This document shows, one piece after another, positions 1 to 64,000 of a DNA stretch of 64,000 nt (its first letter is position 1; every line of letters starts with the position of its first letter). Source of the stretch: Apostichopus japonicus. Taxonomy: Eukaryota > Echinodermata > Holothuroidea > Aspidochirotida > Stichopodidae. The position numbers and the translations under genes are program-made. The stretch covers positions 31,555,398 to 31,619,397 of the forward strand of contig NC_092577.1 of assembly GCF_037975245.1 (NCBI RefSeq), read 5' to 3'. Under the pieces are notes generated by a model. That model was not told the origin of the DNA. It saw only the letters and a list, made by a program, of their open reading frames with translations, and made no database searches.

Positions 1-565
1 TTTTTATGTTTACAAACAATTTCCCAATGAGGGAGTGGTCGGGTATTATAGATTTTAAGTCATTCATTTATCGAAAAAGAAACTGACATGCGAAAATGTT
101 TTAAACCATATCAGATTCTTTCTGAAACGATCTCATTTAGTCGGTGCTACTGTGTCAGCCTTTCTCTGTATTTATTGCAGCCTTCTAAAGTCAGTTTGAT
201 GACATGATGGAAGCAAATATTTATGAAAATTCAAGTGCAAAGTAACCTTAAGTGAGGAAGGGGGGGGGGGTATGCATCCACCCGAGGCCTCCCACCGGTA
301 ATTCAATGCCTCACATTACTGAGATACAAACTCAAATAACTCCAACCACTTCCTCCCCCCTTCCCTTACAGTTTATACCTTATACCCCTGCCTGCTTTAT
401 ACCCCCTTTCTACACATTACGAGCAAAACCAAATAACCCCACCTCTCCCTTTGATTTTAAGTTATGTAATGCTTTAGCCCCTCCTTCATACAGAAAGATA
501 ATGGAGAGACAGGTTTCTCCGTCAGTCGGAGTTGGGGTTAACCACCTTCTTTCTTCTTTTCGCAG
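1..565. other. Left-edge intron, nothing coding supported
   Basis: Probably intron of the EGF/HYR gene. It contains a G run (260-269) and C-rich pyrimidine tracts ahead of the exon at 566. The open frame at 252-611 has no recognisable domain, and its frame conflicts with the spliced VWC exon. Confidence 0.5.
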
Positions 566-635
566 AATATCATTGTCAACAAGATGGAAGGACGTTCTCC
601 ACCGGAGATAACTTCATCAGTCAGTGCAGACATTG
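566..635 (+). CDS. Exon 1 in window: first half of VWC-like motif
   Basis: The acceptor is TTTTCGCAG before 566 and the donor is GTAAGA at 636. The phase is 2 in and 2 out. It encodes [16 protein letters not shown] and then ISQCRHC with the next exon. The C-x3-DG-x-x-F-x-x-GD-x-F spacing is that of a von Willebrand factor C domain. A different frame here has a longer open reading frame, but it does not splice to the next exon in frame. Confidence 0.75.
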
Positions 636-3600
636 GTAAGACCACGCCCATTGTACACGATGAACTATTATCATTGGTCGAAGGGAGACGTGAGGGGGAG
701 GAGCATCGTTAGGGGAGGGAGGATGAAATTGGAAGCATTTTGTAATGGGTTATCGGTGCAATCTAGAAACGAAAAGAGAATTTGAGACCAGTCATGATCA
801 AATTTCTCTCTACTTCTTGATTCAATCACAGCGTATGCCTAATGGGCACCGTTCTGTGCAGCGATGTCCTCATCGAGGGGTGTGATGTAGACGCCACGCA
901 GGCACCAACCACACCTGCCATGGGTAAGCTTTCACATTTTGAAGAGCATCAGTACATCAGAGTACTGAATCATTTTGTAGCTATCATTTCGTATCGGGAA
1001 GTTTAATATAGCATTGGGGTTTTTTTATATTTTTTTTTACCTTCTCTCAAATTTGAAGAAGATTATGATAAATGAATAAATATATCCCTTATGTATTAAC
1101 TAATAGAAATGTAAAGGAACATTGCAGAGTGCCCGAAAGGCAAGGACCCTTATGAAGAATATCTTCTTGACCGGCTGATAATCCAAAAATCCAAAACTTT
1201 TACAGTATAATAATAATATTTGCTTTTTATATTGTGCTTTATACCAGCGATAGGTCTCAAAGCTCTTTACAGAAGTTATATTATCCCTGGTCAATGATAA
1301 CCTGTCCCAGAGACAATCCCTCCAGTCGGCAGCAGTTATATACTGCGCCCAATAACAAGTTACCTCTCAAGTACCCATTTAACCCCTGGGTGGAGAGAGG
1401 CAAGTGAGATAAAGCATCTTGCCCAAGGACACAATGTAATGAACTAGGCAGGTATCAAACCAGCAATCCCTGGATCACGAGTCCGTCGCCTTAGCCAATT
1501 GGCCACCACGCTCTCATAGCTTAATTTTAATATTGATTTTTGTTCTTCTTTGTATTCTTCTCCCCTTTCATGCAGATCCTTGTGATCTTCAGCCGTGCCT
1601 GAATGGCGGAACCTGCAGGTCGGGTCTCTTCTCGTTGTACGCATGCGTATGCCCTCCCGGATACGTAGGCGAGACCTGCAACATCCGCGTCCAGATCGAT
1701 CCCTGCAGGCCCTCCCCGTGCCTCAACGGCGGCACTTGCAGTCCCGACGGGAACTCCTTCACGTGTGCGTGCCCCGTACAATTCATCGGTGCCACCTGTG
1801 ACAGGGCTAACCTCTGCGTACCCTCGCCGTGTCTGAACGGGGGCTCGTGCGTTCTGACGGAGAGCGGATTCCCCATCTGTCTCTGTCTAGACGGATACTC
1901 GGGTGTCTTGTGCAACGTCCGCGAAGATCCCTGCCGTCCCGACCCTTGTCAGAATGAAGCCATCTGCCTGGATATCCCGGCCAACCAGAGGCCGTACCTC
2001 TGTGTCTGTCTGATGGGGTTCTTTGGCAACGAGTGCCAGCTTACGCGAAGTGTCTGCGAAAACCTCCCTTGCAGAAATGGCGGCACCTGTAACCAGTTTA
2101 TCTCTGATGGCATCCGCTTCTTCTCTTGCGATTGCCCTGACGGCTACACCGGTCCAACTTGTGAAGAAACCGGTAGGTTCTGCACCCCTTTAATCTACCT
2201 GTTCCTCTTGGGTCCATTGTTCGAAGCAAATGACAGTGGTTCAGCTTCCTTCGCCCTCAAAAATACCAATCAAACACTATCTTTGTATATGCATCAATTA
2301 ATCATTTTCAAACAGCCACATTATAAAGTTCATGCACACGTTTTCTGTTTTCTATTTATTTTTTTCTCTGCTTAGTTAGTTGATATACGACATTTTTCAC
2401 TAATGAACTGCACCGGGGGTTGTGAAACTTAAGTAACGTATCAATGAATCAATATTAAATTTTTGACAGCATGATTCACCACATATGTACTCTTAATGTT
2501 TCAGAGAGCGAAATCCCTGTTTAATAGTCTGTTTTGTTTTTAATATTTTATGTTGCCATAGAGATGATTACCCGGAAGAATATTCGGCAATTATCTGAAA
2601 TATGTCCGGCCAAAACAAATTTTGATAGCTGGCAATCCCTCCTCAGTTTGTTTTCACCGGTTAATTAGGTCATATTAATAAGTATTATCGTATTTCTTCT
2701 TAACATTTTCCCGGTACTTTTCACACTACATTAGTACGAATCACTTTTATGCAAAGAGCAAAAAAAAACATTTCAAAACTTTCACCTTTTCCTGCAATAT
2801 TTGCACAAACGTTTACCATTGCAAGAACGAAAGAGCTGTTTCCATGCTGGTTCCAGATTACTGCATGGAAAATTTGGAAATTCTTAGTAGAAGTATTACA
2901 TGGAATAAATAAAATGTTCATTGTGTATAAATGTGTGAATTTGGTGGAAGTTGACACACGATTGGACAATTTGCCACACAGTTCCGCTGGGTTTTCACAG
3001 ACGGAAAGTATGAAAAAGTCCTGAAGTACAGGCTAACACAAAGAGCTGCTGCCAGCCGTAGCAAGTAAATTGGTATTTTGAACAAAGCTACCAACCACCA
3101 CCAGCATGTTACTACCCCGAAAGACATTTTCTTCTCACTTCATCACTTGTTTCTAAAGCTACAGATGTTTCACACATTGTCACATTTATTTAGACAATCA
3201 TCAAAAGGGGTTTTAAATGTGTGTGATATTTGTGTGATATTTGTGTGAAATATGTGTGGAAAAAGGGTTTCAACACTTGTTTATCTATGGTTTCATTCTT
3301 AGATAATGACTTTGATCAAAATAAAATAAAACTGTTAGCAAAGTGCTTATCCACTAGAGAGCCTGTGTAGGAAAATGTGTAAAAGTAAGTTGGCCTGACG
3401 TTTTGATCCTAGCAGGATCTTCTTCAAAGGCTAAATGACAAGTAACAGTAACAGAAGGGACAAAAAACATGCACAGAATACAGACAGGTTAATAAGCGAG
3501 GTGAACACAAAGAGATAGATGTAAGGGGATTAATAGACAAGGGATGATCACAGGATTACACCTTGCAACAAATCCTATTTTGTTAATTTTTTATTTACCC

Positions 3601-6600
3601 CCTTATTTTTTTAGGTTGCGATAGATTTCAAAACAAAACCCATTGACCCCTTAAAAAACTGTCTGCTGAAAGATGAAAAGTTCGTTTTCAAAACTCTGGC
3701 CTGGTAAATCAGTTATATGATCGTGAGTTAGGACTGTAGAAACCATACAGCTAAAAGGTACGGCTATTACAATTTTCTCTCTTTTTCATTTTTTTTATAT
3801 GATACAGATGACCCCTGCAGTCCTGACAACGACCCTTGTGTGAATGGTGGTCTCTGCATTGCCATCTCAGACTCACAAAGCATATGCGTCTGTGGAATGA
3901 TGTACATGGGTCCAACTTGCGACACCCTAATCGACCCTTGCCTGTCACTGACCTGTTTGAACAGAGGTCGTTGCAGCGTGGAAGATGGCCTGGCTACCTG
4001 TGCCTGCGAAGAGGGTTTCTCTGGAACCAACTGCGAGATACTAGGTAAAACTATGTCTTCTCGATAGTTTGGGTGTTGGATTAAAGATTATAAGGGGAGG
4101 GTGGGGAGGGTGGGAAGGGGGGGGAATCCTATGTATCCTGATGTAGGCTGTGACACTTCCGCTAAAATCATACCCAGTTTAAAACCAGATCAGAACAAAA
4201 GGAATGGTCATCATTAGGTCATTGTTTAAGTACTTGTTTTGTCAGACGAATTCTGTTTCTTTTACTATAGACCTGTCAACTAATTTATTGAAAACGGTCT
4301 TGAGGCACGTAAACTCCAACGCTAGCAGTATTTTAAATACGTGCAGTGAAGTAGTTGAGATAAATATTTATTTTGTTTACATACCATGTCTTGTCACAAA
4401 GTATCCAGTTTTTCATTTTAATTTTTTTAATATTTTTTTTAATGTAAGAGTCATACCAATCAAGTGCTGAAATGATGATAATATCATCAAAAGGGAAAGA
4501 AAAAAAATCTGTTGGATAGCTGGACGTGCCTTTAATTTCAAATGTTACATAATAACGTTGATTCATTGATTCATCGATTTTTGTTTCCCTGTTTTTTGCT
4601 CGTCAGATTCCGTTTGTCAATTCAATCCTTGCTTCAACCAAGGGACTTGCGTTCCGGACAGTTCTGACCCTCGGGGCTACATCTGCGATTGCTTGGACAA
4701 CTATGAAGGAGACCGATGTCAGACGTTTACAACCAGTGAGAACCTCAGTCTTCTATCTTTGAATTGCTTTGAAAAAAAAGAACAAGAAAAAGGATCAGTT
4801 TCAGTTCATATCGGACAGTCTCAATTCACCCATTTGTTCATACTTTTTTTTAAATTAAAAATTTAAAAATTTAAAAAAAAAAAATTAAAAAAAAAATTAA
4901 TTAAAATTAGTTTTAACGTGTCTGTATTGAAGAAAGCAGAACCGCCAAAGGTGGATTTCGAAATATTATTGGAGTGACTAGAAAACACAAAAACACCAAA
5001 CACCAAAAAAAAAGACGTGGTAATATCGCTCTGTTGAAAAGAAGCTCTTCTTTGTGATCAAGGTAGAGAGAAGAAGCAGAAGTAGAAATTTTAAAACCAC
5101 ATCCTTAGTATTTAAACCATATCAAACGGACTACTCAAACCACTGCAAATAACGGTAAAAAAAAGGCAACCCCGGCCGGTTTTCTATGTTTACTTTGAGT
5201 TGACTCACCAAAACTGCAGGTTTTTTACGTCTCAACAAGATTCTTTTAGTTTGATTCATCCAGTTTGACTCTTAATTCGTTGTCTCAATCAAATCGGATC
5301 CATTTATTATTTATTTATTTGATTTTACAAAATTTCTATAGCGCCTTATCCAATCAGAAATTGCTCTAAGGCGCTTTACAGTAAAATACATACAAACATG
5401 ATATACAAATATATAAATCGTTAATGTAAGGTTATAAAAAGGGTTAGAAAATTTGTTATATACAATCTGACAATAAATTGTATAAAAACTGCAAATGGGA
5501 AATCGAAAATTATACATACAAATTCTTAAAATTTCGTAAAATTTAAATATATATAATCTCCTTGTTACCTTTGTCAGGTCCTTGTTTTCCGGATCCCTGC
5601 GGCGAGAACGGCTTCTGTGTCATCTCGAACGTCGACACGACGCAGGCCCTCTGCCTCTGTAGCTTCGGATACACCGGAAGGGTCTGCGATCAGCTCTCGG
5701 ACCCCTGTCAAGGTTCCCCTTGCCAAAACGGAGGTGCCTGCCTGCCGCTGGGAGACACTTTCTACTGTAACTGCACAGAGTCGTACATGGGAGAGAGGTG
5801 TGAAAGCAGAGGTATTCTATCCCTTTTGCTCTTTTGAGTACATTCCATAGATTTGCGATTCATATTTACAGGATGTATCTCCTGTTGCATGCATGCATGT
5901 GTATATTAAAGCAGACACTATTGAAATGCAATCCGATTTGGAATTGAATGCAATTTGCAAAAATTTGACTGGAATATGTAGTTTAATTGGATAGGATCCA
6001 TTTGACCTTGGACTGGATGCAATTCGATCGGATTGATCATTTGAATGCAGGTCATTGGATTCGTCGCAATTCGATTGAAATGGATGCAGTTTACTTGAAA
6101 AGCATCCGTTTGACCTTGGACTGGATGTACAGTAGTAATTCGATTCGATTGATCATTTGAATGCAGGTCATTGGATTCACTGCAATTTGATTGAAATGGA
6201 TGCAGGTGAAGTGGATATAGAAACCAATTTCCCATCGGGCTAGATAAAGCAATTCTATTTGATTTGATTCGACTGTAATCGATGTGAACTGTTTTCAGCT
6301 CTTTTGAATTGATTGCATCAGGTTCACTGGGGTTCCAAAGTCAGGGTTTATAGGGACACACATATGAACAATGATCAGGGTTTTTCCTAGTATTGTTTCA
6401 TGGGTTTGTATTACGTTTCTTGTAACGTTTTAAACTTGAAAACTTGAAAACGCAATCCTCTGTTTCCATTTTTCAGTCCAATGTGAACCCAACCCCTGCT
6501 TTAATGGAGGTACATGCCAGGAGGGAGATGCGGACACTTTCAGCTGTCTCTGCCCTCCGGGTTTGGCTGGCGACAGGTGTAACGTGTTGCCCACCCCCTG

Positions 6601-9600
6601 TTTCGGTGACCCGTGCGTCAACGGAGACTGCGTCCCCGTCCAGACAGGGTTCACCTGCATCTGCTACGACGGTTACACCGGGAACACATGCGAAGATAGA
6701 GGTATGTTAATTGAATTAAATTCAAGTTTATTAAAGTGCTGACTAATTTGAACCTGTCATTGGCTCGATATGGCAAAGGCGGATCGCCAGGTGGGTCCTG
6801 TAAGTCCACAGGACGTGCTACCCAAACCCTCCCTTTTCGTGTCGGTTGGATGAACTTTCAAAACTCAACGTCTGCACCCCCCTCTCAAGATAATTGCAAG
6901 TATTTGTCGGTAATATTGAGACGGCGTTTACCCAATTAAGGATATGAATATATGCATTTCTTTAGCCATGTCGTGTGACCCTCTCCAAGTGCTCGCAATG
7001 TTTGAACTCCCCGTTTAAACCACAGGATGTTTTGGTATCTAGAGTCAAACCCAAAGCAAGATGGTGGCGAGGGAAAGAATATGAAATTTTGAAAATTAAG
7101 AGAAATAACTTTGTACACACCTACAGGTACTGTACGTTCTAGACCGACCGTCTGCCAAAACTACAGCCCCCGAAAGTCACTGGCAGAATACCAACAGAGA
7201 TCCATCCAATTTTTTTTTTCTCAATTTGACGTCCATAGCCCAAGCTAGCAGGCATGAGCTTTTTCTGCGAATTCGCGGAATATCCGTGATTTCTTTTCTA
7301 CCTTGGGGCCAAAAACTATTATCCTAACACACTGTAGCATACGAAAACTGGAGCCTATACCGCAATTTTTGCAAAGTTCTGTGTTTTTTTTTTTACCCCA
7401 GGTTCATCCCTGAGCTAGCTTTCATGATTTCTGAGCTTCGATGGGGGGTGGGGGGGGGTCTGGTGGTATGGTAACTCTGTTCTCATGGACAATCCTGGGT
7501 TGTAGGAAAATTTGACTACGAGAAATGGAATCGAAAAAGCAAAGCATGTTATAGTCTTTCACATAATATTTTCTTTGAATTAACTTGCTTTCATCCCCCC
7601 CCCCTGCCTTTTTTTTCTCTCCTTGTCATCGTTCAGACGAGTGTACCTGCCCAGAAGATATCTCCATTCCCTCTCTGCCCGGTTCATCATTCTACCAAGT
7701 TTTCTGGGACGTCCCTGATTGCAGCGGCTACCAAGTTTCTTCAAGTTTCCAATCTGGAAGTTACTTCACCCTCGGAAGGAGTATCGTCAATGTCACCTTC
7801 ACCTCCGGAAGTGATGTGGTGGGGAGCTGTTCGTTTAACATCTTCGTAGAAAGTGGTAAGGCAGATTCTCACCACCATAAACATGGTTGTAGCTATGCAT
7901 CCCGCGAAAGTGTCCATTAGCTATAAGGGTTGCATCCAAAAACCTGCCGTTTGTATTGAACGGCAGGTTTCTTTCCAGTTGGTTAACCAAGTGATCAGTC
8001 CCATGTTTTCGCACCTTAGTTGAGCTGCCTATTCGTCTATTATGCAACTCATCACACAGCTAGTAGCCAAATCACTATCAGATCAAGGCAGACAGACATG
8101 GCAAGGTGTGAACAAATCAACTCTTCCAAACTCACCAGTCTGTTTGCAGGAGAGATAAAGATTCAGTAAGTTGAGGTCAAGAGAGCTGAAAAATGCAACC
8201 TATGGTTTATGGACTAATTCTCGTCATGAGTGGGCAATCGGTTTATAGCATAGCATCTGATTGTGTCTTTTTTTATTTTATAAGATTCTGGGTAGCATGA
8301 ATACAGCTAAACATACAGTATTCCTGTTTATAGTACTATTGTTCAATGTGCGGTTTCTATTGTATTTTCTATTGCGCCTTGAAAAGAACTGTGCAAAAGT
8401 GCTTATAACACAGACCTCTGCAATCGCTAGTGTTACAGTTCTAATGAATTTGATTAGTAGTAACAATAACTCCACCAACTGTATGCCTTTTGATAATCAC
8501 ACACCCGGGCCAACAGAGGACATTTTCCCACGCCTCTCTGTTTATAGAAATTGGTTGAAATATACTGCGTATTGACATTGGTCAGGGTAATTCCCTGACA
8601 ACATATCCTGTCAATTCATAAATCAATCACCCATGCATGTCATGATAATAGTCACGCGGGAGATTCTAACCACGGTTCTATACGGAGTTGAGAGAAAGGT
8701 TACCACCGGTTAAAACGATAGGGTAATCGTTTGTACGCGATATTCTTTAGGTTTCCATATCAAGTTCATGAGGGTGTGCCTCTTAGAAGAGTAATTATGT
8801 GGTTACAAATCTCAGAAAAAACAATGACAGTCATAGAGGTTGGGTAGTTCATTGATAGGCGTCTACAAAGTTTCCAGCACAGAATTTCTTGTTTTTGAAT
8901 ATTTTTTGGGGGGTTTCGGCAGAGGATAAACAAGGGTCATGTTTGCATTACTGCAAGCTAGCCATTTTATTGTTGTGTATGATTTCATCGACTCTTGGCA
9001 ATAGGGTAATCGTTTGTACGCGATATTCTTTAGGTTTCCATATCAAGTTCATGAGGGTGTGCCTCATAGAAGAGTAATTATGTGGTTACAAATCTCAGAA
9101 AAAAACAACGACAGTCATAGAGGTTGAGTAGTTCATGGATAGGCGTCTACAAACTTTCCAGCACACAATTTCCTTTTTTTTAAATATTTTTTGGGGGGTT
9201 TCGGCAGAGGATAAACAAGGGTCATGTTTGCATTACTGCAAGCGAGCCATTTTATTGTTGTGTGTGATTTCATCGACTCTTGGCAATATCATTCAGTTAT
9301 AATATATTGTATGCATGTATGTATGTGTGTATGTATGTATGTATATTAGATCCTCCTGCAAGCAGGAACTCGCGAAGAAGCCTCATTGGATTATCAAATA
9401 ATAATAATATAATAAATGAGACTTATATAGCGCCAAATCAGTAGACAAAAGTCACTTTGTAAAGCTCAAGGCGCTTTACAAAGAAAGCAAACTAAATCAA
9501 AGCAGCAAGCTGACCGAAGTCAGTCTGTTAGATTCATATTTAACGTCCATGATTATGAATTGTCAATTGTCAGCAACTCTGTAACCGTACGACATACATT

Positions 9601-12600
9601 AAACTTAGAGTGACTATAACCGGGGACCTTATGCTTGGAAGGCACCGGCGTTAACCACTGAGCTAACACTCCTGGACACTGTGGAAACTGGACACTGTGG
9701 AAGGGTTAAGTTAAGTTCATAGTATGGATAAGACCATGCAATCTGCAAAATAGATTATATCAGACCTCTAGTTGTTTCATAGCATTTTGAGGAGTTATTC
9801 ACTGATAATGACTCGTTCACATTAACTTACAGATGTGGCTGTAGACCCATGTGGATCCAACCCATGCCAGAATGGAGGTCAGTGTACTGAGCTACAGGGT
9901 AACAATTACCTCTGCTCATGTCCTGATACTCACACAGGGAGAAACTGTTCTGTTCCTGTATTAACAAGTGAGTATCAAATTGTTTGGAAATAATTAAAAT
10001 CCTGATTGAGCTGGGTAAAGAATTTAATGTTCCAGGATGGATGGGGAAGAGGCGTTTCGGGAGGTAATAAGCAGAGAAAGGAAGGTGGTGTGAAGATAGA
10101 GGCCAAGGGAGTCTTGAAAATGCTGAGCTAGAGAGAGGGAGTGGTTAAAATATATATATGTTGATCTGCAAAAGTGGGGGGGGGAGGAAAAATGAGCAAT
10201 AACATAGGCTTGTTGATAACGTTTCATCGATATTCTATTTCTCCAGGGCCTTGCGATGCATCACCATGTTTGAACGATGGGTTCTGCCTCAACATGCCGG
10301 GTACCCCCTTGGGTTACTTGTGTTTCTGCCGGTCCGATTACATTGGCGCCCGATGCGAGATCCCCAACGACGGCTGCGCACAGAGTCCGTGCGAGAACGG
10401 TGGCACCTGCAGCCCGGAAGCTGAGGGTGCCTACAGCTGCGATTGCGCACCGGGATACGGAGGTGTAGACTGTAGCGAGCCACTTGCTTGCTTCCAGGAA
10501 CCGTGTCAGAATGAGGGCACATGCGTCGAATTCCCGTCCAGTGTATATCTCTGCTTGTGCCAACAGGGGTACATCGGACAGGACTGCCAGGTGCGAGACA
10601 GGTGCGGATCGTCCCCCTGTGAAAATGGAGCGACCTGCATGAATGGCGACTCTGATTACACCTGCTCTTGTCCCGATGGGTATTCGGGAAGGACGTGCGA
10701 AGGTGAGACGGAAGGACGTCTGTGAATCTTAACAGTCACGGCAGCAGTTTGGTCTCGTATTGGGGGATTTTGAGGGGTTAGGGATATGATGAATGTATCA
10801 GGGCAGTAAGATATGTACTAAGAAAGTGGCAAAACCAGCTTATGAACAAGGGTCAAAACTTTCACAGAATTGAAGAGCGCATGTTCCACTGTACCTCTGC
10901 CTTCCCCCCCCCCCCGACCCCTCCGCTCCCATCTCTGTGGCGCAATGTTCTCGACAAAATCGTCATAAATCCCATTGTAGTGAAATATCTAACCATTTCA
11001 CTTTCTTTGTTCGCAGTCAACGACAATGAGTGTGTGCTGGAGTGTCCCGAAGACATCTTAAGGACTGTGGAACCTCCCATCAGCTTTCTGTCAGTAGAGT
11101 GGGAATATCAAGAGACCATCTGTGACCTCCAGGTGATGTTCACGTTCCTCCCCGGCAGTCAATTCCCAGTCGGCCAAACCACAGTGCGAGGCGCCATACA
11201 GGGCCCGATCATATCGAGGGAGTGCTCCTTTACCGTCACTGTACAGCAAGGTACGTTTCTACGTGTTCTGCTGATATGGTACCACCTCGAATCGGTTCCC
11301 AACGAACCGTCGAAATGGTGATATCTGCCCAGTTTAAATTACCATCTTAGTGGACTATCCTCTGAAGAGCCAAAAAAAAATGATATTATTCACTCCGAAA
11401 AAGAAAAATGTTCATGAATTATTTTTTTACTACCGAATGTAAAGGAGTATTTGTTTACAACAAATTTTTAGAGAATGATGGATGTGGACTTTGTTTTAAC
11501 AGAAAAATTTGACCTTTGACCTGCAAAATAGACCTTCAAAACAATCAATATTGAAATAGAAGTGACCAGTGAGAAGTTAGATTTATAAAAATTGATTTCA
11601 AAGATTAAATATACTTCCAGAGCAACAAGTTTCATATCTCGGTCTAAATATCTCTTTTAGCATAATGTAGCATTAAAATCGCTACAAAATGGTGGGGAAA
11701 ATCTGCCAATACTTTTTTGATAAAGTTTAGAGTTTTGTGTGTAGCGAGAACTATATTGAATAGGTAAGAAAATTCTGTGGTGAAAACATTTGCTAAACAA
11801 ATGGTGCTGTGGCCGAGTAGATAAAGGCGGTGGCATTTGCAGCAATGAGGCTTTTTAGCAATTGGGAGGTTCCGGGTTTGATACTTGGCCGGGTCGTAGT
11901 AAGGTTGGTTTTTTCATCCAAAAGCAATCTACGGTTTTCCCATCTGAAATAATTTCTTAAAATTGAACAGATTCCAAATTTGAGTTCAAATGTTGGATTG
12001 GAAGCCACCCAACGTGTAAGTCGTAATCCATAAGCGTAAGTATGTCGTCCAGTTACAGAGTTGTTGACAATTAACAATTCATAATCATGGACGTTAAATA
12101 TGAATGTAAGAGACTGACTTCGGTCAGCTTGCGGCTTTGATAAGCCAATGCGGCTTCTTCGCGAGTTCCTGCTTGCAGGAGGATCTAATATACATACATA
12201 CATACATAAGCCCTTGCTGGTTTCTCCCACATTTGTGGTTCGCTTAAGCCTCGTTAAAATAACTGCTGATTATTATGATTATTATTATTATTATTATCAT
12301 GATTATTAAACAACCTTTCTGTGTGTTAAGCAATTTGACCATTCTGCAAAAGCAGCATGTTTGTGAAAGCGATTAAAGATTCAAAGATAGATGACGTTTT
12401 CATGAATGCAGCTTGTTGGAATTATTCGATTGCCTTTGACACTGGGTCAAACTGTGGAAACAGTATGAAATCAAACTACTGTGATGTCATTACGATTTTT
12501 ATATGTTTCGTGTTTTTTTGTTCCTCCCCCCCCCCCATCCCTCTTCTTAACTTTCTCAGATCCCTGTCTCTCAGAGACTTGCAGCGGTAACGGTGATTGC

Positions 12601-14192
12601 TTTACTCTGACTTCCGAAATTTTTGTATGTCTGTGCGATCCGGGATATACAGGTGATAGGTGTCAGGAGTTATTTAACCCTGGTGAGTTTAGAACGTGAC
12701 AAAATGAGTTTCAAGCAAGAGAGCGTTAAATAATATATCGTGGTATAATATACTGTACCCTTGCAATATTAATTTATGTATATGACGGTATGGGATATGT
12801 GTCCTTTGGCAGTGTGGCTCTAAATGTGTATCGTTTATCAGTCTTTAGTGTGGTAAGCCATGTGTGCACTGGTGTTACCACATTAAAAAGTCTCGGTTGA
12901 GTAGAACAGTAGTACCCTACAACCAATCGCATAGCAGATTAATCACGAAGGCATGTAAGCAAGGCGACCTGTACGGAAGGTACACATACAACAAGTAGCG
13001 GGTTAAAGGGTGTCTCGGTTCCTTAGCAACGCAAGTGTCCTTGTCCATGTTGTGATACAAGTGAATGCCATACGCGGCCATCTTGAAAGGCTCAGACTTA
13101 AGACATTCGAATCAGTAACCAGAGTCCAAGGTCCAAAACAAGCCAGTACTCTGTCCATTGCAAAAGAGAGTAACTCTCAGACGTCAAACTTAGAGCGATT
13201 ATTCATGAAATTTTACGATAGTGGTAATAAATAACACTTTAGTACTACTATTTACAGAGCAGGTCACATGACCCTCTGTGGTACCTTGCTTACTTTGTAT
13301 AGTGAGATGTCCAGATTTATATATGTCGAGGGAGCTTGTTCCAAAGCTGCTACTTTCACACAAGATGCATCTTAACTACACAACTTATGAATATGTAGTT
13401 AACAGAAGAATGACCTTCCTCACACTATTGATATTACATTATATATGGCATGCTCTATAAAAAGGTGAACCAGCCATTTTATTAGGGGTGCCCAATTATT
13501 TTTGAAGCCGCCAGGTATGATGTATTTTCTAAAAAGAACATTATGACAGATATTTGAGGGAGGGGGGGGGGAGGAACCCTAGGTCAGCTGTTACACCTTC
13601 CTCCCCTCCCAGGGTGACTCAACCAAGGTGAACCTACCCATCCGGGTAACAATTGGTTAACAACAATGATTTTATTTACCCATACATTTAATCTTTCATC
13701 GATTGTTTTTACAAACCAGGAACCGGCTCTCAGTGTCTCTCCGAACCTTGTCAAAATGGAGCCACGTGTTTCGATGTCAGTGCCAACTACACATGTCTGT
13801 GTTCGACCGGTTACACTGGGAGGAATTGTAACGAACTAGAACCAATAGGTGAGTTTAGATGTATCAATAGTTTAAAACTTGAAACTGATGACAGTGAACA
13901 AAAAACCAAAGCAAGCAAAGTACTGTTTTGCATAATTAGGGGAAAAAAAGAGTATAATATACAGCAATCGTCGATGGATATTTCTGGTAAAGCTTTAGCA
14001 TTACTTTTTATTATTCCTACTATCGTCAGTTGAAAATGTCAGTAATAAAAGCCTCCTTGTACACTGGATGAGAGCAATGGTCTGAATAATGTTAGGCTCA
14101 CGACCCAGGATCTCCCATCGGAACTGAGCCGATGGAGACTAACCAGACCCTGCCCCCCTCCCCCACCCCACCCACCCCATATATATATATAC

Positions 14193-14264
<72 letters not shown>

Positions 14265-17200
14265 TTGAGCGATCATCAGACAACAGTTAGCTTCAAGTTA
14301 TGCTCCAGGAATATATAGGCTCATCGTCGGGATTACCGGGGGTTATAGGGTTGTTGGTGTATTGTTTCCTGTCGGTGTATGCTCTTTTGCGTCCGTTATG
14401 TTGGTGGGGTTTTTAACCTTTCTTCGGTGTTCTCTCCTTTGACGGTGTTCAGTTGGCAGGAGGGTTATCTGTTGGTGGTTGGGCTGGAGTTGTTTATGTG
14501 GAACTTGTTTTCATGTTTTTTTTTTATTAGTTATGAACGACTTCACTACCAAATTTTAAATCCATATTTCAATATGTTGCAGATCCCTGCGAAGATCGTC
14601 CATGCGAAAACCAAGGTACTTGCGTGGTACTCTCGCTGACCGCAGGGTCGTACATTTGTCTATGCGTACAAGGATTCACTGGTTCAAACTGCGAGGCCGA
14701 TACCATGGGTGAGTAAAAATCTTAAATTATAAATAAATAAAAAATTGTAAAGACTTTATAATATCAAAATCATTGATATGAGCTGTAAATAATGATGGTG
14801 AATATAGGTAAGAGTTTTTATTCTGCTAGGTAAAACTATAATTAGACATCAACAGTTGCTTTGTATCCAATACTGAGTTCCCACAAATTTAATATACTGC
14901 TTCATGTATTGGTACCACAAGGTTGTAGCAAACAACACACCATTAACAGCCTTAAGAAAACGGACGGTTGCATGTGTTGTGTTCATATCTTATAAACGGC
15001 ACTGTTCCCTTCACAGCACTATAAGAATTTCTTTTTCAAGAGTTGGTATAAAACCTTGAATCACTGGTTTTGACGTCTATTTTAGTAGCTGCTTTATATT
15101 TATAGCGCCCAAGAGTTTAAATTTCCTTGCCAGGATTGAAAGATACTGGAGCACACGAGCACAAGCTCTTCACGATTGGGTACTGTCGCATTAAGAGTGA
15201 TAAGTCCGATTTAAATGGTAGCAGATGCTATACTGATAACAACTGCAGAACGTTCTATTTATAAGCATACTGCCTTTTTGCATATCAAAAATTTCGGAAC
15301 TGAAGTCGTCGATGTAGAATTAACTGATGGTCAACCCTTATTGACTGAGTAGGAAATTATCAACTGTGAGAAAAGAATAGTTGACAATGTTTTGTGTGAA
15401 ATAATATGGTTTTCATAACTCTTTAAGAAGTGAAACTTCAAAAACGGCTTTCAAAAACGCTGTGATTTTTTTCCATCCGCAGTGGATGTCACTCCACCAA
15501 GGGTCGACTTTTGCCCGGAACTAGATGACCAGTATGTCCTGGCTCAGCGAGGAGGAGCCAATGTAATCTGGCCGGAGCCGAGTGCGGTGGACGATTCCGG
15601 TTCTGTTTTCGTCGCCTCTCAGACCCACAGATCGGGCGATTTCTTCCCGCTTGGCACAGCTCTGGTCATCTATCAGTTTAACGATACATCAGGGAACTCT
15701 GCCTACTGTTTATTCATCGTATCTGTGCTCGGTAGGTTCACCTCGATACTGGATATTCGTTCACTAAAATGTATCTATATATATATACATATCAATAAAA
15801 AAATATAAGCATAGTAATTTCACCAAAAGAAAATGGAAGCTTTGTAGTTGTTGTTACTGTTAGGGACAGCTTCTTTTTATTCTTTTATACGTTTATTCCG
15901 GGTGGGTTGACTTTATTCCGTCTACCACTTATAAACAGCTCTTTGAGTTAGAAATTTGCTCAATATTTCAATACTTAAGTCAGTATAGTAAAAATCCCAT
16001 AAACATTGTAATTCAACTGTGTCGTTTGTTTACATAGTCAAGTTTCTATTTTCTATATTTTTCCAGTAAAATTTGCTTTACACGTGTTTTGTGTAAGCCT
16101 GGATTGCCCCATTTTGGATCACATCTCCAGTAATTCTGTTTATACCGAAAATCATTGTGTCTATTTACACAGCCAGTGAACCTCGACTTGATAACGATTT
16201 TGTGCTTTCAGTCACACTTTTTGGATTTTCAAACTCTCGTTTTGTTTTGCAGTCGAGAACTCGCCTCCGGTCTGTTCTCCCGAGTGCCCAGAGGACATAG
16301 ATGTCGTAACTGACTCGGATCTTGATTTCACCAGAGTCTTCTGGAACGAGTTATACAGATCGTGTAACTACACGGTCTCCTCCTCTCACGAGTCTGGAAA
16401 CTTCTTCCTGACCGGAACAGAGACGGTCAGTCTGGAGTTCAGAGAGGGCAGGGAACTGGTGTCCTCGTGTACCTTTGAAGTCACGGTTACTAGAGGTATG
16501 AAAACCGATTTACTACCGCCGCCCGATACCGTGGTACTAACTGCGACGTAAATTGCAGGATCTTACATGAATCAGATCGAGGCCGCACTCTACTTGCCTT
16601 TGTTTATCCAGTCGAATAGATATTTACTTAGACTGCCATTGCCTGCTGCTGCGCATATCTCTCCGTTTATCTCGTCACGCATTGCGAGAATTCAAGAACC
16701 ATTCTCTCGTCGGTATGCTTGAATGAGCTGATAAAATCATTTACGAGGCTCTTGAACAAAACCATGTCTGCCACTACTGGCTCTTGAGTTTTTTGTCCAC
16801 GTGGCAATTTGTAATCTCTCAAGCGTTATGTTGACCTCACCCTGAAAGTGGTTACAGACGAAATTAGGTACAGCAGAGGTTGTGAATCTCCAGTAGACAA
16901 CTTTGAACAAGTAGACAACTTTGTAGACAACAGTAGACAACTTTGAACAAACTTTACTCTTACACAAAATCATCTTCTAGAAATTTAGTATGTTTGTTCG
17001 TCGGTGTAAAATTATGCAGAAATTGTGAATATAACTCGGCGTTGTATTAAAAGAAATGTCTTACCCAGTTTTATATCACACGTACCATTCTGTTATTCGT
17101 CACCATTTAACATTTCTGTAATGAGTTTTTTTATCCATTTTTCTCTAAACGAGACAATTAAAACTATTTGACTGTTATTTTATTTTTCGACATTTTATTC

Positions 17201-20200
17201 GGCAGGTTTCCGAACATTCTGTAGCAGCAGTCCCTGTCAGAACTTGGGAACCTGTCAGGATTTGAGGGACAGGTATGAGTGCATCTGTCCGCGAGGATTC
17301 GCGGGCGCCAACTGTGAGAACCTTATTAGCGGTGAGTACCGTCCCTTTAACATGTTCCTCAGAGATGGAGTGAGTACCGTCCCTTTAACATGTTCCTTAG
17401 AGATGGTCGGCTTGCTGGCGCAGCGAGAAAAGGGACACACGGCTGTTCCTGAGTAGTTATTGCTTTGAACTCAGGATGGATGAGTATGTTGGAAAATGTA
17501 TGCTTCCCCCTCCCCTCCCTTCCCCTCCCCCCACTACAAAGATGTGTTTTTTTTTATGTTTACTCTTTACTATCAAACAGTACCGTTATGTGCTGAGCAT
17601 GTTGGAAAATTAATGCTTCTCAACTCCCTCCCCCCCCACTACCAAGATGTGTTTTTTATTATGTTTACTCTTTACTATCAAACAGTACTGTTATGCGCAT
17701 AGGAGCATCGAAAAAACTTTTTTTCTGGTGCGTGGCCAGGACTTAAAGAGAACCATCGTTCGTCAGAAATCCTGCAGAGTTTGATACCTGTGCATCGGGG
17801 ATTGAGCTTTTAATTTTTTTTACAATGCAGGTTTCTTTAACGACCAAATTAAGTTCCCTTATTAATTCTTCTGTTTTACTGTCTTTCGATCTTCAGTGGA
17901 CACCGTGGCTCCCGTGATCACCTTCTGTCCCATGGATGTGTCAACTATGACACTAAACGGGGATACTTCTGTCCCCGTCATCTGGAGGATGCCGCAAGCG
18001 CTGGATAACTCGGGTACAGTCGTCGTGTCCGACCAGACCCATTACTCTGGGGACGATTTCGCCGTAGGCGTGACCACTGTCCTGTACGAGTTCTGCGATC
18101 CCCATGGAAACAAAGCCATGTGCCAGTTTAGGGTTGTTGTCGATAGTACGTATACTATTTTTATTTTTTTTTTTTAAGTTTTTTTTTATCCCTCTTTGCT
18201 TTCTGAATTTTTGGGTAGAATTTCCTGTCACGTTTTTATTTTTTTTAATAAAACGTTCACTTCCTTTCTTCTGCATAAAGGTTTATCTAAATTTTTGCTC
18301 TTCATAGTTTTGACAATTTTTTTTTTGTTTTTTTGTTTTGGTACTTTCATAACTTTAAAAATTAAATCAGAGCTTAATTTTTGCCACAAAATATTAGAAA
18401 ATTTCAAAAACTTTATTGTCCTTTATTGGTATAAATATTTTACAGATCCGGAAGAATGTAATATCAGGTGTCCATCCGATATCGTGACCTCTGCCGAAGT
18501 GGGTGTGGAGTTTGTTCAGGTCAGGTGGGAACAGCCCAGTACCATGTGCAGTTACATCGTCTCCTCCTCCCCGCTGCCGGGAAGCTTTTTCGTGACGGGC
18601 CCGACACCCGTCACCGTCATGCTACTGAACAATTCCGGAGCTGTGGCGGACCAGTGTTCATTCACGGTGGACGTCAGGAGCGGTAAGTAGTATAAATCCA
18701 GTAGTAGCGCCGACTTCAAAGCGAAAATGAATATGAATATGAATCATTTGAATATGAATAAAAAGTCAGTAAGAATATGAATAAAAATATGAATATGAAT
18801 AAAAATATGAATATGAATAAAAATAGTGAGTAAGAATATGAAAAAAAAATAAGAATATGAATAAAAAAAAAATATATATAAATAAATAAATAAAAAAAAT
18901 AAAAAAAATATATAAGAATATGAATAAAAAAAGTGAGTAAGAATATGAATAAAAATATGAATATGAATAAAAAAAGTGAGTAAGAATATGAATATAAATA
19001 TGAAAAAAAATTTGAATATGAATAAAAAGTGAGTAAGAAATGGAATCATAACTTTGATAAGAACCGGATTAATTTGATGTGAGATATATTGGATCCAGTG
19101 CGTGTTAAGTGCGTTCCTAGAGAAAAGAATATATGCTTGCATGGACTTGTAGACTTGGCTTGCAGAGGAGGGTACAAAAACTGCTTATTTTTTCCAACAC
19201 TTTCTGTTCACCTCGAAGGAGACATTTTCCTGTCGCTACACCCCTATGATTTAGTCATTTATACCTCTGCCGTAGGTTTGAGATAAGAATAGGTTTTTTT
19301 TTTATCTCTTTTGTATTAAGTGCTGCAGCGATATTCTTTGGTCATCTTAGATTGCTGCCTATAGAAAACCAGTCCTTCTCTAATCACTCAAGCATTTAAC
19401 AATTTATAACTTGATAGCATAAACTACCCCAAAATACTAGGGGCATTAACTAGGGCATAAACTACCCCAAAGTTAGGATTCATCTTTGAGTCTACCTAAC
19501 GAATTGACCAGTCACCTTTATGACTGCAAATACAAGTACTCTAATAGCCAGCACTATACTTTCCTGTGTGTGAAGACAAGTTTGGCTTGACCACTGAAAT
19601 AATACACCGTGTCTTTCATCATGAATTTGTGCAGAGGAGTGTTCAGTATGGCTAGCACTACCAACTCAGGTAGATATTCAATCTCCCTGTTTTAGGCCCA
19701 AAAACACGGTACTCCGGGTGGTATATTTGCTATAGGCAGGGAAGATCGTAATGGAGAAACCATGCTAACGTTAGGGTAGTGTCTAAAATTTCATTGCATC
19801 AAATCGAAGTTATCGGTCCCATGGTTCGCTTAACAGCAGAGAGGAATATAAATGATCAATGAGAGATCCGTTTGAAAATGTTTTTGTACTTATTTTTTAA
19901 ATTTTTTAAAATTTTTTTATTTCACGTAGTTGTGACCTTCGATCCTTGCCTCGATCCTAACGTCTGCGGCACCGGGCAATGTATCGTGGATTCAGCCAGT
20001 ACGGACGGCTTCAGGTGCGAATGCACCCGCTGCTACATCGGAGAGTACTGCCAGAGAGGTGAGTCGACAATTAGACACACATGTCACGGCACATGTCGAG
20101 ACACATGTCAAGGAGGGAAGGAGGAACCTTTAATAAACTGAAGAAAGCTATGCGTAGCTCCCTACGTATACTAAACAATTAAGAAACACGATTTAAGTTA

Positions 20201-23200
20201 TATAAGAATGAAAATCAATATAATACCAACGTGTGTCAACATTTCTCTATCTAATTACAGCACTGCCAGTCGCGAATCCATGTTCCTCTGGAGCCAACCT
20301 TTGCCAGAATGGAGCCACGTGTAGTTTTACTGATTGTGAATTCGTCTGTACGTGCACCGATCAATATACCGGAATGTACTGCGACAGTAAGTGTTTACCT
20401 TGGTTTGTTTTATTTTCATAAATCCACTGACACCCGACCTGGGAGCATATCTCGTAGGTAGCTCGGGAAACAGACATGGAAAAGGATGCTTTCTTGTACC
20501 GGTTTCAGAATGGAACGGTCGCTATATTATCCCCCAGAATGTAAATAATCTGTATCATTTCATTTATTAAGTTTGACAGACACATGACCGGTCAAGACTG
20601 CCTGTAGAAAGACCAGTCCTCCTCAGATGCACTCGACCATTAATAATTTGTTACTTGACAGCATAAACTACCCCAAATTATGCCCATTAGGATTCATCCT
20701 TGAGCGTGCTCCCTGATTAATTGACCAGCCACCTGTATGATTGTAAATTAACACAAGTGCTCTAATGGCCAGTGCTACTTTCCTGTGTGTGAAGACAACT
20801 TTGGCTGGCACACTGAAATAATACACTGCGTGTTCAATCATGAATTTGTGCAGAGGAGCGTTGTCAGTATGTATGGCTAGCATTAGCAACTCTGGTACAC
20901 ACGTCATTAAATTACATTTCCGATCGTATCTTTCTTCAGTCGAGAGAGTACAAATTGACACCGTAGCCCCGACAATCATCGGCTGTCCAGTCGACATAAC
21001 CCGCACGGTCAACGCCGAAGCGGAGGAGGCAGTGGTCATGTGGGACAGAATCAGATATATCGACCAATCGGGAACGGCATACTTTGTGCATTCGTCGCAT
21101 CGGTCTGGCGATTCCTTCCCGTTGGGTCTGACTACGGTCACGTCGATCTACAGCGACGCATCAATGAACTTTGCCTACTGCAACTTCAATGTCATCGTAC
21201 GGCAAGGTGAGAGCCAGCTGCATGCTGCCAGCAGTCAATTATTAAAACAACCATGTGCTGATCTTATTGAAAAATTCATAATTCTCAAGTCCTAACCCCC
21301 CCACCCCCTCCTCTCCCTCAAAATGTTGTTGTTAGAAAAGTTGTGTTTTGTCTATACACGTGCATGATAGATGGGCGGGCCGGGAGGAAGGGGGAGGGGT
21401 GGGGAGGGAGGGGGAGTGGATGGGAGATACAATGTTGCCATGGCAATAAGATTTGTGTCACTTGGGAGGGAGGGAGGGAGGGAGGGAGGGAGGGAGGGAG
21501 GGAGGGAGGGAGGGAGGGAGGGAGGGAGGGAGGGAGGGAGGGAGGGAGGGAGGGAGGGAGGGAGGGAGGGAGGGAGGGAGGGAGGGAGGGAGGGAGGGAG
21601 GGAGGGAGGGAGGGAGGGAGGGAGGGAGGGAGGGAGGGAGGGAGGGAGGGAGGGAGGGAGGGAGGGAGGGAGGGAGGGAGGGAGGGAGGGAGGGAGGGAG
21701 GGAGGGAGGGAGGGAGGGAGGGAGGGAGGGAGGGAGGGAGGGAGGGAGGGAGGGAGGGAGGGAGGGAGGGAGGGAGGGAGGGAGGGAGGGAGGGAGGGAG
21801 GGAGGGAGGGAGGGAGGGAGGGAGGGAGGGAGGGAGGGAGGGAGGGACAATGTTGCCATGGCAATAAGATTTGTATCACTTTGGAGAAAGAGACTTCTAC
21901 ATGATCCTGTATTAGTTTACAACAACTCTGTGATTCAATGATGTATATAAGTAGGTTTTTTATTTCTTTTTTTTTCCCTTGTTTTTTTGTCTCTCTTAAG
22001 TCGGAGTCATGTGCGATACAAACATCTGTCCAGAGGATATCATGCAGTTCAACACCGGTAATCTTAAATTCATGGAAGTATTTTGGAATCAAGTGGACGA
22101 GGTCTGCAATCTCAGGGTGGAGTCCAGGCCGCAGACGGGGGATCTGTTTCCGATCGGCGTAACCCGGGTTACCTGGATGATGTACGATAGCGACAACTCC
22201 CCCCAATCCGGCTGTGTCTTCACCGTGACCGTAACCGATGATTGTAAGAAAATTTAAAAAAACAAAAATTTCTGTTTTTTGTTGTTTCAGTTCGAAATGT
22301 GGCATGAAATATGATTGAAATAACTACATTTCAAAAATCTGCTTTTCTGATTTTATTATATCAGGGTTCTAGGTTTCAAGTGAGTTTATCTGCCCATAAT
22401 GTCTATTTGCTGGCCCACTTTTGTGCGTGTGTCTGATATGTCCGCATTTTGGTTTTTAGTCCACCTCGGAAGATGATCCTGCTAGGATCAAAACTGTTTG
22501 TACCTGAGTTGTGTTCTTGTCTTCATATCGTCAAAGTCCAAGATGGAGACCTTCTGCTTTGGTTTGATTTTAAAATCAGTTGACTAGCACTATAATAATA
22601 ATAATAAGTAATATTTATATAGCGCATAATCAGCAAAGCTGCTCAAAGTGCTTTACAAGTAGTATAGAACCAATAAGGCATAAAATGTAAAATCCTAAAG
22701 CAACAATATAAAAAACACCCGTACTAAACGATAATAAAAAATATATATATAAAAATAAACCTGAACACATATAGTCCAAAACAAATTCAAAAGTATGTCA
22801 ATAGTTTAAAAAAAAATGCGCAAAAGATTAAATCATAGAAATATGATGTTCTACTATACACACAGGTCATAATAGATTCATTCCAATTCTGTTTTCAATT
22901 TAAATTTGAAAAGCACTGCATCAGGCAAGCTTTTGTTGTTTGTTTCCATGGTAACTATTTGATTATGTTTCCAAAGTAACTTTTAATTATAACTGAATGC
23001 AGCATCATGCATGCACCACCCACTGCAATTACTGGTTTCTAGCTATCAATAGTAAATTATGTTTGAATAAAAACTGTAAATGATATAAAAAACAATTGAT
23101 GTTCAAGGCGGTTTCTTCTCTCCTTTCTCACTCTCTCATCATAGTCACAAATGTCTGCTTCAGAGAACCGTGTGAATCAGGCCAGTGTCGCCCTAATCCC

Positions 23201-26200
23201 AACCAGCTTGATGGATATGAATGCATCTGTTCGGCTGACTCACCAGACTGTACTGATGTAGGATTTCTTATTGGTAAGTCATTTCCAATGGATGGAAACA
23301 GGCTGTGACTGTACATCTTGTCGAAATCCTCCACATTTTGTACCCCCTCCCCCTACCCCCCAACGGTTCACACAGTCCCAAAGTTGGAGGGCCACCTGAT
23401 GACATTAGCAGGGATGCCAGAATACCGGCAATAGCCGGAATTCTGCCTTTTTCCCGATTTTGAAATTTGGTTCCGGCTCTTCACGATCTTTCCGTCCCAG
23501 TTGAAACAGGCATGAGCTTTTTCCGCGAATTTCTAATTATTATCCTAACACACTGTAGCATATGCAAATTGGAGCCTATACAGCAATTTTTTCTCTGGGT
23601 TTTCATAAAGTTTCCAGCATTAGCTTAGATAGTCTTTGGGACATCCAAGTCCCCACAACTTTCAGGCCCTAGTATTTAACTGCTGCCGACTGGAGGGATT
23701 GTCTCTGGGACATATTATCATTGACCAGGGGAAATATAACGTCTGTAAAGAGCTTTGACACCTATTGCTGGTGTAAAGCCCTATATGAAAATCAAATATT
23801 AAATATTATTATTAAAATTCTCTTTTCCTTTTTAAAAAATTTTTCAATCTAGGAGGGGAAGACGTACAGGCTCCTACAGTGTTGTCCTGCAGCAATCTTA
23901 TCCACTTCGTGGAGAAGGGCAACACTTACCTCGAGCTAACGTGGACGGCTCCCAGAGCCATCGACAACGCCGGGTCAGTCTTCACGCAGGCTTCTCACAG
24001 CCCGCCGTACAACTTCACCCTCGGAGTTACCGAGATAGAGTACAACTTCACCGACACCACCGGCAATCTGGCCAGGTGCGCTCTGAACGTCACCATCGAG
24101 GAGAGTAAGTGCCGTTTTTTTTTTATATTGTACTCAGCCGTCTCTCGATTCCGATTTTCCGCATTAGATCGTCTCTGCTGTTGTTGTTCTACCGGAATTA
24201 ATTATGTTTGTATGTAGGTATTTTAGATCCTCCTGCAAGCAGGAACTCGCGAAGAAGCCATCATTGGCTTATGGAAACCGTAAGCTGCCCAAAGTCAGTC
24301 TCTTACATTCATATTTAATGTCCATGATTAACTGTAACTCTGTAACTGGACGACATACATTAATCTTGGAGTGACTCGAATCGGGGGACCTTATGGTTGG
24401 AAGGCACTGGCGTTAACCACTGAGCTAACACTCCATGCCACAATTAAAGTGCATACATGATGCAGCCATGCCAAGAGGTAGCCCATCGACCATATTTGCT
24501 GGCATCCTGCAGCCTGGTATTAAACCCCGTGGAGACAACCACACATATACATCCGACATACAGAAATATTGACGACGAAAAACAATCCATAGAAAAGTGT
24601 CCCGTACATTCCGTACATATAACACGTATATTGGGCTACGACCTAAACAGTCGGAAATTTCTTCAACCTGGTTTTCAAAAGTGTGAAAAGATGGCCAAAA
24701 TTTAGCATCTAATCACCACCCGGCTTCCAGTTAACCAAGATTTATAACCCCGGTGCCCCCTCCATTATGCCACTCACATAATTCCCCCTGTCGTCATTTT
24801 CTAGGCGATCCACCTTAGCAAAGATGTCGGTCCCTGTGGTAAAATGTCCAAATGCTAAATATTCATATGATAATTGATATGGTGATTGATAGGCCTTCCA
24901 CTGCAGACTGCCCTCACTTAGAAAATCTCCCAAACAATCCCCACCCCCCCCACGCCCTCCCGGTATGTGTCCGAAGGTTTGTACTACAAAAGACGGTTCC
25001 TGCAGTCGGCATTCTAACACTGTGATACCAGGCAGCTGATTTGTGATGTGCTATTCTACCATCACAGATGATTTTATCGATCGTATCATATGTCTATGTG
25101 CTTCTTCTATAGTCGAGGATTCCGATCACCCTCTTTTTGATTTTTACATAAAACCACGTAGATTTTACACGATCCTACGTATGCGGACAGAACGGTTTAG
25201 GCGATCATTTTTACCTAGAAGTATTAAAACTTTGAATTGCATGATACATAGATAACTTTTTTAACCTATTTTTAAGATGCTCTAGTCCATTTTATTATAT
25301 TGTCATATTTTGATGAATATCAATAAATTTTACTTTACTTTACTTTACTTTACTTTACTTACTTTACTTTACTTTACTTTACTTTACTTTACTTTACTTT
25401 ACTTTACTTTACTTTACTTTACTTTACTTTACTTTACTTTACTTTACTTTACTTTACTTTACTTTACTTTACTTTACTTTACTTTACTTTACTTTACTTT
25501 ACTTTACTTTACTTTACTTTACTTTACTTTACTTTACTTTACTTTACTTTACTTTACTTTACTTTACTTTACTTTACTTAATAGTAAATCGTACTTCTAT
25601 TAATAATTTTGACAGTGTAGGCAGAAACTAACATTACCTGATTAACGATCTACATCATTCGTTAATATTTCGCGGTACCTCTGATTGTCATTTTTAACAT
25701 CATCAAGACCACGGACACCGGCCTGTTAGAATTCCTTTGAAACGCTTTGTTGCACTAGTGGGTATACTGCATATGTCGAGTATGTTGGACGATAAAGTCA
25801 AAGTTATCAGTTCAATGGGCTGCAACTCAGGTCCAGTCACAACTCTACGATACTGCTTGTAATCTAGCACAATTTATCGCCGTGTGCTAGAAGTAAAATA
25901 ACGTCAACGCTAACAACATAATGGCATATTTGGCTATGTTTCCGTAGTTAATTATCCGTAGTTTGACCATATGGGATGATCCACTATTTGAAAGGAAAGG
26001 GAGAGGCCTTCATGCATAGTTACACGATCTCTATGGTGTCCAACAAATTCACTTAAAATGTGACTTTTAGACCGATATGGAAGTTGTTTTTTGTTTTTTG
26101 TTTTTTTTATTGCAAAGGGCAGTTTTACATGAGAACTTTGCCAGTTGGTGATTGGCGAACAGTGGATAATATCGCCGGCAGACGTTGAAGGAAAAAACAA

Positions 26201-26638
26201 ATTAGTAGTTATGTTTGATGCAACATGTACCCTATCCTTCCTTAAACATATGTCAGATTGGAAAAGAGCACAAATTAGTCAGAGATCGACATGTCCGTAG
26301 ACAGAAATGCTGATCTCGTATTTACATCCGACCTTCTTTTCTTTTGCTCTACAGAAGACACGACACCTCCTACGATAACCGGCTGTCCGGTCGGATACAT
26401 CACCCCAGCGAATCCTGATTCTCTATTGTACGTCGAGGTCGAGTACCCGTCACTGTCTGCGAGTGATATCTCCGGTATCAAGGAGCTTCGCATCACGCCC
26501 CCGCTCCCGAACAACAATGCCCTGTCCGGTAACTTCTTGGTGGGGGAGAGACACGTCCGGGTCTGGGAGTTTATCGACAACGAGGACAACATTGCCACCT
26601 GCAGCGTGGTGATCGATCTGCGAGGAAACGGACAGTAA
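566..26638 (+). CDS. Large EGF/HYR/VWC extracellular protein gene, 5' partial, 26 exons seen
   Basis: The coding exons listed below join in frame to about 1,846 codons. They encode a VWC-like motif, 24 EGF modules and 10 HYR-type modules, ending in a HYR domain and TAA with no transmembrane or GPI segment. The protein is therefore probably secreted or matrix-bound; EGF and HYR arrays are known from adhesion and matrix proteins such as sea-urchin hyalin and fibropellins. All introns from exon 2 onward are phase 1, so modules could be shuffled without frame damage. Many EGFs carry the C2-x4-S/T-C3 pattern used for O-fucose (CLNGGTC, CQNGGTC), and a few carry the C-x-S-x-P-C O-glucose pattern (CGSNPC, CGSSPC, CSSSPC). 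The start codon and signal peptide lie left of the window. I do not recognise a specific named orthologue. Additional phase 1-1 exons hidden in introns cannot be excluded. Confidence 0.9.
832..923 (+). CDS. Exon 2: second half of VWC-like motif plus linker
   Basis: The acceptor is AATCACAG before 832 and the donor GTAAGC at 924. It encodes [18 protein letters not shown], the C-x-C-x3-G-x-V-x-C tail of a VWC-like domain, followed by a Thr/Pro linker (TQAPTTPAM). It enters in phase 2 and leaves in phase 1, which sets up the phase-1 series of EGF and HYR exons downstream. Confidence 0.78.
1226..1517 (+). repeat. SINE-like repeat family A, copy 1
   Basis: It shares with 33346-33716 the order: tRNA-like end, CTTGCCCAAGGACACAA, CAGCAATCCCTGGATCACGAGTCC, then GCCAATTGGCCACCACGCTCTC. 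It lies in the intron between exons 2 and 3. The protein-like frame crossing it is a shadow. Confidence 0.7.
1576..2172 (+). CDS. Exon 3: five EGF modules
   Basis: This is the longest exon (597 nt, phase 1-1). It has five complete six-cysteine EGFs beginning [32 protein letters not shown] and SVCENLPC. The typical C-x-C-x2-G-x3-G-x2-C ends are present ([36 protein letters not shown]). The acceptor is TTCATGCAG and the donor GTAGGT. The open frame continues past 2172 but without cysteines or EGF pattern, so the donor is the real end. Confidence 0.95.
3391..3450 (-). repeat. Hammerhead-core-like hairpin repeat, degenerate copy
   Basis: On the minus strand it reads TTGAAGAAGATCCT, GCT, AGGATCAAAACGTCAGGCC. 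The 12-nt inverted pair GATCCT/AGGATC makes a perfect stem. It matches the copy at 39258-39320 beyond the hairpin (TGTCATTTAGCCT before, GTCAGGCCAACTTA after), so both belong to one dispersed repeat. G12 of the hammerhead core is changed here. Confidence 0.55.
3808..4044 (+). CDS. Exon 4: two EGF modules
   Basis: 237 nt, phase 1-1, acceptor GATACAG, donor GTAAAA. The two EGFs start [10 protein letters not shown] and DPCLSLTC. They end [12 protein letters not shown] and [12 protein letters not shown]. Confidence 0.95.
4607..4735 (+). CDS. Exon 5: one EGF module
   Basis: 129 nt, phase 1-1, acceptor CTCGTCAG, donor GTGAGA. It encodes [15 protein letters not shown], then [12 protein letters not shown]. 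The exon has no ATG in frame and is found only by splice sites and the EGF pattern. Confidence 0.93.
5318..5400 (+). repeat. SINE family A head fragment
   Basis: It has TATAGCGCCTTATCC and CTAAGGCGCTTTACAG. This head (AGCGCC followed by AAGGCGCTTTAC) recurs at 9417-9485, 22614-22660 and 33370-33410. Confidence 0.55.
5578..5811 (+). CDS. Exon 6: two EGF modules
   Basis: 234 nt, phase 1-1, acceptor TTTGTCAG, donor GTATTC. The EGFs are [14 protein letters not shown] to [12 protein letters not shown] and [14 protein letters not shown] to [12 protein letters not shown]. Confidence 0.95.
5990..6215 (+). repeat. Local tandem duplication, about 115-bp unit
   Basis: Two imperfect copies each contain TTTGACCTTGGACTGGATG and TTGATCATTTGAATGCAGGT followed by CATTGGATTC. 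They lie in the intron between exons 6 and 7. Confidence 0.75.
6477..6701 (+). CDS. Exon 7: two EGF modules
   Basis: 225 nt, phase 1-1, acceptor TTTTTCAG, donor GTATGT. The first EGF is [13 protein letters not shown] to [12 protein letters not shown]. The second is compact, [13 protein letters not shown] to [12 protein letters not shown]. The longer open frame overlapping this region is in another frame and lacks the cysteine spacing. Confidence 0.93.
7230..7395 (+). repeat. Dispersed repeat D, copy 1
   Basis: It shares GGCATGAGCTTTTTC, TATTATCCTAACACACTGTAG and GGAGCCTATAC with 23505-23625. The second copy lacks about 40 bp. The class is unknown. Confidence 0.65.
7637..7855 (+). CDS. Exon 8: four-cysteine HYR variant, copy 1
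   Basis: 219 nt, phase 1-1, acceptor TCGTTCAG, donor GTAAGG. It begins DECTCPEDI and has [17 protein letters not shown] and the final GSCSFNIFV. The ends match HYR (CP near the start, C-x-F-x-V at the end). An extra N-terminal Cys and a central Cys set it apart from ordinary two-cysteine HYR, and the usual central D-NSG segment is missing. Confidence 0.85.
8719..9288 (+). repeat. Tandem duplication, two units of about 284 bp
   Basis: Unit 1 is 8719-9003 and unit 2 is 9004-9288. They differ at only a handful of positions (for example CTCTTAG against CTCATAG, and CTTGTTTTTGAA against CCTTTTTTTTAAA). The junction is GGCAATAGGGTAATCG. It looks recent and lies in the intron between exons 8 and 9. 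Confidence 0.92.
9348..9690 (-). repeat. tRNA-derived SINE family B, copy 1 (minus), with nested insertion
   Basis: The minus strand begins GTGTTAGCTCAGTGGTTAAC (A-box-like), then GGTCCCCGGTTATAGTC (B-box-like), a shared body, and ends CTGCTTGCAGGAGGATCTAA plus a (CATA)n tail at 9310-9347. Positions 9399-9495 are inserted between two ATCAAA copies. Confidence 0.8.
9399..9501. mobile_element. SINE family A head inserted inside a family B SINE
   Basis: The insertion is bounded by ATCAAA at 9393-9398 and 9496-9501, consistent with a 6-bp target duplication. It contains (TAA)n, TATATAGCGCC and CAAGGCGCTTTACAAAG. The other family B copies at 12120-12150 and 24260-24290 are uninterrupted at this point. 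Confidence 0.75.
9833..9967 (+). CDS. Exon 9: one EGF module
   Basis: 135 nt, phase 1-1, acceptor AACTTACAG, donor GTGAGT. It encodes [14 protein letters not shown] then [18 protein letters not shown] fits the O-glucose consensus. Confidence 0.94.
10247..10702 (+). CDS. Exon 10: four EGF modules
   Basis: 456 nt, phase 1-1, acceptor TTCTCCAG, donor GTGAGA. The EGFs begin GPCDASPC or RPCDASPC (depending on the joined base), GCAQSPC, ACFQEPC and RCGSSPC. The C-termini are [36 protein letters not shown] and [12 protein letters not shown]. Confidence 0.95.
11017..11250 (+). CDS. Exon 11: four-cysteine HYR variant, copy 2
   Basis: 234 nt, phase 1-1, acceptor TGTTCGCAG, donor GTACGT. It has [10 protein letters not shown], then [19 protein letters not shown] and RECSFTVTV. 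The cysteine layout is the same as in exon 8. Confidence 0.87.
11805..12205 (+). repeat. tRNA-derived SINE family B, copy 2 with Leu/Ser-type head
   Basis: The head at 11811-11895 has TGGCCGAGTAGATAAAGGC (A box) and GGTTCCGGGTTTGATAC (B box), spaced as in type II tRNAs. The body at 12030-12190 matches the other family B copies. It ends CTGCTTGCAGGAGGATCTAAT and a (ACAT)n tail. It lies in the intron between exons 11 and 12. Confidence 0.8.
12560..12682 (+). CDS. Exon 12: one EGF module
   Basis: 123 nt, phase 1-1, acceptor CTTTCTCAG after a C-rich tract, donor GTGAGT. It encodes [14 protein letters not shown] then [12 protein letters not shown]. Confidence 0.94.
12683..13719. other. Intron with no recognisable content
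   Basis: I see no conserved coding pattern or clear repeat apart from a G run near 13560-13571. Other EGF/HYR introns in which I see nothing beyond low-complexity tracts are 4045-4606, 4736-5317, 14709-15482, 15732-16252 and 16496-17205. The last has a short GTAGACAACTTTGAACAA tandem at 16893-16952. Confidence 0.5.
13720..13848 (+). CDS. Exon 13: one EGF module
   Basis: 129 nt, phase 1-1, acceptor ACAAACCAG, donor GTGAGT. It encodes [14 protein letters not shown] then [12 protein letters not shown]. Confidence 0.94.
14180..14262. repeat. (TA)n microsatellite
   Basis: About 80 bp of nearly pure TA dinucleotides preceded by a C-rich tract. It lies in the intron between exons 13 and 14. Open frames through it are artefacts. 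Confidence 0.95.
14583..14708 (+). CDS. Exon 14: one EGF module
   Basis: 126 nt, phase 1-1, acceptor ATGTTGCAG, donor GTGAGT. It encodes [14 protein letters not shown] then [12 protein letters not shown]. Confidence 0.94.
15483..15731 (+). CDS. Exon 15: canonical HYR domain 1
   Basis: 249 nt, phase 1-1, acceptor CATCCGCAG, donor GTAGGT. It encodes [43 protein letters not shown] and the final YCLFIVSV. This is the textbook HYR layout with two cysteines. Confidence 0.93.
16253..16495 (+). CDS. Exon 16: four-cysteine HYR variant, copy 3
   Basis: 243 nt, phase 1-1, acceptor TTTTGCAG, donor GTATGA. It encodes [34 protein letters not shown] and SSCTFEVTV. It directly follows the canonical HYR of exon 15. 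Confidence 0.88.
17206..17331 (+). CDS. Exon 17: one EGF module
   Basis: 126 nt, phase 1-1, acceptor TTCGGCAG, donor GTGAGT. It encodes [13 protein letters not shown] then [12 protein letters not shown]. The donor lies inside a 38-bp tandem duplication, listed separately. Confidence 0.93.
17332..17406 (+). repeat. 38-bp tandem duplication containing the exon 17 splice donor
   Basis: GTGAGTACCGTCCCTTTAAC begins at 17332 and again at 17370, and each unit ends with AGAGATGG. The authentic donor is the first; the second GTGAGT is an identical decoy 38 nt into the intron. Confidence 0.93.
17488..17700 (+). repeat. Tandem duplication, about 113-bp unit
   Basis: GTTGGAAAAT begins at 17488 and 17601. 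Both units share the C-rich tract, AAGATGTGTTTTTT and ATGTTTACTCTTTACTATC followed by AAACAGTAC. They differ in the length of the C-rich stretch. Confidence 0.88.
17897..18145 (+). CDS. Exon 18: canonical HYR domain 2
   Basis: 249 nt, phase 1-1, acceptor CTTCAG, donor GTACGT. It encodes [43 protein letters not shown] and MCQFRVVV. It has one extra Cys in the Y-E-F-C position. Confidence 0.93.
18446..18682 (+). CDS. Exon 19: four-cysteine HYR variant, copy 4
   Basis: 237 nt, phase 1-1, acceptor TTTTACAG, donor GTAAGT. It encodes [34 protein letters not shown] and DQCSFTVDV. Confidence 0.88.
18724..19045. repeat. (GAATATGAATAAAAA)n AT-rich satellite-like tract
   Basis: Irregular tandem units of GAATATGAATAAAAA, some followed by GTGAGTAAGA, cover about 320 bp just after the exon 19 donor. 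Each GTGAGTAAG resembles a 5' splice site. Confidence 0.88.
19366..19690 (+). repeat. Dispersed repeat C, copy 1
   Basis: It shares GCATAAACTACCCCAAA, TTCCTGTGTGTGAAGACAA and ATGAATTTGTGCAGAGGAG with 20600-20895 in the same orientation. The class is unknown. It contains an internal GGCATAAACTACCCCAAA duplication near 19450. Confidence 0.8.
19930..20058 (+). CDS. Exon 20: EGF module with a seventh cysteine
   Basis: 129 nt, phase 1-1, acceptor TTCACGTAG, donor GTGAGT. It encodes [14 protein letters not shown], then [14 protein letters not shown]. The Cys in TRC is additional to the six of an EGF fold. Confidence 0.9.
20261..20386 (+). CDS. Exon 21: EGF module with a seventh cysteine
   Basis: 126 nt, phase 1-1, acceptor TAATTACAG, donor GTAAGT. 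It encodes [16 protein letters not shown], then [18 protein letters not shown]. The Cys in TDC is additional. It is the immediate neighbour of the other seven-cysteine EGF. Confidence 0.9.
20600..20895 (+). repeat. Dispersed repeat C, copy 2
   Basis: It is a direct copy of 19366-19690 with scattered differences and small indels. It occupies the intron just before the canonical HYR exon 22, ending some 45 bp upstream of the acceptor. Confidence 0.8.
20940..21206 (+). CDS. Exon 22: canonical HYR domain 3
   Basis: 267 nt, phase 1-1, acceptor TTCTTCAG, donor GTGAGA. It encodes [53 protein letters not shown]. It is the longest of the HYR exons apart from the terminal one. Confidence 0.92.
21429..21884. 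repeat. (GGGA)n array of about 384 bp inside a direct repeat
   Basis: A pure GGGA tetranucleotide array (21464-21847) is bounded by two near-identical copies of ACAATGTTGCCATGGCAATA followed by AGATTTGTRTCACTT (21429-21465 and 21847-21884). One strand is purine-only and could form triplex or quadruplex DNA. Long GREG/PPSL open frames here are artefacts. Confidence 0.97.
22001..22243 (+). CDS. Exon 23: four-cysteine HYR variant, copy 5
   Basis: 243 nt, phase 1-1, acceptor CTCTTAAG, donor GTAAGA. It encodes [35 protein letters not shown] and SGCVFTVTV. Confidence 0.88.
22462..22500 (+). repeat. Hammerhead-core-like hairpin repeat, degenerate copy
   Basis: CGGAAGATGATCCTGCTAGG followed by ATCAAAAC has the same GATCCT-GCT-AGGATC stem as 3391-3450, with decayed flanks. 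It lies in the intron between exons 23 and 24. Confidence 0.45.
22590..22665 (+). repeat. SINE family A head fragment
   Basis: (AAT)n followed by TTTATATAGCGCATAATCAG and CTCAAAGTGCTTTACAAG. The tail is not visible downstream. Confidence 0.5.
23145..23273 (+). CDS. Exon 24: one EGF module, short C-terminal loop
   Basis: 129 nt, phase 1-1, acceptor CATCATAG, donor GTAAGT. It encodes [13 protein letters not shown], then [12 protein letters not shown]. The last loop lacks the usual G-x3-G. Confidence 0.88.
23505..23625 (+). repeat. Dispersed repeat D, copy 2
   Basis: It matches 7230-7395 over GGCATGAGCTTTTTCCGCGAA, TATTATCCTAACACACTGTAG and GGAGCCTATAC. Confidence 0.65.
23680..23810 (-). repeat. 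SINE family A, partial copy
   Basis: GACTGGAGGGATTGTCTCTG, ATCATTGACCAGGGG and AAAGAGCTTTGACACC are the reverse complement of the 1245-1340 part of copy 1. It lies in the intron just before exon 25. Confidence 0.65.
23853..24104 (+). CDS. Exon 25: canonical HYR domain 4
   Basis: 252 nt, phase 1-1, acceptor CAATCTAG, donor GTAAGT. It encodes [44 protein letters not shown] and RCALNVTI. It has three N-x-T sequons. Confidence 0.92.
24203..24445 (-). repeat. tRNA-derived SINE family B, copy 3 (minus)
   Basis: On the minus strand GTGTTAGCTCAGTGGTTAAC and GGTCCCCCGATTCGAGTC form A- and B-box-like elements. The body and the CTGCTTGCAGGAGGATCTAA end match the copies at 9348 and 11805. Confidence 0.8.
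25043..25326 (+). mobile_element. LINE 3'-end fragment
   Basis: The frame ending at 25255 reads [11 protein letters not shown], then [21 protein letters not shown] and stop. The HPL-x(n)-R-x-LR-x-RT-x-R-x-x-SFLP-x-x-I-x-x-LN signature is what I know as the C-terminus of invertebrate LINE reverse transcriptase ORFs. It is 5'-truncated, continues into a short 3' UTR and then a (TTTAC)n tail, and lies in the intron between exons 25 and 26. Confidence 0.6.
25327..25580. repeat. (TTTAC)n pentanucleotide array
   Basis: About 50 units with a single missing T near 25360. It directly follows the LINE fragment and is probably its expanded 3' tail. The LYFTL open frame through it is an artefact. Confidence 0.95.
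26355..26638 (+). CDS. Exon 26: canonical HYR domain 5 and stop
   Basis: 284 nt with TAA at 26636-26638; acceptor CTCTACAG. It encodes [15 protein letters not shown], a central segment with [28 protein letters not shown] and TCSVVIDL, and then a short polar tail (RGNGQ). No membrane anchor follows. An AATAAA at 26663-26668 is close to the stop; another lies at about 27893. Confidence 0.93.
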
Positions 26639-29600
26639 AAGCTGAATGTGATAAATCGTCGTAATAAAGGGAAGCGGGTGATACTCTCACCTGAGGGAAT
26701 ATTTGTTACTTCGGATCCGGCTTTTACGAGGTTTGATGTTTGATGCCGAAAAAATTTAAAGTGAGAACAGGACCGACAATTGGCGGTGGCCTCAAGACTT
26801 TTTTTTTGTTGCTGTTTTCAATCAACTTGCTTTGGTGTAAGAAATGTCATGTCATAGAAAGGTGACGGAACAAAGTTTCTGAATTTATATGACCTAACTC
26901 TTCATTATGTATGTGTGCTGCAGATCTTCTTAAGTGCGTCCAATGCAAAGGTTGAACGTTTTAAACACTGACTGGATGTAGTTCATCTCAAAGGACACTT
27001 CGAGCTACCGCAGACGCCAGCACTGATATGGTGAACACAAGTCTCGTTCACATTTGAGAATTGAGAGGCTCTGACGTCGGACCCCTCAAGGGGCGATCAA
27101 GATCGTAGCGCGGACACGCTCGTCGTGTCCTTGGGATCAAAGCCCGCAATCGTGGCCTCCCTTTTGGAGAGGATCCTCTCACCTCCCACTCTCCCCCCCC
27201 CCACACCTCCCCCCAAAGTGACCATTGATTATGTAAAATATTGTTAGAAAACAATAATTATGTAGAAATATACTGCTTTATATTTAATATACCTTTGTAA
27301 TGTATGTTTTTGCCACAACAAAAATATGACACCAAAAAAGTAAAAGTGGTGCAAAAAATAGGAAAAAGTAAAAAGAATAGATATAAGCTAAGTCTAGTAT
27401 TACAACTCTTAGTATGTTGCAAGGTGCTGGTTGCCTTGATTATTCTGTTTATGGAGGAATTTGAAATCAACTGAAAATTATATAAAAAAGTACTTGTTCC
27501 TTTAGCTTTATTTTCATCCCTTTTATCTTACCATATTTATGAATATTAAACAACTGAATATGTTATTCCTACAGTTGGAAGGAAGGGGGGGTATGTGAGG
27601 GGACTGGGAGGAATGGCCTATTTAATACCTATCAAGTTTGGAAAATTGGTACTTGCAACTTTGAAGTAAACTTGCAAAATTGAAGTTAATGGTTTACTAT
27701 ATATCTCCAAATTCATGCTTCATATTACTTGTGCAAAAGTCTTATTTTATTTTCCCCCTGATAAATGTGAAGGTTGCTTATATATTGATTGATATCTGGT
27801 TTATATTTATGCAAACTGTGTCTGTGATTTTCATTGTTGAGAATCTAAAGAGGAATCCAGAATATAGCATATAGACATACATCAGTCAAGCTAATAAAGG
27901 TCCTTACGGGCAAGATGCATTATTTACATTCCTTGACAACTTGAATTATAGACCAGCATTAATTTTTAGCAATTTTACAACTGTAAATGAAGTCTCAGTT
28001 GACATGTTCATTGACTGGTGGTGCCGTCAAACTTCACCCCACTCCACCCCTGCCCCCTTCGGTACAGCCTCTTGAAGAACTGAAAATAGTATTAAAAACA
28101 ATGGCTTGTAGTGTGTACTGCACTGGGCCACTTATTGTCTTAGAATGTGGGATTCGCCCCCTCCCCTGCATCCTCCAAAAAAGTATGGGTTCTTGTCTAA
28201 CTTTATAAGCTGTATTGTGTGTATTTGTAAATTAAATTATTAAGGTGAAATATTTTTGTACATTTAACAACATTAACATTTTAATTTATCTGCTGCTTTT
28301 ACCTACGAACAAGCTGAAACACTGATAACAGTAAATCTAATTTTATGCTCTGTTTCTCGGTAATTGGTTTGTGCTTAAAAGTATTTCCAATACGTTACTT
28401 TTCCTTTTGTCTTGAAGATTTCTATCATTTTTAATATTTGTGTTTCAGTTTCTCTGTATTTTGTCTAATCATATTGCAAATATAAAGAGCTATCTTTCGA
28501 CTTACTAAAGAGCAGGATTTCGTTGTCATTTCTTTGTGTTAAATTTTCCTCGGTTATATTTTTTCATATATCTGACACCACTGGCATATCAGGTTTAGAG
28601 AACTCTTCCAAAAAAGACAAACTACTTTACGAGATGACAATTCTTTCCGAAACGAAATTCTAAATATTGATATTTGGGCACCTGAAACTAGCCAGCATTT
28701 ATAAAATACCTTTTTTGGATATCTCTAGGCTTAAGCCTTCTAGTACTCTATGTGGTACTTCTACACACCAAATATGAGGTCTGCCCAAGCTTGCGAAATT
28801 TAAAAGTCTGGATATAGTAGCTACTCTCATCTAACAACAGGAGGCAAGTTGTCAAATAGTAAAAATTCAACAATTCTAACCTGACATTAATTTGTCATTA
28901 AGCTTTATAATTTAAATCTGCTACTATCTTCATGAAGCTTCAAGACATTTTTTTGCACCACACAATGGGGAGAGGGGAGGCCTAAGCTTAGATCACTCTC
29001 CTACTAGCTGCAACGTGTTGTAGTTTCTTCAGGTAAAACATGTTATTCCCTGTGGGGAGGGGTGAGGGGGGCGGAAGCAAGACAGAAGACCTGTATAGTA
29101 CTAAAGCGAGACCTGCAGTCCTTTATCACTATGAGGATCAAAACAACTTTTTATCTCCCCGTAAAGGGATGAATAGAGGGATGAATAAAGCTAGAATATA
29201 TTTATGAGAGAAACACTATAAATCTTTTGCTTAATTTCTCCAGACAAAAAACAAAAGAGAATATCGTGCTCCAGTCCATTTATTCAATGAAAATATGATT
29301 TTCAAGTACATTTAACATGAATAGGCAAGGTGATAGTAGCTTGAAAACAATCAACCAAAATATACATAAGTGTCACAAAGTATACTACATAAATAGTTGC
29401 TCTTTCTATACAATGATAAGCCAACTTAAAGTTGCATTGAAGTTAGCTGTCAATTTCAGCAAACTTTATCAAACTGAGTATTACTCCAAATAAGGTTAGA
29501 ATTAGATAAAGCTTAGATAGCCTTCACATAATATATGTAAATTAACCAGTAACTCGTGGTTTCATTTGGGTTGGAAAAATTTCTGTCCCCAGAAAAAAAA

Positions 29601-31814
29601 ATCTTTATTGATAATATGCATATTTAAGCAGATCAGGAATTTATTTTTCTAGAATTTTAATTATTTGAAAAGAATCTAAACTAGTACTCACTCAGTCAAG
29701 CAAATGAGCTGAATTTCAAGATATCAGTGAACTAGAGTAAAGAAAAATTAATAAATTCAACTCAACAACTTTCTTTGCTCTTTTCAAATTTGTTCATAAT
29801 TTAGCAGTCACTTTCTTATCTTCCATAGTTCATATTCAACTCAATCATATGCTTTCATGTTTTCATCTGAGCAACAACAAATTTGGTAAAATTCTGAAAT
29901 TTCTGTAACTATCTGAAATATAAATCTCATTTTAAATATTTTGTTAAAAAAAGTGCATGGACATAAATTTCACTGGAATGTCATCGTTATATTATACAAA
30001 GATGCCAAAAGCAACAACAACAAAAATAGACCATTTATCCCCCCCAGTTCCATACTTCTCTTGTATATCTACCTCTGTACAATATACTGCATTGAGTACT
30101 ACCCAATGATATAATCAGCAACATTTGGTGCAACCCACCTGAAAGATGTAAGTCAAAACTTCCATGATTAATTCCGGAAAAGAATTTTTACCATTCACTT
30201 TAGGAGACATGCATCATGACGAACGTATTAACACGTTTCATATTTTTCGTCTTATGAAAATTGACGGCACACACGCATATTGTATTCAGGCCACGGTATG
30301 CAGGCTAATTTACCGGCTAAATGCCAGTGAAATTCACTAATTTTACCAGTAGGACAGAGAAGGCACTTGCATTTTTGATCTGCCAGTAGATAAAAGGGCA
30401 TAAAGATATGATAAGTCGGCTATCCGTATGGAACATAAGCCCTCTGTTACTGCATATTCATCAGCAACTATTACTGGGCTGAAATATTTCTTTTACAGTC
30501 ATTGAAGTGTGCTGTAATTCAGGGCAATGACAGCCATGGATTTTTTTTTTTTGAGCTAGTCAACGTTATTTAAGCACATGCATATTTTTAAGCCGGCGGC
30601 TAAATGCTTGAGGTAGGTCAGGATGCAAAGTGAATAATAAACTAAACTTTACAGCAAAATAATGTTGCTTCGCATTGGTTTCATTACCGGTGAACGGCAA
30701 ACACACACTACAATAGCTATATAGACCGAGTGACCAAGGTTATCAGAAAGTACCTTAGCGTGCCAAAGTGCCAAGGCGCTACCAAGTGTGGTAGACGTAC
30801 GTTTGGTGCGAGTTTCATCGGTGGTGAATGACAAATACACAAATTCCCGTTAAATACACCAAACGATCAGAGTGCATGTAAGTGTCACCGTGACAACAAC
30901 AAAAAACAAAACAGCACTCGTGGATCGTGCTGTTACCAATTCATTAATAACAATTTCTAATTTTTTTTTTCCATCTATTTTTTAATTTTTTTTATTCATA
31001 CCAATGCATGTTTCTGGTTCAACAGATCCTACACACAAAACAATACTGCACATGTTTGCAATATTGCACATGTTTACAATATTGCACATGTTTACATGTT
31101 AACAATATTGCACATGTTTAAACGCCTTTAATGTGTTGAATTTTAATGCCTTTTGTGAATTTCTAGGCCTCAAGTCACACAGTAACAAATATGATACTCA
31201 TCCACTTCATACAAAACAATTTTTGGTCTCAGCTAGAGGTCGGGAGGACTAAAGCTAAATCAGACATGGCTAAAGATGAAAGGACCGACACACTAACCAC
31301 AGCATTAGTCCATAGGACGATCACTTTGTCTTTGACACTAAATCAAATCATAACTTGTTAACGTACATTTAACCAATGAAAGATATCTCTGCTGTTTGGA
31401 CAAGTCTAAAGGATACTCCAGGACATCCCAGGAACACCAGGACGTCCGAGGGACAAACAGTAAAATTTCCTCAAATGTCAGCCTCTGGTTTACAATTTTT
31501 GCTGCCGATCAAGGCCTTTGACATTGGAAACGATCAGATGAGCCAACTCGGTACCATCCAAGATTTTCCTCCTACGATGGAAACAACTTTTGTGTCATAA
31601 ACGGACGGACACAGACATGGGTCAAAGCAGATATTAGATATCTCCATGGTGATGCGACATTGCTTAACAGACCAAAGAGGTGCGACATTTAACAATACGT
31701 TAACCAATTCATCCGACACGTAAACCATAGCACCATATTACAGAACGGACAAACAATCTATTCATTGTTTTTTTTTTTTTTTGGTAGGATAGCTTCTGTC
31801 CTGGCCCAATCCTG
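26639..31814. other. Intergenic region between the convergent EGF/HYR and SDR genes
   Basis: It holds the 3' UTR of the EGF/HYR gene (candidate AATAAA near 26663 and 27893), AT-rich sequence and the unspecified 3' end of the SDR gene. It includes an 18-bp tandem repeat at 31041-31120. I see no conserved coding pattern; the frames at 27987-28208 and 31376-31600 match nothing I know. Confidence 0.6.
31041..31120. repeat. 18-bp tandem repeat, four units
   Basis: CAATATTGCACATGTTTA is repeated at 31041 (as CAATACTGCACATGTTTG), 31059, 31077 and 31103, with an 8-bp CATGTTAA insertion before the last unit. Confidence 0.92.
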
Positions 31815-31905
31815 TCAATCTTTCTTCCTACCGGTGAATGTCTGCATCGCAGCACACGCTCCCAAAAAGTCTTCCATCACCAGCTGGCCACGGAATGGTA
31901 ACACA
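31815..31905 (-). CDS. SDR 1 exon 5 and stop
   Basis: Acceptor CGGCTCAG, phase 2 in, TGA at 31815-31817. It encodes VLPFRGQLVMEDFLGACAAM then QTFTGRKKD. MQTFTGR is shared with the C-terminus of the second SDR gene, which supports this exon strongly. Confidence 0.93.
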
Positions 31906-34900
31906 CTGAGCCGAAGAAGGAGGAGAAAAAGGAACGAAAATATCATAATAGAAAGCAATGAAAGTATTAATGTAATATGTCAATTGTAAGTAGAGAACAT
32001 TGTGTTGAAATGGTCAAAAGCAATGGACTTGTTTGTGATTTGAAAGGATTATCAGGTGGCTGAAGTTTTAATTTGCTCAGGGAAAATTGTAGAGAAGTTT
32101 CTGTATCGTTAGGTCGAAACTGCATGCTAATAGCATTTCGTATCGCAAAGAAATGATTTCTTTTATAATAAATGGTGATATTTTGTAAAACCATCTGGCA
32201 ACAGTAGAATTGATGATGTCATCAGGGGAAGTCCAGTTGAGACAGTCTTGAATTGAATTTTGAATTTGAATTTGTCCACAATCGGAAATTCAGCTTACAC
32301 AGGTCGTAAAGAAAAAAAGAAAAGCAATAGTATAAGTATCAATAGACTGCGATACACATACAGTAATACAAACAAATATATACAGCAAGTCCTACAAATA
32401 AGAAACTTATCTTCTCACTTGTGAATTAAATATATGGATAGAATTAGGCACACATGAGTATCTGTAGCGGCCCCTTAGTGTACGTGGTGGGCATAAACGC
32501 AGTCCAGAGCGGTTGTAATTGTAGTGCTCAAACAAAGGGTGTGTTGGGTCTTGCATGATTTGTTTAAATTTATTGCAGACCCTCTCATGATACAAGCACT
32601 CTAACGAAGGTAAGTGAGCACCGATTACCCGCTGAGCAACTTTCTTTGCTTTTCTTTTTACATGTCAATCATTTTTATCTACGAATGAAAATATCATATC
32701 TACATCAATACGTTATACTTTAATGAAATTCAGACTACCTAGAACATTGACAGCATTCCAAATGTATCAATTCTCATAAACAAATCGAGAATAAGATCAT
32801 AAACCAGAGTAAATCTCCTCGTAGTTTCTTACTGTTCTAGCAGCACACCAGCTTGAATTAAGTAAGGCAAGTACAAATGGTCCTGTTCCGTCTGAATACT
32901 CTCTACAATTTTCTTTCCTACATACTCTGGAGTCATAGTGTTCAGAAGCCATTCGTATCTAGTAAATAGAACAGAAAAAACCAAAGAAATATTAAATAAT
33001 TTAAATTATGCAAAATTTCAAATCTTTAAAGATGTTCCCCAAACAAATGATGGGTTGGTTAGTAAAAAGTCAGAAGATTAGGATCAGATTTGGAAAAAAA
33101 AAGTGACCAAAATGGACTTTGTAAAGTCTAGAAACTTTTAATCTTATCTGCCATGGTTCATCTGTCCTGCTTCTCCACTTCACTCAAATGATTACTGTAA
33201 ATGAAACTAAACATGTGGGGTGTGAGTACTGCAAATTGCAATTGCCAGCTGCTCATGGCAACAAGGAGAGGGAATGACGTCGGGGCATGGCTAGCAATTG
33301 ATGTGGCTAACAGATTATTTCGAGGGACGGGTTAGAGTGTTAGTAATCAATCAATCAATCAGAGGACATTTATATAGCGCCAAAGTCAACAGAAATTGTT
33401 CAAAGCGCTATTAGCCTTGGTCATTGGTAACTTGTCACACCTACACACCAAAGTGTGCGCAATTCAATCAATCTCTCCGGGGCACCACAACCACGTGTCC
33501 CCCAGGGGACATCCCATAGGGTGCAGCCAGAAACCGGCGCACGCAACTATATTTACAAGTTACCTCGCAAGTCCCCATTTATACACCTGGGTGAAGAGAG
33601 GCAATGGAGATAAAGTGCCTTGCCCAAGGACACAGCGCAATGATCTGGCCAGGGCTCAAACCTGTAATCCTTAGATCACCAGTCCACTGCCTTAACCACT
33701 GGACCACAACGCTCTCTAGTACCGTGGTTCACATCAGCAGCAGCATATGTACATCCCTGAGGGTCTACTTCTTGAGAGAGGAGGAAAATTACAGGCCTAG
33801 AATTACAAAATTACAGCCATTCGCCAAAGAAAAATGTAAATGCTTCAAGAATTTTACCGGCTCAAATGAAATTCCCTGTGTATCACATGAATTAATACAA
33901 CACGAATATCAATTACTGTCAAGGCACCTTGGAGCAGTCTATTAATATTTTTCTGATAATGAGCAGCAACTCAGGGCTTTATTGTTAGGTGTATAGAGAT
34001 CACAAAATCTTTTGACTGACGGTAGCTACCGGAATTAAATTGTGTAGATGTTATTAATGCCTACTGGCATAAAAACGCAAGTGCCTTATTTTTGCTACAG
34101 TTGGCAAACGATAAAATCCTTTGGCATTATAAGCTTGTAAATGATATATAGCTTGAATTTCGAAGCCTGGGATGGACGGACCTATGGAGTTTGCTTCATG
34201 TCATCTGCCTTAAGGTAGTACTTTAAAAGGGTGTGAAGACTAGCGCATAAGAAACATCTAATGCCGGTAATTTGACCTAGTTTCGATTGAGGTGTAACAG
34301 AAGTGTTACACACCACCATCAATCCCAGAAAATACACACACAGCTTGCTACCGTCAGTAATTGGACACTAGTGTACATTCAGTACATACAGCTGCGGTAA
34401 ATACCCACAGCACGTTATACAAACGATACAGCTATTTACATCTCATGTCCAGCTAAAGATAACAATTAAGGTATCACGTTTCATCACTGTCTGCATTTTG
34501 TAGCGACATGAACAAAACGTCACTTGCAAGCAACAGAAAGTTTACTTTTTCAGATGGCCGCACGCGGTTTGGGGCGAGTCTTCAGTGCCTGTAAATACCT
34601 GGTTGAGGTTCCTTCGAAGAGACCAGTTTTGACCAGATATGGACAGACCAGGGTAAAGTGGATGTCTTTACGTTTGATGATCATTTCCCTAGCTACCGCC
34701 TGATGCATGGCCTTAACAGCAGCTTTGCTGGCACAGTAGTCTGAGCACCGGGGAATCCCAACCTCGGCCAGCACACTGGAAACGGTCACCACGTGACCTC
34801 TGTTGACCTCCATCATCGAAGGTAAAAAGGCCTTCAGAGTCTGCATAAAGAGAGTAAGGGGTGTGAATTGCTTTTGACATAGATCGCTTCCAAAGAAATG

Positions 34901-36656
34901 TCAATTAAAATGACTAAACTAGATAAACCCATTGACTATTACATATATTAATGTGCACATGCATTCACCTTATCCCGGCGTATATATTTATTGAAATTAT
35001 AACGAACCTCCATCAAAAGAACATTAATAGCTTGTTAAAATATTTTTATAGACTCTTCACTTAGTACCCCAATCCCTCCCTCCTTACATCAACAAATGTG
35101 GAATGTACAGAATTCCTTTCTCATTGCAATCAATGAGTAAACCACTTTATTGCTCTGTATTTCAGAAATGAAACAGTTGTATGTTAAACTTGTGCAAACC
35201 TATTCTACTGTAACTTTGCATTCTGTAAATTATCATGCATAGCAAACATATGATATATATATGCAGCATTTTGCAATGTAAATCACATGTATTATTTCCT
35301 ACAGTATTTTCAAAAGCCAACAGAACCGCATAACATCATACTGTAAGCACAGCATTTCTATAAACATCACACCAATGAGATATAAATACTGTACATACCC
35401 AAAAATGAGCTAACGTATTCACATCGAACGTCTTGGCGATGTCCTCATCTGACAGATCCAACAACTGTCTGCCACTAACGATCCCAGCATTGTTCACTAA
35501 GATAGTAACTTTACCGACCTCGGTTTCAACACTTTTAGCAACTTTGTACACCGCCTCCCTGTCAGTTACATCACACTTGTAAACATTAGCCTCCGCGCCA
35601 AGGGATCGAACCATCCTCCCCGTTTCTTGATTCCCCTCATCGTTTATATCCCACAATACCAGATGGCAACCACGTTTGGCTAGGCTTAACGATACCTCCC
35701 GACCTATTCCACTTCCTGATCCTGTTACTAAGGCAATTTCTCCTGCCACAGATTTCTTGGGCCAAAGAGTCATTGGTGTGACATACTTTATGATAGCTAA
35801 CAGGCAGTGGATTAAAATTATCACCAAAGAGTTAACAAGCCCCCCAAAAAATGAAAACATCTCGAACACCTGTAGAATGAAAAACAAACAAAAAAGTTGT
35901 AGTTAATTTAGTTGGGGGAAAAAGTGATTTTTTTTATACTTTTATATTTTTATAGGCCTGGTACAAAAACCTAGAGGCACAAAATATCAGAACATTAAAT
36001 CCTTGATGAACAAATACAAATTTATGTGCCCAAACATTCACCTCATCCATGTGACATTATTAAAAAGTTATGTAGTTAGTTTAGTTGGGGCTGAGTCTGA
36101 AGTGAGTGTAGACCGAAGCTGTAGGCTAAAGTAAAGGCTACTGATGTGTCCTTATGAGTTATTTAGGCTATTTTGGGTAGGATATGCGAGTTACTTAGTA
36201 CTAGTACTAGCCTAAAGCAGTCGAGTGCAAAAGTCTTTTGTTTTTTGTCCTGAAGTTACGAAACTCTCGTTTTCAAAAGTATAACAAGGCAGATCTGCCA
36301 AAACATGCTTACAGCCAACATGATCAAATGACACAAAGAAGGACGGAAGTGAATAACCGGAAAGTATAAGGCTGTAAACCGTTCTGGAGTACGATGATAG
36401 TACGCGCAGCCAAAGTTGTTATCAAAATTCTAGACTAAGGCCTAACGTTAGGCCTATTCTTTCTCAAGCTTTGTTCTTAGGAATGTCTGTAAACTTGTTC
36501 AAGCTACTGTACAGTATGTCCACAATAAGCTACCGTAGTTCCATCCAATCACCTTTCAACACAACCGTATGTATACAGTTACTCAACAATTACAATTGAG
36601 CCTAGGCTCTCAAAACCCATAGTTTTGAATTAGCATAGGCGAAGTATACGTACCAT
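31815..36656 (-). CDS. SDR16C-type short-chain dehydrogenase 1, five exons, 310 aa
   Basis: Exons on the minus strand: 36654-36656 (ATG at a splice donor), 35399-35869, 34599-34840, 32833-32958 and 31815-31905. They total 933 nt in frame. The protein has an N-terminal hydrophobic helix (about residues 12-31). It then has TGSGSGIG (50-57), Asp75 after beta-2 in LVLWDIN (NAD rather than NADP preference), NNAG (127-130), Ser180, and YCASK (193-197), so the catalytic set is intact. The ending MQTFTGRKKD resembles the C-terminus of HSD17B11/SDR16C5/RDH10-type enzymes, which oxidise retinol or steroid alcohols at the ER or lipid droplets. Substrate is not predictable here. If the first ATG is not used, MFSFF at 35860 is an in-frame alternative. 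Confidence 0.92.
32240..32620 (-). mobile_element. LINE 3'-end fragment
   Basis: The minus strand encodes DPTHPLFEHYNYNRSGLRLC, then YSCVPNSIHIFN and stop. This is the same HPL...SFLP/SCVP..I..LN type of LINE C-terminus as at 25043. The 3' part ends in AATTCAAATTCAAAATTCAA. It sits in the intron between SDR 1 exons 4 and 5. Confidence 0.6.
32833..32958 (-). CDS. SDR 1 exon 4
   Basis: 126 nt, acceptor TTTACTAG, donor GTAAGA, phase 2-2. It encodes YEWLLNTMTPEYVGKKIVES, which aligns with [20 protein letters not shown] of the second SDR gene. It has no ATG-initiated frame. Confidence 0.93.
33346..33716 (+). repeat. SINE-like repeat family A, fullest copy
   Basis: The head is TTTATATAGCGCCAAAGTC and CAAAGCGCTATTAG. 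The middle is CCTGGGTGAAGAGAGGCAAT, then CTTGCCCAAGGACACAGC. The end is CCTTAACCACTGGACCACAA followed by CGCTCTC. The related end in copy 1 shows this is one family. It lies in the intron between SDR 1 exons 3 and 4. Confidence 0.8.
34222..34595 (-). mobile_element. MITE-like element 1, copy A
   Basis: It is about 370 bp with terminal inverted repeats GGGTGTGAAGACT at one end and GGCACTGAAGACTCGCCCC at the other. It matches 48257-48604 in opposite orientation over nearly its whole length. It starts within about 4-9 bp of the SDR 1 exon 3 splice donor. Confidence 0.85.
34599..34840 (-). CDS. SDR 1 exon 3: catalytic Ser/Tyr/Lys
   Basis: Acceptor TTTATGCAG, donor CCAG|GTATTT, phase 0 in and 2 out. 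It contains HVVTVSSV and DYCASKAA, then CPYLVKTGLFEGTST. An open frame reads past the donor for 15 more codons into a MITE-like repeat (ending RPKPRAAI), but the donor position and phase match the second SDR gene and an in-frame exon follows downstream. Confidence 0.92.
34841..35398. other. SDR 1 intron 2, nothing recognised
   Basis: AT-rich intron sequence without repeats or coding pattern that I recognise. The intron 35870-36653 is likewise featureless. Confidence 0.5.
35399..35869 (-). CDS. SDR 1 exon 2: membrane helix, nucleotide-binding half
   Basis: Acceptor TTCTACAG, donor GTATGT, phase 0 out. It covers residues 2-158, from the hydrophobic N-terminus through NNAG to FDVNTLAHFW. Confidence 0.93.
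36654..36656 (-). CDS. SDR 1 exon 1: initiator codon before donor, UTR extends upstream
   Basis: On the minus strand GATCATG is followed by the donor GTACGTA. The ATG joins in frame to GTG TTC GAG ATG in exon 2, giving MVFEMFSFF. The 5' UTR extends to higher coordinates; its start is not visible. Confidence 0.6.
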
Positions 36657-36659
36657 GAT

Positions 36660-37545
36660 CCCTATCGAATCTTTATCTTATCCAAACAAATGAGATTTCG
36701 GTTGATCTTGTAGTTGTAGACCTGATGCTATCTGTAACTGTACTACTGCACACGCTGTAGCAAGTTGTTCACCGTGCTGGAGTGACACCTTTCCATGAAT
36801 CACAAGCAGTATTGCAGTATTAATCCTAACGTTTGCGTAGTGTGCAATATCTTCATTGTTCTAGACCAAGTTTCAGAAAACAAATGTAAGAAGCACATGC
36901 TATTCTTCTTATTTAGTTAACTGTATTGCAGGTAACCTAGTAATTCCTTTTCTACTAAGAAAAGTCACGTATGAAATAACTCTTTATTCAGTATCAGACA
37001 TGGCGTTAGTCTAGTGGTTGTAGGCTAGCCTAAGTTTGGCCGCTAGGCTCTAGTCTAGAGCGAGGCCTATCTAACTTTAAAATAATTTAACATTTTGCTA
37101 TCATTAACATGGTACCCAATTAAGTTTATGGGCATCGCACAGAAGTACTTAAAATCAAAAGGAAGGTAATGAAAATTGAAAAATGGGTAGATCACCAGTT
37201 GAACCTTAAAAACAATGAATGCATGCAGTCTTGAAGTAGCCTGCATCTCATTTTTCTAAATTACGTAAGACTCAGTGAATTCTCACTGCATAGCTGAAAC
37301 TTTTGAAAGGTTAACTACTATAGTACCAGTTGGTTAACAGACTTGTCAACCTAGGTCTACATCTTATTACTGTACTTATCCATCAGATTCAATGCTACCA
37401 TGGCTAAAGATCCCATTCCTTGTCTACCAAGCAAAGTCACCTATCAATTCTCCTGGGGTGGGAGTTGGGGGGGGGGGGGGGGGAGGAGCAGACAGGTAGG
37501 TCTGCCAATACCATTTTAAATAATAACTTGCTTTTATTTTTTCAG
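36660..37545. promoter_or_regulatory. Candidate shared promoter between divergent SDR 1 and MAPEG genes
   Basis: SDR 1 starts leftward from about 36.7 kb. The MAPEG coding exon lies at 37546 on the other strand, preceded by a good acceptor (TTATTTTTTCAG), so its 5' UTR begins further upstream in this interval. A run of 18 G at 37468-37485 lies within it. No defined promoter element is identified; the shared promoter is an inference from the head-to-head layout. Confidence 0.35.
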
Positions 37546-37563
37546 ATTCAACAATAAATTGAA

Positions 37564-37639
37564 ATGTCTGACCAAGTTGTTCATCTCCGAGATTTACTGG
37601 CGCCAAGCGTGGTGTCGTTGGTTGCTTCCTTCCAAATGG
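37564..37639 (+). CDS. MAPEG exon 1
   Basis: Starts MSDQVVHLRDLLAPSVVSLV, donor GTACAT, phase 1 out. A minus-strand frame of 73 aa over the same bases is a shadow. The upstream acceptor at 37544-37545 suggests a 5' UTR intron. Confidence 0.9.
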
Positions 37640-40600
37640 GTACATTCTTTTAAATATATATCATGAAAGAAACTTAAATACAAATTTTCTTCATTGTATT
37701 TAACTACCACAAGAACTTGTGAATCCTTGAGAAAATATTCCAGTAGCTGATTTAAATTCTGACCGTATATGAGACAAGTTGAGGATGATTTAAACCCATG
37801 GTGGTAAAAGTTTAAGTCTTAAGACTTAGTCTTATATCAAGGCAAGTCCTTATCACATGACTTTGACAATAGGCTACTCAACCCCTGGTCATTGGTAGCT
37901 TGTCACATACACACACCCAAGTGTGCCCAATTTGAATTAAAACAGTTACTCCCCAGGTCACCAAAGTGCGCCACATCAATGTGTCCCCTGGGGACCTGAG
38001 GGGGACTCCCCATAGTGTCGGCCAACGGGCCAAGAACCTGCACATACAACTATATATATTTACATGTATCTCGCAGGTTCCCCACTTACTGTATACACCT
38101 GGGTAAAGAGAGGCAATGGAGATAAACTGGCTTGCCCAAGGACACAGCGTAATGATCTGGCCAATCGGTCATTGCCTTTAGTCATAAATTTCAACATGAC
38201 CTCCTCCAAAGAATGGTAGATGCATACAGATTAACAGCAAAGTGTTATACAGTATACCCAATTCTTTCATTTGTTTCATATGGATATGGTACCATAAGAG
38301 GATTAGTATGATAGCAAGTACAGTGTTATATATTTCCATGTGTACCAGACAGAAAGACTGTACTTCTTCAGAGCACTTCAACTGGCAGTGTGAATATTAT
38401 GATTTTTTTCTATATTTTTTTATCAGATATTTAGTAATATTAAAGGAACTGATCATACTGTCTATTACTGCTTTAAAGCATGATATGGGATGATATTAAT
38501 CATAGATCGTGGTATTAGTGCTATCAAATATTGTCCAACTGGCTGACAGCTTGAATAGCTTGTATCGCATATTCAAAAGGAAAAATTCATGCCAAAGGAA
38601 AATAAATAAAAACTAAACAGTAGTTTTTATAATGTTTGTGAAAAGACACAGTGATCTTGCAAAGTTCTATTCAACCTTTTCCTCATTTTTAACCTTGTTC
38701 AGGTCGCTTCGCCTGGGCAGTCGGACAAGCTCGTCGCAAGTTTAAGGTTCCAGTCCCCCAAACAGATGGAGATGAAGGATTTGTCAGGGTTTTCAGAGCT
38801 CAGTAAGCTTTGTTAAATTCACTTACGTGAAATTAAGTGATGTAGATTTAAAGATTGTGACCTCTCGAAAGAAAAAAAGATATAATGAACCTGTGCTAAA
38901 AAAAAGATAAAAAGCCTCCCTAGTTATTTGCATTGTCACAGTAGAGGCTTTGCTGGGTTATAGTACTATAGTAGGTATCAGAAAAATTTCAGAGACATAC
39001 AGTACAATACTCCAATTATTCACGGAAGTACGTAGGTCCTTCAGTGTAATAGTTGTCACTTGAAAATGTAGAAGACCATGAAAGAACACATTGTACTTGT
39101 TCAAGCCCCTTATCTTCATTCACATTTCACAACTTGGGAAAATATTTATTACACTTTCTGGAACATGACTAGGAGCCTCATGGGCTTAGAAATGTCCTGA
39201 AGGGATCATGTTGGCCTTTATTGCAGGGATTTGTCAGACATTCTTAATTTAACTTCTCATTGTCATTTAGCCTCTGAAGAAGATCATGCTAGGAATGAAA
39301 TGTCAGGCCAACTTAACTTAATTACACGTCCTTTTTGTTTTATTTTATAAGTGAGTAAGCAAAGTACTAATGTTCAAATGCCGAAAGAATGATATTGAAA
39401 TAATTCTTACAAATTACAATAAATTATAAATTACAATAACAGAATTTTGTCCCTGTGTTGGTTGTGATAGTACATGCCAGTGCGGTCAGAGACTATAAAG
39501 GCAAATGTCGGTTTGTGTGCTTGTAAATAAAGATGCGTAATAAAGCAGTTAGGAAAACTTTATAACCGGATCACTACGTTTCCAAAAATTCTTCTTGTTT
39601 CTCTTAGGAAAAAAATATTTGTCATGCATTTAAAACGTTATTTGATGCGATGACAGTCTTATGTATTCCTATTGTGTGAATTTCTGTTTGTGATCTTAGT
39701 TGGAACTGGTGTGTTAGACTTAAGTTGTCCAGCCAATTTAATTGATGAGCCTCAGACATTTTAAGGGCCATTTAAAGAGGTACAACTTGGACTGATAGCT
39801 TTATTTGTATACATAATGGTCTACAATATATCCAAAAAATAAAAATTTTGTGCCTAAAGTCTCCCTGTATTTGATATTGATAAAGTATTTAATTATCTCA
39901 TCCGTCTTATATCTGAATCCATTCATAGGCAAAATACTCTGGAGTTTGCACCATTATTTTTGCCTTGCGTGTGGATCTCGTCCTTGTTTGTTCACCCCGG
40001 TGAGTTTTTTCGAAATCTTGTTGATGTTGTCGATTGTTCATCGAATGTGGCAACATTTGCATATTATGCCCTTGTCGGAACTGTCGCAGATTGACAATGC
40101 CAACAGGCTGTTCATTAGTTCGTTCATTTCTGAATGAATGGAACAAGTTTAGTCTTGTTAATCCCAAACCTGTAAGCTATTTCTTACTACTGCCGACCTG
40201 TGGTTTACAACATATTTTTACAATTTGAAATGCCCCATTAAATCGGGAGATTAGGAGCCTGGAAAATTAGGAAATATCTGACAAAGTGACTAAACCATGG
40301 TAGGGATATGAGAAGTAACAGTCTGGTGTTACACATAACTGATAAAATAGAGTCTACATGAGGTATTTCAAAAGACGAAGCGAATTCCATCCACCTTCTG
40401 TACACGGGTACAAAACATACGAACGGTCCATTCTTGATCTCACTTTAGAGAAAAATTTAGAAGTCAAATTTTTGCAGGGAGATTAGCACATATAACTGTA
40501 AGAGCTTGAAAATTGTCTTTGAAAACTGGGAGACTGCCAGTAAAACCGGGAGAATTGGCGAGATCATGTATTCCCTACATTCTAATATTTTCTGCAGATT

Positions 40601-41749
40601 AGAGATATTTACAATGATTTCTATTTATATCTTTTACGTCTGACACTATGATTCATTTTCAGTTGTTAATTTACATTACACTTGGAAAAAATATTTTATA
40701 GAGGCGGTATTATTATGCATATTCATGAGTTAAATGAAAATGTCATTTTTTTTTTTCCTCTTTTAGTTCCCTCTACCATTGTATCATTGAGATATCTGTA
40801 TGCAAGAAGTCAGTACTTTGAGAGCTATTCAAAGAAAGCCGAAGATAGGTAAGCGTTTTTGTACCCACAGTTGTGAAGGGTCTCTTCATATTATGCTCAA
40901 TCCATTTAGTCATGATCTGTGGTTTTTATATATTATCTCTGTTTGGGAAGAAGTTGGTGGAACTTGCTGAAGTCACTTTACATTTGAATTTAAATGTCTG
41001 GAATCATGGCATGTTACCAAATACTAGTTGATCATTGTCAAAAAGTTGAAACAGTTGTTGCATCTGTTTAAAAGTTTCTCTCGATATCCAATGTTTTGAA
41101 GCATTCAAATTATCATCGGATAGTTCCATCTTATTCTATGATAGCGCCCTCTATTTACTTTAATTCAGAAAGTATCCATTCTTTTGGCTACCATCACTGA
41201 TCCTCCTTAGCCACAGTGTATATCCGAATAAGGTCCACTTTGTAAACCTTATAACCTAATTTTATTTTTTTCTGACCTGTTCACCCCTTAACTTTCCATC
41301 AGATTTCCGTCCTTATAAAATATCTTGCATCAAAAATGCTCCACATATTTCCAGTTTTGTGTCTGAATAGCGCCCTCTGTTTACCTTAATTGGAAACTGT
41401 CTGCTGCTCTTTGGGCTAACATCAACAATTCCTTTCACTTCAGTATATCATCATCAAACACAGTTACAGTGTATTTCCAAGTAGTGCCGCCCTCTATTTA
41501 CTTTAACTTAGTTCATGTTCCCTCCCTTTCCGCTCCAATTAGATGTCCGTGTCCTATAAATAAATAAATATATGTTCGTTTTGTCGTTACAGAGTGCCTC
41601 ATTTCATAACGGCCGTGAAATGTTTCCAAATCTTACTCGTCATGAGCGCAGCAGGATTAATCAACCTGTCGCTGAAGGAATTTGCGGGTGTCGACGTCTT
41701 TGGAAAAGTTGTGGATTTCTTCCGACAGTACATTCCGCAGCTTAAGTAA
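37564..41749 (+). CDS. MAPEG membrane enzyme of the LTC4S/MGST2/FLAP subgroup, five exons, 161 aa
   Basis: Exons: 37564-37639, 38703-38802, 39929-39999, 40767-40848 and 41593-41749, 486 nt in frame. The family conjugates glutathione to leukotriene A4 or to xenobiotics in ER and nuclear membranes as trimers. With a constant offset of +6 from human LTC4S, Arg57, Gln59, Asn61, Glu64, Tyr99, Tyr103 and Arg110 match the glutathione-binding residues Arg51, Gln53, Asn55, Glu58, Tyr93, Tyr97 and the thiolate-activating Arg104; Tyr59 is Phe65. This favours an active LTC4S/MGST2-like enzyme over FLAP, which lacks the catalytic Arg. Four hydrophobic segments are visible. Neighbour: SDR 1, divergent. Confidence 0.92.
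37868..38170 (+). repeat. SINE-like repeat family A, 3'-truncated copy
   Basis: It has CCCCTGGTCATTGGTAGCTT, CCAAGTGTGCCCAATTTG, TACACCTGGGTAAAGAGAGG and CTTGCCCAAGGACACAGC as in the copy at 33346, and lacks the final tRNA-like segment. It lies in MAPEG intron 1. Confidence 0.75.
38703..38802 (+). CDS. MAPEG exon 2
   Basis: 100 nt, acceptor TTGTTCAG, donor GTAAGC. It encodes FAWAVGQARRKFKV and GFVRVFRAQ, the family's conserved RVFRAQ motif. Confidence 0.94.
39258..39320 (+). repeat. Hammerhead-core-like hairpin repeat, intact-core copy
   Basis: CTGAAGA (39274-39280), an imperfect stem-loop, then GAAA (39297-39300) fit the CUGANGA...GAAA core of hammerhead ribozymes. Flanks TGTCATTTAGCCT and GTCAGGCCAACTTA match 3391-3450. 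The base pair next to the core would be a mismatch, so activity is doubtful. It lies in MAPEG intron 2. Confidence 0.5.
39929..39999 (+). CDS. MAPEG exon 3
   Basis: 71 nt, acceptor ATTCATAG, donor GTGAGT. It encodes QNTLEFAPLFLPCVWISSLF, equivalent to QNCVEFYPIF in MGST2. It fits both flanking phases exactly. Confidence 0.9.
40767..40848 (+). CDS. MAPEG exon 4
   Basis: 82 nt, acceptor CTCTTTTAG, donor GTAAGC. It encodes VSLRYLYARSQYFESYSKKA followed by EDR, with the two Tyr and the catalytic-type Arg. Confidence 0.94.
41593..41749 (+). CDS. MAPEG exon 5 and stop
   Basis: Acceptor CGTTACAG. It encodes the last membrane segment (CFQILLVMSAAGLINLSL) and ends RQYIPQLK, TAA at 41747-41749. Confidence 0.94.
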
Positions 41750-42803
41750 GCCAATCTACGGGTTATGGCAGTGTCTGGAGCAAGGTTTTAAGTTTTTACC
41801 AAACATAAATACAGTTGATAAGTAAAAAAAACAATTTCTAGGTTAGCCAAGGATAAGAAATTACATCTTGGGCAAATTTAGGATGAGTGGCAAACCTGCT
41901 CGCTTCAACCAATTAAAGATCAGATGGATGTCATTAATTAATATTCACTAAATGATAATAGCAATAATAGTTTATATCCCAAAGAGTTAAATGTTATGTA
42001 ACATAGCAACCATCATGAATAGAAAAAAGTATAAAATTGAATGAATTTTAGCCTATACTTTTTCTACTCTGATTATTAGAGGGCGCCCTTCATAATATCC
42101 AGGAATCACTACCTCGCTTTTTAATTTTTTTTTATAATCCAACCATGACAAGTTTAAGAGTTTTTAAGATTTCTATAAATTGGCGAAATATTCCATCTGC
42201 CTGTGAAGGTCTTTCTATGTTGTAACTTCTTTCTACGTACATTGACAACATAAATCTATTGCTTGTGTCTTACATCTTTCAATGTATAAAGTGTTGAAAT
42301 GCTTAGTAGGTAATTGTGGGGTAAACAGACACGACTTTACAAAAAGAAAACTTTTATATTTTATGTTCGGTGTAGGTGCCTTTACTTGGCAAAGTGTCGA
42401 TTTAAGAAACGTCCTAAGAACCTTGGCTGGTGTACTGTGCGTTGTCTTACAATAGCAAAGTACAATAAGGTTTTTTAGAATAAATGACGGTAATGGAAAG
42501 CAAACAAAAACTGAAATGAAGATCAAATGATTTATTTGGTGGACTTGGAATAAATTCACTACTTTAATTTATGTAATATAACAAATGTCATGGTAATGAT
42601 GTTATTGTTCATAAGGTGGAGACAAGGCTGTAATAGAGGTTTTTATGTTTAATACCTGTCAGATGCTAAAAGAATATTTGTCTTGTGTACCATAAAGGTG
42701 GACTGTGATTTCAGGAAGACAGAATGGATTTAATAAAATTATTGATGCAATGAAAATCTTTGTTTACAAATTGCATATATTTGCATATAAATATAATAAT
42801 TGC

Positions 42804-42840
<37 letters not shown>

Positions 42841-44840
42841 TATAATTGGATTTAATAAAACTGATGAAATGACACAATTAAGTTCTAAACAGAAATATAT
42901 ATATTTTAATGTGTTGTGTTTCTATGTCCTGGTGCATTTGATGGTAATAACTCTCATGACCTCCTATGAAGTTCTTTTCTAATGATTTTTTTCCCCCAAT
43001 GATGATTAATTGTTATGGCATACTTCAGTAAGCTAAAACATTGCTCAGGTCACTAGCTTTATTTACAACTCATAATCTGATCAATAAAACACTGCATAGT
43101 GATGAAAGGAAAGCACTTTGAATTTTCCTTGAATTTGGTATCTTTAGCTGATTTCATTACTTTTGTTATTGGGGTGATGGTATTAGGAGGTGAGTGCCAA
43201 AATCTAATTGCCTGTTGAATTTTATTTTGTTGCTGGACCCAAAAGTTACAGATCTTCAAAATTTGATCATTTAAAACGACAATTGTCCAATACAATTGAC
43301 ACTATAAGTTGACCATTCTAAATATCTTACTTTGAAAATTAATCGTTAATATGTAATAAGAAATGTTTCATTTAATTATTCCAAGAAGTGAAAAAGAAAT
43401 ATGTATATATACAACATATAGTTACTAGTAACTATATGTTAACATACTTAGTAATATAGCTTCAAGTATTCAAGAGAAATTTATAATTGTTTCTATTAAT
43501 TATGTAAAATGATTAACAGTGTTGATTGAACCAGTCAGAAATGAATGAAATCGTCTGACCACTACAGGCAGAAAGGAATTTAATCATGAATCCTGTTCTA
43601 TCAGAAATTTGTTATTAAAAAAAATTCAAGTTCTGTACTTTTAATGAACCAATGTCATCTGCTAAGCAAAACTTACTGGGCAGGAAATAAACAAAACCTG
43701 ATATCAACTGAGTATACCTTTACTTATTGTCTCTCTTTTGCAATTATTCCATGATCCTGTAAAAGAAGTGCCTCTGTTCACAAAACTCAAGTATTTTGCA
43801 GTATCCCGTATTAATAAATTGTATTACCTGAGGTGCTCCTGAACTCGCACACTATACACAAAGCAGAGATGTTGTGCAATATTGATTCCTTCTGACCCTT
43901 CCTCATGCAAGACTAAATTGCAGGGAGGTTAATAGTCTTTAACTGCGAGTCTTGAATTCCGTACAAATTGTTGCATTCATCTTCCCTTTTAGACCTTTCG
44001 TTGAAGTCTCTACTCATCCACAATTTATTACCTGTTCCCATAAATCATGAGTAAGTTGTCATTCCAGAAGAACTACCAGATAAACAATCAACAAACAATT
44101 GACTGATTTTGGCCTCTAAACAGTGCATTTTAAATACCATTTATTTGCAACAGTGGATAAAAAGTATGGTGATTAGTGTTTGAAACCTGGTGACTTTCCA
44201 ACTAGTTTTAAGTCAAATATAGCTTATCTGTTTAACACAACTCTATTTGAATCTGCCTTATTTGTTCTACAGAGTTAAAAATTATTGCATGCGAGATTTG
44301 AAGATCCCAGAGTGAGACCATATGTAACACTGTGAGAGTTGGCAGGTATGTGAATTAGATACCCTGTCTCCTTCTCCCTACCCCACCCATCCCCCTCAGT
44401 TAGTTTGCCTTTGTTGCATCCCCTTCTAACCGAATGGCCCCTTTCTTACAGTACATGATAGTCTAACACTTAAGCAATTTGGATAGCTATAGCCAATGTA
44501 GACCAAGCATTAGGATAACATTGAGCTGCTGCTAAAAACTTCTGTAGTAACAGTCTGACAAATATTTCACATTGTAGCATCCTTCGGGCTACACTGGTGA
44601 TGTTTAGCACAGTATTGAATGTTGCACTGAATATTGTGTTAACTTCAGATCGGTAAAGCAGACAGTCCAAATCAAGGTTAACAATGGCCATTCGTGGTTT
44701 CCATCTGCTACACTTTCTGTGGGTCTGCGATTTCGGTACTTAATAGCGCATGTAGGTCATTATAACGGCTAACCGCAACTAATACTCTCCCACGCAACTT
44801 GTGTTCACACATAGCATATTGTACGCAGAGTATAAGTGCG
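41750..44840. other. Intergenic region between MAPEG and ZNF706
   Basis: AT-rich. It contains the MAPEG 3' UTR (AATAAA at about 42549 and 42734), a (TA)n tract at 42803-42843 and no conserved coding pattern. The region 44700-44840 is less AT-rich and precedes the proposed ZNF706 leader exon. Confidence 0.55.
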
Positions 44841-44907
44841 TGTAAGTACTGTTAAGTTGATCAAAGGGCCGGAAACAGTAATTACTGGATCTGCAAGTTG
44901 TTTAAAG
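44840..44907 (+). other. Candidate ZNF706 5' UTR exon
   Basis: A good donor, TTTAAAG|GTAAGTG, at 44908 and a good acceptor, TTTCCTCAG, before 46687 could join a noncoding leader to the exon carrying the ZNF706 ATG. The transcription start is not determined; 44840 is an arbitrary left limit. Confidence 0.35.
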
Positions 44908-45488
44908 GTAAGTGAAAATACGATGTTATGGATATATCAGAACACTCTTAGAAGACTATTTAGGCGTGTGATTGTGTCGATATTTTAGGAACGATATGAG
45001 TAAAAGTAACATAAGCTGCAGTAATTGGTAGCAATACTATCGTTAATTGTTTACCATTGTCTAGACTTAATCATCATACACGTACTGTAGGCCAAGGATA
45101 GGCCTAGGCTAGTCCCTAACACGACGGTAGAATATTGCGACATTGATAGAAATCGGAAAGCTCAAATAAAACGTCATCTTTTCAGCATTTTATAAATTAT
45201 ATATGAGTAATAGTGCTGGATTCTGCAAAGGTAGGCGAATATTTTTAATATGAGGCAGGTGGAATTTCAGAAATTTTGGACCAAACACTCCTCCTTAACT
45301 TAAGCCGTTAAGTTCCTGTTAAGTTCATTGTTGATGCTTAATTTTTTCTTAGGATGTGACCCCATAGCATCAAGTAACCTAAACAATCTGAAATACCTCA
45401 TCCAACATCAGACACATGTTGCTCTACCACCTGTTCACTTTTTTCTAACCATCCTTTTTGTTTACGTTAGTCATTCGTAGGCCCTACT

Positions 45489-45993
45489 ACTAGTAGGATG
45501 GTGACTTCGAAGTTCGCCCACTTAAGACTTAAAACACCCCAAAACTAAATCTTCTGGTATAAATCATTTGAAAATATACTTCATATGGTGGGAGAATTTT
45601 GTTATAGTACGATACACGGCCAAACTTTCTTTCCTGCAAACTGTTTTCACGTTGTTTTCCAAGAAGATTCTTCGTGATTGTGGAACTGGTATTTCTTGCT
45701 AGAGTATTGCGAATTTCGGCCACGCAACCTACAGTGTGGCGCTGGTAAAAATTGGTGGCGCTGTTGCTCTTTCAGTAATTATAACAGACTTCATAGATCT
45801 TCGTCATTTTATTGACAAATATGTAAGTAATTTCTTGCACACGGGTCATTTTGGAGAGAAAATAACTGTAGCTTCGTACTTTTTGGTGAAATTTGGCTCT
45901 TCCTGTAGGTTTTCATGGTGAAAATCGTGTATTTCTTAGGGTGCCCGAACTTCGCAGTATGGCGAACTTCGCAATACTGACTATACTACTAGT
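45489..45993. mobile_element. Candidate MITE with about 30-bp inverted ends
   Basis: The left end CTAGTAGGATGGTGACTTCG followed by AAGTTCGCC is inversely repeated at 45961-45993 (GGCGAACTTCGCAATACTGA, CTATACTACTAG). Imperfect. It lies in the proposed ZNF706 leader intron. Confidence 0.45.
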
Positions 45994-46770
45994 ACAGTAG
46001 TAGCATGGTGGGCTCATAACTGACGATTTGATCAACGATGTCTATCAAGGAAAAATCCAAATCACTCAACTGTATGTGTTTTTCATATGTGTAGTTCCTC
46101 GGAAATGTAATGATCTCAAAAAATTTAAGGTTCTGTGCTTATGCACCGAACAAATGGAGCAGAATTTGACTACAAAATGTCTGCATTGTCAAGTTCTTTC
46201 ATACCCCTAAATTGACACATTCGTCAATAAGCTAACTGTAGTGTAGGCCTTAGTATACATCCATTGACTTGGTTAGCTGTTTGCTATGCTCTGAGCCTCT
46301 AAGCTCAGACAGGTCAGGTCCCAGAAAGTAGTGGTATCATATTGAGGTAATGTTGATTAATTTTAGGGTGTAAGATTCCAAATGCCCAAAAAACATGCAA
46401 AACTTGGGGGAGGGTGTTAAATGCTTAAAAAAAACACAATTTGGTCAGCAAATAGCTGAAGTGGATTCAAACTCAGGAAATGTGTAATTCTGCTTGACTG
46501 CAAAAAGTTTAGGTGGCCTGCTATATCGTTGCTAGTAATATTTGAAGGTGCATCAATAACAAGGGGGGTCAATTATGAAGTCTTTACTATACTACTACTG
46601 TACTTTGCACTAGCCTAGGACGGCTTCTCCACTCTTGGCACCATAGCCTAGGTCAATATATGTTACATTTTTGTTCCTTTCCTCAGTTTTGCTTAATCAA
46701 GAAGACTTGTACTGTTCAAAATAACTTTACAGTTCGAATTACAAGTCAATTTCAAGAACATCAAATAAAC

Positions 46771-46899
46771 ATGGCGAGAGGACAACAGAAAATTCAGGCA
46801 CAACAGAAAAATCAACTGAAGAATAAGAAGAAGAAAGGAGGTTCCGACCAGAAAGCCTCTGCTTTAAAAGCTCTAGTTTATACGTGTACTGTTTGTAAG
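46771..46899 (+). CDS. ZNF706: ZNF706 coding exon 1
   Basis: ATG at 46771, donor AAG|GTGAGT at 46900, phase 0. It holds the basic N-terminus and the two zinc-binding cysteines. Confidence 0.96.
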
Positions 46900-47991
46900 G
46901 TGAGTGAGATAACTAGTAATAGCACAATGTACTGCAGAAAACTGAGTGAACAGTGCCTGAATAATCAATTTATTTTAGACACATTTCAAAATTGTCATTA
47001 TTGCAGGCGATTTTTCAGGTGGTCATTTCTGAGTAATGCATTCCATTTGAATTAAAATGATGGGCATTTGATGTGTCTTAATCATTCTTGTGAGATGCCA
47101 ACTTCATTTTGGTGGGAAGGAACAAACAGGTTTCTTTTATAGGTTTCCAATATTGCCTCTGAATAAGCTAGAGAGGCAGATACTGGTCACAGGTCTATCC
47201 ACACTGAGATGATGTGTTTAATTGTCTATTTTAGACCTCCCTGATGGCTTGCAGAGTATACATCAGAGCCCCTCTAGGATAGTACTTTGAGAAGTTCTAA
47301 CGATTTTTATTTAAACTAAACTTTGAGGTCAGTATTATCGCCCTCTATGATGTTCCCTTCTAAGTGATGGCTTTGGGCGCAACAGTAACTTTGACATTAT
47401 ATGGAGCTGCAGTTCTGATTTATCAGTGCTGGATAGAGAGATAATATGGATGGCGGGCCTCACTTTCAAAGTCACCATCTTGCACTCTTAAACCTCCAGA
47501 GGAAACCCTGAAGGGTTTATACAAATTTCTCTTAAGACTTGTAAATTATCAAGGAAGGGTATTAATAAGGCCAAGCTTCCATTTAACATGTTGTTGGATG
47601 ACCGAGGCTGTTCTGTGCAGGTGGTCTCAACATATAAGGCCAGGTTGTTCAACAGACATCCAGAAGAAGTTAAAGACTGCCATCACAACCATAAGAATAT
47701 TTGCTGTCTGAATGAGTCAGGTAATAAACAGTTTTGTTGGTTGGATGGGCATGGTGATGGGGTCCATTGTCCAGTGAAGAGGGGGGGAGAGGTAAATTTC
47801 AGGGGGCTTTTCATATAAAAAAAATTGTCCTCAGCTTCAATTAAGATTTAATTTTTCTTTTTTTTTCCTTTTTTCTTTTTTTTTAATTTTAGACCCAAAT
47901 GCCTGATACTAAGACATACAAACAACACTTTGAAAGCAAGCATCCCAAGCTTCCACTGCCTGAAGAGCTGAAGAATGTAGCGTCTGTGTAG
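46771..47991 (+). CDS. ZNF706: ZNF706, small C2H2 zinc-finger protein, 75 aa
   Basis: Exons 46771-46899 and 47893-47991. The N-terminus MARGQQKIQAQQKN is the SERF/4F5-like basic segment of ZNF706, followed by a Lys-rich stretch and DQKASALKALVYTCTVCK. The second exon gives TQMPDTKTYKQHFESKHPK and ends ELKNVASV. The finger is C-x2-C-x12-H-x4-H and is split by the phase-0 intron after CTVCK. Length agrees with the 76-aa vertebrate protein, which is nuclear or cytosolic and implicated in transcriptional control. The open frame starting upstream at 46660 and running past 46899 reads UTR and intron and is not the protein. Confidence 0.96.
47893..47991 (+). CDS. ZNF706: ZNF706 coding exon 2
   Basis: Acceptor TTAATTTTAG after a long T-rich tract, TAG at 47989-47991. 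It holds the two zinc-binding histidines and the acidic-proline tail. It has no in-frame ATG before MPDT, so it is easy to miss. Confidence 0.96.
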   Translation, partial: TQMPDTKTYKQHFESKHPKLPLPEELKNVASV

Positions 47992-48256
47992 AGAATAGAT
48001 GGTGGTGCTTTGGTCTTGGTCTTTCTTTACACTGATGTAAGTTTATAATGTCAGAGAAAATGAGGAAGTTTTTTGTTTGCGCAGATAAGAAGTGTCGTTC
48101 GTTAAGTTATGCTACTTAAACATAGATCACAAATTTCAACATTTTTGCAATGTAAAATTGAACAGCCAACATTGCATTGTTCCCTGATCCAGCACACTGT
48201 GAGTAAGCACCTCAAGAACGAGTCAACTCTTCATCCACACAATAATTGATTGGTTA

Positions 48257-48604
48257 TTAAAGGCATTGAAGACTCGCCCCAAACCTCGTGCGGCCATCTG
48301 AAAAAGTTAACTTTCTGCTGCTTGCAAGTGATGTTTTGTTTGTGTCGCTACAAAATGCAGACAGAAATGAAAGGTGATACCTTGTTATCTTTAGCTGGAC
48401 CTGAGATGTCCATCCCTGTAACGTTTATACACAGTGCTGTGGGTATTGACCGCAGCTGTATGTACTGACGGATGGTAGCAAGCTGTGTGTGTATTTTCTG
48501 GGATCGATGGTGGTGTCTAACACTTCTGTTGCACCTCATTCGAAACTAGGTCATATTACCGGCATTAAAGGTTTCTTTTTGCGCGAGTCTTCACACCCTC
48601 TAAA
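48257..48604 (+). mobile_element. MITE-like element 1, copy B
   Basis: Ends are GGCATTGAAGACTCGCCCC (48262) and GCGCGAGTCTTCACACCC (to 48598), which are inverted repeats of each other around TGAAGACTCGC. The interior matches copy A at 34222-34595 in the opposite orientation. The 72-aa frame inside is not a gene. Confidence 0.85.
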
Positions 48605-49579
48605 CTTGAGTGCATTTAGCCTACGTATAGATAGTACTGCTATCTAGTCGTATGCATAGGGAAGTTTGCAATAGTGCAGGCCTGTTCAAGTACCCATAGA
48701 CTGGGAAAGTTTATTTGAGGCAAACTTTTGGTTCCCTTTCCCAAGTTATTACTCACTAGATTTGGGTCTGTCACTGCATCTATGAATTAGGTAAGAAAAA
48801 AAAAATTGTGGTTTGCTACCACCCAAACTCAGGGAGTAACCAAAGCTATATAGCATTATGCATGTAACCTTTGTTATTTACATAAAGTCTGTCAGGAACA
48901 GGGTGTAGACATATTCTCAGAGTTTGCTCTGCATATTTTAACATTTAACAAGCAAACATGGGACAATTGAAAGCTTATATGTTCAGTACTCACTCAGTCT
49001 TTGAAATTGTAAGCAACATTTCATCAATTTCACCATTACAGGAAAAACAGAAGTTTGCAAGTCATTGTTAAAGCTAATCGAAAATTTGTAAGTCTCTTAA
49101 AACAACAGCTGAGTCAATATTGAACAATTTGTCAAATGTAAAGCCGCTAGAGCTACAGTATGTAAAGAGTGCTGCTATATTTGGAAAAAGAATCAACTGT
49201 TTCAATACGTTCTATTAAGGCAACAAATATTTTTAATAAATTCTTTACCCTGGTTTCAATGTCGAACCATGATACTGAGATGGCATTCTGCCTTGTAATG
49301 TACTGTGCAGATCATTTATAGCTTGATGGCTTCCAGATACTGCAGCAAGGGCTATCACTTACAAAACTATACTGTTACAGCATCGCATATTTGAAGATGG
49401 AGACTTAGCAGAAAAGGAAGTGAATTTTGGAAAGGAAATCTAGTCAATATTTGTAGGATCCTCCATCACCTTGATATCTCCCAGGCTTTATTTATAGGCC
49501 TTAATGTACATACACATACAGTACAGTAAACAGATGTATTTGAAGTCTCTGTTTTTTTATGACAGCACACAATACGAAT

Positions 49580-49628
<49 letters not shown>

Positions 49629-49653
49629 AAAACAATTCCTTTACAATTATGAC

Positions 49654-49694
49654 GGAATCGGATTAAAATAATCCGACGCGGATTAATATAATCC
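49654..49694. repeat. Two adjacent palindromes
   Basis: TCGGATTA-AAA-TAATCCGA is directly followed by CG and CGGATTA-ATA-TAATCCG. They sit between a (TA)n tract and the hammerhead-like hairpin. Confidence 0.85.
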
Positions 49695-49823
49695 GAATTT
49701 CTAAAACTTCTGCTCAATTCAGCGGAAATCAGTAAGTCGCTTTGCCTTTACAACCATGCCGACATCTTCTCTATAAAACAGTTTCAATTCCTGCTACTCC
49801 TTGTCACTTTCGGTGATCATGCA

Positions 49824-49850
49824 CTGAAGAAGAGCTAGTTTTGCTCGAAA
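49824..49850 (+). repeat. Hammerhead-core-like hairpin, second type
   Basis: CTGAAGA (49824-49830), stem GAGC/GCTC (49832-49835 with 49843-49846), then GAAA (49847-49850). The core strand fits CUGANGA...GAAA, but the flanking stems I and III are not evident and the pair closing stem II is A-C. Confidence 0.35.
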
Positions 49851-49977
49851 GCTCTGCAAAAACCAAACATTGGCTGTTTTACTTCCAATCACTTACCTAA
49901 TTCAATTATTATATCTCATTCGAGATCCAGCCTTTCTCTAAATGCAGCATAGTTGTTTAACAGTTTTTCCGTTATTC

Positions 49978-50029
<52 letters not shown>

Positions 50030-51957
50030 ATAGCTGTTTCTATACTATCCATTGGTGGTACAGGACTTATTTCTGTACATTTAATCATGTCTTATGGTGT
50101 CTTTATTAATATCACATCATAAGAGACCCTCACCTCAAATCTGTATTCTTTGTTTGTCTTTGTGTACCGCTTAAGAATAAAAGGTGCTGGTATACAACTA
50201 CAGACTGTTCACTATTTTTTTATTTATTTATTTATTTTTTTTAAATGCCAACTCACTTTGATACCATTTTCTCAAGAAAGCTTACTTATGTTCTTCAAAG
50301 ACTTGGAAGTAATTGATATAACACTAATAACACTAGAGGAAGCAATTACATACATGAGACACTCAGGACAGAAGAAGGTACAGTACTCCTAGTATTGTTG
50401 TATTGTTACCGGTATGCGCCTGGGTGAGTGTGTGAAATGTGAACTCGTACACACGATAACACAAGAAGTATACTGTGGTTGAGCTTGTATGTAGATCCAC
50501 CCTACTCAGTACAGGTATCAAAGTCAGTTAACATATCAATAGCATAAATTTTGATGATCAGTTTGGAAGTCTCTTTAATCTTGTCTCTTATAGAATGCTA
50601 TGGTTCCTGTGTACATAACAAAGCAAAACTGCTATGCATCTTTATGACTGTACATAGCACTTTCATCACCAGTTTGCATAGCATTTTGGGATGCAATACC
50701 AGATAAATTATACCCTGCATATCACATGAAAATGTCAAAAGTGACATAAAAGTTTTACATCCCAACTAGAACGTGGAGCTTCACTAAGACAGTGCTACAT
50801 ATTCAAGGTTGCATCATCAAACAGTATATATTTCTTTTTCCCCCTACCCCTCCTGTCAGATTCATCCAAGCGTCGTCGTCATAGCCGTTCATGCCCTTCA
50901 ACGATGCAGGGGGATGAGAGACAGTGAGACTGCATGGACAAAAATGGAACTGAGCAATAAGCAAGCATCAACATTTGCAAGCAGGGAGAGATTTTGAAAT
51001 GACACTCTACGAGCTCTAAGTAAGAGACCCGAGCATCTGGAAGGATTTTGATCAGTTGGAAGCTGTGTAAAAGTCCACCTTCTTTTCTTTTTTCAATCAA
51101 AAATTTCATAGCTAATTGGTGGAAAGGTCATTTGTAAACTCAATCTGGAATCGACATGGTAATGGGGAAGATGCAAATTGCGGGTCCTGCGCTGGTCACG
51201 TACGGGTTACTGTTGATATGACCTTAAAGTATATATGCGTAGGTCAAAGGTCACAGCAGAAATATCAAGACAGCTCATCTAGGTGTAAAGGTCGAAAATC
51301 ACTTGAAGTTACTTGAAGTTACTTTTCGTCATTCTCTGCGGGGACAAAAAAGTGGAATTTGAACCACTTTGGCAGGTGTTTATTCTTTCTAGATTAAAAG
51401 TCAGTAAGACATGACACTCCTGCACTCCAAACAATTACTTCCATCTTATACTTTCTTGGTTCTTCTTCTTCTTCTTCTTCTTCTTGTTCTTCTTTCTTCT
51501 TGTTCTGATCAAGAATGCAAATTCCATTTGAAGGTTAGAGTACAGTAACTTGAAAAACCGATCAACATTTGCTGAGCAAAATTACTTAAAATTCTTGACT
51601 TATATTTAACTGGTCTTTGTGTTTCTCTATTTGTAAATAATAACACGCTTGTATTGGTTGTCTGTGTTTCGCAGGTGTAGGAATGTGAGATGGTGAACAT
51701 CAACTTAAGAAAGATATCGGGAAAAAATACTTAAAAACTCTGTTTGTAGCATTGTTGTTTGAGGCTTATGAATCTTCTATACATAGTCTTTGTTTTTGTT
51801 TCTCCAAAATTGTAGCTATTACCCCCCCCCCCCCCCCATAATCTCCGCCCCTTCAAAAGGCTAAGTATGTGCAGATCACACTAAGTGTTTGTAAATGAAC
51901 ATTTTGCAGATTTGAATATCAGCCAGTATAAGTATACTTGACGTAAAGGGTTGAAAA

Positions 51958-52032
51958 ACCACAGTCGTGGTGTCGGTAACACCACAGTTGTGGTGTCGGT
52001 AACACCTCAGTCGTGGTGTTGGTAACACCACA
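51958..52032. repeat. 23-bp tandem repeat of nested palindromes, three units
   Basis: ACCACAGTCGTGGTGTCGGT followed by AAC occurs at 51958, 51981 and 52004 with one or two changes. Each unit holds ACCAC-AGTC-GTGGT and GGTGT-CGGTA-ACACC, which overlap and compete for pairing. Confidence 0.92.
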
Positions 52033-52615
52033 TCCTTTTAAGTACGACAAAGCTAATGTCATCTCTCTATGTCTGCCTGTATCTAAGTAACCTGTAAAAC
52101 AGGAATTCCATATTTATTAAGAATCTATCGTGAATATTCATTAATTTGTAAATCCGGAGGAAATGTTCCTGCTTGTAAAGGATATATCAAAATTGTCCAT
52201 GGAAATGCAGATTCATTTGGATACAACCCTTGAGATTTTATGCCCAACTGTGACAAGGTGTAAGACAGTTGGGTGGTAATGCCAGTGGTCAAAATCTTGG
52301 GTCAAGAAAGGAAGCAAAAGAAAAACTCACACCAGACAGGCCTAGTGAGGTAGAGCAAAGGCCACATCAAATTCATCATGTACAAATACAGTAGAAGGGC
52401 CTTTTAATAGGTTCGATATTGATTATTTTGATAATGTGTTTATAATCCCCTCTCTGAGAGGCCAGTGTGTCGCTTCTTGACTTGAAATGTTTCCAGTAGT
52501 ATTATACCAGGAATTATTGGTCGGTAGTTGGCTACCAGGCAGTTTATGTGAACTTATTTAATTTTTATAAACTTTTTGATAAATGTCTGATACACATTGC
52601 CAAAATTTGGGTTGT

Positions 52616-52650
<35 letters not shown>

Positions 52651-52676
52651 TATGGAATGGAGGTAAACGACAAAGG

Positions 52677-52743
<67 letters not shown>

Positions 52744-55346
52744 GTCAGTCAATGTTTTACACCTGTGCCTAAGTACAAACCCGAAGATGGAACATCTCCT
52801 CCCGGGTGTTATTAAACCTTTGTTTTATATGCTTGATCATCAAAAAGATGTTCTCAGGGAAAAATTGTTTGATTATTCTTATCTGTCATATTTTGTTGGG
52901 AAAACATGGCGAAAAAAAGCCAGTTTAACGGTGAGAATTTGATTTGAAAAAAGGCCGAGGTAAAGTAAAAGGTCAGTTACGGCCCGAGTAAGAGTTTTCA
53001 ACATGTGAACTTTGAAGCAGCTGTGGTAGTATTTTGTTAGAGAACTTTATACAGCCCTAAGGTTCTTGCCAGCAGACCAATTATACACTTTGTTTCAAGG
53101 ATGAAGGTGCAGATCTACGGGGCAAGTGGAGGTATTTAACCCCCTCCCTTTCAACCCTTACAAATAAAATTAAAGGTAGTCATTAGCACAAATTTTGCAT
53201 GTAGACCTAACAGATAATGTTTAGTTGGGTATGTGCGTTAGTGGGCGAGATGTCGAGTGGTAAACACTAGTGGTGTCATGTTATAACTTTAACATTGCCT
53301 TGAAGTTGTTTATGAATAAAATGTGGATATTATGACTTCTTTAATACTTCTTCCAAGATGGTGTTTTGATTAAATTTTCGTTTTGTTTCGTGAGAAAATT
53401 TGAGTTTAATATAATTTGAACACTTATAAATTTTAGGTACTCTTTTTTTTTCTTCTTCTTTTTCTTTGTTGAAGTTTCTGGTTTTGTGTAACTTAACAAT
53501 AGCAAGCTGGTGAGTATTGTCACCGCTAGTGGGGACTACAAGCTGACAGACCCACAAAGTTGACAAATATACAATTTACACATACATATTTTAACTTTGA
53601 TGTTCAGGGAGGGGAGGGCGGTAGGGACAGAAGACACAGACATGACATAAAACAAGGTTATCGTTGAACCACTGTTTCATTGTGAGACGAGTATGAAATA
53701 AAAATCTTAAAATAGAGGTGGAAAAGGGGGTAAGGGTTTGAATATGGGTTGTTGGTCTGACTATAAATAGAGAAGAGGGGTGGGGGGGGGGTGATACTGG
53801 CTCCCAAAACAGTAATCTTCTTGGCTATGGTATTTAAATTTGTGAAAAACTCCCCTCAGAAATGTTGATCACAGTTTTGTTTTTGTTGGGTGGGTGGGTT
53901 CCATTATGACAGGAACAGCTTACAATATACTGCAGAAGCAGGGGTTGTCAATAATGGCCAGTGGGCCATGTCCGGCAACCTGTGGAAAATGTTTATAAGG
54001 CCTGCGAAAAAAAAACAACAGAATTGGCTCATAATCTGGTATGCAGGTGGGTCTTATAGGCTCGAGCACCCTACACGGCTTATTCCTGTACGTTGCTCAA
54101 AATGGGTAAAGTGGGAGTTTGGTTCTGTCAGAGCCTTTGTCCAATAATGTCAGTTCATCTTTGACTCTTGCATCACATGAATTGAGAAACCCCTACTGCA
54201 GAGTTAAGCATAAAACAGCAATATTATTCTTGGTTGGTCATAACTGCTTTAATACTCTCATCACTCAAAGCCTGTCTTCAATAAGGATGTCTAGCAGATT
54301 TTTCTTTCTTAGTCTCAAAAAGTGTAATTACTATATACTCGATGAAAAGAAAAATAATATGTGAAATGATTTGACCATTTTCTAGAAGCGATTTCAATTT
54401 TATTTTAATGTTTCCCTTAAGTGGGTAACTTGAAATAATAACATTTGTTTGGGCATTGAAAACTATTAGCAAAATCATTGAAAAGCGTAACATTGGTGAT
54501 ACAGATGATAAATATTAATATTACAGTGCATGTAGGGAATCCAGCATGAGACACCAACTTGGACTTCCTACTTCACATGCATTAAAGAAGCATTTAAAAG
54601 CAGAGCGGTATTAAAATTAAAGCAAAAACTCGTCATTTCCGACCCTAACCCGTCCACCTCCCTTCCCCTCCCTTCCATTTCATCCCCTTTCCCCAAACCA
54701 CTTCACCAACGTGACCGAGTTTTCCCTTTACATCAGTTTCTCTGCTTACGGTAATCAAACTTAAACTAGGAGCGTACGTCATCCCAAATTAGAACGTCGT
54801 AGTTCTTGTACTGTTCTTGGCAAAACATTTAACTTAACGGGAACAGAAATTGACTGAAAAGGTGTGTAAACTATCTCCTCCCCCACCCCCCCCCACCGCC
54901 CCTCCCCTTGCAATCCCCGCTTGGTGTGGTATTAGCATTGGTAAAATGTCCCACCTGTCTTTCGGTTATATGATCAATATTTATATTGTGTTCCAACTGC
55001 GCATGTTCGTATTTTTTAAATAATTTTGGTATAGTACGACCAATTAGTCAGTAATAAAACCCACATATTGCTTCATGACCGAATGAAAGTAGCCATGGGG
55101 ATTTTATTCAAGTTTGGTTGAAAGTAAGTGTGTGTTTATTTGTTCTGAAAATCCTTCATATTATCAAGGATTTGCATATTTTTATTTGAATTTCAAATTA
55201 TGTCACTTCCATATTTTCATAATGACTATAAGAAAAGGGTTTGTCAACCTCGTATTATGCTGATAGTACGGACAAGATATTTGTTAGGTCCATGCAGCTA
55301 TGAGTCCAGCGCATGCTTGGTTGGAATCGAGGAAAGCCGCCCGACC

Positions 55347-55472
55347 CTCCCCACCCACCCCCCCCCCCCCCACCCCCACCAATTACATAGAACTGAAAAT
55401 CTCTGTTTAACTCAATTCGATGGGGCAACGGGCTTCTCTCCATCGCCCAAAGCGCACCCCCCCCCCCCCCCC
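55347..55472. repeat. C-homopolymer tracts
   Basis: Two long C runs, near 55357-55370 and 55456-55472. The complementary strand is G-run rich and could form G-quadruplexes. Confidence 0.85.
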
Positions 55473-55554
55473 GAGATAAATAAAACGCGCGCGAAATAAA
55501 ATCAAAACCCTGGTTGTCAATGCCTAGACGATCGTCATAACATATTAAGTTGGA

Positions 55555-55648
55555 TCAATCCTTTTTCTGTCTTCCTGTAAAGGTTTGCATTTGTGAATCG
55601 AACTTGAAGAAGAGGTTGGCGGCAGTGAGAGCTTTGTCTGGGATAATT
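55555..55648 (-). CDS. SDR 2 exon 5 and stop
   Basis: Acceptor CTTTCCAG, TGA at 55555-55557. It encodes [20 protein letters not shown], then [10 protein letters not shown]. Confidence 0.93.
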
Positions 55649-58600
55649 CTGGAAAGAAAAGAAAGTGATTTATTTGTCAGAGCCATAAATGAATGACTCC
55701 CTGTTGTAAATAGAGGGGAATACATTTAAAAGAGCACTGGCCTTTTCAATTCCTCTGCATCTTGGAAGTAACCCCGAAGAAACCGTGGACAAAACGTGGT
55801 AAAGTTTGGCACTTTTTGTGTCTATTTTGAGACGATGTTGGCAAATAATTTGGACACGATATTTATCATGTTTCTATTATGACGTTATTATATCTAAGGA
55901 GTTTGTTTATCAATCTCAAAAGAAAATAAATATATAAACATGATTACAACTAAAATATACAAAACATGTGTAATAACATTGTGTATACACCATAGTAAAT
56001 ATGTCTGACATTCTAAGTACCAACCCACCACCCCCACTCCATAGCCCGTTTCCCACCCTAGAACCCTCCGCCACCTCACAACCACTCCAACTTTGTTCTA
56101 GTTCTTGTACAAATGAGTTTTCAATGACATTATGACATTGATTTATATGTTCCCATAGGTATATGTTTTTTATAATGAAAATATATCTTCCCACCCTAGT
56201 TGCACTTAATTGGCTGGATATTCTTTACAACAACAATTTCAACAACAAAAAACTCTGATCTTGTCGCGTGGCGTAAGTTGTTTTACCATCTTTCGTCGCA
56301 GAACAGGTGTTATGCAGAGTTATAGTCCCTTAGTTACCAATTGTTAGTTTCCTGGAGAGGCTTTGCCGTGTACATCACGCATTACGTGCGCACCTACATG
56401 TTTCTACTAAGGGCGGGCAGGGGCGGGGGGGGGGGTGGTGGAGGCTAAGATCTAAGATTCTAAGTCGTCCCGGAGGGAAGGGGTTTAATGGCAGTGGTGT
56501 CACCTCCCTTTTGAGAAATGTTGGTAAAATGGAGGGTGCTAGGATTCAAAATGCTGCTATATTTTGTAAACGATTTTGAACAGTTGATGATGATTGAATT
56601 AAGCGATGTTGAAGAGTTTCAAAATGATAGGTTGTACCGCATATACGTTTTACAGATTTATGTTCTGTATAGTATGAATTTTGGAAACTTCTCTCTGTCA
56701 GTGAGGCTGATGGGTGGGGTGTAGTAGAGCTGGGGGGGGGGGCTGAGCCCTCTGATTTTTCCGGGGGATAAGGCATCCAGGCTCTGAAGTAGTCCTATAC
56801 GTGATTGCGCTCCTGGCACAAACAGATTGAAAAACCCTACACCGTTTCGTAAGCCAACTCTCATTATATAACAATTCGCACGCCTCTGATCATCTGTACT
56901 AATTTCAATTCATTGAATATACTTACTGCTTCAGTACTAATGCTGGTCGGAAGATATATCCTGGGGAATAGACGTATCGCTGATTGGTCAAAATGGCGTC
57001 CATGCAACCTTTCATAACATGCTCCGGTTTAAGCATTGGCAGGACAGATGGATATCTAGAAATATCAAAGAAACACATTTATTGAGAACTGTCATTGCCA
57101 AGTCACTTAACTCACTGGTAGCTACCATTTTCAACCAGAACAATTAAAGATTACCGCATTTGAGATTTTCGCTACATAGGGATGAAGACGGAAAGGGCGG
57201 GGAACGTGTAGGACCACCCATGTGTGCTTTGATAAATAGCCGACTTTCTGTTGTTATGACATAACATATCGTAACAATACCACATTTAGGCATCATTTTG
57301 TGTTGCCGATAACGAAAGTTACTGCAATATAACTAACTGCTCTAAGCCTCGGTGGTGAATGTGATCAACAAATCCGAACTTTTTGCAGTTCATTGAAGTG
57401 AGACTCACTGACCTTATTGGGTGACAACTTCATTATCGATGGCGAGATTGTCCAGAAATAAAAGCGTTACTTCAAATGGAGGGCGGCATTCAAACAAAAA
57501 TAAAAATGTCACCTTATGGCAGAGGGCGACATTGACAAAATGAAAGCGTTACTTTAAAATGCAGGGCGACACTCGTAGAACGTAAAAGCTTAACTTGAAT
57601 GTTTGCATGACGTGAACCCCCGAGCTAATTTTTCGAGGTTCAATATTATCAGATTCAATTGCACGAGCAACTTAAGTAATTTATTAAGAAATACTTCAAA
57701 AACGTGGTTCTTACCCAACTTCAACACCAGCAAACATTCCTGTATTCATGAAGAAAGGGTGGATTATAGTGGAGTGCACTCCTTGATTTTCGTAGAGTTT
57801 CATATCGTAGTACATGGCTTCTTCCAAACCACAAACTGCATACTTACTGGCACAGTAATCCGCAAGATTCCACACGCCATAAAATCCAGCTACGCTCGCC
57901 ATGGTTACGATGTGGCCGTGGTTATTTTTAAGCATATTGGGAGCGAAAGCTTTGTACAACTGAAGAAAAGAAAAGAAATACATTTTTATGAATCCGAGGT
58001 ACGTTGCAGGGTTTTCTATGAGGTGGTGCTTTTACTGAGGATGTGGACCATTTTACTGAACTTCGTTCATGGGGAGGAGTCTATTTTTGCATACTTATGG
58101 ATTTTTAGAAGTATAATGTTTACTATATTTTGCTTCCATATCAATTCGTTTGGATGCAGCAAGTTAGTGTTCACCCCCACCCTACCCACCCCCCCCCCTC
58201 TCGCAGTAAGAACGGAGCCCAGAAAATGTGGACCTCGCACCCCCTGCTGCATATACGCTCCACAGAAGATACAGTCGGATGTGACGTTGTCTGAAATGGC
58301 TTCAAGAAGTGGTGCTGGTGTGCGCGGGGAGCGTATTTTTTTCCCCAGGACGAACGTGGGCATCGGCCAATCAAATCCCTGGATTCCAAACATGTGACGC
58401 CTTTTCAAAAAACATGTTCTGAATCTTTTTTCCTAGTTTTGACCCCAGATTATGAACGACAATCCTTCATTTTCACATAATGTGGATCCCTAACCCACTT
58501 TCTAAACCCTAACTCTGATTTTAAACGAATTTGTAAATTCCTGTAAAACCTGAAACCCACCTTCGTCCTGGGGAAAAAATACGCGTGCGGGGATGAAGGG

Positions 58601-60013
58601 GTCGCTCTTATTAGAAACTTTCTTTACATTACAGTAGGGCTTGGAGTGGGCTAAATTGAGTATTGATATACCCTTGTGCAATTTTCAAAACATGACCTGG
58701 AATGTTCCTGCCCGGGTCACGATAATTAAAAGCCTCCTTACCCACATAGCCGCTTTCACGTTGACATCAATAGTCCTATGGAGCAGCTTATCCGGCGTGT
58801 CCAATAATGTCGTCCCATTCACGACTCCTGCGTTGTTCACCAAAATCGTGACGTCACCGACATCCTTTGTTACGTCAGCAGCGGCCTTGTACACGTCCTC
58901 ACTACTCGCAACGTTGACTTTATACGCAAACGCTTTCCCGCCTAAAGAGGTACACTCTTCAGCTACTGCTTTGGCTCCATCCACATTGATATCCCACAAG
59001 ACCACTGTGGCGCCTCTCTTGGTAAACTCGAGGGCGTACAGCCTACCAAATCCGCACGCTCCCCCTGTGATCAATACTATTTCATTACTAACGTCCTTCT
59101 TTGTGCGCAGAAAGCTTGGTATGCAAAAGACAACCAGAGAGACCAGGCTGTAATAAGTAATCTTGACCAGAAGCCAAAGAAACTGTACAACGAAGACGAC
59201 ACCACTACAGGAATAGGGGCAAATAAGTGGACAAAATAAAAAAGAAAATGAATAGTGGCTATGATCTCGAAGGGGTCAACTTATTATTGGACATGGCATC
59301 GCATATCAAATATGAAATTAAAATTCACAAATACTTTCCAAGGAATCATTTCTGCACGAATATACACATGCGCCCCTCCATAGGCGTAGGAGCCCAATTT
59401 GATTTGGGGGGCTGTAACGACTTGCCCGAAAAATATAACCAAAATTTTTCGCGCGCGTGCTTGCAACATCTTAAGGTGCATTTCATATAGGCATGCATCG
59501 GTTATTACATCGCATGCCAATAACATACAATCATATGCCGTGTTTTTACCCCTTTCATATTGGTTATAATTATTGGGGAAGTCGTTACAATAATAACGAT
59601 AATAATATAAGTTTAACCATTGAAAAACACATTGCAATTTATTTTTCTTTCGGTAGGTGCCCGAATAATTCTCAGCATATTGCCCGAATTTTCACAAAAA
59701 TATTTGGTTGGGGGCTGCAGCCCCCAGCCCCCCGCCTCCTACGCGTATGCGCCAGCATACGGGTCCCTTCGCTGTCGAGTGTGAATGAAAAGTGAAACCA
59801 CAAATGGCTTGTTCCATCTGTGTGAGAGATTCTTGCTTATAACACACACAGGGGATACAGTTAGTTTATATCATATTCATCGGTACAATATATATCTCAA
59901 CATATCTTAACATATATATTGATATATATATATATAGGCATATATATATATATATATTTATTTATTTATATATATATATATATTTTATATATATATATAT
60001 ATATTTATTTATA

Positions 60014-60092
<79 letters not shown>

Positions 60093-60572
60093 AGATATAT
60101 ATTGAGATATATATTGAGATATATATATAGAGAGAGAGAGAGGTAGTCGGTATGCGACTTGTATAGCTCGAGGTCGTGAACTGCCGCAGAAAGGCATTCC
60201 AAGGCGAATCAGACTTTCCCATGGGGAGTTGAACTTGAGACAACTCGCATAACAGCCTTGCACCATGAATCTATTGTACCCCGTCACGTATGGCTACATA
60301 ATACATTTATACCATATATCTACAAAGCAAATGACTACATTGGAATTCACACGCGACGTGCTCTTCGTATTTGCTAGTATGTGTGTATGACATTATTAGA
60401 ACGTAAGTATCCAATGTAGCTGTGGTCAACTGGGAACAGCTGTTAGAAATATCACCATGATATACAAATTTATAAGAGGGGCCATTCCCATCATCGTGCC
60501 AAGCTTATTTACAGTCAATTGAATACGAGTTTGAAAATGATTAATATATACAACTAACCTTACTAAAGACAT
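55555..60572 (-). CDS. SDR16C-type short-chain dehydrogenase 2, five exons, 314 aa
   Basis: Exons on the minus strand: 60559-60572, 58742-59204, 57715-57959, 56927-57055 and 55555-55648, 945 nt in frame. The N-terminal membrane segment lies at about residues 7-34. Then come TGGACGFG (51-58), LWDIN after beta-2 (acidic, NAD-type), NNAG, Ser181 and YCASK (194-198), a complete SDR catalytic set. The C-terminus is [11 protein letters not shown]. The last three introns have the same positions and phases (0, 2, 2) as in SDR 1, so the two are paralogues, but the first intron differs. Likely an ER or lipid-droplet retinol or steroid dehydrogenase; substrate unknown. Confidence 0.9.
56927..57055 (-). 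CDS. SDR 2 exon 4
   Basis: 129 nt, acceptor TATTTCTAG, donor GTAAGT, phase 2-2. It encodes [20 protein letters not shown], then [17 protein letters not shown]. Confidence 0.93.
57715..57959 (-). CDS. SDR 2 exon 3: catalytic Ser/Tyr/Lys
   Basis: Acceptor TTTTCTTCAG, donor GTAAGA, phase 0 in and 2 out. It encodes [26 protein letters not shown] and DYCASKYAV, then [11 protein letters not shown]. The 264-aa plus-strand frame over it is a shadow. Confidence 0.94.
58322..58592. mobile_element. Inverted-repeat element in SDR 2 intron 2
   Basis: The arm GCGTATTTTTTTCCCCAGGA followed by CGAACGTGGG (58331-58360) is inversely repeated as CCCACCTTCGTCCTGGGGAA AAAATACGC (58556-58584). Arms are about 37 bp with few mismatches; the spacer is about 195 bp. 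It looks like a hairpin MITE. Confidence 0.65.
58742..59204 (-). CDS. SDR 2 exon 2: membrane helix and nucleotide-binding half
   Basis: Acceptor TATTCCTGTAG, donor ATGTGG|GTAAGG. The frame extends upstream of the apparent ATG at 59074 to include the hydrophobic segment and [12 protein letters not shown], so that ATG is internal. Confidence 0.92.
59370..59760. mobile_element. Candidate MITE with GGCGTAGGAG ends
   Basis: CATAGGCGTAGGAGCCCAAT at the left and CCGCCTCCTACGCGTATGCG at the right are inverted. Internal direct features are TTGCCCGAAAAATATAACCA and ATTGCCCGAATTTTCACAAA. The palindrome GGGGCTGCAGCCCC is at 59711-59724. It lies between SDR 2 exons 1 and 2. Confidence 0.55.
59894..60141. 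repeat. Compound (TA)n / TTTATTTA / TATTGAGATA / (GA)n microsatellite
   Basis: About 240 bp of TA dinucleotides with TTTATTTA interruptions, then three ATATATTGAGAT units and a short GA tract. IYIYI open frames on both strands are artefacts. Confidence 0.95.
60559..60572 (-). CDS. SDR 2 exon 1 (first 14 coding nt)
   Basis: The minus strand has acceptor TTTTTCAG before 60594, then UTR to ATG TCT TTA GTA AG and donor GTTAGT. Joined to the next exon it reads [20 protein letters not shown]. The choice rests on phase and the donor/acceptor pair, without any other N-terminal candidate. Confidence 0.55.
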
Positions 60573-60594
60573 CTTGATTTTCGTCTGAATAGGG

Positions 60595-62755
60595 CTGAAA
60601 AAGATATGAAGATTTTTTTATGTATATATAATGGCGCTTTTCTTTATGTGCACCAATATTTTAACGAGGGTTACCAACAATACAAAGAGGGGCACAATAC
60701 AGCGGTATTATGTAACTTATTGTGACACATGTACAGATAGGAGGGGGTGGGGCACGGCCCTCTGTACCCCGGACTGGCTACGCGTCTGATTATAAAGAAC
60801 TGAAATAAGTCATTTAAGGAAACCTCAATAAGTGCTTCCAATGCCGTACGTATATTTCTTCCTACACCATATTACATATACGGGTGTAAATATACTTCAT
60901 GGCACGATATTTATTTTTTGGTTGCTGTATATTCTTTTCAGTTGTCACCATCCTAACGAGACTGACTATTGATAAGAACGTGCGACCCCTGACGAGAGAG
61001 TGGATGGTGTGGGGCTATGGGTGGGGCGATGGGGGTAAGGCTCGGACCCGATGTAAATGAAGAGGCAAGGGAAAATATGGGATGACAATAACTTTTCTCA
61101 TTTTTTTATAATATACTAAAGGAAAAATCATTTTAACATGGTGGCCCGGTGTTATAATTTCCCTTGATAATTTCGACAGTGAATCTGAGACATTGAATTA
61201 TATTGTTCCATTACAACTTGCCTAACCAATATAGCGGTATGAATCGAATTACTCGTCCAACAGGATAAACACGCAATGGGGGACCTATTTTGAGGAAATT
61301 TAAAGACGAATTTGTCGAAGCAACGTATTTTAGGCATACATAATACCAACTGGTCCAGCGAGTACGTTTATTTTATGTGATTTGAGTCATGAGAAGACTT
61401 AATAATTATCTGATACAATTAATGAGTTATAATTAAACTTGACAGCGTCACTAGTCCAGTCGCAAATCCTTATCAAGTTGAAACAAATGTAGTTCAAAAT
61501 TAGTGCAATTACTAATTACTTTGTAAACTTACCTGTGGTGATTCTCCGTAAATTTCCGTTTATGTCAGAATAAGTAAGGTTCACTTCGGGAGTTTTGATA
61601 ACTCTGCGGACTAAGATATCGTGAAATATTAGGCCCTCATCAAAACCACATTCAAGCAAAGTAAAAACAATATTAATACTGGCCGAGGCAAGGACTTTGC
61701 ATTCCAATGCCACAATACAAAAACTGCAGACGTTTGTCATATATGTCAGCTGTATACACTACGCAAACGATTTTTCGCAATGCCCAACAGGACTGACCCT
61801 TGACGGCTAAGGTCGGGCTGATTTGCCGTCACAAATATCCATCCCATTACATTTAGTAAGACGATGCTATCTGTGGCCTACATTTGCAAATTCGCTTAAA
61901 GAGAAACTGTCTTTTTCTCTATTGACCCAAGGTCCCTACAAAACAGCTCTCTGTATTATTATTTGAGGAGCCTGCCCGAGCTAGTGTAATGAATTTTGCT
62001 ACGTATGGAGAGGGAGTTAGCTATGAATCAAAAATTTATATCGAAATAAATACATTTATATATTTATATAGTTTCTCCTGAAAATGTCCCCCTGGAATTC
62101 AAAAACATGATAATTTATTGATTATTCTGTCGTTATGTTATACAAACAGATGTTTAAAGAAACTGCTTTCCTTTAAATCGCATATGGTCAAAAAGGGTAA
62201 ATAACTTCTTCTTTCTTATCAAAAGTTAAATCTCGGCAATAAATAATTTGTACGGGTGTAAAGGTTACTTTGGACAGTAAACAGTACAAAGTTGATCACT
62301 GACCGCATGATCATTTATGCACTTCTCTCTAGACAAATATAATGCATATGTATCACGTTTTATGAATATTCATTGCACAACGATGACCATAATACACTTG
62401 GAATGCCTTTCCATGTCATCGGTGTTATAGATGAAGCTGTCGGTAACTAATTTAGTTGTGCCTCACGGCTCTCGCCATTAGTTAGGCAGATATCAGCAAA
62501 ATTATGTAACAATATGGCATTTTTTCATACAAGCATGAGTTTTGGCACACAGGTAGATGACACCCTAAGTAACATTTTCAGAAGTGGAGTCATCGCGAAA
62601 AAGTCCCACGTCAGCCGTGGCGACCATTTTACAAAATGGCCACCAAAATCTCTGTTTGCTACGAGGATTTGACCTTTAAAACCTAATATAGAGATAATTG
62701 GAGTTGAATTTTCATAGGTGAATGCACTCAATTACATGTACTAGGTACATAGATG
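60595..62755. other. Upstream region of SDR 2, no gene supported
   Basis: A good minus-strand donor (CACCACAG|GTAAGT, exon side starting 61533) may end a 5' UTR exon of SDR 2. The 74-aa frame at 61516-61740 shows no known domain. The stretch 62520-62720 resembles flanking DNA of the decayed element that follows, but without a clear boundary. Confidence 0.4.
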
Positions 62756-62759
62756 GTTA

Positions 62760-64000
62760 GAGATCATGGAGCAGACTTATTTAGAAGACATCAACAATGA
62801 TAGCAAAATCCTTGGCAGCATATCATGCCAGTCAGTAACCAGTACAAGATCGTCCACCTGCTGTAACAGCACTGTTACCACTGTTTCCCGAAGACTCAAA
62901 GTCTGCTGCCATGATAAAGCACTCGTTAGACCAGATAAAGGGAGCAGTAGAAAAACTCAACCCTGGCCGAAAACCAGTGATCACAGAGGATCAGCCCCTC
63001 TACACAATCGCCAAACAGATACAGTGGCAATGGCCTGCAGACTACGGGGAAGATAGTTTTGTCACAGTGCTTGGAGGGTTACACATTGAGATGACTGGAT
63101 TCAAGATGATCGGTGATTGGTTGGAAGATTCAGGCTGGGTAGAGGCAAATGTTCAGTCTGGAGTCACATCAATAGGACCTACAGATTCATTTTGGAGGGC
63201 ATCCCATTTTACTAGAACTAGACATGCACATCAGGTTACGGCTAGTTATTTGTACATACTGCTCAGGAAATCATACGACAACTACAAGGGGACACTAGAT
63301 ACAGAGGTACAACCAGAAGGATTTGACGACTGGCGTGTTCAAAAGAAACAAGGGATACCACAATTTAACTTTTGGTACACGATGTTTCAGTTGGAGCTTC
63401 TTGTCTTGACATATGTGCGAGCACAGCGTGTGGGAGATTTCGCACTGTATACTGATTCCTTAACAAAAATTGCAGCATGGTTCTTCAGCTTGGATCACAC
63501 TACCTATGCTAGATGGATGTCAGTGCATGTACGGGACATGACCAGTCTAAGCAGAACACATCCTGACATTGCTGCAGAATTCAATAAAGGCAATTTTACA
63601 GTATGTACTGTAAGTCAAGACGGCCATTTTCAGCCATAGCCCTTGATCAGGCGCATGAGCAGAACAATGCGATGGTAAAGAGCGATGATGGAGCTATTGG
63701 TTTGACCCAAAAGCCTGATGCTCTCAGATGATGGATGGCTGCCGGCCCAGAGTAAGGATGAACACAGAGTTCGAAGCCTCGATCGAGAGATATCTAAAGA
63801 ATTCAAACCAAGAATCACACCATCACGAACAGACCAAAATTTTGCAAGTTACGTTTGCCAAGCAAGTCCAGCGTATGGTTCAAGTGATGCATGAAGAAAT
63901 GGGCAATCCGTTTCTGGAAGAAACTAATGACTTGCTAAAACTCGACAACAAGGATATTGTTGATCAAGCTGTGACGACCGCAGTGTGCCAGGCAGTAAAG
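62760..64000 (+). pseudogene. Decayed multicopy, probably transposon-linked protein gene, right-truncated
   Basis: The main open piece (62911-63639) encodes WQWPADYGEDSFVTVLGGLH, RTRHAHQVTASYLYILL, QRVGDFALYTDSLTKIAAWF and YARWMSVHVRDM. It ends in a frame change, and the homologous protein continues in other frames. ALDQAHEQNNAMVKSDDGAI then GLTQKPDALR is followed by TGA at the expected Arg, WMAAGPE and TAA. After a further frameshift come FEASIERYLKNSNQ and HEEMGNPFLEETNDLLKLD up to the window edge. I recognise this as a multicopy unnamed protein seen across marine invertebrate genomes; I cannot name its domain. Several stops and frameshifts mean it is not functional. Confidence 0.75.

Follow-up and report, generated by a model that had tools for sequence, protein, structure and literature searches.

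Five exons in the 64,000-nt stretch of Apostichopus japonicus DNA analyzed here (the window) encode copies of HYR, the hyalin-repeat module with a predicted Ig-like beta-sandwich fold, in which four cysteines follow a near-fixed layout beyond chance. They represent a genuine if modest variation on an established extracellular module and have probably gained a second disulfide bond that would tie the linker entering the domain to its central loop.

Five HYR exons with a near-fixed cysteine layout

The copies, in the following called 4C1 to 4C5, are each encoded by one open exon with an AG acceptor, a GT donor and phase 1-1 (5/5); these and all other window features given below are on the forward strand. 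They lie at 7637..7855 (4C1; Cys codons starting at 7642, 7648, 7720 and 7828; 24.8 bits with the Pfam HYR profile PF02494), 11017..11250 (4C2; 11031, 11043, 11121 and 11223; 30.2 bits), 16253..16495 (4C3; 16273, 16285, 16363 and 16468; 27.5 bits), 18446..18682 (4C4; 18457, 18469, 18547 and 18655; 40.8 bits) and 22001..22243 (4C5; 22012, 22027, 22105 and 22213; 33.3 bits), and are 73–81 residues long. All contain the CP cysteine and the C-x-F cysteine. The spacing is near-fixed throughout, with C-x(1-4)-C followed by steps of 24 or 26 residues to the third cysteine and 34–36 to the fourth (2/24/36, 4/26/34, 4/26/35, 4/26/36 and 5/26/36 in order). Among 105 HYR domains of the same genome with neither extra cysteine, 13 of 6679 residues between the standard pair are cysteines; these domains were picked for that absence, so a probability derived from this background is a rough guide only.

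By reading, the motifs C-x(1-4)-C-P-x-D-I, V-x-W, G-[SND]-x-F-x-x-G and C-x-F-x-[VI] recur in all five copies, and Tyr or Leu stands within three residues after the central cysteine. The four cysteines and shared motifs described in an earlier note on this DNA are thereby borne out, apart from its final C-x-F-x-V, which reads C-x-F-x-I in 4C1. That note also had the central D-x-SG segment lost from every copy; since 4C1 retains D-C-S-G, with the central cysteine as x, the loss applies to four of the five. Shortening is common to all, the core measuring 63–65 residues compared with 66–75 in the five ordinary HYR copies of the window. Each of these ordinary copies has a proline at the fifth position ahead of the CP cysteine, and none of the four-cysteine ones does.

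The surrounding EGF and HYR gene

Joined by hand, 23 exons from 1576 to 24104 yield 1697 residues without a stop; the exon numbers 8, 11, 16, 19 and 23 previously assigned to the five copies fit if two exons precede 1576. Upstream of 4C1 lie EGF-like exons at 1576-2172, 3808-4044, 4607-4735, 5578-5811 and 6477-6701. A Pfam scan detected seven PF00008 stretches, covering the first 321 residues only. Further EGF-like exons, called by eye from their cysteine patterns, are interspersed with the HYR exons at 9833-9967, 10247-10702, 12560-12682, 13720-13848 and 14583-14708, and again at 17206-17331, 19930-20058, 20261-20386 and 23145-23273. Two candidate exons joined by eye inside the stretch 566..922 encode a VWC-like module (25.4 bits, below the cut-off of 27.6).

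The ordinary copies are H1 (15483..15731; PF02494 71.5 bits), H2 (17897..18145; 69.2 bits), H3 (20940..21206; 64.5 bits), H4 (23853..24104; 56.1 bits) and H5 (26355..26638; 26.3 bits), which is the last exon seen and ends in TAA. The H5 exon starts at 26355 or 26358. All have two cysteines except H2, which adds to the standard pair one odd cysteine nine residues before its last. Three of the four-cysteine exons directly follow an ordinary one, as H1-4C3, H2-4C4 and H3-4C5. The gene product is probably a large, secreted EGF and HYR protein; splicing, secretion and a role in the matrix are predictions from the DNA.

Extra cysteine pairs elsewhere in the genome

A first look at the A. japonicus genome gave 1534 HYR candidates. 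Our sample comprised 140 non-redundant domains, including the five four-cysteine copies of the window; the 130 others used for comparison include the paired domains found elsewhere. Just two cysteines are present in 109 of the 140, in agreement with the earlier description of ordinary HYR as a two-cysteine module; in bacteria, where 6 of 174 sampled domains have the standard pair alone, that description fails.

A cysteine before CP occurs in 15 of the 140 domains, every one of which also has the central cysteine. Among the 125 without it, seven have a central cysteine: six belong to a six-cysteine layout, and the seventh (L106) has no evident partner and carries Gly at this position in its near copies L107 and L108. 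The co-occurrence in 15/15 domains supports a second disulfide, and to this extent the proposal of a disulfide-stabilized subfamily stands.

As judged from their cysteine positions, probable staples of this kind are also present at other places in the genome. Ten of the 15 paired domains lie outside the window gene, in two layouts, with normal length and a D-x-SG-like segment. The first type (L032/L050, L038/L049 and the near copy L083) has the same order of four cysteines, with C-x4-C-P-A-D-I, a central cysteine and C-x-F, but differs in its normal length and in retaining D-N-P-C-G at the center. L049 and L050 have SRCR-like exons upstream (by eye), and the reading frame of L050 continues into a transmembrane-like stretch; neither the Cys-rich repeats upstream nor the L050 receptor tail matched in a Pfam scan. 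The second, with PPxCxxLP (L020, L021, L025, L028 and L090), resembles the window copies in having the pre-CP and central cysteines in all seven non-redundant domains; it differs in lacking the CP cysteine, in having a cysteine as in Y-T-C-T-D, and in retaining the linker proline and, in most domains, D-x-S.

The pair and a short loop are combined in the five window copies and in none of the 130 other domains. By the same loose pattern as applied to the five copies, a D-x-SG-like segment is missing from 41 of these 130, and 11 short domains of the genome without the extra pair also lack it. Because ten paired domains keep the segment and these 11 unpaired ones do not, gain of the pair and loss of the segment are separable and do not form a single event.

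Pfam membership and grouping of the five copies

PF02494 scored all five copies above its cut-off of 21.7 bits (24.8–40.8 bits, compared with 56.1–71.5 for H1 to H4), and so already takes them in, which is part of what the earlier note had named as speaking against its proposal. The copies resemble the family in keeping CP, V-x-W, G-x-x-F-x-x-G and C-x-F, and differ in the second cysteine pair, the shorter central loop and the absence of the proline five residues before CP.

In leave-one-out scoring with profiles that include the cysteines, each of the five copies reached 56.2–71.4 bits against the other four and 19.3–32.3 bits against the ordinary copies, and all ten HYR copies of the window grouped with their own kind. 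The claim of a distinct subfamily holds in the sense that the copies are closer to each other than to ordinary ones. We also inferred a tree of 123 domains from 63 columns after masking the cysteines and removing the central loop; it is poorly resolved, with 8 of 120 inner branches starred. The starred branches are compatible with one origin of the five window copies. The best tree leaves them ununited, requiring three changes (shuffled mean 4.9; 0/500 as low), and the three L032-type copies form a starred group where the five do not. The count was one independent pair on the starred branches and nine on the unsupported best tree, related domains not being independent; the tree is too poorly resolved to be used for counting independent gains.

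The low PF02494 scores and the ununited best tree would also suit a lack of any coherent subfamily, the five copies then being ordinary HYR domains that have degenerated, diverging and acquiring cysteines along the way. We consider this very unlikely, given the constant cysteine spacing, the intact core motifs and the leave-one-out scores.

Comparison with bacterial HYR domains and other modules

Pfam also contains HYR_4C (PF23237), which, judged from its description only, is HYR-like with four cysteines. We rejected it as the family of the five copies, none of which matched at E-values up to 1 (profile cut-off 27). Hits below the cut-off came from H1, from L032-type HYR and from two of three real bacterial HYR domains scanned. 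Of the 174 bacterial domains sampled, 81 have a different four-cysteine layout. A bacterial or HYR_4C layout in an animal gene would share with the window copies the number of four cysteines, one of them in the central loop, and the hits of H1 and L032-type HYR fit this idea. Yet a cysteine between CP and the V-x-W strand is present in 139 of the 174 bacterial domains and in 0/5 copies here, the pre-CP cysteine occurs in just two bacterial domains, both without the CP cysteine, and PF23237 matched none of the five, so we give such an origin hardly any credence.

In bacteria, the central cysteine and its supposed partner are both present in 121 domains, one of them alone in 18 and 28, and neither in 7, a link that is not significant; the central cysteine therefore need not pair within its own domain (28 of 149 lack a partner there). 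Such partnerless cysteines in bacterial arrays, the position of the pre-CP cysteine in the linker adjoining the preceding module, and the odd cysteine of H2 directly before 4C4 raise the alternative that the extra cysteines bond between domains or chains, with a preceding HYR or EGF module or a second molecule, and so cross-link a matrix. This appears unlikely, as the pre-CP cysteine never occurs among the sampled A. japonicus domains without the central cysteine of its own domain (15/15), even in L049 and L050 with their SRCR-like neighbor exons, and no preceding HYR offers an odd cysteine for 4C1, 4C2, 4C3 or 4C5.

SURF modules also have four cysteines and are about 140 residues long compared with 73–81 here, a comparison by description only. 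In the excerpts of two papers, SURF is a sea-urchin extracellular module that adjoins VWC in collagens and is present in fibrosurfin as well (PMC2852846, PMC10817530). A search of viral contigs with 4C3 yielded one pattern match and no relative, and a search of phage records with 4C4 no match.

A predicted linker-to-loop disulfide

The fold was predicted for 4C3, and its least certain stretches hold the extra cysteines (mean pLDDT 72 for residues 1-10 and 80 for 31-40). Structural comparison gave no HYR entry among the matches listed, which excludes nothing, and when the PDB was searched by sequence, none of three HYR profiles picked out a credible HYR chain. Low E-values in one of these profile searches were rejected, as they came mostly from Pizza propeller designs that aligned over 15-26 positions of the profile. 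Callebaut et al. 2000 is reportedly the HYR paper; among the literature matches listed, no title or abstract start dealt with HYR cysteine layouts or disulfides.

In the preferred reading, an intramolecular second bond, the standard bond links the cysteines of CP and C-x-F, and the new one would most likely join the cysteine 2–5 residues before CP, in the entering linker, to the central cysteine in the loop after the V-x-W strand. This loop is shortened and, in four copies, devoid of D-x-SG. The new bond may take over the task of fastening the linker to the core. As it would hold the linker to the core, we propose that the domain is rigidly fixed to the preceding module; H1-4C3, H2-4C4 and H3-4C5 would then form stiff double modules between EGF modules of a long secreted protein with a role in matrix or adhesion. 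The broader view of a lineage-specific subfamily, in which a linker-to-loop disulfide replaced the linker proline and D-x-SG and HYR-HYR4C rods were built into a giant EGF/HYR matrix protein, is possible but rather doubtful.

For the HYR family, these results suggest a testable map in which the two cysteines of the standard bond come and go together and further cysteines appear in six-cysteine forms. The central-loop cysteine would have its likely partner ahead of CP in the genome of this animal and, with less certainty, ahead of the V-x-W strand in bacteria. Within the 140 sampled domains of their genome, the staple together with a shortened loop is confined to the five window copies.

Gene arrangement in the window

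A multi-exon gene on the forward strand occupies the first 26.6 kb of the window and encodes an extracellular mosaic protein. In our hand-made model, 23 joined exons (1576–24104) with AG/GT borders, all in phase 1-1, encode 1697 residues without a stop, and a TAA at 26636–26638 closes a further HYR exon near 26355. A local profile scan in six frames located ten HYR domains that interrupt EGF-like modules; Pfam PF00008 matched in the first 321 residues, the remaining modules being assigned by eye, and a VWC-like stretch near 566–922 scored below the Pfam cut-off. Inspected by eye, the last exon lacks a membrane stretch, so the protein is probably secreted.

Five HYR domains are ordinary (H1–H5: 15483–15731, 17897–18145, 20940–21206, 23853–24104 and about 26355–26638), H2 with one odd additional cysteine, and five have four cysteines (4C1–4C5: 7637–7855, 11017–11250, 16253–16495, 18446–18682 and 22001–22243). 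EGF-like exons directly precede 4C1 and 4C2; for the other three, the directly preceding exon encodes an ordinary HYR domain (H1–4C3, H2–4C4, H3–4C5). The intron that separates H3 from 4C5 contains a long GGGA tandem repeat (21461–21850). Upstream of the window, a Cys-rich repeat (DPC, CP, CGGC, final C) at 6829–7023 and 7923–8681 of locus L009 is possibly the N-terminal part of this gene; a Pfam scan of 7923–8681 gave no match. The same locus holds transposable-element reading frames, reverse-transcriptase-like by eye (2162–3501). Two short-chain dehydrogenase-like genes, also recognized by eye, lie on the opposite strand of the window (57714–59275 and 34553–35902).

Five four-cysteine copies within the HYR family

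The four-cysteine HYR domain proposed in the earlier note was borne out in all five copies, with near-constant gaps between the cysteine 2–5 residues before CP (pre-CP), the CP cysteine, the central cysteine after the V-x-W strand and the C-x-F cysteine (2/24/36, 4/26/34, 4/26/35, 4/26/36 and 5/26/36). Leave-one-out profiles grouped them (56.2–71.4 bits against the other four versus 19.3–32.3 against the ordinary profile), and the ordinary copies preferred their own kind in 5/5 cases. All five exceed the PF02494 cut-off of 21.7 bits (24.8, 30.2, 27.5, 40.8 and 33.3 bits), with far higher scores for H1–H4 (71.5, 69.2, 64.5 and 56.1 bits). PF23237 (HYR_4C) matched none of the five at E-values up to 1. 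Their membership in HYR is solid and their standing as a new family is not; as a variant they are new among the searches made, which covered Pfam, the A. japonicus genome, bacterial contigs, viral and phage records, solved structures and the literature.

Counted on the sequence, position −5 relative to the CP cysteine is a proline in 5/5 ordinary versus 0/5 four-cysteine copies; nearby prolines in the latter are Pro-Pro at −7 and −6 in 4C3 and Pro at −7 in 4C4. The second cysteine pair is present in all five, as claimed, but the claimed loss of D-x-SG holds for four, copy 1 keeping D-C-S-G, its short loop notwithstanding.

Cysteine layouts in the A. japonicus genome

The HYR family is very large in this 671.6-Mb assembly (150 scored matches, 1534 first-look candidates). 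We sampled eight 3.2-kb loci, 18 10-kb regions around HYR matches and two flanks, two further 10-kb regions, the window, and 60 short regions hand-picked from matches to copies 3, 4 and 5, biasing the sample both toward canonical domains (family search) and toward four-cysteine-like domains (copy queries); 29 bacterial loci came from one scan of genome contigs. Of 418 aligned HYR stretches, 29 without a needed column were dropped, and the remaining 389 yielded 314 non-redundant domains, 140 from A. japonicus (ten from the window) and 174 bacterial.

The standard pair alone occurs in 109/140 domains. Eight have the pre-CP, CP, central and C-x-F cysteines (five from the window, three of the L032 type), seven combine pre-CP, central, late and C-x-F cysteines without the CP cysteine, one of them with an additional cysteine, six have six cysteines including a central one, and ten have other layouts. 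In loci L020, L021, L025, L028 and L090, a PPxCxxLP layout with central, late and CxF cysteines uses a different four, the standard CP cysteine being gone; the six-cysteine layout of L019, L087, L099, L110, L113 and L115 includes the central cysteine, another in the loop that follows, and a C-x-C close to the end.

Central and pre-CP cysteines go together: the former is present in 15/15 domains with the latter versus 7/125 without it, although the nominal Fisher p of 3e-15 overstates the case because the domains are related. Six of the seven exceptions have other cysteines able to partner; in the seventh (L106) no partner is evident, and the near copies L107 and L108 carry glycine instead. The CP and C-x-F cysteines likewise co-occur (130 both, eight C-x-F only, two neither), and a late cysteine is found in 7/8 domains with C-x-F but no CP cysteine. 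Array copies at L006 2237–2608, L012 8094–8465, L004 2742–3077 and L013 8850–9182 lack both standard cysteines together.

Judged from this co-occurrence, the extra cysteines most likely pair in a second disulfide within the domain, tying the linker by which the chain enters to the loop that follows V-x-W. Together with the trimming of that loop, this would yield a compact domain held firmly to the neighbouring module.

The earlier note's view of pair gain and segment loss as one joint feature was not supported: the two are separable. By a loose regular-expression test, which makes the counts approximate, 10/15 extra-pair domains, all those outside the window, keep a D-x-SG-like segment at normal length. 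Conversely, 11 short non-window domains lack both segment and pre-CP cysteine (ten with the standard pair only, one with six cysteines), as do 30 of normal length. The second pair combined with a short loop characterizes the five window copies versus 0/130 other A. japonicus domains. In a tree of a smaller set (123 domains, cysteines masked, central loop cut out), with 8/120 inner branches supported, the L032-type copies form one supported group, and the window copies need three changes.

At two loci of the L032 type (L049 and L050, G000 C5 18.108–18.128 Mb; near copy L083, 18.143 Mb), exons judged SRCR-like by eye lie upstream of a single four-cysteine HYR exon with C-x4-C-P-A-D-I and D-N-P-C-G; these are a candidate SRCR-HYR receptor family. 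In L050 the reading frame continues past HYR through a segment that resembles a transmembrane stretch to a tail containing tyrosine motifs.

Bacterial HYR domains and the general layout

The two-cysteine description of ordinary HYR fits most sampled A. japonicus domains but few of the sampled bacterial ones, among which the commonest layout (81/174) is of another four-cysteine type, with one cysteine between CP and the V-x-W strand and a central one. Those two are the sole pair in 30 domains. The two are weakly linked (121 domains with both, 18 and 28 with a single one, seven with neither; p 0.29), which speaks against taking every central cysteine as bonded within its own domain. The standard cysteines are both present in 139 bacterial domains, C-x-F only in two and neither in 33. 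In the bacterial arrays L063 and L071, many domains keep a second pair without the CP and C-x-F cysteines. L051 and L052, on contigs labelled Spirochaetota, encode two-cysteine D-x-SG HYR whose best segments share 56% and 52% identity with the animal query, possibly through transfer or through animal sequence that entered the assembly.

In two papers, HYR is described as an Ig-like fold and as supposedly acting in cell adhesion (PMC3723904, PMC3091736). The module types of the window protein suggest a matrix or adhesion function, and the position of the proposed second disulfide would suit a mechanical role. By the layout counts in A. japonicus and bacteria, HYR combines the standard bond with optional further cysteines, for which the central loop is a recurrent site.
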